Assembly: GCF_004000605.1 (NCBI RefSeq)
Contig: NZ_CP018911.1
Span: forward strand, 1,116,001 to 1,180,000
Source: Glycocaulis alkaliphilus
GTDB taxonomy: Bacteria > Pseudomonadota > Alphaproteobacteria > Caulobacterales > Maricaulaceae
Reading direction: 5' to 3'
Length of the DNA: 64,000 bases
In this document: positions 1-64,000 of the stretch, piece by piece
Layout of the letters: each line of letters opens with the position of its first letter
Numbering within the stretch: the stretch's first letter is position 1
Made by a program: the position numbers and the translations under genes
The notes under the pieces: generated by a model
Databases searched by the model: none
What the model was told of the DNA's origin: nothing
Seen by the model: only the letters and a program-made list of their open reading frames with translations

Positions 1-304
1 CCGCAGCACCCGGTATGAGGTTGAGGGAAGTATCTCCATCACCTTCTCGCTCATGGATGGCGAGATTTCTGACGGGGAGGCGATGTATTTCCCCGAAGCG
101 CGGATGACGCCGCACTTCACCGACGAGAACGCCCATGAAAGGCTTGTGCTGGAGCGTGTCGAGCTCGATGGCGGCGATACCCGGCTGGTCGGGCGCTATG
201 AAGGCGAGCTGGCCTATCGCGGATCAATGTTCAGCGAAGCCGACGAGACCAATACGGTCTCGCTGGTCGTTGAATTCGACGTTAGCCCCTCCCGCGAGGA
301 CTAG
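1..304 (+). CDS. 3' end of a hypothetical protein (5' end outside the window)
   Basis: The reading frame is open from the first bases of the window to a TAG at 302-304, so the true start lies upstream. About 100 C-terminal residues are visible. They are acidic and look like alternating beta strands (for example the GRYEGELAYRG stretch), with no cysteine motif, membrane segment or recognised domain. The gene converges on the MFS transporter, with 13 bp between the two stop codons. I cannot assign a function; a soluble or secreted beta-rich domain is the most that can be said. Confidence 0.6.
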   Translation, partial: RSTRYEVEGSISITFSLMDGEISDGEAMYFPEARMTPHFTDENAHERLVLERVELDGGDTRLVGRYEGELAYRGSMFSEADETNTVSLVVEFDVSPSRED

Positions 305-317
305 GGCCTGTCCTCTA

Positions 318-1625
318 TCAGGCGGCGGCGGGAGCAGCGCCGGGCTGCGACCGCCGGTGCAGGGAGCGCGCAACGAGAACCAGCGTGACGACCGCAACCG
401 GGTAGAAGGGCACGAGCGACAACATCGCGTATTCGAGCCCTTGTGCCGGACCGTACTGACCGGCCAGCCAGTCACTGGCAGCACCGATATAGAGCGGGCC
501 CAGGCCCATCCCGACCAGATTGATGACAAACAGCAGGATGGCCGCCGAGGTGCTGCGCTGGCCCGGAGGGGCCAGATTCTGCACGATCGCCATGCCGGGG
601 GCGACAAACATCATGTTCATCGCCATCGGGATGGTCAGGAAGATCAGCGCGACATACCAGCTGTCCGCCATCACGCCGACAACGAAGAACGGGATGCCGA
701 TGCCCAGCGCCCAGGCCGGGATCATGGCGTAGGCACTGGGCGTGGTGCGCGCAAAGCGGTCGGCAAGATGGCCGCTGAGAAACATGCCGAGCGCCATCGA
801 GAAGCCGATGACCAGGCTGTACCAGGTCGCGATGTCGGCCATTTCAGCGCCCTTCGCGCGCATCAGCAATGCAGGTGCCCAGGCGGCAAAGGCGTTGAAC
901 ACGAAGCTGTAGGCCGCTGCAGCGAGCAACAGCATACGCAGGGTCGGGTCGCCGAGAAAATCACGCACGCACTGCATGATCGAGGGGCCTTTGGTCCCGT
1001 CGGGCGCCGCCTCAACCGGCGCATCAAACCGGCCCCTCTTGGGCTCTCGCACGCACAGCCAGAGCAGCAGGGACAACAGAACACCCGGTGCGGCGACCAC
1101 GAAGAATGCGGTGCGCCAGCCAAACTGTGCGGCGGCCCAGCCACCCAGAGCCACGCCTACCGTCGCGCCGAGCGGCACGCCCAGTGACCACAAGGCGATA
1201 GCCCCGCCGCGCCGGTGAGGAGGGAAGTAGTCGGAGATGATGGACATGGACGGTGCCGCGCCGCCCGCCTCACCGATGCCCACGCCGATACGGGCAAACA
1301 GCAGATGGAGGAAATTGTTCGACAGGCCGCACAGGCCGGTGAACAGGCTCCATACAGCGCAGGCCACAGCCACAACGCGTACGCGGTTCACCCGGTCCGC
1401 CATCCACGCTACGGGGATGCCAAAACTGGTGTAGAACACGGCGAACGCAAAACCCGACACCAGCCCGATCTGGGTATCCGAGAGGTTCAGGTCCGCCTTG
1501 ATGGGCTCGGCGAGGATCGCCACGATCTGCCGGTCAAGATAGTTGAATGCGTAGATAAGGCCCAGAACGAGCACGACAAAATAGGGGTAAACGCCAACGC
1601 GCTGCTCACTCTGGGTCGATTGCAT
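318..1625 (-). CDS. MFS transporter, spinster-like
   Basis: This 435-residue polytopic membrane protein has about 12 hydrophobic segments. An N-terminal NYLDRQIVAIL stretch in helix 1 and a loop after helix 2 (residues about 60-80, AWMADRVNR, the MFS motif A region) match the spinster-like branch often found in sphingomonad and hyphomonad catabolic clusters. It probably moves a small organic substrate or product across the inner membrane. It lies downstream of a SnoaL-like gene on the same strand, with a hairpin between them, and may be transcribed partly from that gene's promoter. No convincing Shine-Dalgarno precedes the ATG. Substrate is unknown; the link to the catabolic cluster is inference from position. 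Confidence 0.85.
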   Translation of the reverse strand: MQSTQSEQRVGVYPYFVVLVLGLIYAFNYLDRQIVAILAEPIKADLNLSDTQIGLVSGFAFAVFYTSFGIPVAWMADRVNRVRVVAVACAVWSLFTGLCGLSNNFLHLLFARIGVGIGEAGGAAPSMSIISDYFPPHRRGGAIALWSLGVPLGATVGVALGGWAAAQFGWRTAFFVVAAPGVLLSLLLWLCVREPKRGRFDAPVEAAPDGTKGPSIMQCVRDFLGDPTLRMLLLAAAAYSFVFNAFAAWAPALLMRAKGAEMADIATWYSLVIGFSMALGMFLSGHLADRFARTTPSAYAMIPAWALGIGIPFFVVGVMADSWYVALIFLTIPMAMNMMFVAPGMAIVQNLAPPGQRSTSAAILLFVINLVGMGLGPLYIGAASDWLAGQYGPAQGLEYAMLSLVPFYPVAVVTLVLVARSLHRRSQPGAAPAAA

Positions 1626-1697
1626 GGAACGGTCTCACATTGCGCCGGAGAGTGATCAACGCCTGCTGGCGGACCGCTCCGGAAGCCCCTGATGATG

Positions 1698-1726
1698 AAG
1701 CCGCCCCCGGATCGCGAGGGCGGCTT
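1698..1726 (-). terminator. Hairpin between SnoaL-like gene and MFS gene
   Basis: A 9-bp stem (AAGCCGCCC at 1698-1706 with GGGCGGCTT at 1718-1726) lies just past the stop codon of the SnoaL-like gene. There is no long T run on either strand, so it may be only a partial terminator. Confidence 0.45.
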
Positions 1727-1745
1727 TGAACGACAGCAATACGGG

Positions 1746-2159
1746 CTAGTTGCGGCCGTGGTGGTCGAACTCTTCAACCCCCATCTCGCGCAGGAGGTGA
1801 GCCCGGTCATAATACTCGCGCCACTCGGTGATGAGATTGTCATCGCCGAATGAGATCACGCCGACGACGGGCACTTCGCCCTTCTTCCCCTTGAAGGTGA
1901 AGCGGTCCCAGCGCTCGACATAAACCCGGCCATCAATAACGCCGATATGGTCGATATCGAGCACGATCTCGTCAATGCCGGCGCCCAGCCCGGAAATGCG
2001 CTCGTAAATGGCTTCCCGCCCGACCACAGGGTCCACCATCATGGAGTGAAGCACGCCCTTGGGCGCGAACAGATCGCCGACCTTGCGCCAGTCCTTCTTC
2101 TCCCAGGCGCTCGCCATCTCGCGGACGGCCGCAATCTTCTTTTCTTCGGTTGACGACAT
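1746..2159 (-). CDS. SnoaL/limonene-epoxide-hydrolase-like protein
   Basis: This 137-residue protein of the NTF2-like alpha+beta cone fold begins at the ATG that has a strong GGGAGG ribosome site 7 bases upstream; an upstream in-frame extension to 2228 has no such support and would run through the regulatory motif. The layout (helical N-terminus, VVGREAIYERI, then strands ending in WREYYDR) is like limonene-1,2-epoxide hydrolases and SnoaL-type cyclases/isomerases. The family acts on hydrophobic rings or epoxides, often through Asp/Arg/Tyr networks. It is divergent from the TonB receptor gene, with two copies of the shared 20-bp motif between them. Exact reaction unknown. Confidence 0.75.
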   Translation of the reverse strand: MSSTEEKKIAAVREMASAWEKKDWRKVGDLFAPKGVLHSMMVDPVVGREAIYERISGLGAGIDEIVLDIDHIGVIDGRVYVERWDRFTFKGKKGEVPVVGVISFGDDNLITEWREYYDRAHLLREMGVEEFDHHGRN

Positions 2160-2172
2160 TATTTTCCTCCCT

Positions 2173-2192
2173 GTCAATCTCGTTATGCAAGC
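2173..2192 (-). promoter_or_regulatory. Shared cluster motif, copy a
   Basis: On the minus strand this reads GCTTGCATAACGAGATTGAC, one mismatch from the consensus RCTTGYWTAANNRGAYTWAC derived from five sites in this cluster. It ends 13 bases before the ATG of the SnoaL-like gene and points toward it. It could be an operator or contain the -10 element (CATAAC). Confidence 0.6.
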
Positions 2193-2215
2193 GATATTGG
2201 GGCATCTTCGGAGCC

Positions 2216-2238
2216 TGTCAATCAACACTGGCTTGACA
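2216..2238. promoter_or_regulatory. Inverted repeat TGTCAA-N11-TTGACA between divergent genes
   Basis: TGTCAA (2216-2221) and TTGACA (2233-2238) form a perfect 6-bp inverted repeat, so a consensus TTGACA reads outward on each strand. Motif copies a and d sit about 25 bp away on either side. The symmetry suggests back-to-back promoter or activator elements serving both genes. Confidence 0.4.
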
Positions 2239-2263
2239 AGACTGTCAGGCGAGTCATGGTGTC

Positions 2264-2283
2264 ACTTGCTTAAAAAGACGAAT
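2264..2283 (+). promoter_or_regulatory. Shared cluster motif, copy d
   Basis: This reads ACTTGCTTAAAAAGACGAAT, two mismatches from the shared consensus, oriented toward the TonB receptor gene and ending 54 bases before its ATG. Confidence 0.5.
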
Positions 2284-2337
2284 GGTCCGCGACGCCCGTC
2301 ATAAAGGCGGGAGGGCGGCCCGAGGGAGGAGTTGAGC

Positions 2338-4572
2338 ATGTCTGTCCGTTTTCGGAGAGGTCGGCTTCTGCTGACCACTGCCAGCCTGGCGCTGGGCGTT
2401 CTGATGCCCGCCACGTCACTGGCCAATGAGTTACAGGAACAGCCCGTAGCATCCACCAATCAGGGTGTTGAGGTGCTGGTCATTACCGCGCGCAGGCGGG
2501 CGGAAAGCCTGCAACGCGTGCCAATAGCCGTCACGGCTCTGGGATCAGAGCAGCTGCGTAACGAACAGATCACCGATCTGTCGGAAATAGCGGCTTATGT
2601 TCCGAGCTTTACCTACCAGTCCCAGAACTCGATGGAATCCGAGATGTTCATCCGCGGTGTGGGCACCACCCGGCTGAACGGTGCGACGGCTGACCCGTCG
2701 GTCGGCACGTTCCTCAACGAGATCTATATCGGCCGGCGTGGTTCGGCGACGCCGCCGCTCTTCGATCTTGAACGCGTCGAGGTTCTGCGCGGCCCGCAAG
2801 GCACGCTTTATGGCAAGAACGTCGTCGGCGGCGCTATCAACCTGATCACGGCGGCACCGCAAGACGAATTCGGCGCCGGCGGATCGGTGTCGATCGGCAA
2901 TTATTCCAGCCTTCTGGCCGAAGGATTTGTCACCGGCGCGCTGAGCGAAAACCTGTCAGCGCGTCTGTCGCTTTACCGCGAACGTCATGACGGCTTCGCG
3001 CGCAATGTGATTCGCGACGAAGAGCTGGAGGACCGCGATTCCTACGCCGGGCGTCTGTCACTGCTCTGGAACGCCAGCGATAATGTGCGCATCTCGCTGG
3101 TCGCAGACTACAGCGATGATCAGGGCGGCGGACCTTCGCGCAACGCCGTGGACGATCCCACCCAGCCCGGATTTGGCTTCATTACGCCAAACATTCCGGC
3201 CAATCCGCGCCTGAACCATTCGCCCTATGAGCAATATGCCGACCGTACCACGGGCGGTCTGACCGGCCGGATGGATTGGGACCTTGGCAACTCCACGCTA
3301 ACTTACCTCGCCGGCTACCGTTATGGCGAGGCGTCAGGCCGCTGGACGCAGGCCGGGGCCGGCTCGCCGCCTTCGATCACGGACAGCACGCTGACCCAGT
3401 ATGAGCAGTATCGTGGCTATACCCAGGAGCTGCGGCTGGCATCCGATGCCGGAAACCGGCTGCGCTGGATCGGTGGCCTCTACTATCTCTATGAGGACAT
3501 CGAGCGCAGCTCGCGCAACACGGCAACGTCCTTCCTTCCGGGCGGTCCGGGCAGCACGCGGGACTCGCTGGACGGCGACAACATCTTCATCGGGTTCAGC
3601 GAGACGCGCAGCTATGCGGTCTTCACCGAGGTCGAGTTCGACATCACCCCGGCAGTGACGCTGGTCGTAGGCGGACGCTACACCCGCGATGAGAAGGACC
3701 TCCAGTCTGACGCGATCATTCTCGATTTCGGGCAGCCGGGAGACCTGCTCTCGCCAGCCCCGCTTCAGGAGGAGTATTCGGTAACGGTGGGCGGCGCCTG
3801 GTCGCGCTTCACGCCGCGCGTATCGCTTGAGTGGGATGTGTCGGACAACCTGCTTGTCTACGCATCGTATTCGGAAGGGTTCAAAGGTGCAGGCTGGCAG
3901 GGAGCAACGGCCAATGCCGTCGCTGCGGCCACCGCCTATAATCCCGAATACGCCACCACTTACGAGATCGGCCTGAAAGCTGACTGGTTCAGCAACCGCC
4001 TGCGTACCAATCTGGCGGCCTTCTACACGGACTTCTCTGACCTGCAGGTGGAATTGCTTGACGATGTGAACCTTACCCTCGTCGTCGCCAATGCCGCCGA
4101 CGCCGTGATCAGCGGGTTCGAGTTCGAGGTGCAGGCAAGCCCGACCGACTGGCTGAACCTGTTTGCTTCAGGCTCGATCATCAACGCCGAGTACAAGGAC
4201 TATATCGATCCGCTTCGTGGCATCGACTATAGCGGCAACCAGATGCAGCGTACGCCGGAGTACCAGTACGCGGTGGGCGCGGACATCCGCCAGCCGGTAG
4301 GCAACAATCTCGAGCTGATCGGCAATATCAATTACGCCTATCAGGATCAGATGTACTGGGGCCCTAACGAGCTCAACTTCGAGCCGGGCTACGGCCTTCT
4401 CAATGCCCGTGTGGGGATCGGCGCCGAAGACGGCCGGTGGACGCTCTCGCTGTGGGGCCGCAACCTCACGGACGAGCTTTACCGTGTCAGCATCATCCCG
4501 TTCGTCGGGGATGAGGTGTCGGTATTTGGTGCGCCACGCACCTATGGTGTGCGCCTGACGGGCCGGTTCTAG
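2338..4572 (+). CDS. TonB-dependent outer-membrane receptor
   Basis: This 744-residue receptor would import a large or scarce ligand through the outer membrane using TonB energy. A signal peptide ends around ATSLA-NEL, followed by a TonB box (EVLVITARR), a plug domain with the typical PSFTYQS and VEVLRGPQGTLYGKN stretches (residues about 40-160), and a 22-strand barrel ending in GVRLTGRF with a terminal Phe. The ATG at 2338 is preferred over a TTG 6 bases upstream because GGGAGGA lies 7 bases before it. The family is the large IroN/CirA-like group common in sphingomonad catabolic loci. The shared motif upstream ties it to the carotenoid-oxygenase cluster; ligand unknown. Confidence 0.92.
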   Translation: MSVRFRRGRLLLTTASLALGVLMPATSLANELQEQPVASTNQGVEVLVITARRRAESLQRVPIAVTALGSEQLRNEQITDLSEIAAYVPSFTYQSQNSMESEMFIRGVGTTRLNGATADPSVGTFLNEIYIGRRGSATPPLFDLERVEVLRGPQGTLYGKNVVGGAINLITAAPQDEFGAGGSVSIGNYSSLLAEGFVTGALSENLSARLSLYRERHDGFARNVIRDEELEDRDSYAGRLSLLWNASDNVRISLVADYSDDQGGGPSRNAVDDPTQPGFGFITPNIPANPRLNHSPYEQYADRTTGGLTGRMDWDLGNSTLTYLAGYRYGEASGRWTQAGAGSPPSITDSTLTQYEQYRGYTQELRLASDAGNRLRWIGGLYYLYEDIERSSRNTATSFLPGGPGSTRDSLDGDNIFIGFSETRSYAVFTEVEFDITPAVTLVVGGRYTRDEKDLQSDAIILDFGQPGDLLSPAPLQEEYSVTVGGAWSRFTPRVSLEWDVSDNLLVYASYSEGFKGAGWQGATANAVAAATAYNPEYATTYEIGLKADWFSNRLRTNLAAFYTDFSDLQVELLDDVNLTLVVANAADAVISGFEFEVQASPTDWLNLFASGSIINAEYKDYIDPLRGIDYSGNQMQRTPEYQYAVGADIRQPVGNNLELIGNINYAYQDQMYWGPNELNFEPGYGLLNARVGIGAEDGRWTLSLWGRNLTDELYRVSIIPFVGDEVSVFGAPRTYGVRLTGRF

Positions 4573-4583
4573 GCCACAGGCAA

Positions 4584-4608
4584 GCCGGGGGACCGCCGTG
4601 CCCCCGGC
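4584..4608 (+). terminator. Hairpin after TonB receptor gene
   Basis: GCCGGGGG (4584-4591) pairs with CCCCCGGC (4601-4608) around a 9-base loop, 12 bp after the receptor stop codon. The T tract is poor, so this is a terminator-like hairpin. Confidence 0.5.
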
Positions 4609-4620
4609 AACCCTTGACAA

Positions 4621-4654
4621 GGGTGTTGCCTGACCGGAGGGTCAGGCAACACCC
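4621..4654. promoter_or_regulatory. Perfect 15-bp inverted repeat before the HxlR-type regulator
   Basis: GGGTGTTGCCTGACC (4621-4635) and GGTCAGGCAACACCC (4640-4654) pair perfectly around a GGAG loop, 19 bases before the regulator ATG. An adjoining 13-base palindrome, CCCTTG-A-CAAGGG, sits at 4611-4623. Neither strand shows a T run, so this may be an operator or an RNA structure in the regulator leader rather than a simple terminator. Confidence 0.5.
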
Positions 4655-4673
4655 CACTGTCCTCAACGGCCTC

Positions 4674-5642
4674 ATGAATTCATCGAAAAAACAGAGCAGA
4701 TCGCTCCCGGCAGACCGGGAGGCGCCACGTGCTGCCCCCGGCCAGCTGGTCGAGGCAGATTCAGCCGCGCGCGCGTTGAACATTCTGGGCGATCGCTGGA
4801 CGCTCATGATCATTTCCTACGCCTTTGTGGACGTAAGGCGCTTTGAAGACTTCCAGAACCGGATCGGGATTGCGCGCAGCCTGCTGACCGACCGGCTGCG
4901 CCGTCTGGTGGAGGTGGGAGTATTCCGGCGCGAACAGTATTGCGAGCGTCCGCCGCGCTTTGAATACCGCTTCACCGAGATGGGCCGGGACCTGTATGGC
5001 GCATCCCTGATGATTATCCGCTGGGAGAAGCGCTGGTTCTATGACCGCAACATCCCGGCACACACGATCAGGCATGATTGCGGGAAAGTCTTCACGCCGG
5101 AATACCGCTGCAAGGCGTGTGGCGGCGTCATCTACGCACGCGATACCTATTCTGAACCCGGTCCCGGCGCGGGCTTTGACCCTGCACCCAAATCGCGCGC
5201 GCAACGCCGGTCAATCGTCGACAGGGCGCTGCCCGAAGACTCCATGATGCAGCGTGCGACAGACGTGCTGGGGGATCGCTGGACATCGCACATCATCGCG
5301 GCCGCTTTCCTGGGCCATTCGCGTTTTGGCGAATTTGAACAGGCGCTTGGCGTGGCGTCGAACATTCTGGCCGACCGGCTCTCCCGGCTCGTGGAGCTCG
5401 GCGTGTTCAAGCAACGGCTCTATCAGGACAAGCCGGAACGCTGGGAATACAAGCTGACGCAGGAGGGGCTGGACCTGTTCCCGCTGGTGCTGGAGCTGGT
5501 GCGCTGGGGTGATCGCTGGCTGTCCACCAAGGAAGGGGTTCCGCGCATCATCTATCACCGCCCCTGCGGCCATGTGCTGGAAGGCGTTATCACGTGCGAT
5601 CAGTGCGAGGGCGAGGTGACCCGGCACTCCACGGCAATCTGA
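4674..5642 (+). CDS. Tandem-domain HxlR-family transcription regulator with zinc-ribbon-like motifs
   Basis: This 322-residue protein contains two complete HxlR-type winged-helix units. Unit 1 is about residues 28-125 (ALNILGDRWTLMIISYAF, LLTDRLRRLVEVGVF) and unit 2 about 190-285 (ATDVLGDRWTSHIIAAAF, ILADRLSRLVELGVF). Each is followed by a ribbon-like metal site: H134/C136 with C146-x2-C149, and H295/C298 with C308-x2-C311. Typical HxlR proteins have one domain and act as dimers, so this is a single-chain pseudo-dimer. I chose the ATG at 4674; a TTG at 4614 would place the strong hairpin inside the coding region. It lies amid the catabolic genes and is the best candidate for binding the shared 20-bp motif. 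Confidence 0.85.
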   Translation: MNSSKKQSRSLPADREAPRAAPGQLVEADSAARALNILGDRWTLMIISYAFVDVRRFEDFQNRIGIARSLLTDRLRRLVEVGVFRREQYCERPPRFEYRFTEMGRDLYGASLMIIRWEKRWFYDRNIPAHTIRHDCGKVFTPEYRCKACGGVIYARDTYSEPGPGAGFDPAPKSRAQRRSIVDRALPEDSMMQRATDVLGDRWTSHIIAAAFLGHSRFGEFEQALGVASNILADRLSRLVELGVFKQRLYQDKPERWEYKLTQEGLDLFPLVLELVRWGDRWLSTKEGVPRIIYHRPCGHVLEGVITCDQCEGEVTRHSTAI

Positions 5643-5655
5643 CGCAGGCCCAGAC

Positions 5656-5675
5656 GCTTGCTTAAGGAGACTAAC
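5656..5675 (+). promoter_or_regulatory. Shared cluster motif, copy e
   Basis: GCTTGCTTAAGGAGACTAAC matches the five-site consensus exactly. It begins 13 bases after the regulator stop codon and ends 46 bases before the dioxygenase ATG, suggesting a separate promoter for the dioxygenase gene. Confidence 0.65.
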
Positions 5676-5721
5676 GCCGGTAGCCTGCAGGCAAAGTTCT
5701 TTCGAACCAAGGACAAGCCTG

Positions 5722-7194
5722 ATGAAGCTCGAACGTCTCCCGCCGGTCAAAACCTCCCTGCGCTCCAGCAATCACCCTTATCTCAACGGTGCGTGGACGC
5801 CGTTGCACGAAGAGGTGAATGCGTGGGATCTGGAAGTGATTGAGGGGACGGTCCCGTCCGACATTGATGGTGTTTACCTGCGCAATACCGAGAACCAGGT
5901 ACATCAGCCGCTTGGGCGGCATCACCCGTTTGATGCCGATTCAATGATCCACCAGATCGACTTTTCAAACGGCAAGGCGTCCTATCGCAACAGGTTCGTG
6001 CGCACGCGCTGCTTTCAGGCCGAGCAGATCGCCGGGGAATCGCTCTGGGGCGGACTTGCAGACCCAGCTGGCACATCCCGCCGGCCCGGTTTCGGCGCCC
6101 ATGGCAGCCTGAAGGATAATGCCAGCACGGACGTCGTTGTTCATGGCGGCAAGGCGCTGGCCACCTTCTATCAGTGCGGCGAAGCCTACATGCTCGACCC
6201 GGAAACCCTCGAGCAGATGGGCGTTGCCCCCTGGGCGCCGCTTGATGGTGTGTCGGCCCACTGCAAGGTCGATGAGCGCACGGGCGATCTGCTCTTCTTC
6301 AACTACTCCAAGCACGCGCCCTACATGCATTACGGCGTGGTGGACCCGTCTGGCCGGTTGAAGCACTACACGCCCATTCCGCTGCCCGGACCGCGCCTGC
6401 CGCACGACATGGCATTCTCGGAAAACTACTCGATCCTGAATGATCTGCCGGTCTTCTGGAATGCCAGCCTGCTGGAGCGCGGCATTCATGCTGTGCGCAT
6501 GCACGACCTGCCTTCGCGCTTTGCCATCCTGCCCCGCTACGGCACCGAAAAGGATATCCGCTGGTTCGAGGCCGACCCGACCTATGTGCTGCACTTCCTG
6601 AACGCCTACGAGCAGGGCGACGAGATCATCATGGACGGCTATTTCCAGGAAGATCCGATTCCGAAACCGCTCACTGACGGGCCCAAGGGCTATGAGCACC
6701 TGATGGCCTATATCGATGAGCACAGCTTCAAACCCAAGCTGCACCGCTGGCGGTTCAACTTGGCGACCGGCAAGACGGTAGAGGAGCGTCTCGACGACCG
6801 GATCGTCGAGTTTGGCATGATCAATCAGCGCGTGGCGGGCCAGCGCCATCGCTATATCTACTCCACCACCACCAAGCCGGGCTGGTTCCTGTTCAACGGC
6901 TTCATCAAGCACGATCTCGATACCGGGACGTCAGAAGAAGTGCGTCTTGAAGAGGGCCGCTATGCGAGTGAAGCGCCGTTCGTCCCCCGCATTAATGCGA
7001 AGGACGAGGATGACGGCTATCTGGTCTCGTTCGTGGTCGATGAAAATGCCGGAAAGTCGGAATGCATCCTGATTGACTGCAAGCGCTTCTCCGACGGGCC
7101 GGTCGTACGCATTGCCCTGCCGCACAAGATTTCCAGCGGCACCCATTCATGCTGGGCCGACCGCGGCTTCATCCGTAACGGCAAGGCAGGGTAG
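5722..7194 (+). CDS. Carotenoid-cleavage/lignostilbene-dioxygenase family protein
   Basis: This 490-residue protein belongs to the RPE65/carotenoid oxygenase family, non-heme Fe(II) enzymes that split a C=C bond with O2 to give two carbonyl products. The four iron-binding histidines are in family-typical settings: His180 (SAHCKV), His228 (PHDMAF), His291 (LHFLNAYE) and His475 (GTHSCW), with second-shell acid E417 near APFVPR. Family members act on carotenoids, apocarotenoids or stilbenes. A neighbouring feruloyl-CoA-synthase-like gene favours a phenylpropanoid or stilbene substrate, but an apocarotenoid is equally possible. It has its own copy of the shared motif and ends 7 bp from the convergent CoA ligase. 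Confidence 0.88.
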   Translation: MKLERLPPVKTSLRSSNHPYLNGAWTPLHEEVNAWDLEVIEGTVPSDIDGVYLRNTENQVHQPLGRHHPFDADSMIHQIDFSNGKASYRNRFVRTRCFQAEQIAGESLWGGLADPAGTSRRPGFGAHGSLKDNASTDVVVHGGKALATFYQCGEAYMLDPETLEQMGVAPWAPLDGVSAHCKVDERTGDLLFFNYSKHAPYMHYGVVDPSGRLKHYTPIPLPGPRLPHDMAFSENYSILNDLPVFWNASLLERGIHAVRMHDLPSRFAILPRYGTEKDIRWFEADPTYVLHFLNAYEQGDEIIMDGYFQEDPIPKPLTDGPKGYEHLMAYIDEHSFKPKLHRWRFNLATGKTVEERLDDRIVEFGMINQRVAGQRHRYIYSTTTKPGWFLFNGFIKHDLDTGTSEEVRLEEGRYASEAPFVPRINAKDEDDGYLVSFVVDENAGKSECILIDCKRFSDGPVVRIALPHKISSGTHSCWADRGFIRNGKAG

Positions 7195-7201
7195 GGGGGC
7201 G

Positions 7202-8905
7202 TCAGCCCCCCAGCTTTTCAAGCACCTGCTCGCGCAGTTGCGAGCGGACAACCTTGTTCATGGCATTGCGTGGAAGCGCGTCTACCCGAACGGCTTGCTC
7301 CGGCAGCTTGAATACGGCGAGACCCTTTTCACGCAGCCAGCCGGTAAGCTGTTCCAGCGTCGGCACCGCTTCGCCGCGTGGAACGATGGCAGCGCAGACG
7401 CGTTCACCCAGCACCTCGTCAGGAATGCCGACCACAGCCGCCTCGGCAAGGTCAGGATGACCGCTGAGCAGATCGTCCAGCTCGGCCGGCGAGATGTTCA
7501 CGCCGCCCCGCACGATGATGTCCTTGCACCGCCCGACAAAGCGATAGAATTGCGGTATTGCGCCATCACCAGCCAGCTCGAACAGATCGCCTGTGCGGTA
7601 ATAGCCCTGCTCGTCAAACACCGCTGCCGTCAGTTCCGGGTTGCCGAAATAGCCGGAGAAGGTGGCAGCGCCCTGAAAGCGCAGCTCGCCGGGTATGCCC
7701 GCTTCGGTAATGTCTTCGCCAGTTTCAAGGTCCACCAGCCGGGTCTGGATCATGGACGCAATATCGCCCGACCATTCAATCCCTTCTACCCCCATGCGGG
7801 GGAAATAGCGCGCCCTGTCGGCATGGTCAGGCACGTGCAGGTGGGAGCTGAACAGCGAGGCTCCTTCGTTGGAGCCGTATATATTGCAGACCTCAATGCC
7901 GTACTCGCGCGAGAAGCCCTCGATCATCCAGGGCGCGAGCGGCGCAGAACCGGCGCCAATCGCGCGCAGGGAGTCCAGACTGGTCCCGGCAACCAGTTCC
8001 GGCATTTTCAGGATCGCGTTCAGGATAGCGGGAGCGGCGATGGTGTAGTTCACCCGCTCGGCCTCTATCTGCTGCAGGAAGACCTTCAGGTCGAACGGAT
8101 GGTGCAGGACCAGCACACCCGCCCGCCAGAGCCATGAGGTCACAAGGCCGAACGAGCCGATATTCACCAGCGGGAACGGGTTCAGCACCGTCTCGCCGGG
8201 CTGCAGGTCGGCCGCTTCGGTTACCATGCGCGCATTGACGATCCACAGATTATGGTCGCGCGGCACGCCCTTGGGCCGGGCCTCGGTGCCCGACGTCCAG
8301 AAGATGGTGAAGGTCTCGTCCGGCCGTGACGGGTTGGCCTTGGCATAGGCGCTTGCGCGCTCGCCGCTGGTGTTTGCCATGGCGGCATCAAGGTCAACCG
8401 TGCCCTCGGGCGCGTCTCCGCCAAGGATGAGCACCTTATAGCCACGCGATGGCTGGAGCTTCAGCGCCAGCGCCGCGTGATCAAACCCGGCAAAGCGGGC
8501 GAGCGTCACGACCGCCTTGGGTTTCACCGTGTCGAGTACATAGGCCAGCTCATGCTCGCGATAGGCGGTCACGACCGGGCTGATGACCAGCCCGATACGC
8601 GCGGCCGCCAGTGCCAGGATCACGGTCTCGGCGAAGTTCGGCGTCTGGTAGGTCAGCACATCGCCCTTGCGCAGGCCCTGCTCCAGAAGAGCCGCCGCCA
8701 TCGCATCAACCTCCTCACCCAGCTCCGCCCAGCTCAGCCTGCGTGGCTGCTTGCCATCGAGATCGGCACGGTTCAGCGGATCCCGGAGCGCGCGTTTTCC
8801 GGCCGCTTCGACCCGGTTGCGCTGGACGAGGTGGTCGAGTGTGAGCGAGCCCCACCATCCTTTGGCGGTGTACTCCTCGAGGCGTGATGCGGGCGTTGCG
8901 GCCAT
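7202..8905 (-). CDS. Acyl-CoA synthetase (AMP-forming)
   Basis: This 567-residue class I adenylate-forming enzyme activates a carboxylic acid to its CoA thioester through an acyl-AMP. Motifs in order are the P-loop TSGTEARPKG, NIYGSNEG (A5), YYRTGDL (A7), FVGRCKDIIVRGGVNISP (A8 hinge) and a C-terminal PRNAMNKV with the catalytic lysine, so it looks complete and active. It resembles cyclohexanecarboxylate, benzoate and medium-chain acid ligases more than acetyl-CoA synthetases. It diverges from the DapB-like gene across a 97-bp gap that holds motif copy b. It presumably activates an acid derived from the dioxygenase product; the substrate is inference. Confidence 0.87.
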   Translation of the reverse strand: MAATPASRLEEYTAKGWWGSLTLDHLVQRNRVEAAGKRALRDPLNRADLDGKQPRRLSWAELGEEVDAMAAALLEQGLRKGDVLTYQTPNFAETVILALAAARIGLVISPVVTAYREHELAYVLDTVKPKAVVTLARFAGFDHAALALKLQPSRGYKVLILGGDAPEGTVDLDAAMANTSGERASAYAKANPSRPDETFTIFWTSGTEARPKGVPRDHNLWIVNARMVTEAADLQPGETVLNPFPLVNIGSFGLVTSWLWRAGVLVLHHPFDLKVFLQQIEAERVNYTIAAPAILNAILKMPELVAGTSLDSLRAIGAGSAPLAPWMIEGFSREYGIEVCNIYGSNEGASLFSSHLHVPDHADRARYFPRMGVEGIEWSGDIASMIQTRLVDLETGEDITEAGIPGELRFQGAATFSGYFGNPELTAAVFDEQGYYRTGDLFELAGDGAIPQFYRFVGRCKDIIVRGGVNISPAELDDLLSGHPDLAEAAVVGIPDEVLGERVCAAIVPRGEAVPTLEQLTGWLREKGLAVFKLPEQAVRVDALPRNAMNKVVRSQLREQVLEKLGG

Positions 8906-8939
8906 GCGGATTTGCTCCCTGAATTTTATATGTCAATTT

Positions 8940-8959
8940 ACTTGCATAATAAGACTAAC
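8940..8959 (+). promoter_or_regulatory. Shared cluster motif, copy b
   Basis: ACTTGCATAATAAGACTAAC is an exact match to the shared consensus in the divergent 97-bp region. It points to the gene at 9003 (43 bases away) and is 34 bases from the ligase ATG on the other strand. It includes a CATAAT that could be a -10 element. Confidence 0.65.
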
Positions 8960-9002
8960 TGTGCCCATTCATCAGGGCAAGCCATGAGAGGAAGACGCAT
9001 TC

Positions 9003-10049
9003 ATGTATCGGGTAATCCAGTGGGCGACAGGGTCCATGGGCCGGACGGCCCTGCGCCGCATCATCGACCATCCCGATCTCGAACTGGCAGGTGTTTACGT
9101 CTATAGCCCGGACAAGGCAGGGCGCGATGCGGGTGAGCTGGTCCGGCGCGAACCGACGGGAATCATTGCGACATCGCGCATAGAAGACATTCTCGCGCTT
9201 GACGCCGACATTGTCATCCACACGCCGCGTATCACGCTGCCTTACGAGGCGCTGAGCGGTGATGTCGAACGGCTGCTCGCTTCCGGCAAGAATGTGATTT
9301 CGTCTGCCGGGTTTCACTTCCCCGACGCGCATGACGAGGATTATGCCGGCCCTCTGCGCGCCGCATGTGAGGCCGGGGGCAGCACGCTGGCGGGGCTCGG
9401 CGTCAACCCTGGCGGCTTTGTGGAACGCGTGGTGATGGCCGCGACCGGCTTCTCCTCACGCCTTGACCATCTCGATGTGCGCGAGATGGTGGATGCCTCG
9501 CAGATGACCTCACCGGAGTTTGTCTTCGGCATGATGGGCTTCGGGCGCGATCCGCAAAAGGATGACATCCGCAAAGGCCCGCTGGCCACGCTCTATACCA
9601 AGCTGTTCAGCGAGGTTCTGGCGCACGCCGGTTACGCCATGCACACCCGGATCCGGGCCATCGAGCCGGACCACGAGCTGACGATTGCGCCGCGCGACAT
9701 CCCCACCGGGGCGGGGCCGGTGCCCGCGGGCACCGTGGCGGCGACGCGCTGGCGCTGGACGGCCCATTACGAGAACGGCTCCAGCTTCACCCTGTCGATC
9801 CTGTGGACCGCTGACCCGGCACTTCACGATGGCGAGACGGGCGGGCACTGGGTCGTGGACATCACCGGGCGCCCCAATATCCGCCTTACGCTGGATATCC
9901 ATGAAGGCGACCCGAACATACCCTCCTCGCGTGCCCTGACGGACGCGACCATGGCTGCCGCGCTGCGCGGTATTCCCGATGTGTGTGCCGCCCCGCCCGG
10001 CTTTTTCAGCTACCCGGCACCCGGAGCCTACCGGACAAGGCTGGCCTGA
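9003..10049 (+). CDS. Dihydrodipicolinate-reductase-like NAD(P)H-dependent oxidoreductase
   Basis: This 348-residue protein has an N-terminal Rossmann fold with the nucleotide loop WATGSMGRTALRRII (residues about 7-21) and a DapB-like overall layout. A downstream stretch (GVNPGGFVERVVMAATGF) is like the C-terminal half of 2,4-diaminopentanoate dehydrogenases. True DapB enzymes are about 270 residues and act in lysine synthesis; this longer form is common in actinobacterial and sphingomonad catabolic loci, where its reaction is mostly unproven. It should oxidise or reduce an intermediate with NAD(P)H. A clear GAGAGGAAG ribosome site precedes the ATG. Confidence 0.75.
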   Translation: MYRVIQWATGSMGRTALRRIIDHPDLELAGVYVYSPDKAGRDAGELVRREPTGIIATSRIEDILALDADIVIHTPRITLPYEALSGDVERLLASGKNVISSAGFHFPDAHDEDYAGPLRAACEAGGSTLAGLGVNPGGFVERVVMAATGFSSRLDHLDVREMVDASQMTSPEFVFGMMGFGRDPQKDDIRKGPLATLYTKLFSEVLAHAGYAMHTRIRAIEPDHELTIAPRDIPTGAGPVPAGTVAATRWRWTAHYENGSSFTLSILWTADPALHDGETGGHWVVDITGRPNIRLTLDIHEGDPNIPSSRALTDATMAAALRGIPDVCAAPPGFFSYPAPGAYRTRLA

Positions 10050-10077
10050 GCCGTATTGCTTGAAGCTGGAAAGAAAA

Positions 10078-10104
10078 GAGCGCATCACCAGAGGTGATGC
10101 GCTC
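10078..10104 (-). terminator. Intrinsic terminator of the DUF1295 operon
   Basis: A perfect 12-bp stem (GAGCGCATCACC / GGTGATGCGCTC) with a 3-base loop is followed on the minus strand by CTTTTCTTTC. It lies 26 bp past the DUF1295 stop codon and may also stop plus-strand transcripts from the gene ending at 10049. Confidence 0.85.
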
Positions 10105-10130
10105 ATCCAGTTTGGAGGTACGCGGAAAAA

Positions 10131-10925
10131 TCAGGCCTTGCGCGGCGGCCACGGAATGAAGCCGGACGTACGCTCGATATAGGCGACGTAATCAGGCTTG
10201 GTCTTGCGCATGCGGTATTCCATCGTTGGCGCGCCCGACCATTTGATCAGTGTCCAGGTGAGGAATGCCGGGCCGGCGAACGACCACAGGCCCGTGCTCG
10301 TCTCGGCGGCGATCAGGAACAGGCCCCACCACACCAGCGCCTCACCGAAATAGTTCGGGTGGCGTGAGTATTTCCAAAGGCCGCTTTGCATGACCTTGCC
10401 GGCATTGGCCGGGTCTTTGCGGAAGCGGGTCAGCTGCCAGTCGGCAATGCTCTCGAAGACTAGGCCGAAAAGGGCGATGGCTGCGCCCGTCCACGCCAGA
10501 ATGCCAAGAGCGGCAGGCACTGCATCGATCGGGCCGAGCTGGACCGGCAGGGTCACGAGGAACTGCAAGGGCGCCTGCGTGAGAATGACGGCAATCAGGC
10601 TGGCACGGGCAAAGCCCCAGCCCTTTTCCTCTTTCAGGCGTTCAAACATGCGCTTGTAGCGGCGGTCCGGCCCGTGATCGCGCCAGCGCCAGTACATGTA
10701 AGCCGTCAGGCGTGCGCCCCATAAGCCGGTGATGACCAGAAGCAGCACGGCCCGGTCGCCCTGACCGGACTGCAGGAAGGTGGATATGGCCAGCACCACC
10801 GCGCCAAGCGCCCAGTAGGCATCCACGATGGTGCAATCCTTCAGGGCAATGCATATCAGCCAGAGAATGAAGAACCCGGCGGCAAGCACGGCCAGATTGG
10901 TAGCCAGAACTGTAACTACGTCCAC
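10131..10925 (-). CDS. DUF1295 membrane protein (steroid 5-alpha-reductase/ICMT-like fold)
   Basis: This 264-residue integral membrane protein has about six hydrophobic helices and the family signature in its last third: GLWKYSRHPNYFGEALVWWG, then EYRMRKTKPDYVAYIERTSGFIPW. DUF1295 belongs to the superfamily of steroid 5-alpha reductases and isoprenylcysteine methyltransferases, so it may reduce an enone or alkylate a lipophilic substrate. The start codon is GTG (10923-10925) with AAGGGGAAG upstream. It is the last gene of a five-gene minus-strand operon starting at 14470 and is followed by an intrinsic terminator. Its presence supports a hydrophobic, possibly terpenoid, substrate. Confidence 0.82.
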   Translation of the reverse strand: MDVVTVLATNLAVLAAGFFILWLICIALKDCTIVDAYWALGAVVLAISTFLQSGQGDRAVLLLVITGLWGARLTAYMYWRWRDHGPDRRYKRMFERLKEEKGWGFARASLIAVILTQAPLQFLVTLPVQLGPIDAVPAALGILAWTGAAIALFGLVFESIADWQLTRFRKDPANAGKVMQSGLWKYSRHPNYFGEALVWWGLFLIAAETSTGLWSFAGPAFLTWTLIKWSGAPTMEYRMRKTKPDYVAYIERTSGFIPWPPRKA

Positions 10926-10945
10926 TGTCTTCCCCTTTTTTTTAT

Positions 10946-11704
10946 CTAGCGCCCGGTGGCAATGCTGCTCGCACCGAGCATGCGGGCGACGGCGCGTTCC
11001 ACGCCCTTGGGATCGCGCGCCAGATCGGCCCGCAGCTCCACCGCCATGCGGTCTGTATCGATCTCGTCAATGCCCCGGCGAATGGCCTTCAGGCCCACTT
11101 TCGCGATGTCTTCGGGGCGTTCCTTGTTCCCGCCGACATGGGCGGCCATCCGGGTATCAACCGAGCCCACAATCAGGGCGCTGACTTGCGTTTTCTGCTC
11201 GGCAAGCTCGGCCCGTATGCAGGCTGAAGCCGCGCGGGCGGCAAACTTGGACGGGCTGTAACCGCCCATGACGGGCATGGCGACGAGCGCGCCGCCCGAC
11301 AGCACGTTCACGATCGCGCCGCCGCCATTGGCCTTGAGGATGGGTGCAAACGCCCGGCTCATCGCCAGAAGGCCGAAAAAGTTGACTTCCATCTCCTCGC
11401 GCGCGGCATTCATGTCCGGCGCCGCCATCAGGCGCTGGTTCAGAAAAGCTCCGGCATTATTGACGAGGATCGAGACATCCTTGCATTCGCGCGCGGCGGC
11501 CTCGACCTGTTCGGGACGCGTGACATCCAGCTCCAGCGCGACGGCACGGCCGCCGGACTCCTCCACCAGATGCGCGGCGCTGCTGGCCGATCTCGCCCCG
11601 ACATAGACGCGGGATGCCCCGGCCTGCAGGAATGCGCGCACAAAGGCTTCGCCAATGCCGCGATTGCCGCCCGTGACGAGGGCTACGGCTCCTTCGAGTT
11701 CCAT
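10946..11704 (-). CDS. Short-chain dehydrogenase/reductase
   Basis: This 252-residue classical SDR would oxidise an alcohol or reduce a carbonyl with NAD(P). It has the cofactor loop TGGNRGIGEAF (residues about 9-20), the NNAG motif, and a catalytic triad Ser (NVLSGGAL), Tyr and Lys in YSPSKFAA. The start at MELEGAVALVTGG is chosen because it lies 5 bases after the stop of the preceding operon gene and fits the family length; the longer open frame to 11860 would overlap that gene heavily. A likely role is dehydrogenation of a side-chain alcohol before or after CoA activation. Confidence 0.87.
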   Translation of the reverse strand: MELEGAVALVTGGNRGIGEAFVRAFLQAGASRVYVGARSASSAAHLVEESGGRAVALELDVTRPEQVEAAARECKDVSILVNNAGAFLNQRLMAAPDMNAAREEMEVNFFGLLAMSRAFAPILKANGGGAIVNVLSGGALVAMPVMGGYSPSKFAARAASACIRAELAEQKTQVSALIVGSVDTRMAAHVGGNKERPEDIAKVGLKAIRRGIDEIDTDRMAVELRADLARDPKGVERAVARMLGASSIATGR

Positions 11705-11709
11705 GGGTT

Positions 11710-12240
11710 TTAGCCTTTTGCGTAGATGGGATCGTGCGGCTTCTTGGCGCTGCGCACGAGTTTGGAGATGTCCGGCACCATCGTGCCGCGGCCCCATGTC
11801 TCGGCGTGGTCCATCTCGTGGTTCCACTCCCAGACGAGCTGGCGGCGGGCGATTTTCCATGCACCGTCCCGCTTCTCGAAGCGGTCAATGGCGCGCGCCA
11901 GGGTGAGCGTATCGAACGTTTCACCGTCCTTCTTCATCCGGGCGAAGGCGAGGATGTAGTGCTCGGCCAGAGCCTTCTCGCCATCCAGTTCGACATGGAT
12001 ATTCGTGGAGAGATGGTTCATCAGCCCGCCGCGCGGCAGGATTTTCGCCATCAGCGCGATGTATTCGGAGGCCGGTCCGTCAAACACCCCGCCATGATCC
12101 TCCCACGCATCATCGTGATAGCAGCTGGTCAGAAGCTCGATATCGGCCCGGTCAGCGGCGCGCAGATAGAGATTGATGACATCGGTAATGGCCTGCTTGT
12201 CGAGCAGGGCCTGGACCTCGGGGGAATGGTTCGTGCTCAT
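11710..12240 (-). CDS. SnoaL-like (SnoaL_4) NTF2-fold protein
   Basis: This 176-residue protein is of the scytalone-dehydratase/SnoaL_4 type. The N-terminal helix ALLDKQAITDVINLYLRAAD and a central HDDAWEDHGG are typical, and a DRFEKRDGAWKI strand pair follows in the second half. Family members act as dehydratases, isomerases or dioxygenase beta-subunit-like proteins without a cofactor. Its start overlaps the upstream ligase stop by 4 bases (ATGA), indicating translational coupling. It is one of three NTF2-fold proteins in this cluster, and the three are not close copies of each other. Reaction unknown. Confidence 0.78.
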   Translation of the reverse strand: MSTNHSPEVQALLDKQAITDVINLYLRAADRADIELLTSCYHDDAWEDHGGVFDGPASEYIALMAKILPRGGLMNHLSTNIHVELDGEKALAEHYILAFARMKKDGETFDTLTLARAIDRFEKRDGAWKIARRQLVWEWNHEMDHAETWGRGTMVPDISKLVRSAKKPHDPIYAKG

Positions 12241-14030
12241 GCATCACCTTCAATAATGAGAATGCCGGAATCGGGCGTCGCGGCGTAAAGCCGTTCAACA
12301 TCGCCGCGGCGGCGGTCGATGACAGCGCGGCGGTTCACCGTGCCCTTGTCGGACAGCTCGTGAGCGTTCGGGTCTGGCGGTGTATCCAGCAAAAGGGCGC
12401 GCCGGATCTTCGAGCCGCCATGCTGGCCTTCATTTACCGCCCGGATGGCTTTCGCGATGGCGTCCGGCGACGCGCCCGGCTTGGCCCAGCCCATCAAGGT
12501 GAGGTAGGGCCGGTCATCATCACACAGGACCAGATCGGTCATCAGGGTGCCAAGCTGGCGCATCAGCGTGTCGCGAAGCGCGCCGCCATAGACCCAGGCG
12601 CCGCTGGACAGCTTGAACTCCTCCGCCGCCCGCCCGGCAAAGGCAAGGCCCTGCTCAGGGCGGTCAGGGTCATGGAATACGGCAAGGTCTCCGGTGCGGT
12701 AGAAGCCTTCCTCGTCGAATGAGGCAGCCGTCTTCTCCGGCTCATCCAGATAGCCAGCCGTCACATTCGGGCCGCGTGCGCGCAGCTCGTAGCGGTCACC
12801 TGAGGGGACAAGCTTCACCTCGGCCCCCGGCGTTGGCAGGCCGATGCCCACCTTGTCGCTCTCAAAGTGGATGACCATGAAGGCCGACACGGTTTCGGTG
12901 GAGCCATAGCCGCTGGTCAGCATGATGCGATGGCCGGTCTCGGCCACAGCCAGAGCCTGCAGCCGGTCATAGACGGACTGCGACAGGCCCGCCCCGCCAT
13001 AGAGCATCAGGTTCAGCCGGGCAAAGAAGGTCTTGCGCAGCGCTGCATCCGCTTCCAGCGCGTCCACCAGCATGGAATAGCCCAGCGGCACATTGTTGTA
13101 ATAGCCGACACTGACCTCGCGCAGATTGCGGATCGACTGGTCAAACAGGCCAGGGGCGGGCTTGCCGTCATCGACATACATCGTGCCGCCCTCAAGCAGG
13201 GTGGTGCGCATCGCGAAGGCACCGGCGGCGTGGTGCCAGGGTAGCCAGTCCAGCATGACATCGTGCCAGCCAGCGCTTTTGCCGATGGTCTGCTGGCACT
13301 GGGCGCTGTTGGCGGCGAGATTGTCGAAGCTGATCTCGACCAGCTTGGGCAGGCCGGTGGAGCCTGAGGTAAGCATGTAGGCGGCCACGTCATCGGCGCG
13401 GCGCGCAGCGATGGCCTCGCTCACGGCCTGCGTTACCGGCGTCGCGGTGACGGTATCGAAGGCATGAGCGCCGGGCGCGTCCGCAGCGCAGGTGACAAGA
13501 CGGGCATCGCCGGTATCAAGACTGGCTATCGCTTTGAACGCGCCAGCGCTCTGGGCAAAGATCGCGCCGGGCTTTGCCTTGGCGATAACGTGCCTGAGGC
13601 GTCCATAATCGCCGCCCAGAGCCGCATAGGTCGTGCTGACAGGGCAGACAGGCAAGCCTGCCGCCCAGCCTGCAAATGTCATCACGGCAAAGGCAGGGCC
13701 GTTCTCGGCAACAATGAGCAGGGCGCGGTCACGCGGCGCGTGGTCGAGCAACCATTGCGTCGCCCCGTCAATCTGGCGCTTCAGATCGGCGTAGGAGGTA
13801 AACACCCACTCGCCGTCGGCACTGGCGCGCTTGGCCATGGCAGGCTTCTCGCCCTGGGCCTGTGCCATGCGCGCGAACCGGGCGGGAAGATTGGTCTCAT
13901 AGGGCTGCAGTGTGATGCGCGAGCGCACGACGACCGTCCCGCCGGGGCGGCGCTGAATGTCCAGATCGACCGGCAGCAGCGATGCATCACGCAGCGGCGC
14001 GAACGCGGCCTTCGCTTCGGGAAGAGCCAT
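12237..14030 (-). CDS. Feruloyl-CoA-synthase-like AMP-dependent ligase
   Basis: This 597-residue adenylate-forming enzyme has features specific to feruloyl-CoA synthases: an N-terminal lead-in before LQPYETNLP, DWLPWHH after the TSGSTGLPKLV P-loop, then MYVDDGKPAP, FDQSIRNLREV and YYNNVPLGY, and a C-terminal ELSDKGTVNRRAV carrying the probable catalytic lysine. True Fcs activates ferulate, coumarate and caffeate. No hydratase/lyase (Ech) or vanillin dehydrogenase gene is beside it, so it is probably not in the standard ferulate pathway and may activate a related acid. It overlaps both neighbours by 1-4 bases. Confidence 0.84.
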   Translation of the reverse strand: MALPEAKAAFAPLRDASLLPVDLDIQRRPGGTVVVRSRITLQPYETNLPARFARMAQAQGEKPAMAKRASADGEWVFTSYADLKRQIDGATQWLLDHAPRDRALLIVAENGPAFAVMTFAGWAAGLPVCPVSTTYAALGGDYGRLRHVIAKAKPGAIFAQSAGAFKAIASLDTGDARLVTCAADAPGAHAFDTVTATPVTQAVSEAIAARRADDVAAYMLTSGSTGLPKLVEISFDNLAANSAQCQQTIGKSAGWHDVMLDWLPWHHAAGAFAMRTTLLEGGTMYVDDGKPAPGLFDQSIRNLREVSVGYYNNVPLGYSMLVDALEADAALRKTFFARLNLMLYGGAGLSQSVYDRLQALAVAETGHRIMLTSGYGSTETVSAFMVIHFESDKVGIGLPTPGAEVKLVPSGDRYELRARGPNVTAGYLDEPEKTAASFDEEGFYRTGDLAVFHDPDRPEQGLAFAGRAAEEFKLSSGAWVYGGALRDTLMRQLGTLMTDLVLCDDDRPYLTLMGWAKPGASPDAIAKAIRAVNEGQHGGSKIRRALLLDTPPDPNAHELSDKGTVNRRAVIDRRRGDVERLYAATPDSGILIIEGDA

Positions 14031-14470
14031 CAGCTCGCCCTCGTGACAACCGGCCTGTCGAGCATGGCGCGTACTTCAGGAGAAATCTCCTTTTTCTCGC
14101 GCTGGTTGGTTTGCACATAGGCGTTGAAATACTCGCGCCAGCGGTGAATCCGCCCGTCCTTGAACTCCAGAACGCCTGCATAGGGCACGGCCAGATGCGA
14201 GCCGTCAGTGCCGGTAAACTCATCCACGCCTTCCATCCAGAGCGTGTCGCCATTCTCCGCGTAATCGAAAAGGCGCCAGTCATTGGATTGCGTCTTGCCA
14301 GCCATCTTGGTGAGAGCGGCGCGCATGGCGTCCTTGCCCTCAAAGACCGGCAGCATGCCGCCGGAATTATTCCATATGAAATCGTCGTGGATGTGCTCCA
14401 TGACAGCGTCCACGTCGAGCCTGTGCCAGGCTTCGATAACGTCAAGAAGAGTATCGATATGGCGAGCCAA
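14030..14470 (-). CDS. SnoaL/NTF2-like protein, first gene of minus-strand operon
   Basis: This 146-residue NTF2-fold protein of the limonene-epoxide-hydrolase/ketosteroid-isomerase superfamily shows an N-terminal helix (LLDVIEAWHRLDVD), FEGKDAMRAAL, and late strands ending in IHRWREYF. The start is TTG (14468-14470), supported by an excellent GGGAGG ribosome site 8 bases upstream; no ATG fits better. Its stop overlaps the following ligase start by one base. It leads the operon SnoaL - Fcs-like - SnoaL_4 - SDR - DUF1295. The substrate is unknown, but polyketide, terpene and steroid rings are typical for the fold. Confidence 0.78.
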   Translation of the reverse strand: MARHIDTLLDVIEAWHRLDVDAVMEHIHDDFIWNNSGGMLPVFEGKDAMRAALTKMAGKTQSNDWRLFDYAENGDTLWMEGVDEFTGTDGSHLAVPYAGVLEFKDGRIHRWREYFNAYVQTNQREKKEISPEVRAMLDRPVVTRAS

Positions 14471-14516
14471 AGCTTTTTCCTCCCTTAAGCCTCTCTTTGC
14501 CGGAGGCTATTTCCTT

Positions 14517-14536
14517 GTAAGTCCGGTTATACAAGC
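14517..14536 (-). promoter_or_regulatory. Shared cluster motif, copy c
   Basis: On the minus strand this reads GCTTGTATAACCGGACTTAC, an exact consensus match ending 46 bases before the TTG start of the operon. The copy contains TATAAC, a good -10 candidate, and its CTTGTA is mirrored by TACAAG a few bases on. The rest of the 14471-14785 gap holds the upstream region of the propeller lipoprotein gene, where I see nothing else distinct. Confidence 0.65.
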
Positions 14537-14785
14537 GACGCTCGGGAAGCGCAACCAGCGGATTCCTCAGCCGGGCTAAAGTCTTGTTTTGGCAATGAAG
14601 TCATGAGCTGGCGCCGGAAATCGCCGGGCGGTCAGGAACAGGCCGGACCGTCCCGGCGAAGGCGCAACGCATCCTGCAAACTCTCTGGGCACGCCCCCCT
14701 GACAATCGGCGTCAGAGGCGCGAATCCGGCTTGCCGCAATCTCTGGCCACTGCTCAACTTGCCCCGTTTCAGGGGGGAGATGTCA

Positions 14786-16732
14786 ATGCCGGATGCCGGG
14801 ACCTTGAAGCGGCCATATGGCCGGGCTTTTTCGGCTTTTGTGGCCGTCCTCGCGACGCTCTGCCTGGCGGCATGCGCCACAGTTCAGCCAGATGACGCGT
14901 CAGCCATGCCGCGCTTTGAATCCGACGAAGCGCTTCGCGCGTTTCTCGCGCCTGACGGCGACGTGCAAGTCAGCATGATGGCGGGGTTCCCGGCACCACC
15001 TGCACCGCCGCCACCGCCGGGGGGCGTCGCAGCGTCGCCACCGGCTGAGTCTTCCGCAGCGCAGGAACGGGTCGTCATGGCGTCTGACGTAAGCGCAGCA
15101 GACAGCGAATCCATCACTAACGTGCAGGTTGCCGGCGTTGATGAGGGCGGCATCGTCAAGGTGATTGGCGACTATCTGGTTATTCTCAGGCGTGGCCGCC
15201 TGTTCACCGTTTCCACGGCAGATGGCGGGCTGCGGGCCATCGACTCGATCGACGCTTATCCGCCGGGCGCCAGCGCCCGCCATGACTGGTATGACGAGAT
15301 GCTGGTCTCTGACGATCTGGTCGTGGTGATTGGCTACAGCTACCGGCGCGGCGGAACCGAGATCAACCGCTTCCGCATGGCACCGGATGGAACGCTCGCC
15401 TTCGTCGACTCCCATCATCTGAGGTCTGACGATTATTATTCGGATCGCAATTATGCCTCCCGCCTGATCGGCAGCCGGCTGGTTCTCTATGCGCCGCTCT
15501 CCTTCCGCTGGAACTCGCGCGATGTGCTCGACGACCTGCCGGGCCTTAGCCGCTGGTCGCCTGATCGCGAAGGGCCGGAGTTCAAACGCATCGCCAGTGC
15601 CAGCAATATCTTCATTCCCGCCCCCTTGCGGGCGAGCGGCGCGCAAGCCGTGGAGGCGATGCACACCGTGACGCAGTGCGATCTCGCTGCGCCGGAGCTG
15701 ACCTGCGATGCCACCGTCGTGCTCGGGCCAGAGGGCCGCACCTTCTTTGTGTCGAATGACCATGTCTATGTCTGGCTGGAAGCGAACCGGAATGTGGAGG
15801 CAGACAGCCCCAACTTCCTGATCCGCATAGCGCTCGATGACCGGCTGCCAGGCGCCGTGCGGGTGGCGGGCAGCCCGCTCGACCAGTTCTCGCTTGGCAC
15901 CAACGCGGCCGGCGACCGGATTGATGTCCTGGTCGCCGACGAGGGCTATGACGATCCGATGTGGGATACGGAGCTGACGCGCGGGCGTCCGGCCCTTTTG
16001 CGCCTGCCGTTTGCGCGTTTTGGCGATGGCAGTGGCGCGGCCCCCGCGTCCGACTACCAGTTCCTGCCGGGCGACGAATACGCCCACCTCAATCGTAACC
16101 GCTTCATCGGGGACCGGGCGCTCTACAGCCTTCATCGTTACTCGGACAGCCAGCACCGCTATTCGATTGTGGTTGTTCCGGTCGAAGGGGGCGATCCGGT
16201 CGAACTTGCCGTGCCTGAATGGGTCGAGCGGATCGAACAGCTGGGCCGCGATGCCGTCGTGATTGGCGGCTCGCAGGCGACCGTGTTTGTCACCCTCGAT
16301 ATTACCGGGCCGGAGCCTGCCATTATCGACCGCTATACCGAGCGTGGTGCCCGCGAGGCGGAATCGCGCAGCCACGCCTTCTTCTACCGGCCAGATACGG
16401 GCAGCGCTGACGGAGCCGACGGCCTGCTGGGCCTGCCGGTGATCAATCGCGGACGCGGTTCTGGTGATGCGGACATGCTGTTCCTGCGCCGGGAAGCGCG
16501 CCGGCTATCCGCGCACGGGCGTCTTGAGTCCGCTGCGCCCGGCCATCTGGATGATGGCTGCCAGGCCTCGTGCATCGACTGGTATGGCGATGCGCGGCCC
16601 ATCTTCCTGCACGGCAGGGTGTTCGCCCTGCTGGGCTATGAGCTGGTAGAGGGCGACGCGTCCGGAACGCGAATTCGGGAGGTGCAGCGCATCAATTACG
16701 GCCCGCGCATCGAACCCGGAAAAGACAACTAG
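14786..16732 (+). CDS. Beta-propeller domain lipoprotein (COG4880-type)
   Basis: This protein of about 648 residues has a lipoprotein signal (basic PYGRAF, hydrophobic stretch, lipobox LAAC) that would anchor it to the outer or inner membrane facing the periplasm. A proline-rich spacer of seven or more prolines follows, then a long beta-propeller. The TNVQVAGVDEGGIVKVIGDYLVI segment is the hallmark opening of the secreted beta-propeller family distantly related to WD-40 proteins. I chose the ATG at 14786, 6 bases after AGGGGGGAG; a second ATG at 14780 overlaps that site. The role of the family is unknown; protein binding at the cell surface is a guess. Confidence 0.82.
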   Translation: MPDAGTLKRPYGRAFSAFVAVLATLCLAACATVQPDDASAMPRFESDEALRAFLAPDGDVQVSMMAGFPAPPAPPPPPGGVAASPPAESSAAQERVVMASDVSAADSESITNVQVAGVDEGGIVKVIGDYLVILRRGRLFTVSTADGGLRAIDSIDAYPPGASARHDWYDEMLVSDDLVVVIGYSYRRGGTEINRFRMAPDGTLAFVDSHHLRSDDYYSDRNYASRLIGSRLVLYAPLSFRWNSRDVLDDLPGLSRWSPDREGPEFKRIASASNIFIPAPLRASGAQAVEAMHTVTQCDLAAPELTCDATVVLGPEGRTFFVSNDHVYVWLEANRNVEADSPNFLIRIALDDRLPGAVRVAGSPLDQFSLGTNAAGDRIDVLVADEGYDDPMWDTELTRGRPALLRLPFARFGDGSGAAPASDYQFLPGDEYAHLNRNRFIGDRALYSLHRYSDSQHRYSIVVVPVEGGDPVELAVPEWVERIEQLGRDAVVIGGSQATVFVTLDITGPEPAIIDRYTERGAREAESRSHAFFYRPDTGSADGADGLLGLPVINRGRGSGDADMLFLRREARRLSAHGRLESAAPGHLDDGCQASCIDWYGDARPIFLHGRVFALLGYELVEGDASGTRIREVQRINYGPRIEPGKDN

Positions 16733-16792
16733 CGCTGTCTGAACGCCGGCAGCTTGGCCATACAGGCCTTGGCTCGCGCAATCCCAAAAGCG

Positions 16793-16823
16793 TCCCAATC
16801 AGGATAACTTGTCCTGATTGGGA
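16793..16823. promoter_or_regulatory. 12-bp inverted repeat upstream of serine hydrolase gene
   Basis: TCCCAATCAGGA (16793-16804) and TCCTGATTGGGA (16812-16823) pair perfectly around a 7-base loop. There is no T tract on either side, so it may be an operator or a Rho-type end structure in the 147-bp gap. Confidence 0.45.
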
Positions 16824-16879
16824 TCGTGTGCCTATGATCGTTCTCAAACCGGATGACCGCGAAGCGGGAGGGGAGAACG

Positions 16880-18868
16880 ATGCCGATCTTGAAACCATGG
16901 CTGCGCCGTGCGCCGCTTGAAACACTGATCTGTCTTTGCGCGGCAGTGGCATTTCTGGCGGCCACGCCGCTGAACGCGTTCGCCAATACGCCCGGCACCA
17001 CGGGGGGCGGCGTCGGCTACACCGCTCCTGACGGCTGGGATGTGCGCCCCGGCGAAGGCCTTACTGTGCTGGCTGCGCCCGCAGATGAGCTGCTGGTGGC
17101 ACTCGTGGATGTGGGTAGCGCCGATAGTGCGTCTGATGCGGTGCTGGCTGCCTGGGCACTCTTCGACCCGGATGCGGATTATCCCGTACGGCTTGTCACT
17201 GCGGCCAGCCCGCGCGAAGGCTGGGAAGAGCGTGCCAGCGTCTCCTACGACATTCCCCCCAATGAGCGCCTAGCCGTGCAAGCTCTGGCGCTAAGGCGCG
17301 AAGCCAGCTGGACAGTGATGATCGTGCGCGGTTCACAGGCCGCGCAGGAGCGGCGCTCGGCTGCGACATCCCTGATTCAGCAGAGCCTTCGCCCGGCTGG
17401 TTATGAACGTGAGAGTTTTGCGGGGCGCACACCCAACCCCCTCACGCCGGAGCGTATCGATCTGCTGCGCGAGTTTGTGGCTGAGGCCATGGACGCGCTG
17501 GATGTCCCCGGCGTTGGCCTGGCGCTGATCGATCAGGGCGAGGTCGTCTGGCAGGGCGGTCTTGGTGTGCGTCAGCTTGGCGCCGATGAGCCGGTCACGG
17601 CTGACACACGCTTCATGATCGCGTCCAACACCAAGGGTATGGTGACGCTTCTGCTGGCTACGCTCGCTGATGAAGGAGCGCTGGAATGGGATCAGCCCGT
17701 CACGCAGGTCTTTCCGGAATTCCGGCTGGGCAGCGACGAGACCACTCGCTCCACGCTGATGCGCCATCTGGTCTGTGCCTGCACCGGCCTGCCACGCAAG
17801 GATATGGGCTTCCTTCTGGTGGAACCCGGCGCACCGGCAACCGACACTTTCCGCCAGCTTGCGGACACCCAGCCGACCAGCGCCTTTGGCGAGCTTTTCC
17901 AGTACAACAACTTGCTGGTTTCGGCGGCCGGCTATGTTGGCGGCGCGCTGGCCTATCCGGGCATGGAGCTGGGCGCGGCGTTCGACCTGGCCATGGAGAC
18001 GCGCGTGTTTGCGCCTGCAGGCATGCACAATTCCGGCTTCGACTTTGCCGAAGCGATGCAGGGTGACTGGGCGCGTCCGCACGGGCGCAATCTCGATGGC
18101 GATGTCGTCGAGATCAGCAACACGTTCAACCAGTCGATCGAGACCCACAGGCCCGCTGGCGGCGCCTGGTCGACGGCGGCCGACATGGCACGCTTTGTTC
18201 AGCTGGAGCTGTCGGGCGGACTGACGCCGGAAGGCGAGCGGGTGGTGTCCGAGGCCAATCTGATGGAGCGCCGGGTGCACAACGTGCCCACGGGTGAGGA
18301 CAGCTGGTACGGCATGGGGCTGTTTGACGAGATCGCCTGGGGCGTTCCGGTCGTCAGCCATGGCGGCACGCTTCTGGGGTATCGCAGCAATTTCTACCTT
18401 CTCCCCGAAGCCGGTATCGGCGCGGTTGTGCTGACCAATTCCGATGAAGGCTCGGTCATGCTCCGGCCCTTCCTGCGCCGCCTCATGGAAGTGGTGTATG
18501 ACGGCCAACCCGAAGCGATGAACGACATAAACACGGCGGTGGAGCGTATGGCCCGCCAGTCAGGCGCGCGGCGCGCCACGCTGACCGTCCCGGGTGACCC
18601 GGCCATACTGGAGGCCCTCGCGGCGCAGTATCACAACCCGGAAACCGGCTATATCACCATCCGCGACGTGGACGGGGAGACCTGGCTGCGGGCCGGTGCG
18701 ATCGAGGGGCCGGTTGCCACCCGGCGCAATGCCGATGGCACCGTGTCTCTGGCCACCGTGGGAGCGGGCGCTATCGGGCTGGAAGCCGTGATCGGCGATG
18801 AGGATGGCGTGGCGACCCTGACCATCCGCGACAGCCAGCACGAGTACGTCTACCGCGCCCAGGACTGA
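16880..18868 (+). CDS. Secreted serine hydrolase, class C beta-lactamase family
   Basis: This 662-residue exported protein has a signal peptide ending near LNAFA-NTP and a roughly 160-residue N-terminal extension of unknown fold. A beta-lactamase/DD-peptidase domain follows with S249-x-x-K252 (SNTK), Y342-N-N and H494-G-G. The C-terminal 130 residues form a small extra domain of the kind found on esterase-like members. Such proteins include D-aminopeptidases, esterases and peptidoglycan-active enzymes, so calling it a drug-resistance gene would be unwarranted. GGGAGGGGAG lies 7 bases before the ATG. Confidence 0.83.
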   Translation: MPILKPWLRRAPLETLICLCAAVAFLAATPLNAFANTPGTTGGGVGYTAPDGWDVRPGEGLTVLAAPADELLVALVDVGSADSASDAVLAAWALFDPDADYPVRLVTAASPREGWEERASVSYDIPPNERLAVQALALRREASWTVMIVRGSQAAQERRSAATSLIQQSLRPAGYERESFAGRTPNPLTPERIDLLREFVAEAMDALDVPGVGLALIDQGEVVWQGGLGVRQLGADEPVTADTRFMIASNTKGMVTLLLATLADEGALEWDQPVTQVFPEFRLGSDETTRSTLMRHLVCACTGLPRKDMGFLLVEPGAPATDTFRQLADTQPTSAFGELFQYNNLLVSAAGYVGGALAYPGMELGAAFDLAMETRVFAPAGMHNSGFDFAEAMQGDWARPHGRNLDGDVVEISNTFNQSIETHRPAGGAWSTAADMARFVQLELSGGLTPEGERVVSEANLMERRVHNVPTGEDSWYGMGLFDEIAWGVPVVSHGGTLLGYRSNFYLLPEAGIGAVVLTNSDEGSVMLRPFLRRLMEVVYDGQPEAMNDINTAVERMARQSGARRATLTVPGDPAILEALAAQYHNPETGYITIRDVDGETWLRAGAIEGPVATRRNADGTVSLATVGAGAIGLEAVIGDEDGVATLTIRDSQHEYVYRAQD

Positions 18869-18894
18869 CCGCGGGCAGGTTCCATAGTGCTCGC

Positions 18895-18924
18895 GACCGG
18901 CAGGGCCTTGTCGTCCTGCCGGTC
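18895..18924 (+). terminator. Hairpin after serine hydrolase gene
   Basis: GACCGGCAGG and CCTGCCGGTC form a perfect 10-bp stem with a 10-base loop, 26 bp past the stop codon. Only a weak T tract follows. Confidence 0.5.
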
Positions 18925-19006
18925 TGGCGCGTTCTAATTCCGGGTGGACGGCTTATATTGATCTTCAAGGGCGCACGCGCTCCGGCGGCGCGCCGTTGAG
19001 GAAACC

Positions 19007-19861
19007 ATGTCTGACACCATCCTTGCTGCCGAGCCTTTACTGCGCCTTGCCGCATTTGCCGGCGTGCTGGCCGTGATGATGGTGTGGGAACTGGCCGCTC
19101 CGCGCAGGCGGCGGGAGATTCCACGCCTTGTGCGCTGGAGCAATAATCTCGCGGTGGTCGTGCTGGACACGGCGATTTTGCGCCTCGCTTTTCCCTTGCT
19201 GGCGGTGGCATTTGCCCTGTGGGCTGAAGGGGCAGGCTGGGGCCTGTTCAATGTGTTGGGCGCGCCGCTATGGCTGGCTCTGCCGCTTTCAGTCCTGCTG
19301 CTCGATCTGGCGATCTATGGCCAGCACGTCGTGTTCCATAAGGTGCCCGTCCTGTGGCGTTTTCATCGCATGCATCACGCCGATCTGGAGTTTGATGTCA
19401 CGACAGGGCTGCGCTTTCACCCCGGCGAGATCGTCCTTTCCATGATCATCAAGCTGGCGGTCGTCGCGCTGCTCGGTGCTCCTGCTTTGGCCGTGCTGGT
19501 GTTCGAGGTGTTGCTGAACGCCACCTCCATGTTCAACCATTCCAATATCCGCCTGCCGTTCGGCCTCGACCGGATGTTGCGGCTCTTCGTGGTGACGCCG
19601 GACATGCACCGGGTACATCATTCGGCCCTGCGTCATGAGACCGACAGCAATTACGGCTTCAACCTGCCCTGGTGGGACCGGCTGTTTGGCACCTATCGCG
19701 CGCAGCCCGAGGCCGGACATGACGCCATGACCATCGGCATTGGCCAGTTCCGTACGCCCCGAGATCTCTGGCTGGACCGCATGCTGCTCCAGCCTTTCCG
19801 GGGGAGGGCCAGCGATCCGGTGTCCGATGATGACAAGAGGGGCACGGTAAGCAGCGTGTAG
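19007..19861 (+). CDS. Sterol desaturase / fatty acid hydroxylase family protein
   Basis: This 284-residue membrane protein has four to five hydrophobic helices and the three histidine clusters that bind the di-iron site: QHVVFH (about 105-110), HRMHH (about 119-123) and HRVHH (about 202-206). Family members hydroxylate or desaturate fatty acids, carotenoids or sterols; a bacterial role in hydroxylating lipids is common. GAGGAAACC before the ATG fits a ribosome site. It stands alone between a hairpin and the efflux operon promoter. The substrate cannot be read from the sequence. Confidence 0.88.
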   Translation: MSDTILAAEPLLRLAAFAGVLAVMMVWELAAPRRRREIPRLVRWSNNLAVVVLDTAILRLAFPLLAVAFALWAEGAGWGLFNVLGAPLWLALPLSVLLLDLAIYGQHVVFHKVPVLWRFHRMHHADLEFDVTTGLRFHPGEIVLSMIIKLAVVALLGAPALAVLVFEVLLNATSMFNHSNIRLPFGLDRMLRLFVVTPDMHRVHHSALRHETDSNYGFNLPWWDRLFGTYRAQPEAGHDAMTIGIGQFRTPRDLWLDRMLLQPFRGRASDPVSDDDKRGTVSSV

Positions 19862-19961
19862 TCAGATCGCGTGGTCCTGCATGGCTGCCTGGCCCCGAAG
19901 TCCACACCTCCCCAAGCCATCAAGCCACACCGTCGCTTCCTACGCATGCTTGACTCCACAA

Positions 19962-20032
19962 ACTTTGTAAATCAAAGTAATTTGACATCGACGCTTCACC
20001 CTGAACATTACGAAAATGTATCGTAAAGGGTG
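19962..20032 (+). promoter_or_regulatory. Operator-rich promoter of the HlyD/ABC export operon
   Basis: Two inverted repeats flank a consensus -35 box. ACTTTG-TAAAT-CAAAGT spans 19962-19978, TTGACA is at 19982-19987, and TTACGA-N7-TCGTAA is at 20008-20026, inside a wider CACCCT/AGGGTG pair (19997-20032). The second repeat covers the expected -10 position (about 20005-20011). This is the layout of a repressor-controlled promoter; TetR-type repressors often use such sites, but no TetR gene is nearby. Confidence 0.5.
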
Positions 20033-20112
20033 CTTTACATGCGATGGCGCACGGCCTACCGCTTGTGCGACAAACGCGCATCAGGCGCAGGGACGGGCAG
20101 GGGACAAGTCAG

Positions 20113-21165
20113 ATGAATGATGATCGCCGGGACAAATTGCGGTCGCTGAGCATCAACCGGGATGAAGAAGAGCGGCGTGGCGGCGGGGTGTCGCCGGTCA
20201 TGCTGTTCGGCGGGATGATCGTGTCGGCAGTCATCGCCGCAGGCGCGGTCTGGTTTCTGACACAAGGCGATGCCGGCAACGCGGCGCCGCAACAACAGAC
20301 AGTCGCCAGCGCGCCGCCCGCCAGTACCGGCCAAGCCACCGACACGCAGGCGGCCCCGCCGCCTGCTGCGGCGACGCCACGCGCGCCGCGTGCGTCGGGC
20401 CTTGTTGCGTCCGGCTATGTCACCGCGCGCCGTCAGGCTACCGTTTCGGCCGAAATCACCGGGCGCATCGCCGAAGTGCTGGTTGAAGAGGGTACCGAGG
20501 TCGAGGCCGGCGAGATACTGGCCCGGCTGGACGATACGCGTGCGCAGCTCGATCTTGAATTGATCGACTCCCAGATTGCCGCCGCCGAGGCGCGTGTCCG
20601 TTCACTGGAGTTTCAGGCGCGTGAGGCCGGCACGGTTACCCGCCGCGCGTCCAGCCTGTTTGATCGCGCGATTGCCTCTGAAGCGGCCCTGACCGCGGCG
20701 CAGGCCCAGCAATCGAGCCTTGAGGCTCAGCTGCGTGCGGCCCGTGCCGAGTTGGACAGCGCCCGTGTGCGCCGCACCAGCCAGGTTGACCTTATTGCCC
20801 GGCATATCGTGCGGGCGCCGTTTGCGGGCGTCGTGATCGCGAAGAATGCGCAGGTTGGTGAAATTCTGTTTCCGGGTTCCGCCGGTGGCGGGTTCACCCG
20901 TACCGGCGTCGCAACGCTGGTCGACATGGCCTCGCTGGAAATCGAAGTCGATGTCAATGAAGGCCAGATCCAGCGGGTGACGCCGGGCCAGCGCGTTGAA
21001 GCAGTGCTTGACGCCTATCCGGACTGGCGGATTCCCGCCCGCGTGGAGGCGATCATTCCCACTGCAGACCGCAGCCGCGCGACCATCAAAGTGCGCGTGG
21101 CCCTCAATGAGCGCGATGCGCGTGTCCTCCCGGACATGGCTGCCCGCGTGACCTTTATCGAGTGA
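20113..21165 (+). CDS. HlyD/RND-type periplasmic adaptor protein of ABC exporter
   Basis: This 350-residue inner-membrane-anchored adaptor has a short basic cytoplasmic tail, one membrane helix at about residues 34-54, a Pro/Ala linker, and a biotinyl-lipoyl-like barrel split by a coiled-coil hairpin (about 150-220, many Ala/Gln/Arg heptads). The second lipoyl half (IVRAPFAGVVIAKNAQVGE) and beta-barrel follow. It should link the ABC pump in the next three genes to an outer-membrane channel, as MacA or DevB does. The start at MNDDRRDK is preferred over one 69 bases upstream, which would lie in the promoter leader. Confidence 0.85.
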   Translation: MNDDRRDKLRSLSINRDEEERRGGGVSPVMLFGGMIVSAVIAAGAVWFLTQGDAGNAAPQQQTVASAPPASTGQATDTQAAPPPAAATPRAPRASGLVASGYVTARRQATVSAEITGRIAEVLVEEGTEVEAGEILARLDDTRAQLDLELIDSQIAAAEARVRSLEFQAREAGTVTRRASSLFDRAIASEAALTAAQAQQSSLEAQLRAARAELDSARVRRTSQVDLIARHIVRAPFAGVVIAKNAQVGEILFPGSAGGGFTRTGVATLVDMASLEIEVDVNEGQIQRVTPGQRVEAVLDAYPDWRIPARVEAIIPTADRSRATIKVRVALNERDARVLPDMAARVTFIE

Positions 21166-21209
21166 TGCCGGCCCTTGGCCGGGGATGAATTTTCAAGGGA
21201 CAGGACAAC

Positions 21210-21905
21210 ATGGCAGACGCATCAGGACTTTACGAACTCAAAGGGCTTTCCAAGCGCTATACGCGCGGCAAGGAGACTGTCGCGATCTTTGACGGGCTCG
21301 ACATGACGATCTCCCAGGGCGATTTCATCGCCATCATGGGGCCGTCGGGCTCGGGCAAGACGACGCTGCTGAACCTGCTGGGCGGGATCGACAAGCCCAG
21401 CTCCGGCGAGGTTTTGTTTGAAGGCCAGCGCATCGACAATCTCAGCCAGGGCCGCCTCGCCAAATGGCGCGCCAAGAATGCCGGCTTCATCTTCCAGTTC
21501 TATAATCTGATGCCGACGCTCACCGCCGCGCAGAATGTGGAGCTGCCCCTGCTGCTGACGAACCTGTCGGGCAAGGCGCGTAAAGAACGGGTGAAAACCG
21601 CGCTCGATATTGTCGGCATGGTGGAGCGGGCGGGCCATCGTCCGGGCCAGCTTTCAGGTGGTCAGCAACAGCGTGTGGCCATCGCCCGCGCCATCGTCGC
21701 CGACCCGAAAGTGCTGCTTGCGGACGAGCCGACGGGTGATCTGGACCGCACGACGGCCGATGAAATCCTGCAGACGCTCCAGCTGCTCAACAAGGAGCTG
21801 GGCAAGACCATCATCATGGTCACGCACGACCCGGAAGCGGCGAGCTACGCCGCGCGCGAACTGCACCTGAACAAGGGCCGGTTCGAGGAGAAGGGGAAAG
21901 CCTGA
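21210..21905 (+). CDS. ABC transporter ATPase, MacB/LolD type
   Basis: This 231-residue ATPase energises the FtsX-like permeases encoded next. Walker A is GPSGSGKTT (about 44-52), the signature is [14 protein letters not shown], and Walker B is [12 protein letters not shown], with an H-loop histidine in MVTHD. The sequence belongs to the macrolide/lipoprotein (MacB, LolD, DevA) branch rather than to importers. Its stop codon overlaps the next start by one base (TGATG), so the two are translationally coupled. The gene family and order support export of a lipid-like or peptide compound. Confidence 0.92.
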
Positions 21906-23065
21906 TGAATGACGCAACCCTTATAAGGAAGAACCTGTTCCGCAAGCGTTTGCGGGCCATTCTCCTGATGGTCTCCATCCTCATCGCCTTCCTGATCTTC
22001 GGGGTGCTCGGCGCCCTGCAGAACGCGTTTTCCATGGGCAGCGGCACGGCGGCGCAGGAGCGTCTCGTCACCGTCAACCGTATCAATTTCACCGTCGCGC
22101 TCCCCTATGCCTACTGGGGCCGTATCCAGCAGGTGGAAGGCGTGCGCAATGCCGCCCCGGCCAGCTGGTTTGGCGGCTACTATCAGGAACCCCAGAACTT
22201 CGTGCAGAGCTTCGCGGTAGATCCTGAAACCTATCTGGCCGCCTATCCCACCGAGATCGTCCTGCCGCCAGAGGAGCGCGCGGCATTCCTGGAGGGGCGC
22301 ACCTGCGCGCTCGTTGGCCGGGCGCTGGCCAACCAGTATGGCTGGTCCACGGGTGACCGCATCCCGCTCATGTCCAATATCTGGCAGAACACCGATGGAT
22401 CGCAGGCCTGGGAGCTGGATATCTGCGGGGTGTTTGACGACACCGAAGGCACCTATCCGACCAACTACCTCATGCTCCACTACGAGTATTTCAACGAGAG
22501 CCTCGCCTTCGGCCGTGATAGCTTCCACTGGATCACCATCAACACGACAAACCCGGCCCTGAATGATCAGGTCAGCCAGGAGATTGACGCCCTGTTTGCC
22601 AACTCTTCGGCGGAAACCTCCACCACCACCGAGGCCGCGTTCAATGAGGCTTTCATGGAGCAGTTCGGCAATATCGGTCTGATCCTGACCTGGGTTATCG
22701 GGGCGGCCTTCGCGACGATCCTGATGATTGTCGGCACGACCATGGTGATGGCGGTCAATGAACGCACCCGCGAGATTGCCGTGCTGAAGACGCTGGGCTT
22801 CACCGCGCCGCGCATCTTCCGCATGGTGCTGTGGGAGTCGCTCCTCTTGAGCTTTATCGGCGGATTGATAGGGCTGGGGCTGGCATCGCTGGCTGCGGCT
22901 GCCGCCAGCGGCGCGCTTGCCGGTTTCCTTCCCGCCTTTGGCCTGTCGCTGACCAATATCGTGACCGCGCTGATCCTGATGGCGGCGCTGGGGATCGTGA
23001 CCGGGTTGCTGCCCGCATACAACGCCATGCAGGTGCGCATCTCCGAAGCGCTCGGCAAGATCTAG
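21905..23065 (+). CDS. ABC transporter permease, FtsX/MacB-like (first)
   Basis: This 386-residue permease has the MacB/LolC layout: one N-terminal membrane helix (AILLMVSILIAFLIFGVLGAL), a periplasmic domain of about 220 residues, then three C-terminal FtsX helices starting near ILTWVIGAAFATILM. The TREIAVLKTLGFTAPRIF stretch is the coupling region that contacts the ATPase. It is paired with the second permease downstream; the two are similar in layout, not in sequence, so they probably make a heterodimeric channel. Confidence 0.87.
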   Translation: MNDATLIRKNLFRKRLRAILLMVSILIAFLIFGVLGALQNAFSMGSGTAAQERLVTVNRINFTVALPYAYWGRIQQVEGVRNAAPASWFGGYYQEPQNFVQSFAVDPETYLAAYPTEIVLPPEERAAFLEGRTCALVGRALANQYGWSTGDRIPLMSNIWQNTDGSQAWELDICGVFDDTEGTYPTNYLMLHYEYFNESLAFGRDSFHWITINTTNPALNDQVSQEIDALFANSSAETSTTTEAAFNEAFMEQFGNIGLILTWVIGAAFATILMIVGTTMVMAVNERTREIAVLKTLGFTAPRIFRMVLWESLLLSFIGGLIGLGLASLAAAAASGALAGFLPAFGLSLTNIVTALILMAALGIVTGLLPAYNAMQVRISEALGKI

Positions 23066-23076
23066 GAGAGATCACC

Positions 23077-24255
23077 ATGCTCAAACAGACAACAGCCGTA
23101 ACGCTTCTCAATCTGCGTTCCATCCCGCAGCGCTGGGGCATGTCGCTGGCGACAGTCCTCTCCATCGCCCTGGTGGTTGGCGTGCTGCTCGGCTTCATGG
23201 CCATGGCCAGCGGTTTCCGGGCCACGGTGGATGGTGCCGGCTCCGATGACGTAGCCATCATGTTGCGCGGCGGCGCGATGGCGGAGATGAACTCCACCGT
23301 TAGCCGCGATGATGTACGCCTTGTCGAAATCGCGCCCGGTATCGCTGCCGGTGAGAATGGCGAGGCGCTCATCTCTGCCGAGCTCTATGTCGTCGCCGAC
23401 GGCATCAAGCGCACCACGCAGACGCGGGCCAATCTGGCGCTTCGCGGTGTCGGGCAGCATGGCCCGGAGCTGCGTCCGCAATTCTCGCTTGTCGAGGGGC
23501 GCATGTTCAGCCCCGGCACCGGGGAACTGGTTGTGGGTGAAAGCGTGCTGCGTGAATTTGATGGGTTCGAGCTGGGCCAGAGCATCCGGCTGGGAACGAA
23601 TGAATGGATTGTTGTCGGCGTGTTCTCCACGGGCGGTTCGGTGTTCGATTCCGAAATCTGGGCCGATCTGGGCGTGATCCAGAATCTCTACGACCGGGGC
23701 TCCAGCGTGCAGACCGTCCGTGCCCGGCTGACCTCGCCGGACGCCATCGAGGCTTTGCGCGAATATGTCGAGAACGAGCCCCGGCTCAATCTCGAAGTGC
23801 TTTCCGAGCGGGCCTATTTCGCGCGGTCAGCGGGTGGCACGACCAATCTCATCATGTTCCTTGGCTGGCCGCTGGCCATTGCCATGGCCATCGGCGCGCT
23901 CGCCGGTGCGTGGAACGCGATGTATGCCTCGGTCGATGCGCGCACGCGTGAACTGGCAACGCTCAGGGCCATCGGCTTTGGCGGCCTTCCTGCCTTTACC
24001 GCAGCGATGGCAGAGGCGCTGGTGCTCGCCTTTGCAGGCGGGCTGATCGGCGCTTTGGCGACGTATCTGCTTTTTGACGGGGTCAGCGCCTCCACGCTGG
24101 GCTCGGGCTTCACCCAGATCGTCTTCGCTTTCGCAGTGACGCCAGATGCCGCTGTGCAAGGGGTAATCCTTGCCCTGATTGTCGGCTTCCTGGGCGGGTT
24201 CATCCCGGCCATCCGTGCCGCGCGCATTCCCTTGCTCGCCGTGCATAACGACTGA
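23077..24255 (+). CDS. ABC transporter permease, FtsX/MacB-like (second)
   Basis: This 392-residue permease has an N-terminal helix (MSLATVLSIALVVGVLLGFMA), a large periplasmic domain and three C-terminal helices. The coupling stretch is ARTRELATLRAIGFGGLPAF. The start at MLKQTTAVTLLNL is chosen because AGGAGAGATCACC directly precedes it; the open frame upstream overlaps the first permease in another frame. It ends the operon, and a GC-rich hairpin follows. Loss of this gene should disable the pump if it works as a heterodimer. Confidence 0.87.
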   Translation: MLKQTTAVTLLNLRSIPQRWGMSLATVLSIALVVGVLLGFMAMASGFRATVDGAGSDDVAIMLRGGAMAEMNSTVSRDDVRLVEIAPGIAAGENGEALISAELYVVADGIKRTTQTRANLALRGVGQHGPELRPQFSLVEGRMFSPGTGELVVGESVLREFDGFELGQSIRLGTNEWIVVGVFSTGGSVFDSEIWADLGVIQNLYDRGSSVQTVRARLTSPDAIEALREYVENEPRLNLEVLSERAYFARSAGGTTNLIMFLGWPLAIAMAIGALAGAWNAMYASVDARTRELATLRAIGFGGLPAFTAAMAEALVLAFAGGLIGALATYLLFDGVSASTLGSGFTQIVFAFAVTPDAAVQGVILALIVGFLGGFIPAIRAARIPLLAVHND

Positions 24256-24260
24256 TAGCG

Positions 24261-24299
24261 GCCCGGCCTGGTGGTGCCTGATCTGCCACCGGGCCGGGC
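24261..24299 (+). terminator. Hairpin ending the export operon
   Basis: A 14-bp stem with one T-G pair (GCCCGGCCTGGTGG at 24261-24274 with CCACCGGGCCGGGC at 24286-24299) lies 5 bp after the second permease stop. No T run follows. Confidence 0.55.
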
Positions 24300-24396
24300 T
24301 CGCCGTCCCCGGCGCCGAATCCAGCTGCGCGCTTGACCTTCGCGGCGGGCCCATCACCAATGGCACCCGGACGAAGGCAATAGGAGGGGATTATCG

Positions 24397-25800
24397 ATGA
24401 CCGGACAGGAAGGCGCGGCTAAGCGCTCGTGGCTGCGCATACCGCACACGCTGGTGCTGATGGTCATCATGATGGCCATTGCTCTGGTACTGACCTGGAT
24501 ACTGCCCGCCGGCAGTTTCGAGATGCAGCCCAACGAGGCCGGCCGGATGATGGTGGTTCCGGGCACCTATGAGGTGGTCGAGGACGCGCAGACACTGGCG
24601 CCCTGGCATTTGCTCAGCGTGGTGCCGCGCGCCATGGCTTCGGCCTCCGACGTCATCTTCTTTGTCTTCCTGATTGGCGGCGTGCTGGGCGTGGTACGGC
24701 TGACCGGTGCAATCGATGCGGCGATCGGCGGCATGCTGCAGCATTTCCGTGACCGGCTGGCGCTGCTGATCTTTGCTGCCATGTTCGTCTTCGGCACGTT
24801 CTCTGCCACCTTTGGCATGGCCGCAGAATACATCGCCTTTGTCGGCATACTGGTGGCGCTGTGCGCGGCCTTGCGGCTGGATTCCATGACGGCTGTCGGG
24901 ATGATGGTCGTCGGCTACGGCGTCGGCTACGGGATCTCGTTCATGAACCCGTTCACCGTGATGGTCGCGCAGGACATTGCCGAGCTTCAGCCGCTTTCGG
25001 GCTGGTGGTACCGTCTGGCTATCGCCCTGCCGATCTTCGCCATCGGTTTCCATCACGTCTACAGCTACGCCAGAAAGGTACAGGCCGATCCGTCCAAAAG
25101 CCTGATGGCCGGGTTGCCGGCCACCGTCGCGCCGCCGGCGGAAGACTATCCGAAGATGAACTGGCAGCGCCGTCTGGTCCTGCTTTCGCTGGGCGCGACG
25201 ATTGTCGGCCTGGTGCTGGGCGTGATGCTGCAGGGCTGGTGGCTGACAGAGCTGGCAGCGATCTTCCTGGCGCTGGCTGTTGCGGCCATCATTTTTGGGC
25301 GTCTGCGCCTTGATGATGCCGCGGAAAGTTTCATCACCGGGGCGGCGCAGCTGACCGCCACAGCGCTGCTGGTCGGCTTTGCCCGCTCGATCTCGCTCAT
25401 TCTCGAAGACGGGCTGGTGCTGCACACCATCGTCAATGCGCTGGCAACGCCGCTGGAACAGGTCCGCGCGGAGTTTTCCGCCGTCGGCATGTTCCTGCTG
25501 CAGAGCCTTCTGAACCTGTTCGTACCGTCGGGCAGCGGCCAGGCCTTTGCCACCATGCCGATCATGGCCCCGATTGGCGATCTGGTCGGGGTGAGCCGTC
25601 AGGTGACCGTGCTGGCCTTCCAGTTCGGCGACGGCTTTTCCAACATGATCGTGCCGACCAACGCCGTGCTGATGGGCATTCTGGGCCTTGCTGGCATTCC
25701 CTATGACCGCTGGCTGCGCTTTGTATTTCCCCTGATGATCAAGCTGACCATCGCCGGTGCGCTGGCGCTGATGCTGGCGGTCTGGATCGGGTATACCTGA
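24397..25800 (+). CDS. DcuC/YfcC-family anion carrier
   Basis: This 467-residue carrier with about 12 hydrophobic helices belongs to the DcuC/ArcD-related (YfcC) family, which moves dicarboxylates or basic amino acids by exchange or symport. The opening helix ends in ILPAGSFEM, and later come FGTFSATFGMAAEYIAF and, near the end, LNLFVPSGSGQAFATMPIMAP, both typical of YfcC. AGGAGGGGATTATCG before the ATG is a clear ribosome site. It converges on the dnaE2 gene, 22 bp apart. Which substrate it takes cannot be told. Confidence 0.83.
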   Translation: MTGQEGAAKRSWLRIPHTLVLMVIMMAIALVLTWILPAGSFEMQPNEAGRMMVVPGTYEVVEDAQTLAPWHLLSVVPRAMASASDVIFFVFLIGGVLGVVRLTGAIDAAIGGMLQHFRDRLALLIFAAMFVFGTFSATFGMAAEYIAFVGILVALCAALRLDSMTAVGMMVVGYGVGYGISFMNPFTVMVAQDIAELQPLSGWWYRLAIALPIFAIGFHHVYSYARKVQADPSKSLMAGLPATVAPPAEDYPKMNWQRRLVLLSLGATIVGLVLGVMLQGWWLTELAAIFLALAVAAIIFGRLRLDDAAESFITGAAQLTATALLVGFARSISLILEDGLVLHTIVNALATPLEQVRAEFSAVGMFLLQSLLNLFVPSGSGQAFATMPIMAPIGDLVGVSRQVTVLAFQFGDGFSNMIVPTNAVLMGILGLAGIPYDRWLRFVFPLMIKLTIAGALALMLAVWIGYT

Positions 25801-25822
25801 CCGGGCGGTGAAGCCTGTTCCT

Positions 25823-28800
25823 TTAGTGAAAATCCCGGCTTTTGGGGATGACGCGCACATCGCGCGGATGGCGGGCGTGTGAGCTGTCCTTTGGCGGCGG
25901 CCCGCGCCGCGCCATGACGGGGCGGCGCACCTCGTCTACCGGGGCCATCGCGCCGTCGAGCATTTCGCGCTGGGCGTCCTCGCTGAGGTAAAAGAGATCG
26001 CCGGAGCGATCCTCCAGCCTTTCCGCGATGATGTGGGTGACATTGTCAGCCGTCTGCACACGGCCCGTCACGGCGAGGATACGCGCGCCCATCACGACCG
26101 GGCGGAAAAGCTCTGCCACTTTCTTCCAGACGATGAGATTGGCGATGCCGGTCTCGTCCTCGATGGTGATGAAGAGCACGCCCTTGGCGGTGCCCGGTTT
26201 CTGGCGCACCAGCACCAGCCCGCCTGTACGTACCCTGCGGCCCGTTGGCGTGGCGCAGGCCTCCTGCGTGGTCGCGAGGCGTTCCTCGCGCCACAGCCCC
26301 CTTAAAAGCGCCATGGGATGGCTTTTCAGCGATAGGCGGAGCGTCTGGTAGTCCTGCACCACATGCTCAGACAGCGGCATTTGCGGCAGCTCCGTGGGCG
26401 TCTTCTTCGCCCCATCGCCCGCCAGTGCCAGCAGCGGGGCAGGGGGCTCAACCGTCTCGCCGCGTATCGCCCACAGCGCCTCGCGACGGGAGAGGTTCAG
26501 CGAGGTGAAGGCATCGGCGCTGGCGAGCTTTTCCAGCGTGGCGCGCGGCAGGCGGGTGCGGGCACGCAAATCCGCCGGGCTGGTATAGCCAGTGCCGCGC
26601 AAAGCCGTCAGCCGGGCCATCTCCTCTTCTTTGAGGCCATCAATCTGGCGAAGACCGAGGCGCAGCGCGACGGGCCATGGGCCGCCCTCAGCCGGTTCCA
26701 GCATGTTGTCCCAGGCCGAATGGTTCACGTCGGCGGGGCGCACCTCCACCCCGTGCTCCCTGGCATCGCGCACGATCTGGGCAGGCGCGTAGAAGCCCAG
26801 GGGCTGAGCGTTCAGGAGGGCGGCGGCAAACACCTCCGGGTGGTGGCATTTGATCCATGAGGAGACATAAACGAGGAGCGCAAACGAGGCGGCATGGCTT
26901 TCGGGAAAGCCGTACTCGCCAAATCCCTTGATCTGGTCAAAGCAGCGCGCGGCGAACTCCGGCGCATAGCCGCGCTGCACCATGCCCTGCACCATCTTCT
27001 CCTCGTAATTGCGGATCGTACCCACGCGCCGGAAGGTCGCCATGGCGCGGCGCAATCCGTTGGCCTCCTCGGGTGTGAACTTGGCCGCATCAATGGCGAT
27101 CTGCATGGCCTGCTCCTGAAAGAGCGGCACGCCGAGCGTACGCTTCAATATGCTTTCCAGCTCGTCCGCCGGGCCATGCTCCGGGGCGGGCGAGGGGAAG
27201 GTGACGGCTTCGATGCCTTTGCGGCGGCGCAAATATGGATGGACCATATCGCCCTGAATGGGGCCGGGGCGCACAATGGCGACCTGAATGACGAGATCGT
27301 AGAAGGTTTGGGGCCGCAGGCGAGGCAGCATGTTCATCTGCGCGCGGCTTTCCACCTGGAAGACGCCCAGGCTGTCGGCCCGGCACAGCATGGCGTAGGT
27401 GGCGGCGTCATCGGGCGGGATGCTGGCGAGGGTGTGGCGGATACCCTTGTGCGTGCGAAGCATGTCAAACGCCTTGCGGATGCAGGTCAGCATGCCCAGC
27501 GCCAGCACATCCACCTTCATGATGCCCAGCGCATCAATATCGTCCTTGTCCCACTCGATGAAGGTGCGGTCCTCCATCGCGGCATTGCCGATGGGTACGG
27601 TCTCGGTCAGCAGGCCCTTGGTCAGCACGAACCCGCCCACATGCTGGGAGAGGTGGCGCGGAAAGCCGATCAGCTGGCGGGTGAGGATGATGGCGCGGCG
27701 GATCATCGGGTTTTGCGGGTCGAGACCGGCTTCCCTGATGTGTTTGTCTTCAATCGTGCGCCCCCAAGAGCCCCAGACCGTGCCGGCGAGCGCCGCCGAC
27801 ACATCCTCGGTCAGGCCCAGCGCCTTGCACACTTCACGCACGGCAGAGCGCGGGCGGTAGGAGATGACGGTGGCGGTCAGCCCCGCCCGGTGGCGGCCAT
27901 AGCGGGCATAGACATATTGCATCACCTCCTCGCGCCGCTCGTGCTCGAAATCCACGTCAATGTCAGGCGGTTCGCGCCGCTCCTTCGACAGGAAGCGCTC
28001 AAACAGGAGGCTGCTGGTGGCGGGATCGACGCTCGTGACGCCAAGGCAGTAGCAGACAGCCGAATTGGCCGCCGAGCCGCGCCCCTGACACAGGATGTCT
28101 TGCGCGCGCGCCCACGCCACAATGTCATGCACGGTGAGGAAATAGGCCGCGTATTTCAGCTCCGCGATGAGGGCGAGTTCCTTCGCAAGCAGCGCCTTCA
28201 CCTTGTCCGGCACGCCGTCCGGATAGCGCCACTCCGCCCCCTTCCAGGTGAGATATTCGAGATGACCCTGAGGCGTAGAGCCGGGCGGCACCGGCTCGTC
28301 CGGGTATTCATAGCGCAGCTCATCGAGGCTGAAAGTGCAGCGCGCGGCGATGGTTTGCGTGCGCGCTATAGCGGCTTCAAATCCGGCAAAAAGCCGGGCC
28401 ATTTCGGCCGGGCTTTTCAGATGCCGCTCGGCATGGGGTTCGAGGCGGAAGCCTGCCTCCTCGATGGTGCAGTGCTCGCGTATGCAGCTCATCACGTCCT
28501 GCAAGGGGCGGCGTTCCGGCGCGTGATAGAGCACGTCATTGACGGCGACGATCGGCACGCCCGCGCGCCTGCCAAGCGCGTCCAGACATGCGATCCGCTC
28601 CCTGTCCCGCCCCCTGTATCGCCACGCGGCGGCCAGCCATACCCGCCCCGGCCAGCTCGCGCCCAAACGGGCCAGCAGCGCCTCGAAGGCGGCATCGGGT
28701 TCTTCTGGCGGCACGATGATGAAGCACTGGCCGTCAGCGGCCTCCATCACATCTTCAAGGGTTAGATGGCACTCGCCCTTGGGGGCTTTCATCTTTCCCA

Positions 28801-29089
28801 GCGAGATGAGGGCGGAGAGGCGGCCATAGGCGGCGCGGGTTTCGGGATAGCAGAGAAGGCTTAAGCCGCAGGCAAGGTCCAGCCGCGCGCCGACCAGCAA
28901 TTTCAGCCCGTGTTCCTTGGCCGCGATATGAGCGCGCACCACACCGGCGAGCGTGTTGCGGTCCGCCACGCCAATGGCAGAAAACCCCAGCGCCTTTGCC
29001 TTCTCCACCAGCTCGGCGGCATGGCTTGCCCCGCGCAGGAAGGAGAAGTTCGTGGTCACCTGAAGTTCGGCGTAGACAAGCGCGCTCAT
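25823..29089 (-). CDS. dnaE2: Error-prone DNA polymerase DnaE2
   Basis: This 1088-residue C-family polymerase carries out the lesion-bypass extension step of SOS mutagenesis. The N-terminal PHP domain begins with [18 protein letters not shown]; the polymerase core has the catalytic [15 protein letters not shown] and the [12 protein letters not shown] nucleotide-binding stretch; an OB-fold and a positively charged tail end the protein. DnaE2 differs from the replicative DnaE by its shorter length and by context, since it is coupled by a 4-base ATGA overlap to imuB. The start was moved to [10 protein letters not shown] for this overlap. Confidence 0.95.
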
Positions 29090-30645
29090 GGGAACAGCCC
29101 GCACACATACCAGCGCGGAGTGCCGCCGCGCTGGTCATCATAAAGCCCCTCACGCATCAGCCAGTAGCGGTGCCCGTCCTCATCCTCCACGCGGTAATAG
29201 TCGCGCGCGCGCACGCCATCCGCGCTGCCCCGCCACCATTCCGGGCCGATCCGCTCCGGCCCGTCCGCGCGCGCCACGCTGCGCGTCACACGCCGCCAGG
29301 TGAAGCGGGCAGGCGGACCGTCGGGCAGGATGGCAATGGTTTCCACCGGCTCTGGCTGGTCGAGCACGACGAGCGGACGCGGGCCGGTGCGATGAGCCGA
29401 GGCGGGCCAGGGTTTCAGCGCGCCGGGAAAGGGTGTCAGCGCCTCGCTGCGGCCCGGCACATGGCTTTCATGGGCGGTGAAGATGGCGACCAGATCATCG
29501 CCCAGCCTTGCATTCAGCCGGTCCACCAGCGCGGCTGTCTCGGCCGGATCAGCGCCCGGCAGGGCTGCGCCATCGGGCAGGGCAGAGGCAATGGCTTCCA
29601 GCGGGCCGGTGCCATGGGCGGAGAGGGTCATCAGATCGATGCCAAAGCCCGGATCCATGGCCTCAAGGCGCGGCGCGAAGAGCTTCGCGATAGCGCCCGC
29701 ATCCCGTCCCGGACGGGAGAGGGCAAGGCTGGCGCTGGTGCGTGTGCCATCAGAGCGATAGCCGGTGAGGATGAAGCGCCGCGCGCCCTTGCCCGCCTCC
29801 TCCAGCTGGCGCGTCAGCTCGGCGAGCAGCTTGATGAGCGCGTCTTCGATCCCGCCAAGGCTCAATAGCGGTTCCGGGCCGGAAATCCGCGCGGTGAAGC
29901 GCGCGGGCGTTTTCAACGGGATCAGCGGCTCCGGGCGCAGCCCAAGCGCCTGATCGAGGCGTAACAGCACGTCCTGCGCAGCCTCGCGATTGCGAAAGCG
30001 GCGGGCGAGGGCGGTGCGCTGAATCGTGAAGAGCTGGCCGATCCGGGTCAGGCCGAAACGGCGTAAAGTCTGTACCGTGCCAGCCTCCAGCCGCAGGGCA
30101 GCGATGGGCAGGGCGGTGAGTGCTTCGCGCGCCTTTTCCGGCCCACTGATCTGCACCGCATTGGCACCGAAGCGGGCGAGCGCCCATGCCGCGCCTGCAC
30201 TGTCGGCGAGGCCAAGGTGGGACGTGAGGCCCAAGGCTTCCAGAGCCCGCTTGATGGCGGCCAGAAAGGCCTCCTCCCCTCCGAACAGGTGCGCGCAGCC
30301 CGTCACGTCGAGGCGTATGCCGTCAATCCCGTCCATGGCGGTGAGGGGGGAGAAGCGCGTCATCCAGAGGGTGAGGCGCTTCAGGGCCAGCGCGTCCGCC
30401 TCGCGGTCTATCTCTTCTGCTGCAAGGTCCGGCACGCGGGCGCGTGCATCGGTGAAACGAAGCCCCGGTTCCAACCCCAGCGCGCGTGCAGCCTCGTTCA
30501 CCGCCGCCAGCGTGCGGCCCTGCGCGCAAGTCTCGGTCAGTACGAAGGGCGCGCCGTCCTCAACCGGCCATGGCGTGGTGCGGGCGCGTTTCAGGCGCTC
30601 CATCGGCCAGTGCGGGAACCAGACGCACACGAAGCGGCGCATCAT
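29086..30645 (-). CDS. imuB: ImuB, catalytically inactive Y-family polymerase-like protein
   Basis: This 519-residue protein links DnaE2 and ImuA to the beta clamp in the alphaproteobacterial mutasome. The N-terminus [18 protein letters not shown] is the ImuB type; the Asp-x-Asp metal site of active Y-family polymerases (DinB) is not present. The central little-finger-like part includes [20 protein letters not shown], with helix-hairpin-helix character. A C-terminal stretch of about 100 residues is rich in Arg, Pro and Trp and should contain the clamp-binding peptide. Its first 86 bases overlap the end of imuA in another frame. Confidence 0.93.
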
Positions 30646-31279
30646 CCATCTCCATCAGGAATGTCTCTCCGGCCCGTTGCGCAAATTCGCGCGAGCGCTC
30701 CAGCGTCACCTGCCAGCGCGCGCGTCCGGGGGCGCGTGGATCAAACGCATTGGGCGCTGAAGGCGCCGCCGCCACCCGCCAGCGATTATGCGCGGCGGTC
30801 GCCCCTTCGGTGCGCCATGAGCGCACGAGGATGACCGGCGTGGCGCTTGCCTCATGGGCCAGCGTCAGGCGGCGGGTGAAGGTGAAATCAGCCGCCTCCA
30901 CCTCCGCGATGACGGCCCCGATGGCGCGTGAGCGTGCGGCCTCGTCAATCGCGCGCAGGGCTGCATTGTGGTCGCGGGTTTCCACCAGCATCACGCGGGC
31001 CGGATCGGCTCCCAGCGCTGCGAGCCCCCGCGCGCTGATCCGCCCCAGATCAAGGCGCTGGCGGCGCGTGCGCACCCACAGCCAGCCGCCATGGGGCCGC
31101 GTCTGTGCAAATCCCACCGCCAGCCCCAGCGCGGCGGCCATGTCGGCAAAGGCGGCTGGGGCAATCTCGTGTACGCCCTGCAAGGGTGCGCCGAACCTCT
31201 CTTCCAGACGCGCAGCCTCCCTCTCCACGCGCGTGGAGAGACGCTTAAGAGGCAGGTCATGGAGGATCGCACGGGCCAT
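30560..31279 (-). CDS. imuA: ImuA, SulA/RecA-like mutasome protein
   Basis: This 239-residue protein is the first gene of the SOS mutagenesis operon. It has a RecA-like core without a clear Walker A: EIAPAAFADMAAALGLAVGFA, WVRTRRQRLDLGRISARGLAALG and AVIAEVEAADFTFTRRLTLAHEASATPVILVRS match the ImuA pattern. The ATG at 31277-31279 lies 2 bases from the SOS box and lacks a ribosome site, so the message may be leaderless. The 3' end runs 86 bases into imuB. ImuA interacts with RecA and ImuB in Caulobacter and mycobacterial systems. Confidence 0.9.
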   Translation of the reverse strand: MARAILHDLPLKRLSTRVEREAARLEERFGAPLQGVHEIAPAAFADMAAALGLAVGFAQTRPHGGWLWVRTRRQRLDLGRISARGLAALGADPARVMLVETRDHNAALRAIDEAARSRAIGAVIAEVEAADFTFTRRLTLAHEASATPVILVRSWRTEGATAAHNRWRVAAAPSAPNAFDPRAPGRARWQVTLERSREFAQRAGETFLMEMDDAPLRVRLVPALADGAPETRPHHAMAG

Positions 31280-31281
31280 AT

Positions 31282-31296
31282 GTTCTTATTTTGTTC
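31282..31296 (-). promoter_or_regulatory. LexA (SOS) box of imuA-imuB-dnaE2
   Basis: GTTC-TTATTTT-GTTC is an exact alphaproteobacterial LexA site (GTTC-N7-GTTC on the plus strand, GAAC-N7-GAAC in the direction of imuA). It ends 2 bases from the imuA start codon and would block initiation directly when LexA is bound. Confidence 0.88.
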
Positions 31297-31341
31297 TTAG
31301 GCCCAAGAGTCAAGAGGGGTGATTCGGGGATCCTCTCTCCT

Positions 31342-31428
31342 CGTCATCCCCGCGCAGGTGGGGATCCAGAGATCATAGGGCTCTGTCGGTGCAAATGGCT
31401 CTGGGTTCCCGCCTGCGCGGGAACGACG
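31342..31428. repeat. Intergenic inverted-repeat element (REP/MITE-like)
   Basis: A 30-base arm at 31342-31371 (core CCCGCGCAGGTGGGGATCCA) is mirrored at 31399-31428 (core GGGTTCCCGCCTGCGCGGGA) with about five mismatches. Both arms are internally palindromic. This is the common proteobacterial intergenic repeat type built around CCCGCGCAGG-CGGG. No transposase is near. Confidence 0.7.
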
Positions 31429-31469
31429 AAGTGGAAGCCAGGACCTATGAAGTGGAAGTCGGGACCTAT
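31428..31469. repeat. Two tandem 21-bp repeats
   Basis: Units 31428-31448 and 31449-31469 differ at two positions (core GAAGTGGAAG then GGACCTAT). The last 12 bases of the pattern, GAAGTCGGGACC at 31455-31466, recur inverted at 31523-31534. It abuts the inverted-repeat element and may be part of the same mobile unit. Confidence 0.6.
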
Positions 31470-31561
31470 AACGTGCACCTCACGCGTTTCACCGGGATGA
31501 GCCGGGGTCCAACATCTTTCTGGGTCCCGACTTCTGCTAGAAAAGTCTGTATTTTAGCTAT

Positions 31562-32032
31562 TTAGAGGAAAAATTTTCCTTCTGCCGCAAAACCAGCAGG
31601 GGAGGGTTCAGAAAGGGCGCGGAGATATTCTGCCTCGCCCCTTCTAACGTAGGTATCGAAGAGACCTGTGCGGCCTTTTCCTTGAAGATGCGGGCCAGTT
31701 TTTCTTTCTAACCAGCCACTTACTGTAGCGCCGACGAAATTTGGATAAGCACTCTTTTTCGCCAAAGGTTGCGATAAATTGAAGCTCTCACGAGCATTAC
31801 CCTTTAGGTTGGCCTGAGGGTGATTTGAGTGTTCATAGTTCCACCAAACCGAAACTCTAAGTTCGCCATAGCTAATGCCACTCCAAAGCACTACGCAATT
31901 GCGCCCGGCTATTTTGACCTGAATATGACCTTCTTCGTCACAGCCGCTTTCAGTCGGTGGCGCCAGAGAAAATCTCTGAGCCGCAAGTGCCTCATTAACA
32001 CCGTGAACTAGTAGCTTTCGGAGATATTCCAT
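31562..32032 (-). CDS. Hypothetical protein of accessory patch (156 aa)
   Basis: I do not recognise this 156-residue protein. It is soluble, with Trp and Tyr clustered in the middle (VSVWWNYEHSNHPQ), a CDEEGHIQVKIAGRNCVVLW beta-hairpin-like stretch, and no membrane segment or signal. Base composition is AT-richer than nearby housekeeping genes, suggesting transfer. It follows the 66-residue gene on the same strand by 54 bp and is probably co-transcribed. The ribosome site before its ATG is weak (GGATC). Nothing links it to DNA repair despite imuA being next door. Confidence 0.55.
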   Translation of the reverse strand: MEYLRKLLVHGVNEALAAQRFSLAPPTESGCDEEGHIQVKIAGRNCVVLWSGISYGELRVSVWWNYEHSNHPQANLKGNARESFNLSQPLAKKSAYPNFVGATVSGWLERKTGPHLQGKGRTGLFDTYVRRGEAEYLRALSEPSPAGFAAEGKFFL

Positions 32033-32086
32033 CTTAGATCCATTCGTTGCAGTTTAATACGGAAAATTATTCGTCAGTCGAAATAT

Positions 32087-32287
32087 CTAATCAAAGACGA
32101 CTGGACCTATCAACCAGCTGTCTGGACTGGTCAATGACAAGCGGCCAAATATGAACTGGATGGTCCTAACCAATTTCATGAAGAGCCACTCAAAGCCCCG
32201 CATTGTATCGACTACATTGCGAAATCGAGAAAATATGTCGCTCTGGCGTACTTTTTCATTGACGTCCCGGGGCGTATCGTGGCTCAT
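32087..32287 (-). CDS. Small hypothetical protein (66 aa), possibly membrane-associated
   Basis: This 66-residue protein is unrecognised. It has a charged N-terminal half and a hydrophobic or amphipathic stretch from about residue 32 (FEWLFMKLVRTIQFIF), which may touch the membrane. A good ribosome site, AGAGGAG, lies about 9 bases before the ATG, and its start is 1 base from the end of a 13-codon leader frame. The pairing suggests regulated translation. Toxins of small toxin-antitoxin systems can look like this, but there is no direct evidence. Confidence 0.5.
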   Translation of the reverse strand: MSHDTPRDVNEKVRQSDIFSRFRNVVDTMRGFEWLFMKLVRTIQFIFGRLSLTSPDSWLIGPVVFD

Positions 32288-32288
32288 T

Positions 32289-32330
32289 TTACCAGTCTCC
32301 TCTGAGAGACAAAAACGGGGAAAGCGGCAT
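32289..32330 (-). CDS. Possible leader peptide (13 aa)
   Basis: ATG at 32328-32330 begins a 13-residue frame (MPLSPFLSLRGDW) that stops one base before the 66-residue gene. Its own ribosome site, GGAG, is 7 bases upstream, and its last codons contain the ribosome site of the next gene. Such close coupling would let translation of the leader control the gene behind it. Confidence 0.35.
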   Translation of the reverse strand: MPLSPFLSLRGDW

Positions 32331-32352
32331 TTAATTGCTCCGTTGTCTAAGG

Positions 32353-32376
32353 CCTCGGATGTTAGCGCATCCGGGG
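32353..32376 (-). promoter_or_regulatory. Hairpin in the 5' leader of the accessory operon
   Basis: CGGATG and CATCCG pair around a 6-base loop, extending to about nine pairs with one T-G pair. It sits between the predicted transcription start (about 32394) and the leader peptide and might shape translation or attenuation. Confidence 0.35.
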
Positions 32377-32400
32377 GTCTTTCTGATGGGAAGTCGAGAA

Positions 32401-32429
32401 TTTATATAATACAGTTAAGCCAAAGCTAA
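32401..32429 (-). promoter_or_regulatory. Sigma70-like promoter of the accessory operon
   Basis: On the minus strand, TTAGCT (32429-32424) and TATAAA (32406-32401) are 17 bp apart; the -10 matches the consensus at five of six bases. Such a near-consensus -10 is unusual for this GC-rich genome and fits imported DNA. Confidence 0.45.
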
Positions 32430-32441
32430 CGACGACCTAGG

Positions 32442-32570
32442 CTATTCTGGTAGCATCGTATCGATAGTCTTCCAATCGCTAGCAAAATACTCCTTTAATG
32501 AAGCGATTCGAGACGATTGCTCTGCGTAGAGAGCGATCACAGATTTCTGTAATATTGTTTGATAGGTCAA
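32442..32570 (-). pseudogene. Short open frame, possible gene remnant (42 codons)
   Basis: From a TTG at 32568-32570 to TAG at 32442-32444 the minus strand encodes a helical, coding-like peptide (ILQKSVIALYAEQSSRIASL, then KEYFASDWKTIDTMLPE). No ribosome site precedes it and stops lie just upstream in frame, so it may be the 3' relic of a larger gene. In 32571-32738 I see no gene. Confidence 0.25.
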
Positions 32571-32738
32571 TAGGTTAAAGTGGAATTTTGTAGCGTATTA
32601 ATGCTTGACAACCAAATTTTGCTGGTGGTGCCAGACGTTACAGAGTGAAAAAAACTTCGCTTGCTGACGAGATGTTCGGAAAGGACTCGAACTAATGCGT
32701 ATTTCGTCGGGAAAACGAAGATGGTGGGTGAAAGAAGG

Positions 32739-33761
32739 TTACCCCCGCGCGGTCTTCACCACCCGCGCCACGTCTTCCGCTTTTGTCTGCCAGCTGGTGA
32801 CGAAGCGGTAGCCGCCATGGGGCCAGGGGTAGAAGCCGGCATTGAGGGCGTTCAGCGCATCGACGGCCTCTTGCGGCAGGTCGATGAAGACCTCATTGCC
32901 TTCAACCGGGTGGAGCAGTTTCGCGCCGGGAACAACGGACAGGCCCTTTGCCAATTCGCTGGCCATCGCGTTGGCGTGAGCGGCCAGCTCCAGCCAGCGG
33001 CCACGCTCCAGCCACGCTTCGAACTGGGCGGCGACATAGCGCATTTTCGCCACCATGTGTCCGGCGCGTTTCTGGCGCACCTGCAGGGCGGAAAAGCGGT
33101 CCATGACGGACGGGAAGAGGATCACGGCCTCTGCCGCCAGCGCCCCGCCCTTGGTCGCGCCAAGGCTCAAGACATCGACGCCAGCGCGCCATGTCAGGTT
33201 CGCCGGATCGCATTTGAGATGCGCCAACGCATTGGCAAAGCGCGCGCCGTCCATATGGACGTGCATCCCGCGCGCCTTGGCGAGGCCCGTCAGCGCTTTC
33301 ACCGTCGCGACATCATAGGTGGTGCCGGACTCGGTGAGGTTGGAGAGGCTCAAGACCGAGGGCGGGGTGGTGTGTACGAAGTCTGACGGCCATTGGCTGA
33401 GCGCCGCTTCCAGCGTTTCAGGCGTCAGGCGTGCATGGTCGCCATGCAGGGTGATCAGCTTGGCCCCGCCGGTGAAAAACTCCGGCGCGCCGCGCTCATC
33501 GCGGTGAATATGCGCCTCGTCATGGCAGAGGATGGCCGTATCGCCCGGAGCCAGCACAGACAGCGCCAGCGAATTGGACGCCGTGCCGGAGACGGTGAAT
33601 ACCAGCTCCAGATCGGTGGAGAATATCTCTTTGAGCTGCGCCTTTACCCGCGCGGAAATCGCGTCATTGCCATAGCTGGCAGCGGCCCCTTCATTGGCGC
33701 GTACAAGCGCCTCCAGAAGGGCAGGGTGGGCGGGGGCAGTAGTATCTGACAGGAAGCTCAT
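32739..33761 (-). CDS. ltaE: Low-specificity L-threonine aldolase
   Basis: This 340-residue PLP enzyme of the beta-eliminating-lyase fold cleaves L-threonine or allo-threonine to glycine and acetaldehyde. The start MSFLSDTTAPAHPALLEAL is typical; the PLP-binding Asp is in MDGARFANAL and the Schiff-base lysine is in LGATKGG (about residue 200). It lacks a signal and is cytoplasmic. Its stop abuts the AT-rich patch. The preceding GGDEF gene is on the same strand, 52 bp away, and the two are probably independent. Confidence 0.9.
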   Translation of the reverse strand: MSFLSDTTAPAHPALLEALVRANEGAAASYGNDAISARVKAQLKEIFSTDLELVFTVSGTASNSLALSVLAPGDTAILCHDEAHIHRDERGAPEFFTGGAKLITLHGDHARLTPETLEAALSQWPSDFVHTTPPSVLSLSNLTESGTTYDVATVKALTGLAKARGMHVHMDGARFANALAHLKCDPANLTWRAGVDVLSLGATKGGALAAEAVILFPSVMDRFSALQVRQKRAGHMVAKMRYVAAQFEAWLERGRWLELAAHANAMASELAKGLSVVPGAKLLHPVEGNEVFIDLPQEAVDALNALNAGFYPWPHGGYRFVTSWQTKAEDVARVVKTARG

Positions 33762-33813
33762 GGGGGCGCACCTGACACGAGAAAAGGCGCGCGATCAACG
33801 CCTTGAAGCGGCG

Positions 33814-34545
33814 TCAGGCTGCCGACTGTTTGCGCGCATACATGGCCGCGTCCGCCTCGGCCATGGCCGTTTCCGGGGTGATGCCGCGTTCCAGCGCCTG
33901 CACGCCCCAGGCGGCCTTGAGGTTCAAGGTCAGTCCGCCGAAATGGATCGGCGCGGCTGCAATGGCACCGGCCAGTTCTTCGGCCTTGCGCTCGGCGGCC
34001 TCGACCGGGGTGAGTACCAGGACCACGCCAAACTCGTCGCCGCCAAGGCGTCCGACAGCATCAGTGTCGCGTAGCTGGGAGGAGAGGGTATCGGCCACGA
34101 CTTTTAGCGCTTCATCGCCTGCGGCATGGCCATAGGTATCGTTGATGGCCTTGAAGCCGTTAAGGTCGAAATAGACCAGCGCTGAAGGCGCATCGTGGCG
34201 CTCGGCCAGTGACAGGGCTTTAGACACCTCGCGCAGGAAGGCGCGCCGGTTGAGAACAGGCAGCAGCACGTCGCGGTCAGCGAGGCTTTCCAGATCGCGC
34301 ACCTTGGCGCGCAGCGCGTCGGTTTCCTTGCGCAGCTGGTCTACCTCGCCCATCAGGGTCAGGAGCGCACGCTGGACATTCGGGGTCAGTTCCGCTTCCG
34401 GCACGCCCATGATGGAGGCGGTGTCGTCGGCGCGCCGCACCGGAGAGGGGGCCGATGCCGGGCTGGCAGCTTCGCTGCGCACGGGCCCGCTGACAGGCCC
34501 TGCAGACGCCACTCCGCCTGCCGCTCCGCTGGATCGCACCCGCAT
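33814..34545 (-). CDS. GGDEF-domain protein (probable diguanylate cyclase)
   Basis: This protein of about 243 residues would make the second messenger c-di-GMP. A disordered N-terminus rich in Ala, Ser and Pro leads to a short coiled coil (LMGEVDQLRKETDALRAKVRDLE) and one GGDEF domain with an intact RLGGDEFGVVL active loop and DLNGFKAINDTYGH metal site. No inhibitory RxxD five residues upstream is obvious. There is no sensor domain or membrane helix. I chose the ATG at 34543-34545; the frame opens further to a TTG at 34602. The coiled coil may dimerise it, as such cyclases require. Confidence 0.85.
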   Translation of the reverse strand: MRVRSSGAAGGVASAGPVSGPVRSEAASPASAPSPVRRADDTASIMGVPEAELTPNVQRALLTLMGEVDQLRKETDALRAKVRDLESLADRDVLLPVLNRRAFLREVSKALSLAERHDAPSALVYFDLNGFKAINDTYGHAAGDEALKVVADTLSSQLRDTDAVGRLGGDEFGVVLVLTPVEAAERKAEELAGAIAAAPIHFGGLTLNLKAAWGVQALERGITPETAMAEADAAMYARKQSAA

Positions 34546-34698
34546 GTCCCCGATCCTTCCCAATCGACTCAAGGACGCAGTCTTGTTGATCGTGGTTAAC
34601 AAACGCTCAAGCGGGCTTGCCAGGATGGTTCACCTGCCGCTTGACGCCATGCGGCTTATGGCTAGGCTCCCGCGCTTTCCGCTGCCCGGAGGCTGCGC

Positions 34699-35202
34699 AT
34701 GGCGACCCGTTTTCCCGACCCTTCACCGCCCGTAGCGGTCATCATGGGCTCACGCTCGGACTGGCCGACCATGCAGCACGCGACCGGCGCGCTGGATACG
34801 CTGGGTGTGGCGTTTGATGCGCGGGTGATCTCCGCTCACCGCACGCCGGACCGTATGGTGGATTTTACCAAGTCGGCAAAGGCGCGCGGCGTGAAAATCA
34901 TCATTGCCGGGGCAGGGGGCGCGGCCCATCTGCCGGGCATGGTCGCCTCGCTTACCGAACTGCCGGTGCTCGGCGTGCCGGTGAAGTCCAAGGCCCTCAA
35001 CGGCCTCGACAGCCTGCTCTCCATCGTCCAGATGCCCGGCGGCATACCCGTTGGCACGCTGGCCATCGGCGAGGCGGGCGCGACGAATGCCGGGCTGCTG
35101 GCAGCCTCCATACTGGCGCTCACAGACACAGCGCTTGCTGACAGGTTGACCGCCTATCGTGCCAGCCTCAGCGATAGCATTCCCGACAGTGTAGAGGACT
35201 AG
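34699..35202 (+). CDS. purE: N5-CAIR mutase PurE
   Basis: This 167-residue class I PurE rearranges N5-carboxyaminoimidazole ribonucleotide to CAIR in purine synthesis. The [12 protein letters not shown] opening is the family signature, with [11 protein letters not shown] and [11 protein letters not shown] supplying the active-site loops including the catalytic His of SAHR. The usual octamer is expected. It is 10 bp upstream of purK on the same strand, the standard operon. No PurR-like site or purine riboswitch was seen in front of it. Confidence 0.96.
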
Positions 35203-35212
35203 GCTCGCGCTC

Positions 35213-36280
35213 ATGCTGAAATCCGGCGCGCGTATCGGCATTCTCGGCGGCGGCCAGCTGGGGCGCATGCTGGCGATGGACGCGGCGCGTCTGGGGTTCG
35301 ACGTTCATATCTTCACGCCCGAGGACAACAGCCCCGCCGCGCGCGTGGCGGCGGCCTGCACGGTCGCGCCCTATGACGATCTGGACGCCGTGGCGCGCTT
35401 TGCCGCTGGCGTTGATGTCGTGACCTACGAATTTGAGAACGTCCCCGTGGAGACCGCGCGCAAGGCGGGTGAACACGCCGCGCTGCGCCCCGGCGTGAAG
35501 GCGCTGGAAGTGTGCCAGGACCGGGTGACGGAAAAGCGCTTCGTCAATGAGGCGGGTATCGAGACCACGCCCTGGCGGGCGGTTTCCAGCGCGGACGAAG
35601 CTGAGGCGGCGATCGAAGCGCTTGGCACACCTGCCATCCTGAAAACGCGGCGTATGGGCTATGACGGCAAGGGCCAGCAGGTCATCCGCAAGCCCAGTGA
35701 TGCCGTTGCTGCCTTCGAGGCGCTGGGCGGTGTGGCCTGCATTCTGGAAGCCTTTGCGCCGTTCACGCGCGAAGTGTCGGTCGTCGCCGCGCGCAGCCTT
35801 GACGGCCAGATTGAGGCCTACCCGCTGGCAGAAAACCACCATGAGGGCGGAATCCTGCGCACCTCCATTGCCCCTGCACCCGGCGCGGATGTGCTGGCCG
35901 GGGAGGCCCTGCGCATCGCCTCTGCGATCCTCGAAGGGCTCGACTATGTGGGTGTGCTGGCGGTGGAATTGTTCGTGCTGGACGATGGCCGTCTGTGGGT
36001 GAACGAGATTGCCCCGCGCGTCCACAATACCGGCCACTGGACGATGGATGCCTGCGCGGTGAGCCAGTTTGAACAGCATATCCGCGCGATTGCGGGCTGG
36101 CCGCTCGGAGAGCCGTCACCGCACTCGGCGGCCCGCATGGATAATCTGATCGGTGATGATGTGGCACGCTGGCAGGCGCTGGCCTCTGAGCCGGGCGTGT
36201 GCCTGCACCTCTATGGCAAGGGCGAGGCGCGCGAGGGCCGCAAGATGGGCCATGTAAACCGGCTCTCACCGCTCTCCTGA
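35213..36280 (+). CDS. purK: N5-carboxyaminoimidazole ribonucleotide synthase PurK
   Basis: This 355-residue ATP-grasp enzyme carboxylates AIR with bicarbonate and ATP, feeding PurE. The N-terminal pre-ATP-grasp GILGGGQLGRMLAMDAARLG, central KTRRMGYDGKGQ and C-terminal NEIAPRVHNTGHWT motifs are intact. It is cotranscribed with purE. Its last 15 bases overlap, in the opposite direction, the 3' end of the acidic TonB-like gene, so the two are convergent and share their ends. Confidence 0.96.
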   Translation: MLKSGARIGILGGGQLGRMLAMDAARLGFDVHIFTPEDNSPAARVAAACTVAPYDDLDAVARFAAGVDVVTYEFENVPVETARKAGEHAALRPGVKALEVCQDRVTEKRFVNEAGIETTPWRAVSSADEAEAAIEALGTPAILKTRRMGYDGKGQQVIRKPSDAVAAFEALGGVACILEAFAPFTREVSVVAARSLDGQIEAYPLAENHHEGGILRTSIAPAPGADVLAGEALRIASAILEGLDYVGVLAVELFVLDDGRLWVNEIAPRVHNTGHWTMDACAVSQFEQHIRAIAGWPLGEPSPHSAARMDNLIGDDVARWQALASEPGVCLHLYGKGEAREGRKMGHVNRLSPLS

Positions 36281-37291
36281 CGGATCGCGTGCGCGCTGCG
36301 GCGTGATGGACGGGCCGATACCCAGATGATCGGTGCGCGTTGAGCGGTCGCGGTCCATCGCGCGAAGCAGCGGTGAACGGCTGATCTGCTCGCGCTGCGC
36401 ATTGAGGAAATGCACGCGCAGTAATTCCATCGTCGAGGGGCTCACGCCCAGCTGGGCGAGTTCAAACTCCAGCCGCGACATATTTTCGGCGAACTCCAGC
36501 GGCCCCGCGCTCATGGCCCGGACATGATAGATCGCCAGCTCGGCCTGGGCTGCGTTGGGGCCATCGCCGCAATCGCCAATCTCCCGGTTGGCATCGCCCG
36601 ATGACAGGCAGAACACCTCGGCTATCACGGCGCCAACGCTGCCCTCGATGCGGCTGACCTGAAAATCTTCTACCCGCAGGCCGGTCTCCGCGCGGGCCGC
36701 GATTCCGGCGAAAGTGGGCACGCGCCGCACTATGATTGCCGCGTCCTCCTCGGCTGGCTGGATGGTATCGACCGGGGATTCAGGAGACGTCACGGAAAAG
36801 GAGGGCGCAGGCGCCCTGTCTTGCGCGGGGGCTTGAGGGGCTGACGCTGCTGGCGTGTCCGGTTCAGGGGGAAGGGTGCCAGTCTCCGATACAGGGGGAA
36901 CAGGCTCAACCGTTTCGTCCGGACTGGTCTCGTCAGCGGGTTCTGGATCCGGTTCCGCGGCCGGTTCTGGCTCTGCCTCCTCCATGCCGGACGCGTCATC
37001 GCCTGGACTTCCTTCCGCGCCGGCACTGTCGCTGCCCGTTTCGCCACGATCTGCCAGCAGGGGCGCATTGAGCGGCAGATTGCTCTCTGCGTCGCTGGCG
37101 CTGATGGTGAAAAAGCGTATCTCGATGCCGGTGCCGGTATCGATAAACTGTTCCAGGGTTTCCGGCGGCAGCGCGGCAATCGCGCCGATAGCCCCGGCAT
37201 GGAGAATGCCCGCGCAGATATAGGCACCCAGCCGCAAGCGGCTGAACGCGGGTGCCGATGCACGGGTCAGGGCCGGTCCACGAACGCTCAC
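36266..37291 (-). CDS. Hypothetical TonB-like, acidic/proline-rich single-pass membrane protein
   Basis: This 341-residue protein has an N-terminal membrane helix (YICAGILHAGAIGAIAAL, about residues 27-45), then a long linker rich in Glu, Pro, Asp and Ala (about 90-190), and a C-terminal domain with three cysteines (VFCLSSGDANREIGDCGDG). The layout recalls TonB/TolA proteins that span the periplasm, but the C-terminal domain lacks an obvious TonB signature. The likely start is GTG without a clear ribosome site. Its 3' end overlaps purK by 15 bases. No partner ExbB/ExbD genes are nearby, so TonB function is doubtful. Confidence 0.6.
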   Translation of the reverse strand: MSVRGPALTRASAPAFSRLRLGAYICAGILHAGAIGAIAALPPETLEQFIDTGTGIEIRFFTISASDAESNLPLNAPLLADRGETGSDSAGAEGSPGDDASGMEEAEPEPAAEPDPEPADETSPDETVEPVPPVSETGTLPPEPDTPAASAPQAPAQDRAPAPSFSVTSPESPVDTIQPAEEDAAIIVRRVPTFAGIAARAETGLRVEDFQVSRIEGSVGAVIAEVFCLSSGDANREIGDCGDGPNAAQAELAIYHVRAMSAGPLEFAENMSRLEFELAQLGVSPSTMELLRVHFLNAQREQISRSPLLRAMDRDRSTRTDHLGIGPSITPQRARDPSGER

Positions 37292-37363
37292 AATGATGAG
37301 AGATGGCCGCTGGTGGCAGCTGGTTCAAATTAAATCGGCAGCAATGGCACAGGTATCGGCGTG

Positions 37364-37531
37364 CTAGCCTTCGCCGCTCTGGGTGATGAACAGGCCTGAG
37401 GAGGTGTCGCCGAGTACGCCCGAAGCGTGCGCGATCACGGCGCAAGCACCGAACATGACGATGGCGATGAGAAGGGCACCCAGATTGATGTCCCGGCCCG
37501 GACGGCCATTACCGGCAGAAAAGTCAGCCAT
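37364..37531 (-). CDS. Small single-pass membrane protein (55 aa)
   Basis: This 55-residue peptide begins at the ATG preceded by a strong GAGGGAGGGGATC ribosome site; a longer open frame to 37657 has no such support. One hydrophobic segment (INLGALLIAIVMFGACAVIAHASG) spans most of it, with short polar ends. It is oriented toward the TonB-like gene, 72 bp upstream of its start. Function unknown. The 37532-37769 gap holds its upstream region and that of the aminotransferase, with one short palindrome. Confidence 0.55.
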   Translation of the reverse strand: MADFSAGNGRPGRDINLGALLIAIVMFGACAVIAHASGVLGDTSSGLFITQSGEG

Positions 37532-37682
37532 GATCCCCTCCCTCAATGAGCCACCCGTCTGCGGCTGACCCTGTACTGGTCCGGTGAACGCCAGATGAAC
37601 AGATTTCCTGCGCTTCGCGGCCCGCAGAGGTCCAAAATCAGGCGAACTCAAGATCAATTACGGTCAGAAGAAGGCATCATGA

Positions 37683-38981
<1,299 letters not shown>

Positions 38982-38982
38982 T

Positions 38983-39048
38983 ATAGGCGTTCTCTATCGC
39001 TGACAGTTTGTGTTCCAGTTGGATTGGAACAGGGCGTTCCCATATACG
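38983..39048 (+). promoter_or_regulatory. dps promoter with OxyR-like box
   Basis: ATAG-GCGTTCT-CTAT (38983-38997) exactly fits half of the OxyR site pattern ATAG-N7-CTAT; a degenerate second half, AGTT-N7-CAGT, follows after 7 bases (39005-39019). Next are TTGGAT (39019-39024), a 17-base spacer and ATATAC, a plausible promoter. TGTTCCA-N7-TGGAACA (39011-39031) is a perfect inverted repeat on the -35 region. Confidence 0.5.
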
Positions 39049-39110
39049 TAAGGCAATGGACACTGTCCGGGCGGTTCCCTCTCCGCCCGTTCCGCAAACT
39101 GGAGAACGTC

Positions 39111-39578
39111 ATGCAAATCAATATGGGACTGAGCCAGGCGCAGCGTGAAGAGATGGCCGAGGCCGTCACCCGCCTGCTGTCTGACACCTACGCGCTCTAT
39201 TTCAAGACGCACGCCTATCACTGGAACGTCACGGGGCCGCGCTTTCACGACCTCCACGCGATGTTCGAGACGCAATACACCGAGATGTGGACGGCGACCG
39301 ACGACATCGCCGAACGCATCCGCGCGCTCGGCGTGATGGCCCCGATCTCCTATGACGAGATCACGAAATCGGCCTCAATCCGCCCGGATGACAAGACTCC
39401 GAAGGCCGACGACATGGTCGCCAACCTGCTGCAAGGCCATGAGACGGTGGTGCGCACCGCGCGCGCCGCGCTGGAACTGGCCAACACCCATGGCGATGAG
39501 GCCACGGCTGATGTCGTTGCCCCGCGCGTGACGGCGCATGAGAAGATGGCCTGGATGCTCCGGGCGACCTTGGGGTAG
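39111..39578 (+). CDS. dps: Dps-family DNA-binding ferritin-like protein
   Basis: This 155-residue mini-ferritin stores iron and detoxifies peroxide as a dodecamer. The four-helix signature includes HWNVTGPRFHDLHAMFETQ (His and Asp/Glu of the intersubunit ferroxidase site) and the DDIAERIRALG turn. The start at MQINMGLSQAQ is chosen because CTGGAGAACGTC precedes it. DNA-binding N-terminal lysines seen in E. coli Dps are absent here, so the main role may be iron oxidation. OxyR control is suggested by the box upstream; it is a known regulator of dps in enterobacteria. Confidence 0.93.
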   Translation: MQINMGLSQAQREEMAEAVTRLLSDTYALYFKTHAYHWNVTGPRFHDLHAMFETQYTEMWTATDDIAERIRALGVMAPISYDEITKSASIRPDDKTPKADDMVANLLQGHETVVRTARAALELANTHGDEATADVVAPRVTAHEKMAWMLRATLG

Positions 39579-39626
39579 GTTTGGGTCCCCTTGTCATCCG
39601 TCCGTTGCGTTAGCGGCGCAGGGCAC

Positions 39627-39747
39627 CGGTTTCCTCCCCCGTTTACGGGGGAGGTGTCAGCGAAGCTGACGGAGGGGGGAGCTTTTTTGAACAATCCCCC
39701 CCCTCGGCCCTTCGGGCCACTCCCCCCATAAACGGGGGGAGAAACCG
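39627..39747. repeat. Inverted-repeat intergenic element after dps
   Basis: Two 30-base arms (39627-39656 and 39718-39747), each containing a hairpin of the CTCCCCCGTTTACGGGGGAG type, face each other with few mismatches. Between them are GTCAGC-GAA-GCTGAC and GGCCC-TTC-GGGCC hairpins and a run of six T (39683-39688) that may terminate dps. It is a common alphaproteobacterial intergenic repeat type. Confidence 0.7.
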
Positions 39748-39767
39748 TCAGCCGGAACCCAAAACCC

Positions 39768-40838
39768 TCAAGCCTTCTCCGCTATCGTCCAGGCGTATTC
39801 GGCCATGGGTTCGACGAGGGCGCCAAGTTCCTTCGCGCGTTCGTTGGAGGCATTGCCCTGCAGCGCCCGCGCATAGACGCCCTGCGCGATGCCGGCCAGG
39901 CGGAAGATATTGTAGGCGATATAGAAATCGAGATTGGGAATGCCGCTGCGCCCGGTGCGCTCGCAATAGGCCGCGACATACTCTTCTTCGGTCGGGATGC
40001 CGAGCGATTTCAAATCCACGCCGAGGAAGCCGGAGCGGATTTCCTTCGGCGTGCGCCATTGCATGAGCTGGTAGGTGAAGTCCGCCAGCGGATCACCGAG
40101 CGTTGAGAGCTCCCAGTCCAGCACTGCGATGACGCGCGGTTCGGTGGGGTGGAAGATCATGTTGTCGAGACGGTAATCGCCATGGACGACGCTGGTGCGC
40201 TCCTGCTCAGGCGCATTGGCGGGCAGCCACTCGATCAGCCGGTCCATCGCCGGGATGGGCCGTGTTTCAGCGGCCTTGTACTGCTTGGTCCAGCGTCCGA
40301 TCTGGCGCTCGAAATAATTGCCCGGCTTGCCGTACTCCGACAGGCCCGCCTTTTCGACATCGATGGAGTGGAGATGCGCGAGCGAGGCGTTCGACGCATC
40401 ATAGAGCGCGCGGCGTTCTGACGGGTCCATGCCCGGCAGATAGGCGTCCCAGAAGATGCGCCCCTCCACGAATTCCATTACATAGAAGGCGGTGCCGATA
40501 ATTTCCGGATCTTCGCACAGGCCGAACATGCGCGGTGCCGGAAAGCCGGCCTCGCCGAGCGCCTTCATCACCGTGAACTCGCGCTCCACGGCGTGAGCAG
40601 AGGGCAGCAGAACGCCCGGCGGCTTGCGGCGCAGAACGTACTGGCGGGCAGGGCTGGTAAGCTTGTAGGTCGGGTTGGATTGCCCGCCCCGGAACTGGCT
40701 CACTTCAAGTGGCCCGGCATAGCCGTCCACATGGGTTTTCATCCAGTTTTCCAGCGCCTTTTCGTCAAAGCGCAGGGCGTCCGCGACGGACTTGGTGCCG
40801 GAAAACTGGGCGTCGAGTTCGGATTGTGAGTTGCTCAT
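39768..40838 (-). CDS. APH/ACAD10-like phosphotransferase family protein
   Basis: This 356-residue protein of the aminoglycoside-phosphotransferase/choline-kinase fold has the ATP-grip N-lobe (LRRKPPGVLLPSAHAVEREF), the catalytic Brenner motif HGDYRLDNMIF and the metal-binding DWELSTLGDPLAD. In catabolic settings it usually sits with acyl-CoA dehydrogenases and phosphorylates hydroxyacyl chains, as ACAD10/11 do in mitochondria. Here no dehydrogenase is adjacent. Its start overlaps the amidohydrolase stop by 4 bases. A resistance role is unlikely. Confidence 0.83.
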   Translation of the reverse strand: MSNSQSELDAQFSGTKSVADALRFDEKALENWMKTHVDGYAGPLEVSQFRGGQSNPTYKLTSPARQYVLRRKPPGVLLPSAHAVEREFTVMKALGEAGFPAPRMFGLCEDPEIIGTAFYVMEFVEGRIFWDAYLPGMDPSERRALYDASNASLAHLHSIDVEKAGLSEYGKPGNYFERQIGRWTKQYKAAETRPIPAMDRLIEWLPANAPEQERTSVVHGDYRLDNMIFHPTEPRVIAVLDWELSTLGDPLADFTYQLMQWRTPKEIRSGFLGVDLKSLGIPTEEEYVAAYCERTGRSGIPNLDFYIAYNIFRLAGIAQGVYARALQGNASNERAKELGALVEPMAEYAWTIAEKA

Positions 40839-42142
40839 GGTGCTTTGTGTACCATTCCCGCTGCCATGACAAAGTCCACATCACGCAGTTCAGAGATATT
40901 TTCCAGCGGATTGCCGCTGACTGCGATGATGTCGGCATGAAAGCCCGGCGCGATGCGGCCTATTTCGCCTTCCATCTGCAGATGGCGGGCGCCGTTGATG
41001 GTGGCGGCGATGATGGCCTGCTCAGGCGTCATCCCGGCTTCAACCATCAGCTCGAATTCGCGTGCATTATCACCATGACGGCTGACCCCTGAGTCCGTGC
41101 CGAAGGCAATCTGTACCCCGCCCCGGTGGGCGCGGCGCAGCATGTCGACCATTTGCGGGCCGACCTGCAGCGCCTTGGCGCGCTGGAACGGCGTCATCCA
41201 GGGCGCGTTGGCTTGCGCCTCCAGCGTCACGAACTCACCCGCCATCACGGTCGGCACCAGGAAGGCCCCTGAGCTGCGGAACAGCCGGATGGATTCATTG
41301 TCCAGAAACGTGCCGTGCTCGATCGAATGCCCGCCTGCGGCGAGGAAAGCGTTCACGCCAGTCACACCATGGGCGTGCGCCGTGACGCGGCGTCCCATCA
41401 TCTCGGCGGCCTGCACGATGGCGCGCAGCTCATCATCCATGAACTGGACCTCGATGCCCGCCGCCGTATTGGACAAGACCCCGCCCGTGGCCGTGATCTT
41501 GATCGTGTCCACGCCTGCCTGAATGAGCGAGCGCACGGCGCGGGCGCAGTCAGAGGGGCCGTTACAGGCACCGGGGCTGGAGAAGTTCTCGATAACGCGC
41601 TGATTATAGCCGTTCACATCACCATGCCCGCCAGTGGGCGTGATGGAGGGACCGGCAACGCGCATGCGCGGGCCTACCGCATCGCCATTACGGATGGCGT
41701 TGCGCAGGGCCAGGATGGCTTCCAGATCACCGCCGACATCCTGCACGGTGGTAAAGCCTGCCTCAAGCGTGCGCCGGGCATGGCGCGCGCCAACAAAGGC
41801 ACGGTCGGCGCTGGAGAGGGTGAAAGGGTCCAGCCGGCTATTGGCTCCACGCTCGCTGAGCAGGTGGACGTGCGCGTCAATCAGACCCGGCAGCACCCAG
41901 TGCGAGGTGAGGTCGACGATCTCGGCCCCGTCGCGGGTGACATAGCCGTCCTCGATGGACTCGATGCGTCCGTTGCGGATGATGATGGAGGCGCCATTGC
42001 GCACCCGCTCGCCTGGCACGGCGATCAGATGGCCGGCATGAATTACCTGCAAGTGCTCCTCGGCGGGCTGCGCGAAAACCAGTCCGGCAGAAGCCAGTGC
42101 TCCCAGCGCTGCAACGCAAAGGCTTGAAATAAAGCGTTTCAT
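40835..42142 (-). CDS. Secreted amidohydrolase-family protein
   Basis: This 435-residue exported metal-dependent hydrolase has a signal peptide ending near GLVFA-QPA. The metal-binding DAHVHL (about residue 80), the carboxylated-lysine-type region KITATGG, later His motifs (TAHAHGV, SIEHGTFLD) and FGTDSG complete a TIM-barrel site. It resembles imidazolonepropionase-like amidohydrolases and Xaa-Pro dipeptidases of the secreted type. The start at MKRFISSLC is preferred for its signal sequence and the GGGGAG site. It is coupled to the APH-like gene. Confidence 0.85.
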   Translation of the reverse strand: MKRFISSLCVAALGALASAGLVFAQPAEEHLQVIHAGHLIAVPGERVRNGASIIIRNGRIESIEDGYVTRDGAEIVDLTSHWVLPGLIDAHVHLLSERGANSRLDPFTLSSADRAFVGARHARRTLEAGFTTVQDVGGDLEAILALRNAIRNGDAVGPRMRVAGPSITPTGGHGDVNGYNQRVIENFSSPGACNGPSDCARAVRSLIQAGVDTIKITATGGVLSNTAAGIEVQFMDDELRAIVQAAEMMGRRVTAHAHGVTGVNAFLAAGGHSIEHGTFLDNESIRLFRSSGAFLVPTVMAGEFVTLEAQANAPWMTPFQRAKALQVGPQMVDMLRRAHRGGVQIAFGTDSGVSRHGDNAREFELMVEAGMTPEQAIIAATINGARHLQMEGEIGRIAPGFHADIIAVSGNPLENISELRDVDFVMAAGMVHKAP

Positions 42143-42301
42143 CGGCCCGCTCCCCGTTAGTTTGTATTCGCCTTTGTCCGACGCGCCGTGCCGGAAAGTC
42201 AAATCCTGATCACGGGCTTGTGAGAGGTTACAACAGTTTAAGTGGACGCGCCGGTCCGTGTGCCGAACATCGCCGGATCAATCTAACAGGGGGAGCTGGC
42301 G

Positions 42302-44176
42302 ATGCGCCGCAATACAATCATTCTTCTGGCCTGCACGGCCGCCATCGCGCTGGCACCTGCTGGCTACGCACAAGGCACGGCGGCGCCCGACGCACGCTGG
42401 ACCTGGGATACAACAGCTCTCTATCCGGACCGCGCCGCCTGGGATTCTGACAGGCGAGCTGCCATGAGCACGGCAGACGAACTTGCCGGGCTGGAAGGCA
42501 CGCTGGGCGACGGCGCGGGCGCTTTCCTGCGTGTCCTGCGCACCTATTCGGATGCCTGGCGTACAGGGGTCCGCGCCGGCACCTATGCCGGTCTGATCGC
42601 GGATGAGAATCTCGCCGATCCTGATGGTCAGGCCCTGCGCCAGCAGGCCATGGCGATGTATGCCCATATCGGACAGGCCGGTGCGTGGATCGACCCTGCC
42701 ATCGTCGCGCTGGGAGAGGAGACGGTCTGGTCATACTTCGAGGCAGAGCCGGCTCTGGAGCCTTTCCGCCAGATGATCCGCACCACCCTGCGCAATGGCG
42801 ATCATACCCTGTCTGACCAGACCGAGCGCGCACTCGCCGCCCTCGGCCCAGCCACGAGCGCCAGCTATACGATTTACGGCCAGCTTGCGAACTCCGAAAT
42901 CCCCCGGCCCACCATTACCCTGTCGGACGGCACCGAGCTTACGGTGAACTCAGCCGGCTACGCGCGCGGCCGCTCTTCGGATAACCGTGAGGACCGTATC
43001 GCGGTGTTTGATGCCTATTGGGGCTCCTGGCAGCCGTTTACCGGCTCTGTCGGTGCGGCGTTGAATGGTCACGTTCAGAACTCGGTCGCGCGGGCCCGCC
43101 TTCGCGGTTACGACAACGCTCTGTCGGCTGCCCTGTCGGGCGATAATGTGCCGGAGGCCGTCTACCGTACGCTGGTGGCTGAAACCAATGCGGCGCTGCC
43201 CGTCCTCCACCGCTATTTCGCCCTGCGTGCGCGGCTGCTGGGGGTCGAGGATCCGGCCTATTACGACATCTATCCGGATATGGTCAGCATTGACCGTGAG
43301 TTCGGGATCGAGGACTCCATCGAGCTGACCCGCGCCTCCCTTGCCCCGCTGGGTGAGGACTATGTGGCGATGTATTCCGACGCGGTCTCCCAGCGCTGGA
43401 TGCATGTCTATCCGCAGCCGGGCAAGACCTCCGGCGCCTATGTCAGCGGAGCCGCCTACGACGTGCATCCTTATGTGCTGCTGAACCATCTCGATAACTA
43501 CAACTCGGCGACCACTTTCACCCATGAATGGGGCCATGCCCTGCATACCGTGCTGGCCAATGAGGCCCAGCCTTTCGAGACGGCGCGCTACTCGATCTTC
43601 ACCGCTGAAGTGGCCTCAACGGTGCATGAATTCCTGCTTCAGGAGCACATGCTGGAGACGGCACAGACGCCGCAGGAGCGGCTATTCTATCTAGGCAACG
43701 CGCTGGAGCTGCTGCGCGCCACCTTCTTCCGCCAGACCATGTTCAGCGAGTTCGAGCTGGCCATCCATGAAACGGTGGAACGCGGTGAACCCCTTACCGG
43801 CGCGGCGATCACCGCGCTCTACGCCGATGTGGTGCGCCGCTATCACGGCCATGCAGAAGGGGTCATGCAAGTAGATGATCTCTACACCCACGAATGGATG
43901 TTCGTGCCGCACTTCTACATGAATTTCTACGTGTACCAGTACGCCACCTCGCTGGCGGCGGCGGCCTATTTCACCGATCTCATTCTGGACGGCGATGAAG
44001 CGGCGCTGGAGCGGTATCTGGGCGCGCTGCGTGCCGGCGGATCGGACGATCCCTACCAGATCCTGCTCGATGCGGGCGTGGACCTTGCCACCCCGGAGCC
44101 TTACCGGGTGCTGGTAGAGCGGATGGAGCGCACCATGGACGAGATGGAAGCCATCCTCGCCGAGATGGAGAACTGA
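42302..44176 (+). CDS. M3-family zinc oligopeptidase (PepF-like), exported
   Basis: This 624-residue metallopeptidase trims short peptides. It carries a signal peptide ending at AGYAQ-GTA, so it works in the periplasm, unlike cytoplasmic PepF. The zinc site is H408-E409-W-G-H412, in the family context TTFTHEWGHALHTVLAN, with the third ligand in a downstream glutamate (STVHEFLLQE). A ribosome site, GGGGGAG, precedes the ATG. The stop codon directly abuts the end of the convergent BrnA-like gene. Confidence 0.9.
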   Translation: MRRNTIILLACTAAIALAPAGYAQGTAAPDARWTWDTTALYPDRAAWDSDRRAAMSTADELAGLEGTLGDGAGAFLRVLRTYSDAWRTGVRAGTYAGLIADENLADPDGQALRQQAMAMYAHIGQAGAWIDPAIVALGEETVWSYFEAEPALEPFRQMIRTTLRNGDHTLSDQTERALAALGPATSASYTIYGQLANSEIPRPTITLSDGTELTVNSAGYARGRSSDNREDRIAVFDAYWGSWQPFTGSVGAALNGHVQNSVARARLRGYDNALSAALSGDNVPEAVYRTLVAETNAALPVLHRYFALRARLLGVEDPAYYDIYPDMVSIDREFGIEDSIELTRASLAPLGEDYVAMYSDAVSQRWMHVYPQPGKTSGAYVSGAAYDVHPYVLLNHLDNYNSATTFTHEWGHALHTVLANEAQPFETARYSIFTAEVASTVHEFLLQEHMLETAQTPQERLFYLGNALELLRATFFRQTMFSEFELAIHETVERGEPLTGAAITALYADVVRRYHGHAEGVMQVDDLYTHEWMFVPHFYMNFYVYQYATSLAAAAYFTDLILDGDEAALERYLGALRAGGSDDPYQILLDAGVDLATPEPYRVLVERMERTMDEMEAILAEMEN

Positions 44177-44404
44177 TCAGTCCGCGACCGTTTCCAGACG
44201 TTGGGATATCCAGAACTTGATCAGCGCCTGCCGGGTGACCCCCAACCGCTGGGCTTCCTGATCAAGTTCTTCCACCACCCAAGCGGGAAAACCGACATTC
44301 ACCCGGCGGGTTTCGAGATTGGGGCGGCGCGCTTTGGACCAGTCCACGATGCCGGAGACATCGCCGCCTTCATCAAACCGGGTGTCAAATTCACGGGCTT
44401 TCAT
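44177..44404 (-). CDS. BrnA-like antitoxin (orphan)
   Basis: This 75-residue protein matches BrnA antitoxins: an acidic N-terminal toxin-binding part (FDTRFDEGGDVSGIVDWSKARRP) and a ribbon-helix-helix DNA-binding part (RRVNVGFPAWVVEELDQEAQRLG, then VTRQALIKFWI). In type II brnTB loci the toxin gene brnT precedes it; here the upstream 469 bp hold only repeats and no brnT. It is therefore an orphan antitoxin, either a remnant or one that neutralises a toxin elsewhere. It could also be a stand-alone regulator. Confidence 0.75.
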   Translation of the reverse strand: MKAREFDTRFDEGGDVSGIVDWSKARRPNLETRRVNVGFPAWVVEELDQEAQRLGVTRQALIKFWISQRLETVAD

Positions 44405-44413
44405 AGGCGTTTA

Positions 44414-44428
44414 TCTCCCTGACGGAGA
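44414..44428 (-). promoter_or_regulatory. Inverted repeat ahead of the BrnA-like gene
   Basis: TCTCC-CTGAC-GGAGA is a perfect 5-bp inverted repeat 9 bases upstream of the ATG. It also provides the ribosome site. Autoregulation by the ribbon-helix-helix protein would fit, as in other type II antitoxins. Confidence 0.35.
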
Positions 44429-44461
44429 GTATATCACGTTTCGGCCTTTATCTCTTCGTTT

Positions 44462-44730
44462 CACCGGCGAAAGCCGGTGTCCAGTTTTAGTGATGCTCAG
44501 CCCATCCGGGCTTCGCGCCTCGCCCCTTCGAGACGCCGCTTGCGGCGGCTCCTCAGGGTGAAGTGCCTCGGTCGGCCGGTCGGCCTTGCAGGCCGCAAAG
44601 CGGCCTGAAAAGCGCGAATGCCCGCCCGCGACTGCCTGTGCCTGCGCAGGCGGGTATTCGCGGAATACCGCAGCGCGGCCGCGTTGCGGAGACAAAGGGC
44701 TGGGCCCCGGCCTGCGTCGTAAAAACGCAG
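44462..44730. repeat. Patch of REP-like hairpin repeats
   Basis: The stretch starts with CACCGGC-GAAA-GCCGGTG (44462-44479), followed by a CGCCGCTTGCGGCGG palindrome flanked by CCTTCGAGA and CTCCTCAGGGTGA, which is a widespread alphaproteobacterial intergenic type, then several GGCC-rich hairpins and a GCGCAGGCGGG segment. Open frames through it are not coding-like. Confidence 0.6.
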
Positions 44731-44751
44731 GGCTGATGATGCGGGCACACC

Positions 44752-44777
44752 AAATTAGTTGCAAATGATACTAATTT
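44752..44777 (+). promoter_or_regulatory. Operator upstream of hppD (MarR-type candidate)
   Basis: AAATTAGT-N10-ACTAATTT is a perfect 8-bp inverted repeat in an otherwise GC-rich stretch, 96 bp before the hppD ATG. The inner TTAGTTGC/ATACTAA partly follows the TTGC-N-GCAA type used by MarR regulators. The MarR gene directly after hppD is the obvious candidate. Confidence 0.55.
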
Positions 44778-44873
44778 CCGGCACAAAGACCGGGAGTTTG
44801 CTGGACGGGTCTGGGCGGTCACGCACCTCTCCCGGTTCCGGCTTATCCCCTTTTGTGTGAAGGAGCCCTTGCC

Positions 44874-45944
44874 ATGGCTGACCTGTTTGAAAACCCGCTG
44901 GGAACCGATGGTTTCGAGTTCGTCGAATATACGAGCCCGGAGCCCGAGAAGCTCGACAAGCTGTTTACCCTGCTCGGCTTCACGGCTGTGGCCAAACACA
45001 AGACGCGTGACATTGTCCGCTACAAGCAGGGCGATATCACGTTTCTGGTAAACCGCGAGAAGACCGGCCAGGCGGCTGATTTCCGCGCCGAGCACGGCCC
45101 GTCGGCCAACGCCATGGCGTTCCGGGTGCGCGATGCGAAACAGGCCTATAAGGACGCGCTCGCGCGCGGGGCGGAACCCTATGGCACGCCGCTCTGGGGC
45201 GATGACCAGAATCTGCCGGCCATCAAGGGTATTGGCGGTTCGGTGCTCTATCTGGTCGATCAGTATGGCGACAGCAATATCTATGACGGGAACTTCGAGC
45301 CGATCCCCGGCGCCGAAGACAAGGGCGGTGCGGGCCTGGAAGTGCTCGACCATCTGACCCACAACGTCTTCATGGGCCGCATGAACCATTGGGCCGGTTT
45401 CTATGAGAAGGTCTTCAACTTCCGCGAAATCCGCTATTTCGACATCAAGGGCGCCCATACGGGCCTGCTCTCGCGCGCCATGACCGGCCCCTGCGGCAAG
45501 CTGCGCATTCCGCTCAATGAAAGCTCTGACGACAAGTCCCAGATCGCGGAATATCTGCGCGAGTATAATGGCGAGGGCATCCAGCACATCGCCCTGACGA
45601 CGAGCGATATCTACTCCACGATCGAGAAGCTGCGCGCCAATGGCGTGGAGTTCCAGTCCACCCCGCCGACCTATTACGAGCTCGTTGACGAGCGCGTGCC
45701 GGGCCACGGGGAAGACCTTGAGCGTCTGAAAAAGAACTCCATACTGGTTGATGGGGACCCGGAGAACGGGCAGGGCCTGCTTCTGCAGATCTTCACCACG
45801 ACCAATATCGGACCGATCTTCTTCGAGATCATCCAGCGCAAGGGCAATGAGGGCTTTGGCGAAGGTAATTTCAAGGCGCTGTTTGAATCGATCGAGCTCG
45901 ATCAGATCCGCCGCGGCGTGCTCAAGCCCGACGCTGCCGAGTAA
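44874..45944 (+). CDS. hppD: 4-hydroxyphenylpyruvate dioxygenase
   Basis: This 356-residue Fe(II) enzyme of the vicinal-oxygen-chelate fold turns 4-hydroxyphenylpyruvate into homogentisate in tyrosine breakdown. Metal ligands are in their usual places: His160 (DHLTHNVF), His238 (GIQHIAL) and Glu318 (IFFEII). The C-terminal helix that gates the active site is present (EGNFKALFESIELDQIRRG). The start at MADLFENPLG has AAGGAG 8 bases upstream. The marR gene follows 6 bp later. Other genes of the pathway (homogentisate dioxygenase, isomerase, hydrolase) are not in the window. Confidence 0.95.
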   Translation: MADLFENPLGTDGFEFVEYTSPEPEKLDKLFTLLGFTAVAKHKTRDIVRYKQGDITFLVNREKTGQAADFRAEHGPSANAMAFRVRDAKQAYKDALARGAEPYGTPLWGDDQNLPAIKGIGGSVLYLVDQYGDSNIYDGNFEPIPGAEDKGGAGLEVLDHLTHNVFMGRMNHWAGFYEKVFNFREIRYFDIKGAHTGLLSRAMTGPCGKLRIPLNESSDDKSQIAEYLREYNGEGIQHIALTTSDIYSTIEKLRANGVEFQSTPPTYYELVDERVPGHGEDLERLKKNSILVDGDPENGQGLLLQIFTTTNIGPIFFEIIQRKGNEGFGEGNFKALFESIELDQIRRGVLKPDAAE

Positions 45945-45950
45945 GCTGTC

Positions 45951-46433
45951 ATGACGGGGCGGGCGAACCGGGCGGACGGGCCGCCCGCCCTCATCCTTTC
46001 CGAGTATCTGCCCTACCGGCTCTCGGTCGTCTCCAACAAGGCGTCCGGGCTGATCGCGCGCGCCTATCAGGCCCGCTTCGGGCTTACGATCTGGGAATGG
46101 CGGGTAATAGCGGTGCTGGGGGGCGGCGAGGCGATAACCGCGCAGGCCATCTGCGAAGCGACCGCCATGGACAAGGTGACGGTGAGCCGCGCCCTGCGCA
46201 CCCTGACCGAACGGGCGCTGGTGCGCCGCCGTACAAGCCCCACGGACAAACGTGCCGCTCTGGTGTCCCTGACACCGGAAGGTCAGTCCATCTTCGACGA
46301 GATCGCACCGCTGGCGCTGGAATGGGAGCGTTCCCTGCTGGAGGGCTTCAGCCCTGAAGAGGCAGATCAGCTATCGCGTTTGCTGGACAGGCTGGAGAAG
46401 CGCGCCGACGTGCTAGGCAAGGGCGAGCTTTAG
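45951..46433 (+). CDS. MarR-family regulator, probably of tyrosine catabolism
   Basis: This 160-residue winged-helix protein has the MarR pattern: TIWEWRVIAVLGGGEAITAQAICEATAMDKVTVSRALRTL (recognition helix VTVSRALRTL) and the wing VRRRTSPTDKRAALVSLT. Dimerisation helices flank these. It is 6 bp behind hppD and likely controls it through the inverted repeat at 44752-44777, with a pathway aromatic acid as ligand. That control is inference from position. Confidence 0.85.
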   Translation: MTGRANRADGPPALILSEYLPYRLSVVSNKASGLIARAYQARFGLTIWEWRVIAVLGGGEAITAQAICEATAMDKVTVSRALRTLTERALVRRRTSPTDKRAALVSLTPEGQSIFDEIAPLALEWERSLLEGFSPEEADQLSRLLDRLEKRADVLGKGEL

Positions 46434-46444
46434 GCGGATACAGC

Positions 46445-48193
46445 CTAAACCCCCTTCGTTTCTTCGATCAGCTTCTGGTCGTCACTGTCTTCCGGCGTCT
46501 CGATGCGTTCCGGCTCCGGCGCTTCGCCCGTCAGAAGCTCCACGGCCTGATCGGCGGCATCCTGGAAGGGGAAGAGGATCAGGTCTGCTCCGGCCTCCTG
46601 CAGCCGCTCCAGCGCGGCGCCGCGCTGGCTGGTCACGGCAATCTTGCCGGCAAAACCGAATTTGCGCAGCGTGGAGATCATCGCGATGCGGGTATCCTCA
46701 TGGGTGACGCCGGTTTCCAGGTCCGAGGTGGTCGAGATGATCCAGCGCACCCGGCTAAGCGGCAAATGGGTGAGAAACTCCTGATCGGTCAGGTCGCCAT
46801 AGACCGCGTCCAGTCCCCGCTCGCGCCATAGCTTCACCGCTGACGGATTGAAGTCGACCCCCAGCGTTGAGACGCCGCGATTGAGAAGGCGCTGCGCAAT
46901 CGCTCCGCCATAACGGCCCAGCCCGAACAGGACGATGTCATGGTGCTTCTGCGCGGTTTCGCCATCGTCCGTCTCGGCATGATTGATATTGCGGCGCTCG
47001 AAGGGCGAGAGCAGGGGTTCGACCAGCGGATAGAGCCGGTGCGAATAGGTGATCATGTAGGTCGAGGCCGCAATCGTGATCAGGCCGACCAGCGTGACCA
47101 GCCCGAGCGCCTCATCATTGACGTGGCCGAGGGTCAGCCCCATTGCCATGAAGATGAGGGAAAACTCGCTGATCTGCGCGACGGTGAGGCCGGCCAGAAA
47201 GCCGGTGCGGCGGCGATAGCCCATAACGCCCATGATGATGACAACGATCAGCGGATTACCGATCAGCACGAAGGCGGAGAAGATAGCCGCTGCGGGGATG
47301 TTCTCGCCCAGCAAGGTGAGGTCGAGGCGTGAGCCGAGGCCGATAAAGAAGAACAGGAGCAGGAAGTCGCGCAAAGGCGCCAGCCGGGCCGACACCGCTT
47401 CGCGGTAGGGGGTCGACGCAAGCGCTACGCCCGCCAGCAGCCCGCCCAGCTCCTTGCCCAGGCCAAACATATCGCCAAGGGCAGCAAACATCGCTGCCAG
47501 AGCAATGGCAAACGACAGCAGCAATTCCGGCGAGCGGGCGAGTATGGCCGTCAGCGGATTGGCGACGAAGCGGATGAACACCACCACCGCCGCGACCATG
47601 AGTATGCCAGCGATGAGAACGCCCAGCAGCGCGCCCGCACCGCCGTTTTCCGCCCCGCCTATACCGATGGCCGACAGGACGATCATGGCCAGCACGACGA
47701 CAAGATCCTGGACGATCAGGAATCCGAGCGCGATGCGGCCATGCAGGGAGTCGATCTCGCGCTTGTCGGAGAGCAGCTTCACGATGATGATTGTGGACGA
47801 GAAGGTCAGCGCCACCGCGATATAGATGCTGGTGAGCGGGTCAAACCCGAGCCCCAGCGCTATCGCGAAGCCGATGATCGAGGTGAAGGCGACCTGCCCC
47901 AGCCCCGTTGCGAGCGACACCATGCCCAGCGACTGGATCAGCTTCACGTCCAGCTTGATGCCGACCAGAAACAGCAAAAGCGCGATTCCAAGCTGGGAAA
48001 GCAGCTCGACATGGTCGCTGGAGCGCACCAGATCCAGCCCGGCCGGGCCCACCAGAATGCCAACCAGAATGAAGCTGACGATAAGCGGCTGGCGCAGCAT
48101 ATGGCCTACGAGGCCCACGCCTGCGGCGATTACCAGCAGGACCGCGATCTCATAAAAGACCGATACAGAAACCAGATCGGCCAGCATGCGCAC
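46445..48193 (-). CDS. CPA2-family cation/proton antiporter with RCK domain
   Basis: This 582-residue antiporter has 12 to 13 membrane helices followed by a Rossmann-type RCK-N domain (about 415-540) with the loop GLGRYGGAIAQRLLNRG and acid VDFNP. This is the KefB/YbaL kind that exchanges K+ or Na+ for protons under nucleotide control. The start region is MRMLADLVSV or the Met two residues later. The conserved QDLVVVL in the membrane part is like the KefC family. No glutathione-binding ancillary protein gene is adjacent. Confidence 0.88.
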   Translation of the reverse strand: MRMLADLVSVSVFYEIAVLLVIAAGVGLVGHMLRQPLIVSFILVGILVGPAGLDLVRSSDHVELLSQLGIALLLFLVGIKLDVKLIQSLGMVSLATGLGQVAFTSIIGFAIALGLGFDPLTSIYIAVALTFSSTIIIVKLLSDKREIDSLHGRIALGFLIVQDLVVVLAMIVLSAIGIGGAENGGAGALLGVLIAGILMVAAVVVFIRFVANPLTAILARSPELLLSFAIALAAMFAALGDMFGLGKELGGLLAGVALASTPYREAVSARLAPLRDFLLLFFFIGLGSRLDLTLLGENIPAAAIFSAFVLIGNPLIVVIIMGVMGYRRRTGFLAGLTVAQISEFSLIFMAMGLTLGHVNDEALGLVTLVGLITIAASTYMITYSHRLYPLVEPLLSPFERRNINHAETDDGETAQKHHDIVLFGLGRYGGAIAQRLLNRGVSTLGVDFNPSAVKLWRERGLDAVYGDLTDQEFLTHLPLSRVRWIISTTSDLETGVTHEDTRIAMISTLRKFGFAGKIAVTSQRGAALERLQEAGADLILFPFQDAADQAVELLTGEAPEPERIETPEDSDDQKLIEETKGV

Positions 48194-48291
48194 GTCCCCT
48201 TCGCCACGAAGTCTGAATCACCAAGTCACCACAATGACATGGCGCAGACTAGCGACCAAGCCGGATCACGCGAAAGGACTATCAGCCGTGA

Positions 48292-48786
48292 TTAGCCTGT
48301 GGCCGCCATGAGCGAGCGTGCGTCATAGGCATTAGGGGCGTCCGGTGTTGCGCCGTGCCGGGCGATGATTTCAAGACTGACCAGAGTGCGCCCTTCCTGG
48401 CCGGGACTGAAGCTGACGCCAAGCCCAACCCCGGAGGCCCGGTAGCCGCGCGACCCCACACTGGTGCCAGCCGAGCCACCAACGCGCACCGGATTGCGTC
48501 CGGTTGTGGACTCGACGCGCCGGTCGACGATCTCGAACCAGTCATAGCCATTTTCCAGTGTCAGCTCGGCAGCCCGGCGCAGGGCGAGGCGCTCTGCGCC
48601 AGCGGTGGAAACGTCCGCTCCGGCGGTAAAGCTGACGCGCCAGCGATTATCGGTGATCCTGAGCGAGTCGAACCCGATTGCCTGTCCGGCTGCGCCGGTG
48701 GCAGGGCCGTATGTCGTCTGTGTCGGTGCGCAGGCAAAGAGCGCAGCAGAGCCAATGGCGGCCAGAAAGACGAGTTTGATGGTCAT
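48292..48786 (-). CDS. CC0125/CC1285-family lipoprotein
   Basis: This 164-residue exported protein has a lipobox LFAC (Cys at about residue 19), so it is lipid-anchored. The conserved block RITDNRWRVSFTAGADVS and RAAELTLENGYDWFEIVDR matches the family named after Caulobacter CC0125/CC1285. The function of that family is not known. AGGAGTGCTGTGC precedes the ATG, which is favoured over a longer frame. Confidence 0.82.
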   Translation of the reverse strand: MTIKLVFLAAIGSAALFACAPTQTTYGPATGAAGQAIGFDSLRITDNRWRVSFTAGADVSTAGAERLALRRAAELTLENGYDWFEIVDRRVESTTGRNPVRVGGSAGTSVGSRGYRASGVGLGVSFSPGQEGRTLVSLEIIARHGATPDAPNAYDARSLMAATG

Positions 48787-48836
48787 GCACAGCACTCCTG
48801 ATGGCTTGGCCGGTCGGGTGGCCACTATATCAGGGT

Positions 48837-49322
48837 TTACGCGTTTGCGCCCCGAACGGTTTCGCCGGCTGTTACTTTATCATAGCCCAACGAAGCGATA
48901 ATCCAGCCGCCGATATACCCGGCGACAAAGCCACACGGCAGGGTGGCCAGCAGCACGATCGCGTCCAGATCCATGCCTTCACCGCCGACAAGGCGTCCCA
49001 CGATAAAGAAGAGAAATGAAAAGCACGTGCCCCCCACGCCGAACGTGAGCCCCATCTGGGCAGGAGAGCGCCATTTCAGAAAATGGGCGATAGCCCAGAC
49101 CGCAAGCATCGGTATGCCGGCAAGAAGATATGCAGCTGCCACGCCGACCATCACAGCCGGGACGGCCCCGATCATTAGCACCAGCATGGTCTCGTCGAGG
49201 CCCTGTTCGGGCAGGAGGGGCAGAGTGATCGCCAGCCAGACCAGCATGCCGCCGATCAATCCGGTTGCCGCGGGGGCAATCAGCAGGGCGGCGATGAGAT
49301 GGCCTGTCCGGATCTTGTACAT
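48837..49322 (-). CDS. Four-helix membrane protein, tandem paralogue A (161 aa)
   Basis: This 161-residue protein with four hydrophobic helices has no recognised domain. It shares layout and stretches with the gene at 49546-50031: LLPEQ/LLPDF after helix 1, GIPMLAVWAIAHFLKWRSPAQMGL versus GVPVMLAGWAAAHFARLRKPHQMGL, and LATLPCGFVAGYIGGWIIASLGY versus LVTLPAGLAAGYVAGWFVGQLGY. Both are exactly 161 residues. A gene duplication is clear. Function unknown. Confidence 0.75.
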   Translation of the reverse strand: MYKIRTGHLIAALLIAPAATGLIGGMLVWLAITLPLLPEQGLDETMLVLMIGAVPAVMVGVAAAYLLAGIPMLAVWAIAHFLKWRSPAQMGLTFGVGGTCFSFLFFIVGRLVGGEGMDLDAIVLLATLPCGFVAGYIGGWIIASLGYDKVTAGETVRGANA

Positions 49323-49325
49323 AGG

Positions 49326-49529
49326 CTAGCGCGCGCCCTTGGAGCTGGAGTTGACGATCAGCCCAATCATCGCCCCCAAGAGACGTTTTGCCTGCGCGGT
49401 TTTCCTGTCTGGTCCGGCGTTGAACATCACGCGCCAGCGCCAGAGCTTGTCGCAACAAGCGCGGTAACTGGGAAGGGGCGTCGGATCATGGGCGTCCTTT
49501 TTTGCGTTTAGTCCCTCATTTGAGAGCAT
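49326..49529 (-). CDS. Small hypothetical basic protein (67 aa)
   Basis: An ATG-started frame of 67 residues lies between the two paralogous membrane-protein genes and ends 3 bases before paralogue A. It has two adjacent cysteines (YRACCDKLWRWR) and many Lys/Arg, with no ribosome site better than GCCGCT. Its position in the operon supports expression; nothing else does. It might be spurious. Confidence 0.35.
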   Translation of the reverse strand: MLSNEGLNAKKDAHDPTPLPSYRACCDKLWRWRVMFNAGPDRKTAQAKRLLGAMIGLIVNSSSKGAR

Positions 49530-49545
49530 AGCGGCTTTTTGGGAT

Positions 49546-50031
49546 TTACGCTTCCCCGGACGACGCGGTTTCTTCTGGGGCAGTCGGCGCATAGCCAAGC
49601 TGGCCGACAAACCATCCCGCCACGTAGCCCGCCGCGAGCCCGGCAGGCAGTGTCACGAGCAGGGCAGTGTCCGAGCCAGTCTGGAAATCCTCGAGAAATA
49701 TCCGGCCATTGAAGAAAAAGCCGATTGCGAAGATCAGCCCGGCCACAGCCATCACGAGCCCCATCTGATGGGGTTTGCGCAATCTGGCAAAGTGAGCTGC
49801 GGCCCAGCCCGCCAGCATGACCGGTACGCCGAAAGTGTAGCAGACGAACACCGCGATGATGACCGCAAAGAAGGACATCACGAGGCCGGTGCGCAGGGTC
49901 TCCAGAACGGTAAAATCTGGAAGCAGCTGGAAGCTGAGCCCGAACGATACAAGCGTGCCTCCGAGAAACCCCGCGATCAGCGGTGACAGTGCCATGGCGA
50001 GTACGAGCTGCAGCGGAACCGGCTTGCGCAT
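49546..50031 (-). CDS. Four-helix membrane protein, tandem paralogue B (161 aa)
   Basis: This second 161-residue, four-helix protein is the partner of the gene at 48837-49322 (see shared stretches there). The ATG at 50031 is preferred to a TTG at 50055, which sits beside a hairpin. The C-terminus is acidic and Thr/Ser-rich. Such pairs may form a heteromeric membrane unit, but no family is known to me. Confidence 0.72.
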   Translation of the reverse strand: MRKPVPLQLVLAMALSPLIAGFLGGTLVSFGLSFQLLPDFTVLETLRTGLVMSFFAVIIAVFVCYTFGVPVMLAGWAAAHFARLRKPHQMGLVMAVAGLIFAIGFFFNGRIFLEDFQTGSDTALLVTLPAGLAAGYVAGWFVGQLGYAPTAPEETASSGEA

Positions 50032-50051
50032 TGGTCTATCGCCCTGCGCGC

Positions 50052-50195
50052 TCAAGGCTGGTGAAGACCAGCCAGTGACGCGTAGTCGGCCAAGGGCACA
50101 TCAGCGGCTGCCGGGTCGGTGATGTAGAGATGCCCGATCAGGCCCAGCACGGCGAGAGCGGCGAGCATGCCGCCCGGATAAGCGGACTGTCTCAT
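50052..50195 (-). CDS. Small single-pass hypothetical protein (47 aa)
   Basis: A 47-residue frame from the ATG at 50193-50195 (GGAG 11 bases upstream) has one hydrophobic stretch (GGMLAALAVLGLIGHLYIT). It ends within a perfect 7-bp hairpin, GGCTGGT-GAAG-ACCAGCC (50056-50073), just upstream of paralogue B. It might be a real small membrane protein or simply a leader frame. Confidence 0.4.
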   Translation of the reverse strand: MRQSAYPGGMLAALAVLGLIGHLYITDPAAADVPLADYASLAGLHQP

Positions 50196-50260
50196 GCGCG
50201 CATGCTCCAGCCGGATTCGTATCTCATGATTTCCCCCCCAATTCCCCGCTGACCATTTAC

Positions 50261-50485
50261 TCAAGCGCGGCCCTGCACGTGACGCAAGGCCCATACCCGG
50301 CACGCGCTTGCCAGACCGCCCTCATCGCCGCTCGCAACCCGTTCCTCGTCAATCTCGCCGACCAGGCTTGCCAGTGAGCGGCCCTGCGCCGCGCTGGCTT
50401 CGTCCAGCACCGCCCAGAACTCTGCTTCCAGCGCGAGGCTGGTGCGGTGTCCGGCAAGGGAGAGGGAGCGTTTGATCTGGCTCAT
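50261..50485 (-). CDS. RHH_4-type ribbon-helix-helix protein
   Basis: This 74-residue protein is of the COG4321 kind: KRSLSLAGHRTSLALEAEFW (ribbon and first helix), AAQGRSLASLVGEID and a final SACRVWALRHV. It is presumably a dimeric DNA-binding protein; its targets are unknown. Its start overlaps the stop of the DMT-family gene by 4 bases, so they are translationally coupled. Confidence 0.83.
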   Translation of the reverse strand: MSQIKRSLSLAGHRTSLALEAEFWAVLDEASAAQGRSLASLVGEIDEERVASGDEGGLASACRVWALRHVQGRA

Positions 50486-50835
50486 CGCTTGAAGAAGATC
50501 ACCGCTGCGCCCGCCGCGATCAAGGCAAACCCGACCAGATGGCGGATTGTGACAGGTTCTTTCAGGTAGATCGCTGCGAACGCGACGAAAACCGTCAGCG
50601 TGATCACCTCCTGCATGGTTTTCAGCTCGGCAGCCGAATAGACATTGTGTCCGATCCGGTTGGCAGGCACGGCCATCGTGTATTCCACGAAAGCGATCAG
50701 CCAGCTGAAGAAAATGACCATCAGGATGGGCGCGCTCTTGAAGCGTAAATGCCCGTACCAGGCGAGCGTCATGAAGATATTGGAGCCGATCAGCAGGATG
50801 ACAGGAAGGATGTGCGGCCAGGAGATGGTTGGCAT
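50482..50835 (-). CDS. DMT-superfamily small membrane protein (DUF486)
   Basis: This 117-residue four-helix membrane protein begins MPTISWPHILPVILLIGSN and ends with GFALIAAGAAVIFFKR, as in DUF486 proteins. It contains KSAPILMVIFFSWLIAFVEYT and ELKTMQEVITL, the family core. It may transport small cations or drugs as SMR relatives do, but DUF486 members have no proven substrate. The longer open frame to 51036 would cross a terminator and is rejected. Confidence 0.82.
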   Translation of the reverse strand: MPTISWPHILPVILLIGSNIFMTLAWYGHLRFKSAPILMVIFFSWLIAFVEYTMAVPANRIGHNVYSAAELKTMQEVITLTVFVAFAAIYLKEPVTIRHLVGFALIAAGAAVIFFKR

Positions 50836-50901
50836 GGAGGAACCGTGGCGAGAGCGGCGGAAAGTGCTATTGCGCAGCACCGGGCGCGCCTGTCCATAGA
50901 C

Positions 50902-50941
50902 AAAAAAAGAGCCGGAAGGCGCAAGGCGCTCTTTCCGGCTC
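50902..50941 (-). terminator. Strong intrinsic terminator ahead of the DUF486 gene
   Basis: GAGCCGGAA (50909-50917) pairs with TTCCGGCTC (50933-50941), with an inner GCGC pair, followed on the minus strand by seven T. It lies 186 bp beyond the LysR gene stop and 66 bp before the DUF486 ATG. It either ends LysR transcription late, ends a small RNA made within 50942-51126, or attenuates the DUF486 message. Confidence 0.8.
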
Positions 50942-51126
50942 AGTCTTGCATATCCGTTCGGGGAGGAGACGGTATGCGAACAAGAAACGGGGAAACCGTT
51001 CGCGGCTGATATGACGCTAACGCCTGCCCGCTTCAAGGCGTTCCAACGAATACCAGCTATGCAAAAATGCTGCGTTACGGCTTTGCGAAGAATATGTGAC
51101 GCAATGCTGGAGGCGGAAAGCTGAAA

Positions 51127-52035
51127 TTATTCAGCGGCCTCGGCTTTCCACGCTTTGGCGGCGTCCACGAGAAAATCCCGGAATGCGGCAACTCGCCGCG
51201 ATCCTTTGAGTTCTTCGGGAAACACCACATAGACATCGAAGGTCGGCCCGTCGGTGTCAGGCAGGACGCGCACCAGGCCGGGGTTTTCAACAGCCACATA
51301 ATCGGGCAGCCCGCAAATGCCGAACCCGGCTTCGGTCGCGCGCATCATTGCCTTGATCGTGTTGGCCTCGATTGTAGCCGCGCGCGGCTGAGTGCCGGGC
51401 TCGTGGCCAATGGTCAGCTGCCAGTTGAGGTTGGGGATCGGGGCGAGCTTTTTGGGCCCGTAAGCGATGAAGCGGTGACCTTTGTCCAGATCAGCCAGCG
51501 TTTCCGGCGTGCCATGTTTGGCGAGATATTCCGGCGCGGCGTAAAGATGCTGCTCCACCTGCATCAGGCGGCGCTGTACCAGATCGTTCTGGGTGGAGGG
51601 CCATGGACGGATGGCTATATCGGCCTCCAGCCCGGCGAGATCCAGCTCATGATCGGCCAGCAGCAGTTTGAGCTGTATTTTCGGGTACAGCGCCTGAAAC
51701 TGTTTCAGGCGCGGGATCAGCCAGATTGAGCCGAGCGCGGTTGGTGCGGTAATGCGCAGCGCGCCGGTGGGCTTGTCGCGGCTGTCCTGTACCCGTGCCT
51801 CGGCCACCGCGACGCGGTTGGCAATCTCTCCTGCGGCTTCAAACAGGAGCCGCCCCGGCTCTGTGAGCAGAAGCCCGCGCGCATGGCGGTGAAAAAGCTT
51901 TATCTCCAGCTCGGCTTCGAGCGCAGAGATTTGACGGCTGACCGCCGACTGTGACAGGCCGAGCGTTTCGGCAGCGCCGGTGAGCGAACCCGCATCGGCG
52001 GCGGCGTGAAAGGTTTTCAGCTTGTCCCAATCCAT
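51127..52035 (-). CDS. LysR-family transcription regulator
   Basis: This 302-residue LysR protein has an N-terminal winged helix (FHAAADAGSLTGAAETLGLSQSAVSRQISALE) and a periplasmic-binding-protein-like ligand domain (about 90-300). It resembles the GcvA-like branch common in alphaproteobacteria. The downstream 290 bp hold no gene, only the terminator above. No divergent target gene is present, so the target is unknown; trxB upstream is a possible one. ATG is at 52033-52035. Confidence 0.87.
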   Translation of the reverse strand: MDWDKLKTFHAAADAGSLTGAAETLGLSQSAVSRQISALEAELEIKLFHRHARGLLLTEPGRLLFEAAGEIANRVAVAEARVQDSRDKPTGALRITAPTALGSIWLIPRLKQFQALYPKIQLKLLLADHELDLAGLEADIAIRPWPSTQNDLVQRRLMQVEQHLYAAPEYLAKHGTPETLADLDKGHRFIAYGPKKLAPIPNLNWQLTIGHEPGTQPRAATIEANTIKAMMRATEAGFGICGLPDYVAVENPGLVRVLPDTDGPTFDVYVVFPEELKGSRRVAAFRDFLVDAAKAWKAEAAE

Positions 52036-52066
52036 CAGGGAACGTTAGAGCGCTTCGCCGCCCCCG

Positions 52067-53326
52067 TCAGGTGCGAATTGTCATGCCGTCTGCCAATGAA
52101 TTGCGGAACGCCGTCCAGGCAGGAATGAAGCCCAGTATTGCCGATGCGCCAGTGACGACGCCGATGAGTGCGAGGTCGTAAAGGCCGGGCAGGGTGCCGC
52201 TCAAGTGTACGCCGTAGCGCTGCTCCAGCACAGGTGCGCCCAGAGACAGCGCGCCATAGGTGAGGCCGGTGCCGATAATGGCGCCAGCCAGCGCGAGAAG
52301 CGCGCTTTCGCTTACCAGCAGTACGAAGACATGGCGGGGGCGGGCGCCCAGCGCTCGCAGGATCGCCATTTCCCGGCGGCGCTCATTGAGGCTGGTCAGT
52401 ACGGCGGTCAGAATGCAGATCAGTCCCATCAGGACCACGAAGGCGGCCACCGCCGCCAGCGTGCGCTCGGCAACACCCACCACGCTCCAGAGCTGGGACA
52501 GCGCAACGCCCGGAATAATCGCCTGCAGCGGCTCCACCCGGTAGGTGTTGATCTGGCGTTGCAGGCGCAGCGCCGCGACCGGCGTTTCGAGGCCCACGAG
52601 AAACGCGGTGATCTGGTCAGGGGTGAGGTCCATGGCCCGCAGCTCGTCCATGGAGAGGCTCGTGCCTGCGCCCGTTGGCCCTTCCAGATGGATCGCCTCA
52701 ATAGCTTCGAGGCTGACAAAGACCGAGCGGTCCACCGGCGTTCCGGTCGGTTCGAGAATGCCGACAATGGTGAACGGATTGTTGTCGTGCTCGACAAAGC
52801 TGACCCGGCCCGTGCCGTGGGCGACGATGATTTCCTCGTCCAGTGAATAGCCCAGCTCGCGCGCGACGCTGGCGCCCACAACCGTGTCGAACAAGTCGTC
52901 GAGCGGTCCGCCAGCAGCGAACTGCAGATGCCGCCGGCCGGCATAGCGGTAATGCTCGAAATAGCGGTTATCCGTCCCCACCACGCGGAAACCGGCATGG
53001 GAATCGCCCAGCGAGATCGGCACCGTCCAGGCGACGCCGGGTGCATTGGCGACCTGCTGGTAGGTCTCCCAGGTAATGTTGTTGGTGGCATCGCCGATAT
53101 GGAAGATCGCGTAGAGCAGCAAATTGACCGGGCTGGAGCGTGCGCCGACGATCAGGTCTGTACCCGAAATCGTGTTTTCAAAGCTTGCCCGCGCGCCGTG
53201 GCGCACCTTCTCGACACCCAGAAACAGCGTCATTGCGATGGCAACGGTCAGGATGGTCAAAAGCGCCGTACCGCGCCGGTTGGCAATGGAGCGCCAGGCG
53301 AGGGAGATAATGGGAAAGCGGGTCAT
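52067..53326 (-). CDS. ABC transporter permease, MacB/LolC-like
   Basis: This 419-residue permease has one N-terminal helix (GTALLTILTVAIAMTLFLG), a MacB-type periplasmic domain (about 50-290) and three C-terminal helices. The coupling region NERRREMAILRALGARPRHVFVLL contacts the ATPase encoded just upstream. The two genes overlap by 4 bases. Single permease plus ATPase suggests a homodimeric LolD/MacB-like unit. There is no adaptor gene beside it, unlike the operon at 20113-24255. Confidence 0.87.
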   Translation of the reverse strand: MTRFPIISLAWRSIANRRGTALLTILTVAIAMTLFLGVEKVRHGARASFENTISGTDLIVGARSSPVNLLLYAIFHIGDATNNITWETYQQVANAPGVAWTVPISLGDSHAGFRVVGTDNRYFEHYRYAGRRHLQFAAGGPLDDLFDTVVGASVARELGYSLDEEIIVAHGTGRVSFVEHDNNPFTIVGILEPTGTPVDRSVFVSLEAIEAIHLEGPTGAGTSLSMDELRAMDLTPDQITAFLVGLETPVAALRLQRQINTYRVEPLQAIIPGVALSQLWSVVGVAERTLAAVAAFVVLMGLICILTAVLTSLNERRREMAILRALGARPRHVFVLLVSESALLALAGAIIGTGLTYGALSLGAPVLEQRYGVHLSGTLPGLYDLALIGVVTGASAILGFIPAWTAFRNSLADGMTIRT

Positions 53327-54030
53327 GCGCTTCTCCCCGCAGTGTTGAGCTCTGACAGATCGACCGCGCGGTCAAACTTCGAGGCGAGAGAGCCATCATG
53401 GCTGACAAAGAGAAGCGCCGCACCGCTGGCCGCGCATTCCTCGATCAGCAGAGACAGGAAGGCATCGCGCGCATCGGCATCAAGCGCCGAGGTCGGTTCG
53501 TCGGCCAGTACCAGCCCTGGACGGCCAATGAGTGCGCGCGCGGCGGCCACGCGCTGCTGCTGGCCCACGGACAGCTCGATTGGCGGGCTCGACCAGTATT
53601 GCTTGGGATCAAGCTGCAGGCGGGTCATCAGGCGTCGGGCCTCGGCCTCGGCTCCGCCTGCCGCTTCACACGCCTTGCCCCGCCGCGCCGAAAAGCGCGC
53701 AGGCAGCATCACGTTCGCTCCGGCGGGCAGATAAGGCAGCAGGTTGAACATCTGGAAGATGACGCCCAGCCGTTCGGCGCGCAGCGCATCACGCTTGCCG
53801 CCGGAGAGCTTTGACATCGGCTCGCCCAGCACCTCGATACGGCCCGCCGTGGGCGCCATGATGCCCGCGATCAGGCCCAGCAGGGTGGATTTGCCCGATC
53901 CGCTCGCGCCCTTGAGGAATACTTTCTCTCCGGCTGCAACCTCGAAACGCTCCATGTCGAGCACGACAGGGGCTTTGCGCGCATAGGAGAAGCGCACGCC
54001 CGTTAACGATATGGCAGGCGCCGCGCTCAC
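53323..54030 (-). CDS. ABC transporter ATPase, LolD-like
   Basis: This 235-residue ATPase has Walker A GASGSGKSTLLG, signature LSVGQQQRVAAARAL (Val in place of the usual Gly at the second-last variable position), and Walker B LVLADEPTSALD with LFVSHD. It drives the permease encoded downstream. Its start overlaps the trxB stop by 4 bases, so it is translated with trxB. This coupling of a thioredoxin reductase to an ABC exporter ATPase is unusual. Confidence 0.9.
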   Translation of the reverse strand: MSAAPAISLTGVRFSYARKAPVVLDMERFEVAAGEKVFLKGASGSGKSTLLGLIAGIMAPTAGRIEVLGEPMSKLSGGKRDALRAERLGVIFQMFNLLPYLPAGANVMLPARFSARRGKACEAAGGAEAEARRLMTRLQLDPKQYWSSPPIELSVGQQQRVAAARALIGRPGLVLADEPTSALDADARDAFLSLLIEECAASGAALLFVSHDGSLASKFDRAVDLSELNTAGRSA

Positions 54031-55016
54031 GCCGCGTCAGACTTGGCGGCTTTGCCTTCGCTGGCGGCGTGATGCTCCATCTCCGCCAGCCAGCGCTCGG
54101 CTTCCAGCGCGGCCATACAGCCCATGCCGGCTGCCGTGATCGCCTGCCGGTAGATGTCGTCGGTCACGTCTCCGGCGGCAAAAACGCCGGGGATCGAGGT
54201 GAGGGTGGAGCCGGGCTTCGTCACCAGATAGCCGCCATCCTTCATCTCAAGCTGGCCTTCAAAGAGCGAGGTTGCAGGGGCGTGGCCGATGGCGATGAAT
54301 ACGCCGTCAGTGGCGAGCTTCGTTTCCTCGCCGGTTTTCAGATTCTTCACCCGCACGCCGGTGACGCCGGGCACATCGCCTTCGGCGAGGATTTCCTCTA
54401 CCGCGCTGTCCCAGATCACCTCGATCTTCTCGTTATCAAACAGGCGGGCCTGCGCGATCTTTTCAGCGCGCAAGGAGTCGCGGCGATGGATGAGGGTGAC
54501 CTTGCTGGCAAAGCGCGTGAGGAACAGGGCTTCCTCAACGGCGGTATTGCCGCCGCCGACCACCACGACTTCCTTGCCGCGATAGAAAAAGCCGTCGCAC
54601 GTCGCACACGCCGACACGCCAAACCCCTGCAGGCTCTGCTCGCTTTCAAGGCCCAGCCATTTGGCGCTGGCGCCGGTCGCGATAATCACGCTGTCAGCGG
54701 TGTAGATCGTGCCGCCATCACCCTTCATGGTGAAGGGGCGCTTGGAGAAGTCGGCCTCCACGATGATGTCGGCGATGATTTCCGCGCCGACATTCTCGGC
54801 TTGCGCTTTCATCTGCTCCATCAGCCACGGGCCTTCGATGACGCTGGCAAAGCCCGGATAGTTCTCCACCTCGTGTGTGATGGTCAGCTGGCCGCCTGGC
54901 TGCAGCCCGGCGATGACGATGGGCTCCAGCATGGCCCGCGCGGCATAGATCGCGGCGGTGTAGCCGGCCGAACCCGAACCGATGATGACAACTTTGGAAT
55001 GGCGGGTCTCGGTCAT
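54027..55016 (-). CDS. trxB: Thioredoxin reductase
   Basis: This 329-residue FAD/NADPH enzyme reduces thioredoxin. The FAD loop GSGSAGYTAAIYAARA, the active disulfide in ACATCDG (Cys-Ala-Thr-Cys), the NADPH loop GGGNTAVEEA and the C-terminal GVFAAGDV are all in order. The last 20 residues form a charged tail, longer than in the E. coli protein. It is followed by an ABC ATPase gene, with a 4-base overlap, and preceded by a phosphatase-like gene 48 bp away. Confidence 0.96.
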   Translation of the reverse strand: MTETRHSKVVIIGSGSAGYTAAIYAARAMLEPIVIAGLQPGGQLTITHEVENYPGFASVIEGPWLMEQMKAQAENVGAEIIADIIVEADFSKRPFTMKGDGGTIYTADSVIIATGASAKWLGLESEQSLQGFGVSACATCDGFFYRGKEVVVVGGGNTAVEEALFLTRFASKVTLIHRRDSLRAEKIAQARLFDNEKIEVIWDSAVEEILAEGDVPGVTGVRVKNLKTGEETKLATDGVFIAIGHAPATSLFEGQLEMKDGGYLVTKPGSTLTSIPGVFAAGDVTDDIYRQAITAAGMGCMAALEAERWLAEMEHHAASEGKAAKSDAA

Positions 55017-55064
55017 GGCGGGCGTGGTCCTCTGGCAGTCGTGTTTCGGGCGGGTGATGAAAGC

Positions 55065-55568
55065 TTATTGCGTGGATTCGGGGCCTGGCGTCTCTCCCAG
55101 CAGGCGTGACAGGAGAGCCTGATTCCATTCGCGCCCCGGATCGATGGTGTAAAGCTGGTCTCGGCTGACATGGCCTGCCCGGATCTGGGCGGCTGCGTAG
55201 ACATGGCTGGCGCGGATAGCGCTGGCGCAGTTGATCACCACCGGGCCATCAGTATCGGCCATGATGCGTGCTACCGCATCGGCAGCTTCCGTCCCTGTCA
55301 TGCCCCCGACCGGGACGTTCGCGTAGACCATCCCGTTTTGCATGACGTTTTCTGCATAATCGAAGCCCAGTGCCTCGATCTCCGGCTCGGTCAGCAGGTT
55401 GATGACGGTGGTACGGCCTTCGCGCGCCCAGCTGCGTGCATCGCCGGCATCGGGCCGTGCTTCAAACCGCACATCGCCGCGAATTTCGGGCATCGGGGTC
55501 TGTTGCCCGAGTGCGGGCGCCGCAGGCATGGCGAGCAGGGCGGTCACGGCAAGAACGGGGCGGAGCAT
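55065..55568 (-). CDS. Exported DUF442/dual-specificity phosphatase-like protein
   Basis: This 167-residue protein has a signal peptide ending at APALG-QQT. The core NLLTEPEIEALGF and VVINCASAIRASHVYAA are like the beta-lactamase-hydrolase-type tyrosine phosphatase domain. The CASAIR loop has Cys and Arg in the usual C-x4-R spacing, but the position typically occupied by Gly-Asn is Ala-Ile, so activity is uncertain. It works in the periplasm. It sits between ELM1 and trxB genes in a likely operon. Confidence 0.7.
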   Translation of the reverse strand: MLRPVLAVTALLAMPAAPALGQQTPMPEIRGDVRFEARPDAGDARSWAREGRTTVINLLTEPEIEALGFDYAENVMQNGMVYANVPVGGMTGTEAADAVARIMADTDGPVVINCASAIRASHVYAAAQIRAGHVSRDQLYTIDPGREWNQALLSRLLGETPGPESTQ

Positions 55569-55606
55569 TTCAAGCCTCTTTCGGACGCGTGGACATTATC
55601 CGGCGT

Positions 55607-56542
55607 TCAGATGTCGCCTTTGCGAGTCATGATTTCAAGGACACGGTGCGCTGCCCTCTCGGTTTCGTGAAGAGGCATATAGCTCCAGCGGTCCAGACGC
55701 CCAAGGAAGGGCCGCACCGCGCCGTGAGCCTCCAGCGCGCTGTAGAGCCGGGCAAACTTGCCGGGCTTTCCCTCCAGCATCAGCCGGTAGACGGGCGTGC
55801 CGGTAGCGGCGGCCTCGGTGAGCATGTTGGTGGAATCCTCAGTGGCGAATATCCAGTCGGCACCGGCCAGAAAGCCAAAATACGGGTTCGGCTCGCCACC
55901 CGTATGCAGCCACACGCCGTCGTCTGCGCCGAATTGCGCTTCCAGTGCGCTCACGAAGCTCTCTGGCGTGCGCCGCGAAGTGGTGATCATCAGGCCGATG
56001 TCTTGCGCACGCAGCCAGACGAGGCGCTCCAACAGCACACCGGCGATCTCCGGCGTGAACTGGTGATGCCGGGAATCCCCGCCAATCAGCACAGCTGCGC
56101 GCGGGGCGGGCAGGGCGGCGATCTGCCCGGCAAAGGCGCGCTCTGCCTCGGCCAGCCGCTCTGGCGTGATACGGTTGGGCGAGCCGGTGATTTCAAACAC
56201 TTGGCGGCCGCGCATGCGGTCATGCTCAGGTGGTATGATGAGATCGAAGCGGTGATGGGCCATTTTCGGGTCCTGCACATAGACAAAGACCGCGTCTGGA
56301 AAAGCCTTGCGGTGTTCGCCCGCCGCCCGAACGGCCGCCATGCCGCATCCGATCCACAAATCGGGCGCAATGGGGCCGGGATCGGGCAGGTCGCCGGTAC
56401 GCGGCACCTGCACGGGCAGGATGCGCATGGGCGTCAGCCGGGCCACGGCCTCGGCGAGGCCCAGCGCCTGATTCTCCATGCCTCGCCTGCCGTCGGTAAC
56501 GACAAAGCAGGCACGTTCTGCACGATTGGATTTGTCCGCCAT
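55607..56542 (-). CDS. ELM1/GtrOC1-family protein
   Basis: This 311-residue protein belongs to the family named for plant mitochondrial fission factor ELM1, found widely in alphaproteobacteria. It has a glycosyltransferase-B-like layout: a Rossmann half around VVTDGRRGMENQALGLAEA, FVYVQDPKMAHHRFDLIIPPEHD, then AVLIGGDSRHHQF and DWIFATEDSTNMLTEAAATGTPVY, the last being a nucleotide-sugar-binding type. The bacterial role is not established; lipid glycosylation is possible. The start at MADKSNRAE is chosen by family length. Confidence 0.8.
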   Translation of the reverse strand: MADKSNRAERACFVVTDGRRGMENQALGLAEAVARLTPMRILPVQVPRTGDLPDPGPIAPDLWIGCGMAAVRAAGEHRKAFPDAVFVYVQDPKMAHHRFDLIIPPEHDRMRGRQVFEITGSPNRITPERLAEAERAFAGQIAALPAPRAAVLIGGDSRHHQFTPEIAGVLLERLVWLRAQDIGLMITTSRRTPESFVSALEAQFGADDGVWLHTGGEPNPYFGFLAGADWIFATEDSTNMLTEAAATGTPVYRLMLEGKPGKFARLYSALEAHGAVRPFLGRLDRWSYMPLHETERAAHRVLEIMTRKGDI

Positions 56543-56686
56543 ACCGTCAGTTAGCCTGCAAGGACGCGTCCAGCCAAGAGGCCGTGGAACTGCACTGCAC
56601 ATCCACGCGGCGCGATCGCATGCCTGCTGCCCTCTCCGCCGCATGCGCTACGGATCGGTAATCGTGTCCGGTGTAACGGGTGCGAA

Positions 56687-57103
56687 ATGAGAGAGCTTTC
56701 TGCCGATCATCGGCTTCTACACGAGCGTCCCAACATCGCGTACTTGTGCGCCGGGCACCACACGGCGTGGGAAGACGCCGCGCGCGGCATGGTTGTCCTG
56801 TCTGATCTGTTAAACCACGAGCGCCTGAGCGGCATGGTGATAGATTTCCGGACGGTGTCCCATCTGTTCAACGATCTTGAATACGCAGAACTGGCCAAGC
56901 GCGCCCGCCTGTTCTCTCCAACCTATTTCCCGGTCGGCTGGATCACGGGGCCGTGCCACGCCGACAAGGCCGAACTGATGGTCAGGCTGTTGCGCCAGCA
57001 TGGGCTGAATAGTCGCAGCTTCACAAGCTGGGCCACGCTGACGGCATGGCTCGGGTGCCCGCAAGCCATGGACCCCCTGCCGCGAGAGACGCTGGAGGTA
57101 TAG
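56687..57103 (+). CDS. Hypothetical protein, possible STAS/SpoIIAA-like
   Basis: This 138-residue soluble protein has alternating strands and helices with a VVLSDLLNHERLSGMVIDFRTV segment that resembles STAS or SpoIIAA-like proteins seen in alphaproteobacteria. No catalytic motif or membrane segment is visible. It diverges from ELM1 and ends before a bidirectional hairpin. Function unknown. Confidence 0.6.
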   Translation: MRELSADHRLLHERPNIAYLCAGHHTAWEDAARGMVVLSDLLNHERLSGMVIDFRTVSHLFNDLEYAELAKRARLFSPTYFPVGWITGPCHADKAELMVRLLRQHGLNSRSFTSWATLTAWLGCPQAMDPLPRETLEV

Positions 57104-57136
57104 GCGCGGCATGCTGGCCCCTCCCTCGCAGCAAGA

Positions 57137-57164
57137 AGCCGGCGGATCGCTCCGCCGGCTTCGG
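57137..57164. terminator. Bidirectional hairpin between hypothetical gene and greA
   Basis: GAAGCCGGCGGA (57137-57148) and TCCGCCGGCTTC (57153-57164) form a perfect 12-bp stem with a TCGC loop, located 30 bp from each neighbouring stop codon. Confidence 0.75.
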
Positions 57165-57193
57165 TCATTTCTAAAGAGTGGCAGGCAGTAAGC

Positions 57194-57667
57194 CTATTTC
57201 CACTCGACCTTGATGATCTCGTACGTCTTCAGCCCGCCGGGCGCATTGACCTCGACGACATCGCCCTCTTCCTTGTTGATGAGCGCGCGCGCGATGGGCG
57301 AGGAAATCGAGATCTTGCCCGATTTCACATCGGCCTCATCATCGCCGACAATCTTGTAGGTGGCTTCCGCCTCGGTATCCTCGTCGATGAGGGTGACCGT
57401 TGCGCCGAACTTCACCTGCTCGCCGGACATGCGCGAAACGTCAATGATTTGCGCACGTGCGAGCTTGTCCTCAAGCTCGACGACACGGCCTTCAATCCAG
57501 CTCTGACGTTCCTTGGCCGCGTGATATTCCGCGTTCTCTGACAGATCGCCATGGTCGCGCGCTTCGGAGATCGCCTGGATCACCGCCGGGCGCTCAACCG
57601 ATTTGAGATGCTTCAATTCTTCGTCGAGGGCCCGGTGACCCTCGGCGGTCATAGGGATTTTTTGCAT
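57194..57667 (-). CDS. greA: Transcription elongation factor GreA
   Basis: This 157-residue factor rescues arrested RNA polymerase by stimulating RNA cleavage. [21 protein letters not shown] opens the coiled coil; [20 protein letters not shown] carries the acidic tip (D, E) that reaches the active site; the C-terminal FKBP-like domain ends in [18 protein letters not shown]. The start at 57667 is chosen because GreA starts this way; a longer frame adds 15 unrelated residues. It is 88 bp downstream of carB. Confidence 0.95.
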
Positions 57668-57755
57668 AGGGAAGGACTCGTTTCTTTTTACGCCTGCGAG
57701 CGTAAGACCCAAATGATCCCGCTATCAAGCGCTCTTTGCGTTCTCCTCGAACGCC

Positions 57756-60700
57756 CTAGTAACGATAGGATTGCAAAGCGCGCGGTTCAAGCTCTCCTGC
57801 ATCAATCGTCGCAATCGCCTTGACGGCAGCCCGGCTGGCCGATGCCGTAGTATAGCAAGGCACTTTCAGCTCCAGTGCGGTGCGGCGGATGGAGTAGCTG
57901 TCGATCTGGCTCTGGCGGCCTTCTGTTGTGTTGAAGATCAGCTGGACCTCACCGTTCTTGATCGCGTCGACAATGTGCGGGCGGCCTTCGAACACCTTGT
58001 TGATGCGCGTAACTGTCACACCGGCCTCTTCCAGCGTCTTTGCCGTGCCACCGGTCGCCAGCAGTGAGAAGCCAAGCTGCGTCAGCTGGCGGCAGGGTTC
58101 GATCATCTGTGCCTTGTCGGACTCTTTGAGCGAGACGAATACAGCCCCTGAACGCGGCAGGCGCACCCCGGCACCCAGCTGGGCCTTGGCGAAGGCGGCT
58201 TCAAAACGCATGTCGATGCCCATTACCTCGCCGGTGGAGCGCATTTCCGGGCCCAGCACCGGGTCAACGCCGGGGAAGCGGGCGAACGGCATCACCGCTT
58301 CTTTCACAGCAATATGCTCGGGCGTGTCATTCCATGCCTTGAAACCAGACAGCTTCTCGCCTGCCATCACCTTGGCCGCGATGCCGGCAACCGGCGCGCC
58401 AATGGCCTTGGCCACGAAGGGCACGGTACGGCTGGCGCGCGGATTGACCTCCAGCACGAAAATCTCGCCATCCTTAACCGCGTACTGCACGTTCATCAGG
58501 CCTTTCACGCCTATGGCTTTTGCCAGCGCGACAGTTTCCGCTCTCAACTCCGCGATGGTTTCGGCCGGCAGGGAATGAGGCGGGATGGAACAGGCGCTGT
58601 CGCCGGAGTGAACACCGGCTTCCTCGATGTGTTCCATGACGCCCGCGATGCGCACTTCCTCGCCATCGCACACCGCATCGACATCCACTTCTGAGGCGTC
58701 GGTGAGGTAGCGGTCGAGCAGAAGCGGGCTGTCGCCGGAGACGTGAACGGCGGCACGGATATAGCGCTCCAGACTTTCCTGATCGCGCACGATCTCCATG
58801 CCGCGCCCGCCGAGGACGAAAGAGGGGCGCAAGACCAGCGGAAAGCCGAGTTCCTTGGCCGTCTCCAGCGCTTCCTCTTCAGAGCGCACGATCGCGTTCG
58901 GCGGCTGGCGCAGGCCCAGCGTGTCCAGCAGCGCCTTGAAGCGTTCACGGTCCTCGGACAGATCGATCGCGTCGGGGCTGGTGCCGAGAATCGGGATGCC
59001 GGCTTTTTCGAGCGCGCTGGCGAGCTTCAGCGGGGTCTGCCCGCCATATTGCACGACGACACCCAACAATGTGCCATTGGCCTGTTCTGTCTCGATCAGT
59101 TCGAGCACGTCCTCATCGGTCAGCGGCTCGAAATAAAGCCGGTCGGCCGTGTCATAGTCGGTGGAGACGGTTTCAGGATTGCAGTTCACCATGATGGACT
59201 CGATGCCCATCTCGGCGAACGCAAAGGCCGCGTGGCAGCAGCAATAATCGAACTCGATGCCCTGACCGATCCGGTTCGGCCCGCCGCCCAGGATGATGGC
59301 TTTCTTCGCGCTTGAAGGCTGGCTCTCGCACCCGCCGGTTTCGTAGGTGGAATACATATAGGCGGTGGGCGTTGCGAACTCGGCCGCGCAAGTGTCCACG
59401 CGCTTGTAGACCGGACGCACGTTCAGGGCCTTGCGCGCTTCACGCACCTTGGCTTCGGTGGATTTCGTCAGCTGCGCGAGGCGCAGATCGGAAAAGCCCA
59501 TGGCTTTGAGCCGGCGGAAGGCCTTGGCATCGCCGGGCAGGCCCAGCGTGGCCAGGTCTTCCTCGGCGTGGACGATCTCTTCGATCTGGCGCAGGAACCA
59601 GGGCTCATAGGCGCAGGCGGCGTTGATCTCGTCCACGCTGAGGCCTTCGCGGAAGGCTTGCGCGATCACGCGCAGCCGGTCCGGCGTCGGGCGGGCCAGC
59701 GCTGCGAACACGGCATGGCGGCGTCCTTCCGGCCCATCGGCGGACTCAAAGCCCTCAATCTCGATCTCGTCAAAGCCACAAAGTCCGGTCTCCAGGCTGC
59801 GCAGCGCTTTCTGCATGCTTTCCTGGAAGGTGCGGCCCATGGCCATGGCCTCGCCCACCGACTTCATGGAGGTGGAAAGCAGGTTCTGGGCGCCCGGATA
59901 TTTCTCGAAAGCAAAGCGCGGGATTTTCGTGACGACATAGTCAATCGACGGCTCGAAGCTCGCGGGCGTTGCGCCGCCCGTGATGTCGTTATCGATCTCG
60001 TCGAGCGTGTAGCCTACCGCGAGCTTGGCAGCGACCTTGGCAATCGGGAAGCCCGTGGCTTTTGAAGCCAGCGCAGATGAGCGCGACACGCGCGGGTTCA
60101 TCTCGATGACCACCATGCGGCCGGTCTTCGGATCGACGGCGAACTGCACGTTTGAGCCGCCGGTTTCCACTCCGATCTCGCGCAAGACTGCAATCGAGGC
60201 GGAGCGCATGCGCTGATATTCCTTGTCGGTCAGCGTCAATGCGGGGGCGACGGTGATGGAATCGCCGGTATGTACGCCCATCGGGTCAATATTTTCGATC
60301 GAGCAGATAATGATGCAGTTGTCCGCGCGGTCGCGCACCACCTCCATCTCGAACTCTTTCCAGCCGAGCACGCTTTCTTCCACCAGCACCTCGGTGACGG
60401 GGGAGGCGGCAAGGCCGGTGCCGACGATCTCGCGGTACTCCTCGACATTATAGGCGATGCCGCCGCCGGTGCCGCCCATCGTGAAGGACGGACGGATGAC
60501 GGCAGGCAGGCCAAGTTCGTCCAGCACGGCTTCGGCCTCGGCCAGCGAATGCACGGCGCGCGATTTCGGGCTTTCCAGACCTATTCTGTCCATCGCGTCG
60601 CGGAAGCGCTGGCGGTTTTCCGCCTTGTCGATGACGTCGGCCTTGGCGCCGATCATCTCCACACCGAACAGCTCCAGCACGCCGCGCTTTTCCAGCTCCA

Positions 60701-60998
60701 GCGCACAGTTGAGCGCGGTCTGCCCGCCCATCGTGGGGAGCAGCGCGTCGGGGCGCTCCTTCTCGATGATCTTGGCGACCATTTCAGGGGTGATCGGCTC
60801 GATATAGGTGGCGTCTGCGAGGACCGGATCGGTCATGATCGTGGCCGGGTTGGAGTTCACCAGAATGACCCGGTAGCCCTCTTCTTTCAGCGCCTTGACT
60901 GCCTGCACGCCCGAATAGTCGAACTCGCAGGCCTGACCGATGACGATAGGGCCGGCACCGATGATGAGGATGGAGCTAATATCGGTGCGTCTGGGCAT
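57756..60998 (-). CDS. carB: Carbamoyl phosphate synthase large subunit
   Basis: This 1080-residue enzyme makes carbamoyl phosphate for arginine and pyrimidine synthesis. It contains two homologous ATP-grasp halves (about 1-400 and 555-930), an oligomerisation domain between them and a C-terminal MGS-like allosteric domain (about 940-1080). Motifs include [22 protein letters not shown] and [29 protein letters not shown] precedes the chosen ATG; the frame opens further to 61055. carA is not in the window, as the accessory patch lies immediately upstream. Confidence 0.96.
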
Positions 60999-61147
60999 GG
61001 GCGGTGCTCCGTTTGTGTTCGCGCGCGTATCCGCGCTGCCGGTCTTGTGGGGCAAGTCCGGGCGCGGTTCGACTCTGATTACATGCTAGAAGCGGGTGTT
61101 AGCGCCAATTTGCTCCCATGGCGAGGGGGTAGGTGCTTATGCCGATC

Positions 61148-61429
61148 CTATTGACCGAATAGGTAGGCTATCGCCTGCCATGAGAGCAAAATGGCCTTGC
61201 AGATGAAACCGGTGGCGAGCAGCAAGAGCATCCACGGTTGTTGAAGTGTATTAAGCGCGTAAAGAGTCTTGGCGTCTTCTTCCAGCTTGTCGCTATCGTC
61301 GGGATCGCCGCACCGCTGTGACTTCCCTTCCAAGTGTAAGCCCCAAAGTGCACGAATAATTGTTATCATGCCGCCGGCCACGAGCGCTGTGTCACCTAGC
61401 CAACCGATAACTGTAAGAGGCTCGTGCAT
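61148..61429 (-). CDS. Two-helix membrane protein of accessory patch (93 aa)
   Basis: This 93-residue unrecognised protein has two hydrophobic segments (WLGDTALVAGGMITIIRALW and PWMLLLLATGFICKAILLSW) joined by an acidic loop rich in Asp and Glu with a KLEED run. It starts 5 bases after the stop of the HTH gene and so is co-transcribed. A small membrane effector under HTH control would fit, but there is no direct evidence. Confidence 0.55.
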   Translation of the reverse strand: MHEPLTVIGWLGDTALVAGGMITIIRALWGLHLEGKSQRCGDPDDSDKLEEDAKTLYALNTLQQPWMLLLLATGFICKAILLSWQAIAYLFGQ

Positions 61430-61434
61430 GCGGG

Positions 61435-61782
61435 TTACTCAATGGAGATACGCAAACTTTTGCCCATCGCGAGCGCGATGTGTGCCAACGTAGCGACAGT
61501 TGCCCCTTTTTTTCCCATACGTCCGTTTGCAAGACGTGAGACAGTCGCCGGATCTGGACCACCAGCTTTGCGCAGATCTTCCAGGGTCTGTCCATAAGCC
61601 TTTAGAGCCGTCACCAACGCATCGGACACTTCAGCTTGCGCCACGAAACTGGCAGCCTCCAACAGTGCGCCGCGCCCATCATCGCCAGCCGCTTCCAGTA
61701 GGCGAGCGTCAATATCCGACGAACCGGCAGTGTTTGTCTGCGTAGGCGATATTGACCCGGATACTTCTGATGTGTGTGGCAT
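61435..61782 (-). CDS. HTH-type regulator (XRE-like) of accessory patch
   Basis: This 115-residue protein begins at the ATG with a nearly perfect ribosome site (AAGGAGGCTCAT). The C-terminal 45 residues contain a helix-turn-helix like that of XRE antitoxins: TLEDLRKAGGPDPATVSRLANGRMGK followed by TVATLAHIALAMGKSLRISI. The N-terminal half is Ala/Glu/Ser-rich and could be a partner-binding region. Tandem operators lie just upstream, which suggests autoregulation. Placement with a two-helix membrane protein recalls toxin-antitoxin or prophage-type modules. Confidence 0.65.
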   Translation of the reverse strand: MPHTSEVSGSISPTQTNTAGSSDIDARLLEAAGDDGRGALLEAASFVAQAEVSDALVTALKAYGQTLEDLRKAGGPDPATVSRLANGRMGKKGATVATLAHIALAMGKSLRISIE

Positions 61783-61799
61783 ATGAGCCTCCTTTTCAA

Positions 61800-61833
61800 T
61801 TGATGAGTTTATCAAAATTGATGAATTTGTCAA
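61800..61833 (-). promoter_or_regulatory. Two tandem operators before the HTH gene
   Basis: An 18-bp unit repeats: TTGAT-GAGTTT-ATCAA at 61800-61815 and TTGAT-GAATTT-GTCAA at 61818-61833. Each is nearly palindromic. They sit 18 to 51 bases before the ATG, as in self-repressed operons. Confidence 0.65.
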
Positions 61834-61853
61834 CGCGCTGCCGTTTGAAACGG

Positions 61854-62438
61854 TCAAAGCGCCTCATTCAGTGCATTCGCATATGGTTGGTGTACTCTGG
61901 ACCAGTTTACAAAATTGTTGGTCTCTATCTTGAGATCTTGCACTGCGTCGGCCCATCGAATGTCGGGTCCGATCCACATAATCCGAAGTTCGTTGAGCAG
62001 GTCGAAATAGACCAGCAATGCCGCCATGTCGGAAAAGTGCCGGGCTTCCGGAGGGCCAGCATATAATTTGGCAAAATAGCTTTCGGGGTCAGCATCCCGT
62101 AAAGCACGCGATCCGAGCTGAAATGCGGATTCATCCGGAAAAAGGGGTGTTGCAGGGCTGCACAGGCCATGTAGAAGCGCGGCTGACCGGCGCGGCCAGC
62201 TCAAGGCCCCGGTACTGGACAGCACGTCCCGTTCAAGCGTGGCGAAGCGGCCATCTGTCGGCAGATAATTGGGTGAGGTGCTACTATGGGCTCTTGAAAA
62301 CCGGTTCGAACGTTCTTGAAAGGCGTTTTGCATCGCCATAATTCGACTGGCAGTTTTCGCACTGTGTACGAGTCCCTGCATTCGGTAATGCTTTCGGGTG
62401 TTTAGGATACGTGATTGATCCAGTGTGATTTTTAGCAT
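61854..62438 (-). CDS. Hypothetical protein of accessory patch (194 aa)
   Basis: This 194-residue soluble protein is unrecognised. It has a basic N-terminal third (RILNTRKHYRMQGLVHSAKTASR), a middle rich in Ser/Arg and a helical C-terminal part (SDMAALLVYFDLLNELRIMW). No signal or motif is visible. The ribosome site before its ATG is weak. It precedes the HTH gene on the same strand with a 71-bp gap holding the operators, so it may form a separate unit. Composition is AT-richer than carB beside it. Confidence 0.5.
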   Translation of the reverse strand: MLKITLDQSRILNTRKHYRMQGLVHSAKTASRIMAMQNAFQERSNRFSRAHSSTSPNYLPTDGRFATLERDVLSSTGALSWPRRSAALLHGLCSPATPLFPDESAFQLGSRALRDADPESYFAKLYAGPPEARHFSDMAALLVYFDLLNELRIMWIGPDIRWADAVQDLKIETNNFVNWSRVHQPYANALNEAL

Positions 62439-62510
62439 CCGGAACCCTAAAATAGGTTTTCGTGTCCCTAATAATCCAGTCTACTCAGAGTTTTGATCGG
62501 CGGACAAGCC

Positions 62511-64000
62511 TCACCCCAGACTTAAATCCCGCCAGAGCTGGGGCTGGAGGTTGGCGTCGCGCCGCCGCACGCGGTCTGAAATCATCCAGAAGGCGCGCTC
62601 ATGCAGCAGCGGCACATTGCATTGCTCTTCCAGGAAAACCGCCTCGGCCTCGCGGTGAACGGCGATGCGTTCAGAGCGCGAGACGCGTCCGCGTGCATCT
62701 TCCATCAACTGGGCAAAGCGCGTCCGGCCCGGCCCGGACCAGCCTGTATCATCGGCAAATCCGCCCGGTGCGAATGGTTCCAGCATGAAGTCCGGCTCTG
62801 ATTTCAGGCCCCGGTTGAAATAGCCCAGCGTCATGTCGAACTCGCCGCCCGCCACGGCCTGATTGATGTCGTGCGGGTAGGAGGAGAGGATGTCTATATC
62901 CAGCCCCGCACTGCGCAGATCATCCGCGATGGCAATCGCAATGCGCTCCCGGCTGCCCGATGACACCCGCAAGACCAGCCGCAGCGGGCTGTCCGGCCCG
63001 TAACCAGCCTCGGCCAGCAGCGCGCGGGCGGCCTCCCTGTCCGGTCCCGGCGCGGTTTGCCCGTTCTCTTCCAGCGCCTGTGCGGTGATGACATGAATCG
63101 TGGGCGTGGCTTCGCCGCTGAAGAAGTTCTCCGCCAGAAACTGCCGGTCCACGGCGAGCGAAATGGCACGGCGCACGCGTACATCGTTCAGGCCGGGCCG
63201 CCTGTGATTGAGTTTGAGATAGGTCAGTATGGGTGCGTCAAATCCGTGCAGCCGGTCGCCGATCTCCCGGCGCAGAAAGCCGATCTGCTCAGGCGGCGGA
63301 CGGTCGGCAAGATCCAGATCGCCGGAGCGGAAGAGGCGCGCCCGCGTCGCCTCGTCCTCAACCACATCGACGCGCACAGTCTCTATGGAGACACTACCTG
63401 CGGCGTGGAAGCGCGGATTTCTGGCGAGAAGATAGGTCAGCGCGCTGGCCTGGCGCAGAATGTACGGCCCGGCGCTGACCCAGTTTTCGGGGCGCACCCA
63501 GCGATCCCCGCGCGCCTCGATCACATGGCGGGGCAGGGGGTAAAACTCGCGCATCAATACCGGGAAGGCACCAACGGGCGTATCCAGCTCGAAAATGATC
63601 GTGCGGGCATCGGGGGCTGTGACGCCTATCTCGCTGGCAGGGGCTCTGCCTGCGAGCGCAGCGCGGGCGCCGCGAACAGCAAAAAAATCGCCCAGATTGG
63701 CAAAGCCGGTGCGCGGGTCCACGGCGCGCTGGGCGGTCCATACGACGTCATCAGCCGTCAGCGGCATGCCGTCGGACCATTGCAGGCCTTCGGCGAGCCT
63801 GAAGCGCCAGATGCGCCCATCCTCCGAACGCCAGCTTTGCGCCAGACCCGGTGCCAGCCCGCCTGACGGGCTGTATTCGGTCAAGGGCGCATGCAGCTGC
63901 TTGTAGAGCAGGGCGGAGGCCGCAAACTGGCCTTTGAGCGGATCAAGGCTGTCGGGTTCAGTGTCGATGGCGGCGCGCAGCAGGCTGCTGTCCGCACCGC
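62511..64000 (-). CDS. ABC oligopeptide substrate-binding protein (5' end outside the window)
   Basis: This family-5 extracellular solute-binding protein (OppA/MppA kind) is cut off at the window edge; about 496 residues are visible, and the frame is still open at 64000. Stretches such as EPDSLDPLKGQFAASALLYKQL, LTEYSPSGGLAPGLAQSW, GLQWSDGMPLTADDVVWTAQR and AGPYILRQ are typical of peptide-binding members. The end matches the usual C-terminal helix-strand pattern. It would deliver peptides to an inner-membrane ABC importer whose genes lie beyond the window. The residues before 63884 continue the family pattern, so an apparent start there is internal. Confidence 0.88.
   Translation of the reverse strand, partial: GADSSLLRAAIDTEPDSLDPLKGQFAASALLYKQLHAPLTEYSPSGGLAPGLAQSWRSEDGRIWRFRLAEGLQWSDGMPLTADDVVWTAQRAVDPRTGFANLGDFFAVRGARAALAGRAPASEIGVTAPDARTIIFELDTPVGAFPVLMREFYPLPRHVIEARGDRWVRPENWVSAGPYILRQASALTYLLARNPRFHAAGSVSIETVRVDVVEDEATRARLFRSGDLDLADRPPPEQIGFLRREIGDRLHGFDAPILTYLKLNHRRPGLNDVRVRRAISLAVDRQFLAENFFSGEATPTIHVITAQALEENGQTAPGPDREAARALLAEAGYGPDSPLRLVLRVSSGSRERIAIAIADDLRSAGLDIDILSSYPHDINQAVAGGEFDMTLGYFNRGLKSEPDFMLEPFAPGGFADDTGWSGPGRTRFAQLMEDARGRVSRSERIAVHREAEAVFLEEQCNVPLLHERAFWMISDRVRRRDANLQPQLWRDLSLG

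Follow-up and report, generated by a model that had tools for sequence, protein, structure and literature searches.

HxlR of Bacillus subtilis is a formaldehyde sensor that acts as an activator on formaldehyde, and its complex with DNA (PDB 7bzg) contains the crystal DNA CAGTATCCTCGAGGATACTG, with 6-bp half-sites AGTATC/GATACT, as described in PMC7835342. According to PMC6798810, each unit of the small regulon of MhqR, a MarR-family regulator of Staphylococcus and Bacillus, is preceded by one copy of its operator. PheR, presented in PMC13273656, is IclR-type and no relative. Concerning regulators with two HxlR domains, no description of them or of the motif treated below was found in the open-licence literature among the matches listed, and the relatives listed in a PDB comparison, made both by sequence and by fold, were all single-domain proteins.

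The locus studied here lies in a stretch of 64,000 nucleotides of Glycocaulis alkaliphilus (the window) and is a cluster of 12 genes, one of which encodes a tandem-HxlR regulator. A motif repeated in this cluster is, with high probability, the operator of that regulator, which would act as a single-chain HxlR ‘dimer’. The features considered are the following, with the coordinates of the initial annotation in brackets for the motif copies that it contained.

318..1625, minus strand: MFS transporter (Pfam)
1746..2159, minus strand: SnoaL-like protein (Pfam)
2172..2196, minus strand: predicted operator copy 1 (2173-2192), 13 bp upstream of the SnoaL-like start codon; mismatch scan and profile
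2227..2248, plus strand: predicted operator copy 6, in the middle of the divergent SnoaL/TonB-receptor region; a weaker match, from the profile
2260..2284, plus strand: predicted operator copy 2 (2264-2283), 54 bp upstream of the TonB-receptor start; mismatch scan, profile and alignment
2338..4572, plus strand: TonB-dependent receptor (Pfam)
4674..5642, plus strand: tandem-HxlR regulator, 322 aa, with two HxlR winged-helix domains and two Cys-rich tails (Pfam, alignment and model)
5652..5676, plus strand: predicted operator copy 3 (5656-5675), 46 bp upstream of the RPE65-type dioxygenase; mismatch scan and profile (10.3 bits)
5681..5686, plus strand: possible -10 box TAGCCT, 17 bp after the TTGCTT of the motif if this is read as a -35
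5722..7194, plus strand: RPE65-family dioxygenase (Pfam)
7202..8905, minus strand: AMP-binding acyl-CoA ligase (Pfam)
8936..8960, plus strand: predicted operator copy 4 (8940-8959), 43 bp before the DapB-like gene; mismatch scan and profile
9003..10049, plus strand: DapB_N-type dehydrogenase (Pfam)
10131..14470, minus strand: gene run DUF1295, SDR, SnoaL_4, AMP-binding ligase and a further SnoaL-like gene (Pfam and gene order)
14030-14470, minus strand: last SnoaL-like gene of the run, named in the initial annotation
14516..14540, minus strand: predicted operator copy 5 (14517-14536), 46 bp before the SnoaL-like/ligase/SnoaL/SDR/DUF1295 run; mismatch scan and profile

The RPE65-family dioxygenase scored far below the cut-offs of the NCBIfam models for 8′-apo-carotenoid 13,14-cleaving and lignostilbene dioxygenases. 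The regulator gene sits behind the TonB-receptor gene, downstream of operator copy 2, and the first gene downstream of operator copy 5 is the SnoaL-like gene that is the last of the ligase run.

The initial annotation had reported five copies of a 20-bp motif, three of them exact and two with one or two mismatches. The pattern RCTTGYWTAANNRGAYTWAC was indeed present at all five coordinates and on the same strands, with 1, 2, 0, 0 and 0 mismatches in coordinate order. The number of copies, which had been called far beyond chance, compares with an expectation of 0.25 matches in the window at up to three mismatches, and five or more were reached in none of 100 shuffles. A scan of the whole genome (3,019,659 bases) gave at up to two mismatches only the five cluster sites, which places the motif in a single 12-kb cluster of a 3-Mb genome. 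At three mismatches there were 11 further matches, but these are mostly noise, since the forward pattern totals 16 matches and the reversed pattern 35. Of these 11, the match at C1:1268000 belongs to the locus of this genome's second tandem-HxlR gene and is kept in four genomes of the same genus.

A profile built from other species (42 sites hand-picked from 82 non-window copies scoring at least 22) recovered in the window the same five sites plus a sixth, weaker copy at 2227-2248 on the plus strand, with scores of 9.8–19.6 bits, the next best being 5.5. The five sites of the proposed regulon stood, but the set is larger than had been thought. The same profile run on the whole genome gave five matches at E<=10, all inside the cluster; in this filtered scan, in which 150 of 205 first-look candidates were scored, operator copy 3 was missing. 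The six copies amount to one per likely transcription unit of the 12-gene cluster, taking the units that gene order and spacing suggest. Copy 1 is predicted to serve the SnoaL-like gene and probably the MFS gene behind it, and copy 4 lies also 34 bp before the divergent ligase gene. Alignment showed copy 1 as a conserved block in four genomes, the position of copy 3 conserved in four genomes, with the TAG of TAGCCT kept in four, and copy 6, which stands between the divergent copies 1 and 2 and overlaps a TTGACA, as a block conserved in the three other genomes aligned.

Concerning the architecture of the motif, its extent of 20 bp had to be revised because the upstream columns read AGTn: the full element is of about 25 bp, AGTnACTTGCATAACrAGACTnACT, and its halves are unlike, which fits a fused HxlR pair. 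The site profile of 113 copies, made at a threshold of 10.5, takes in some weak copies as well as others close to second tandem-HxlR genes; locus L064 is absent from it, as is L062, which is the same record as G054/L039. In an inverted-repeat test, the best centre fell at column 9, as would be expected from HxlR geometry, with p = 0.196 relative to shuffled columns; a palindrome is not claimed, since 19.6% of the column shuffles reach its score. Direct repeats in the motif also score (best 0.65). Covariation between half-site bases was not found beyond the column frequencies. Inspection by eye, which drew on a protein alignment made without L062, L095 and L100, associated an Arg in the first recognition helix with G at position 5, and Lys or Gln with T, with mixed counts, so that a helix-to-base code may be taken as a lead only.

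The regulator matched PF01638 (HxlR) in two stretches (3.6e-41, 139.4 bits). Its structure model (pLDDT 88, pTM 0.84) gave structural matches to HxlR-family chains, and two HxlR domains per chain occur also in 28 other aligned sequences, unlike the single-domain homodimer of solved members.

The linkage between motif and regulator gene expected of an operator-regulator pair was found across genomes. All 17 loci of orthologs (59–70% identity; Terricaulis, Caulobacter, Phenylobacterium and kin) hold the motif at up to three mismatches, with 55 matches against 2 for the reversed pattern. Around tandem-HxlR genes in general, 60 loci, a few of which contain only part of such a gene or single-domain relatives, gave 131 matches against 9; the motif was missing from 9 of them at up to three mismatches and from 25 at up to two. 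L062 and L039, being the same record, are both counted in the 17-locus and 60-locus totals. Among 200 genomes of the order, assumed to be the same sample in the motif and ortholog searches, 11 had both motif and ortholog, 6 only the motif, 5 only the ortholog and 178 neither (p = 1.2e-10, uncorrected for kinship). A full-length tandem HxlR was present in 16 of the 17 motif-positive genomes, while 5 of the 16 ortholog genomes lacked the motif at up to two mismatches. In 20 whole genomes, 42 of 56 matches at up to two mismatches fell no more than 10 kb from the locus that had been fetched. No locus range had been set for G220 and G223, and the two matches of G223 are for this reason counted as outside. 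Blind match counts were not above those of the reversed-pattern control (4 versus 7, 20 versus 29, and 56 versus 54 genome-wide), but 15 of the 18 blind matches from other genomes adjoin a cluster homolog or a tandem-HxlR gene: the blind matches exceed the control in location only, not in number. The second tandem HxlR of this genome has a motif version of its own, and in 4 of 5 loci another one stands 76–77 bp upstream of the regulator gene.

In rhizobial relatives of about 33% identity, an almost identical motif accompanies a molybdo-hydroxylase/ABC-transporter cluster that is unrelated, and no gene of the present cluster was recognised in their loci. It can be said thus that the motif follows the regulator and not the pathway, although the linkage is partly shared with the pathway, since most motif genomes also hold RPE65. 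The sites, their genome specificity, their conservation and their association with tandem-HxlR genes are computed observations, and they strongly support the suggestion of the initial annotation that the motif could be the operator of the tandem HxlR protein.

As to mechanism, one protein with two HxlR winged-helix domains, whose recognition helices differ, would probably read one element of about 25 bp, with the ACTTGC half presumably contacted by one domain and the AGACT half by the other. Binding is predicted over the core promoter of each likely transcription unit, be it the -35/spacer or the start-site region. The pathway would be repressed until some pathway compound releases the regulator, which would also repress its own gene through the receptor-regulator unit. 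Site position makes repression the favoured sign, with reasonable though limited confidence, and operator copy 1, at 13 bp from its start codon, fits it.

The sign is uncertain because HxlR itself is an activator (PMC7835342), and the tandem HxlR could likewise recruit polymerase when ligand-bound. The site-to-start survey gives this some room: among 54 matches in 16 ortholog loci, 31 have a gene start at most 70 bp away in the motif direction, near enough for polymerase contact, 13 are without a called gene start within 70 bp either way and one is inside a called gene. Activation is nevertheless considered unlikely, given that copy 1 is downstream of any usable activator position, that the copies occur in both orientations and that a TANNNT box follows the TTG of the motif by 16–17 bp, where the site would cover the -35, in 11 of the 58 copies that have a gene start 22–75 bp downstream.

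Another pathway regulator might instead bind the motif, the tandem HxlR being a mere neighbour. In L102, L108, L109 and L110 the motif before RPE65 lies at a distance from the tandem-HxlR gene or on a different contig, and G211 has a match with no tandem HxlR at E<=1e-30. Those four nevertheless contain the ortholog, the rhizobial loci share motif and tandem HxlR with no gene of the cluster recognised, and no further regulator gene was seen by Pfam among the 12 cluster genes, which makes this alternative quite improbable. That the motif is a special or extended promoter element, as the initial annotation had also allowed, is more improbable still: the TTG-TANNNT spacing means that the motif may overlap a -35 element in those 11 of 58 copies, and the RPE65 copies show the conserved TAG there, but the motif is restricted to one cluster, tracks the regulator gene across genomes and lacks the fixed orientation and distance expected of a sigma-70 element (either orientation, 13–60 bp from the gene, in a set of loci without L064), with copy 1 too close to its start codon to be a -35 box. 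The distances in the cluster, 13, 54, 46, 43 and 46 bp, agree with the earlier count of four copies of five ending 43 to 54 bases before the start. None of these results favoured CATAAT or TATAAC, which the initial annotation had pointed to, as -10 boxes. No promoter emerged when four intergenic regions were scanned with a sigma-70 consensus, although this consensus says little for this group.

Operator binding by the tandem HxlR, taken as a computational prediction, supplies a catabolic cluster with a regulator, an operator and a regulon. The motif also offers a sequence marker by which the remaining pathway genes could be located in other genomes, those distant from the regulator included, such as the four RPE65 genes that stand apart from it. 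The fused HxlR pair, with its asymmetric site, would also be a natural system for matching helix residue to base, and a candidate orthogonal switch. More tentatively, and as a conjecture somewhat less likely to hold than to fail, tandem HxlRs may form a class of naturally fused heterodimers, mainly of Alphaproteobacteria, whose diverged helices read the unlike halves of an asymmetric operator of about 25 bp; changes in one helix would rewrite one half-site, and the class would have been recruited to pathways as unrelated as RPE65-type cleavage and molybdo-hydroxylase while its operator hardly changed.

Among known systems, MhqR has one operator that lies over the transcription start (-6 to +12, as given in PMC6798810), as proposed here for operator copy 1, but this operator is a 9-9 bp inverted repeat, and both family and sequence are other than those of the present regulator and motif. 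The redox regulators of the YodB/QsrR/HypR type (MarR/DUF24) share fold and family with the regulator but are single-domain proteins, and the N-terminal sensing Cys of the YodB type (Cys6 of YodB in PMC6798810), located before the first helix, is absent here by sequence, the Cys residues being only at 90, 136, 146, 149, 298, 308 and 311. HxlR of B. subtilis belongs to the same domain family. It senses formaldehyde via Cys11-Lys13, whereas the present regulator has no Cys before residue 90, and it is a single domain in a 123-residue chain on symmetric crystal DNA, in contrast to the two fused domains and unlike halves found here. The half-sites AGTATC/GATACT of that crystal (PMC7835342) are nonetheless similar in size and spacing to those proposed for this motif, and ATACT or GATACT, as in the HxlR half-site, occurs within the copies beside LLK-type paralogs.

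The five copies of the 20-bp motif claimed in the initial annotation are present at 2173-2192 (minus), 2264-2283 (plus), 5656-5675 (plus), 8940-8959 (plus) and 14517-14536 (minus), with 1, 2, 0, 0 and 0 mismatches, respectively (copies 1 to 5), and the motif is a real finding. Its description as far beyond chance was correct for the five: 0.25 matches were expected in the window at up to three mismatches, and none of 100 shuffles gave five. In the complete genome (3,019,659 bases, one contig), the matches with up to two mismatches were these five only, while up to three mismatches yielded 16 matches in total versus 35 for the reversed pattern (the motif read backwards, used as chance control). 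The genes of the cluster are the following.

Genes of the cluster (assigned by Pfam; the run at 10131-14470 by Pfam and gene order, with no Pfam basis for its last gene)
318-1625, minus, MFS protein
1746-2159, minus, SnoaL-like protein
2338-4572, plus, TonB receptor
4674-5642, plus, protein with two HxlR domains (the regulator)
5722-7194, plus, RPE65-family dioxygenase
7202-8905, minus, AMP-ligase
9003-10049, plus, DapB_N dehydrogenase
10131-14470, minus, run of DUF1295, SDR, SnoaL_4, AMP-ligase and a SnoaL-like gene

Copy 1 ends 13 bp before the SnoaL-like start, copy 2 lies 54 bp before the TonB receptor, copy 3 46 bp before RPE65, copy 4 43 bp before the DapB-like gene (and 34 bp before the divergent ligase), and copy 5 46 bp before the last SnoaL-like gene. 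Every transcription unit, as judged by gene order and spacing, has a copy; unfiltered profile scoring found none in the 101-bp gap between the receptor and regulator genes. A weak motif-like stretch at 14577-14596 (minus), which scored 14.3 on a 113-copy profile and was missed by an independent 42-copy model, is probably noise.

That independent model was a sequence-only profile of 42 copies from other genomes and none from the window. Run over the own genome, with scores computed for 150 of 205 first-look candidates, it gave five matches at E<=10, all within the cluster: four of the five known copies and a new one at 2227-2248. Copy 3 was not recovered by this filtered scan. Unfiltered scoring of the window gave six copies at 9.8-19.6 bits, the next best being 5.5. 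The intergenic region between the SnoaL-like and TonB receptor genes, aligned over four genomes, contains three conserved blocks that correspond to copy 1, the copy at 2227-2248 and copy 2. The genome scan with a matrix proposed in the initial annotation, here run in a near form, thus came out in its favor.

Searching species genomes for the regulator gave 44 loci. In 17 of them the protein is an ortholog of 59-70% identity; these belong to Terricaulis, Caulobacter, Phenylobacterium and records whose names stop at family, order or class level. The other 27, for the most part from Rhizobiales, reach 32-47% identity over their best segment. The closest ortholog found was that of Terricaulis (70%); five same-genus genomes searched lacked one, their best being 36-39% paralogs. 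Either acquisition of the cluster (318-14470) by transfer or its loss from the sister genomes may account for this.

In a set of 60 loci (L039-L098; 1.14 Mb in all, including a few partial or single-domain ones), 131 matches occurred at up to three mismatches versus 9 for the reversed pattern, with at least one in 51 loci and none in L040, L044, L045, L053, L073, L079, L089, L093 and L094; at up to two, the counts were 62 versus 2. Three Pectobacterium loci with HxlR-like matches (L096, L097, L098) have one weak motif-like match each. At up to three mismatches, the 17 ortholog loci gave 55 matches versus 2, at least one in every locus and six in that of Terricaulis. When 54 matches from 16 ortholog loci were placed against genes called with a simple codon model, 31 lay no more than 70 bp from a gene start in the motif direction, 9 in the opposite direction only and 13 in neither; one (L059, 8125) fell within a called gene, and its homologous copy in seven other loci lies 40-43 bp before the DUF1295 start. 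The genes behind these copies are homologs of those in the window (DUF1295, DapB, RPE65, SnoaL, TonB receptor, SDR and ligase). In Phenylobacterium-type loci, the copy before SnoaL1 has the opposite orientation, 35-60 bp off.

Specificity was considered in 20 genomes with a tandem-HxlR locus (105.3 Mb by rounded sizes), scanned at up to two mismatches. Of 56 matches to the motif, 42 fell no more than 10 kb from the fetched locus and 14 outside that range, and the reversed pattern had 54 genome-wide; in the fetched loci alone the counts were 40 versus 0, so that the excess lies in where the matches fall rather than in how many there are. When 200 genomes of the order were searched blind with up to one mismatch allowed, four genomes had one match each (reversed control, 7). 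They are the own genome, G184 (between a tandem HxlR, 57%, and RPE65, 75%), G194 (37 bp before RPE65, 71%) and G167 (reversed, 29 bp from a DUF1295-like gene). The last three each have a full-length tandem HxlR (57, 53 and 41% over the three).

Searched blind, a looser pattern gave 20 matches in 17 of the 200 genomes (reversed control, 29), and 16 genomes had a regulator ortholog at E<=1e-75. Motif and ortholog occurred together in 11 genomes, motif only in 6, ortholog only in 5 and neither in 178 (Fisher p = 1.2e-10, uncorrected for kinship). Five of the six motif-only genomes carry a full-length tandem HxlR at 36-41%; the sixth, G211, had none at E<=1e-30. Of the 18 matches outside the own genome, nine precede RPE65 genes by 30-39 bp in the motif direction, and two precede TonB receptors by about 28-30 bp, counted to the aligned first residue; these receptors share 70% identity with that of the window. 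Two more are reversed, one at about 57 bp from SnoaL1 and the other at about 26 bp from an RPE65 of 42% identity. Two adjoin a tandem-HxlR gene, and three (L118, L119, L122) have no adjoining cluster homolog. In four genomes, L102, L108, L109 and L110, the motif-bearing RPE65 gene is on a different contig from the regulator or 100 kb off, which suggests control in trans.

The motif was also seen at an own-genome paralog locus and at rhizobial loci; in the latter it goes with the regulator although the pathway changes. The former (L049, G000:C1:1261000-1280500) has a second tandem HxlR (36%) with another RPE65 (47%), a ligase and a TonB receptor; its variant ACTTCAWTAAACGAACTAAC occurs without mismatch in the own genome and in four of the same genus, and in four of these five genomes a further version stands 76-77 bp upstream of the second tandem-HxlR gene. 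Rhizobial locus L076 (11007-20016) has a relative of about 35% beside molybdo-hydroxylase subunits, CoxG and a branched-chain-type ABC transporter, and carries ACTTGCATTATTAGACTTAA and similar copies, nearly the motif of the window and recurrent in most rhizobial loci. With the motif tracking tandem-HxlR genes across genomes, the first interpretation of the initial annotation, that it is the operator of the tandem-HxlR regulator, is very probably right.

Concerning the mode of action, the position of copy 1, 13 bp before a start codon, points to a likely repressor. Among the 58 copies that have a gene start 22-75 bp downstream, 11 show TANNNT 16-17 bp after the TTG hexamer of the motif; these were the only downstream TANNNT offsets above threshold in that group, the offset in the other 53 copies being 31. 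In RPE65 copies, a TAG at the 16-17 bp position is kept in four genomes. Steric repression by the regulator would fit both the place of copy 1 and the TANNNT/TAG spacing. Activation at these sites is retained as a rival because HxlR itself is described as an activator in PMC7835342, though it seems less likely here.

Pfam matched HxlR twice along the regulator chain. A 29-sequence alignment and a structure model (mean pLDDT 88.1, pTM 0.84) gave two winged-helix domains. Behind each comes a conserved HxxCG..CxxC tail that looks like a metal-binding site. The Cys tails are encoded at 5079-5130 and 5565-5612 (Cys 136/146/149 and 298/308/311). The first recognition helix differs by group (ARSLL, LKALL, PRQTL, ARSVL), and the second usually reads ATNIL or APNIL. 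Among the open-licence papers listed in literature searches, none was on a tandem HxlR regulator or on this motif; the pair would be a new putative regulator and operator, in which a known domain family takes an unusual, fused form.

The 113-copy profile (17 loci, window included) reads AGTnACTTGCATAACrAGACTnA(C)(T), its information extending upstream of the original 20-mer. Its best palindrome centre is column 9, with ACTTGC (1-6) as one half and approximately AGTCTY (12-17), read on the other strand, as the second; this palindrome is weak, column shuffles scoring as high in 19.6% of trials. Among the matches listed, the nearest chains of solved structure come from single HxlR-family proteins (PA1607, PA1374, PG_0823, YodB and HypR, with HxlR lower). 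The symmetry argument alone is insufficient, but we think that each regulator domain may read one half, as proposed from two likenesses: copies near LLK-type paralogs include ATACT or GATACT, and the crystal DNA of B. subtilis HxlR, CAGTATCCTCGAGGATACTG as given in PMC7835342, has halves of about the same size and spacing as those found here.
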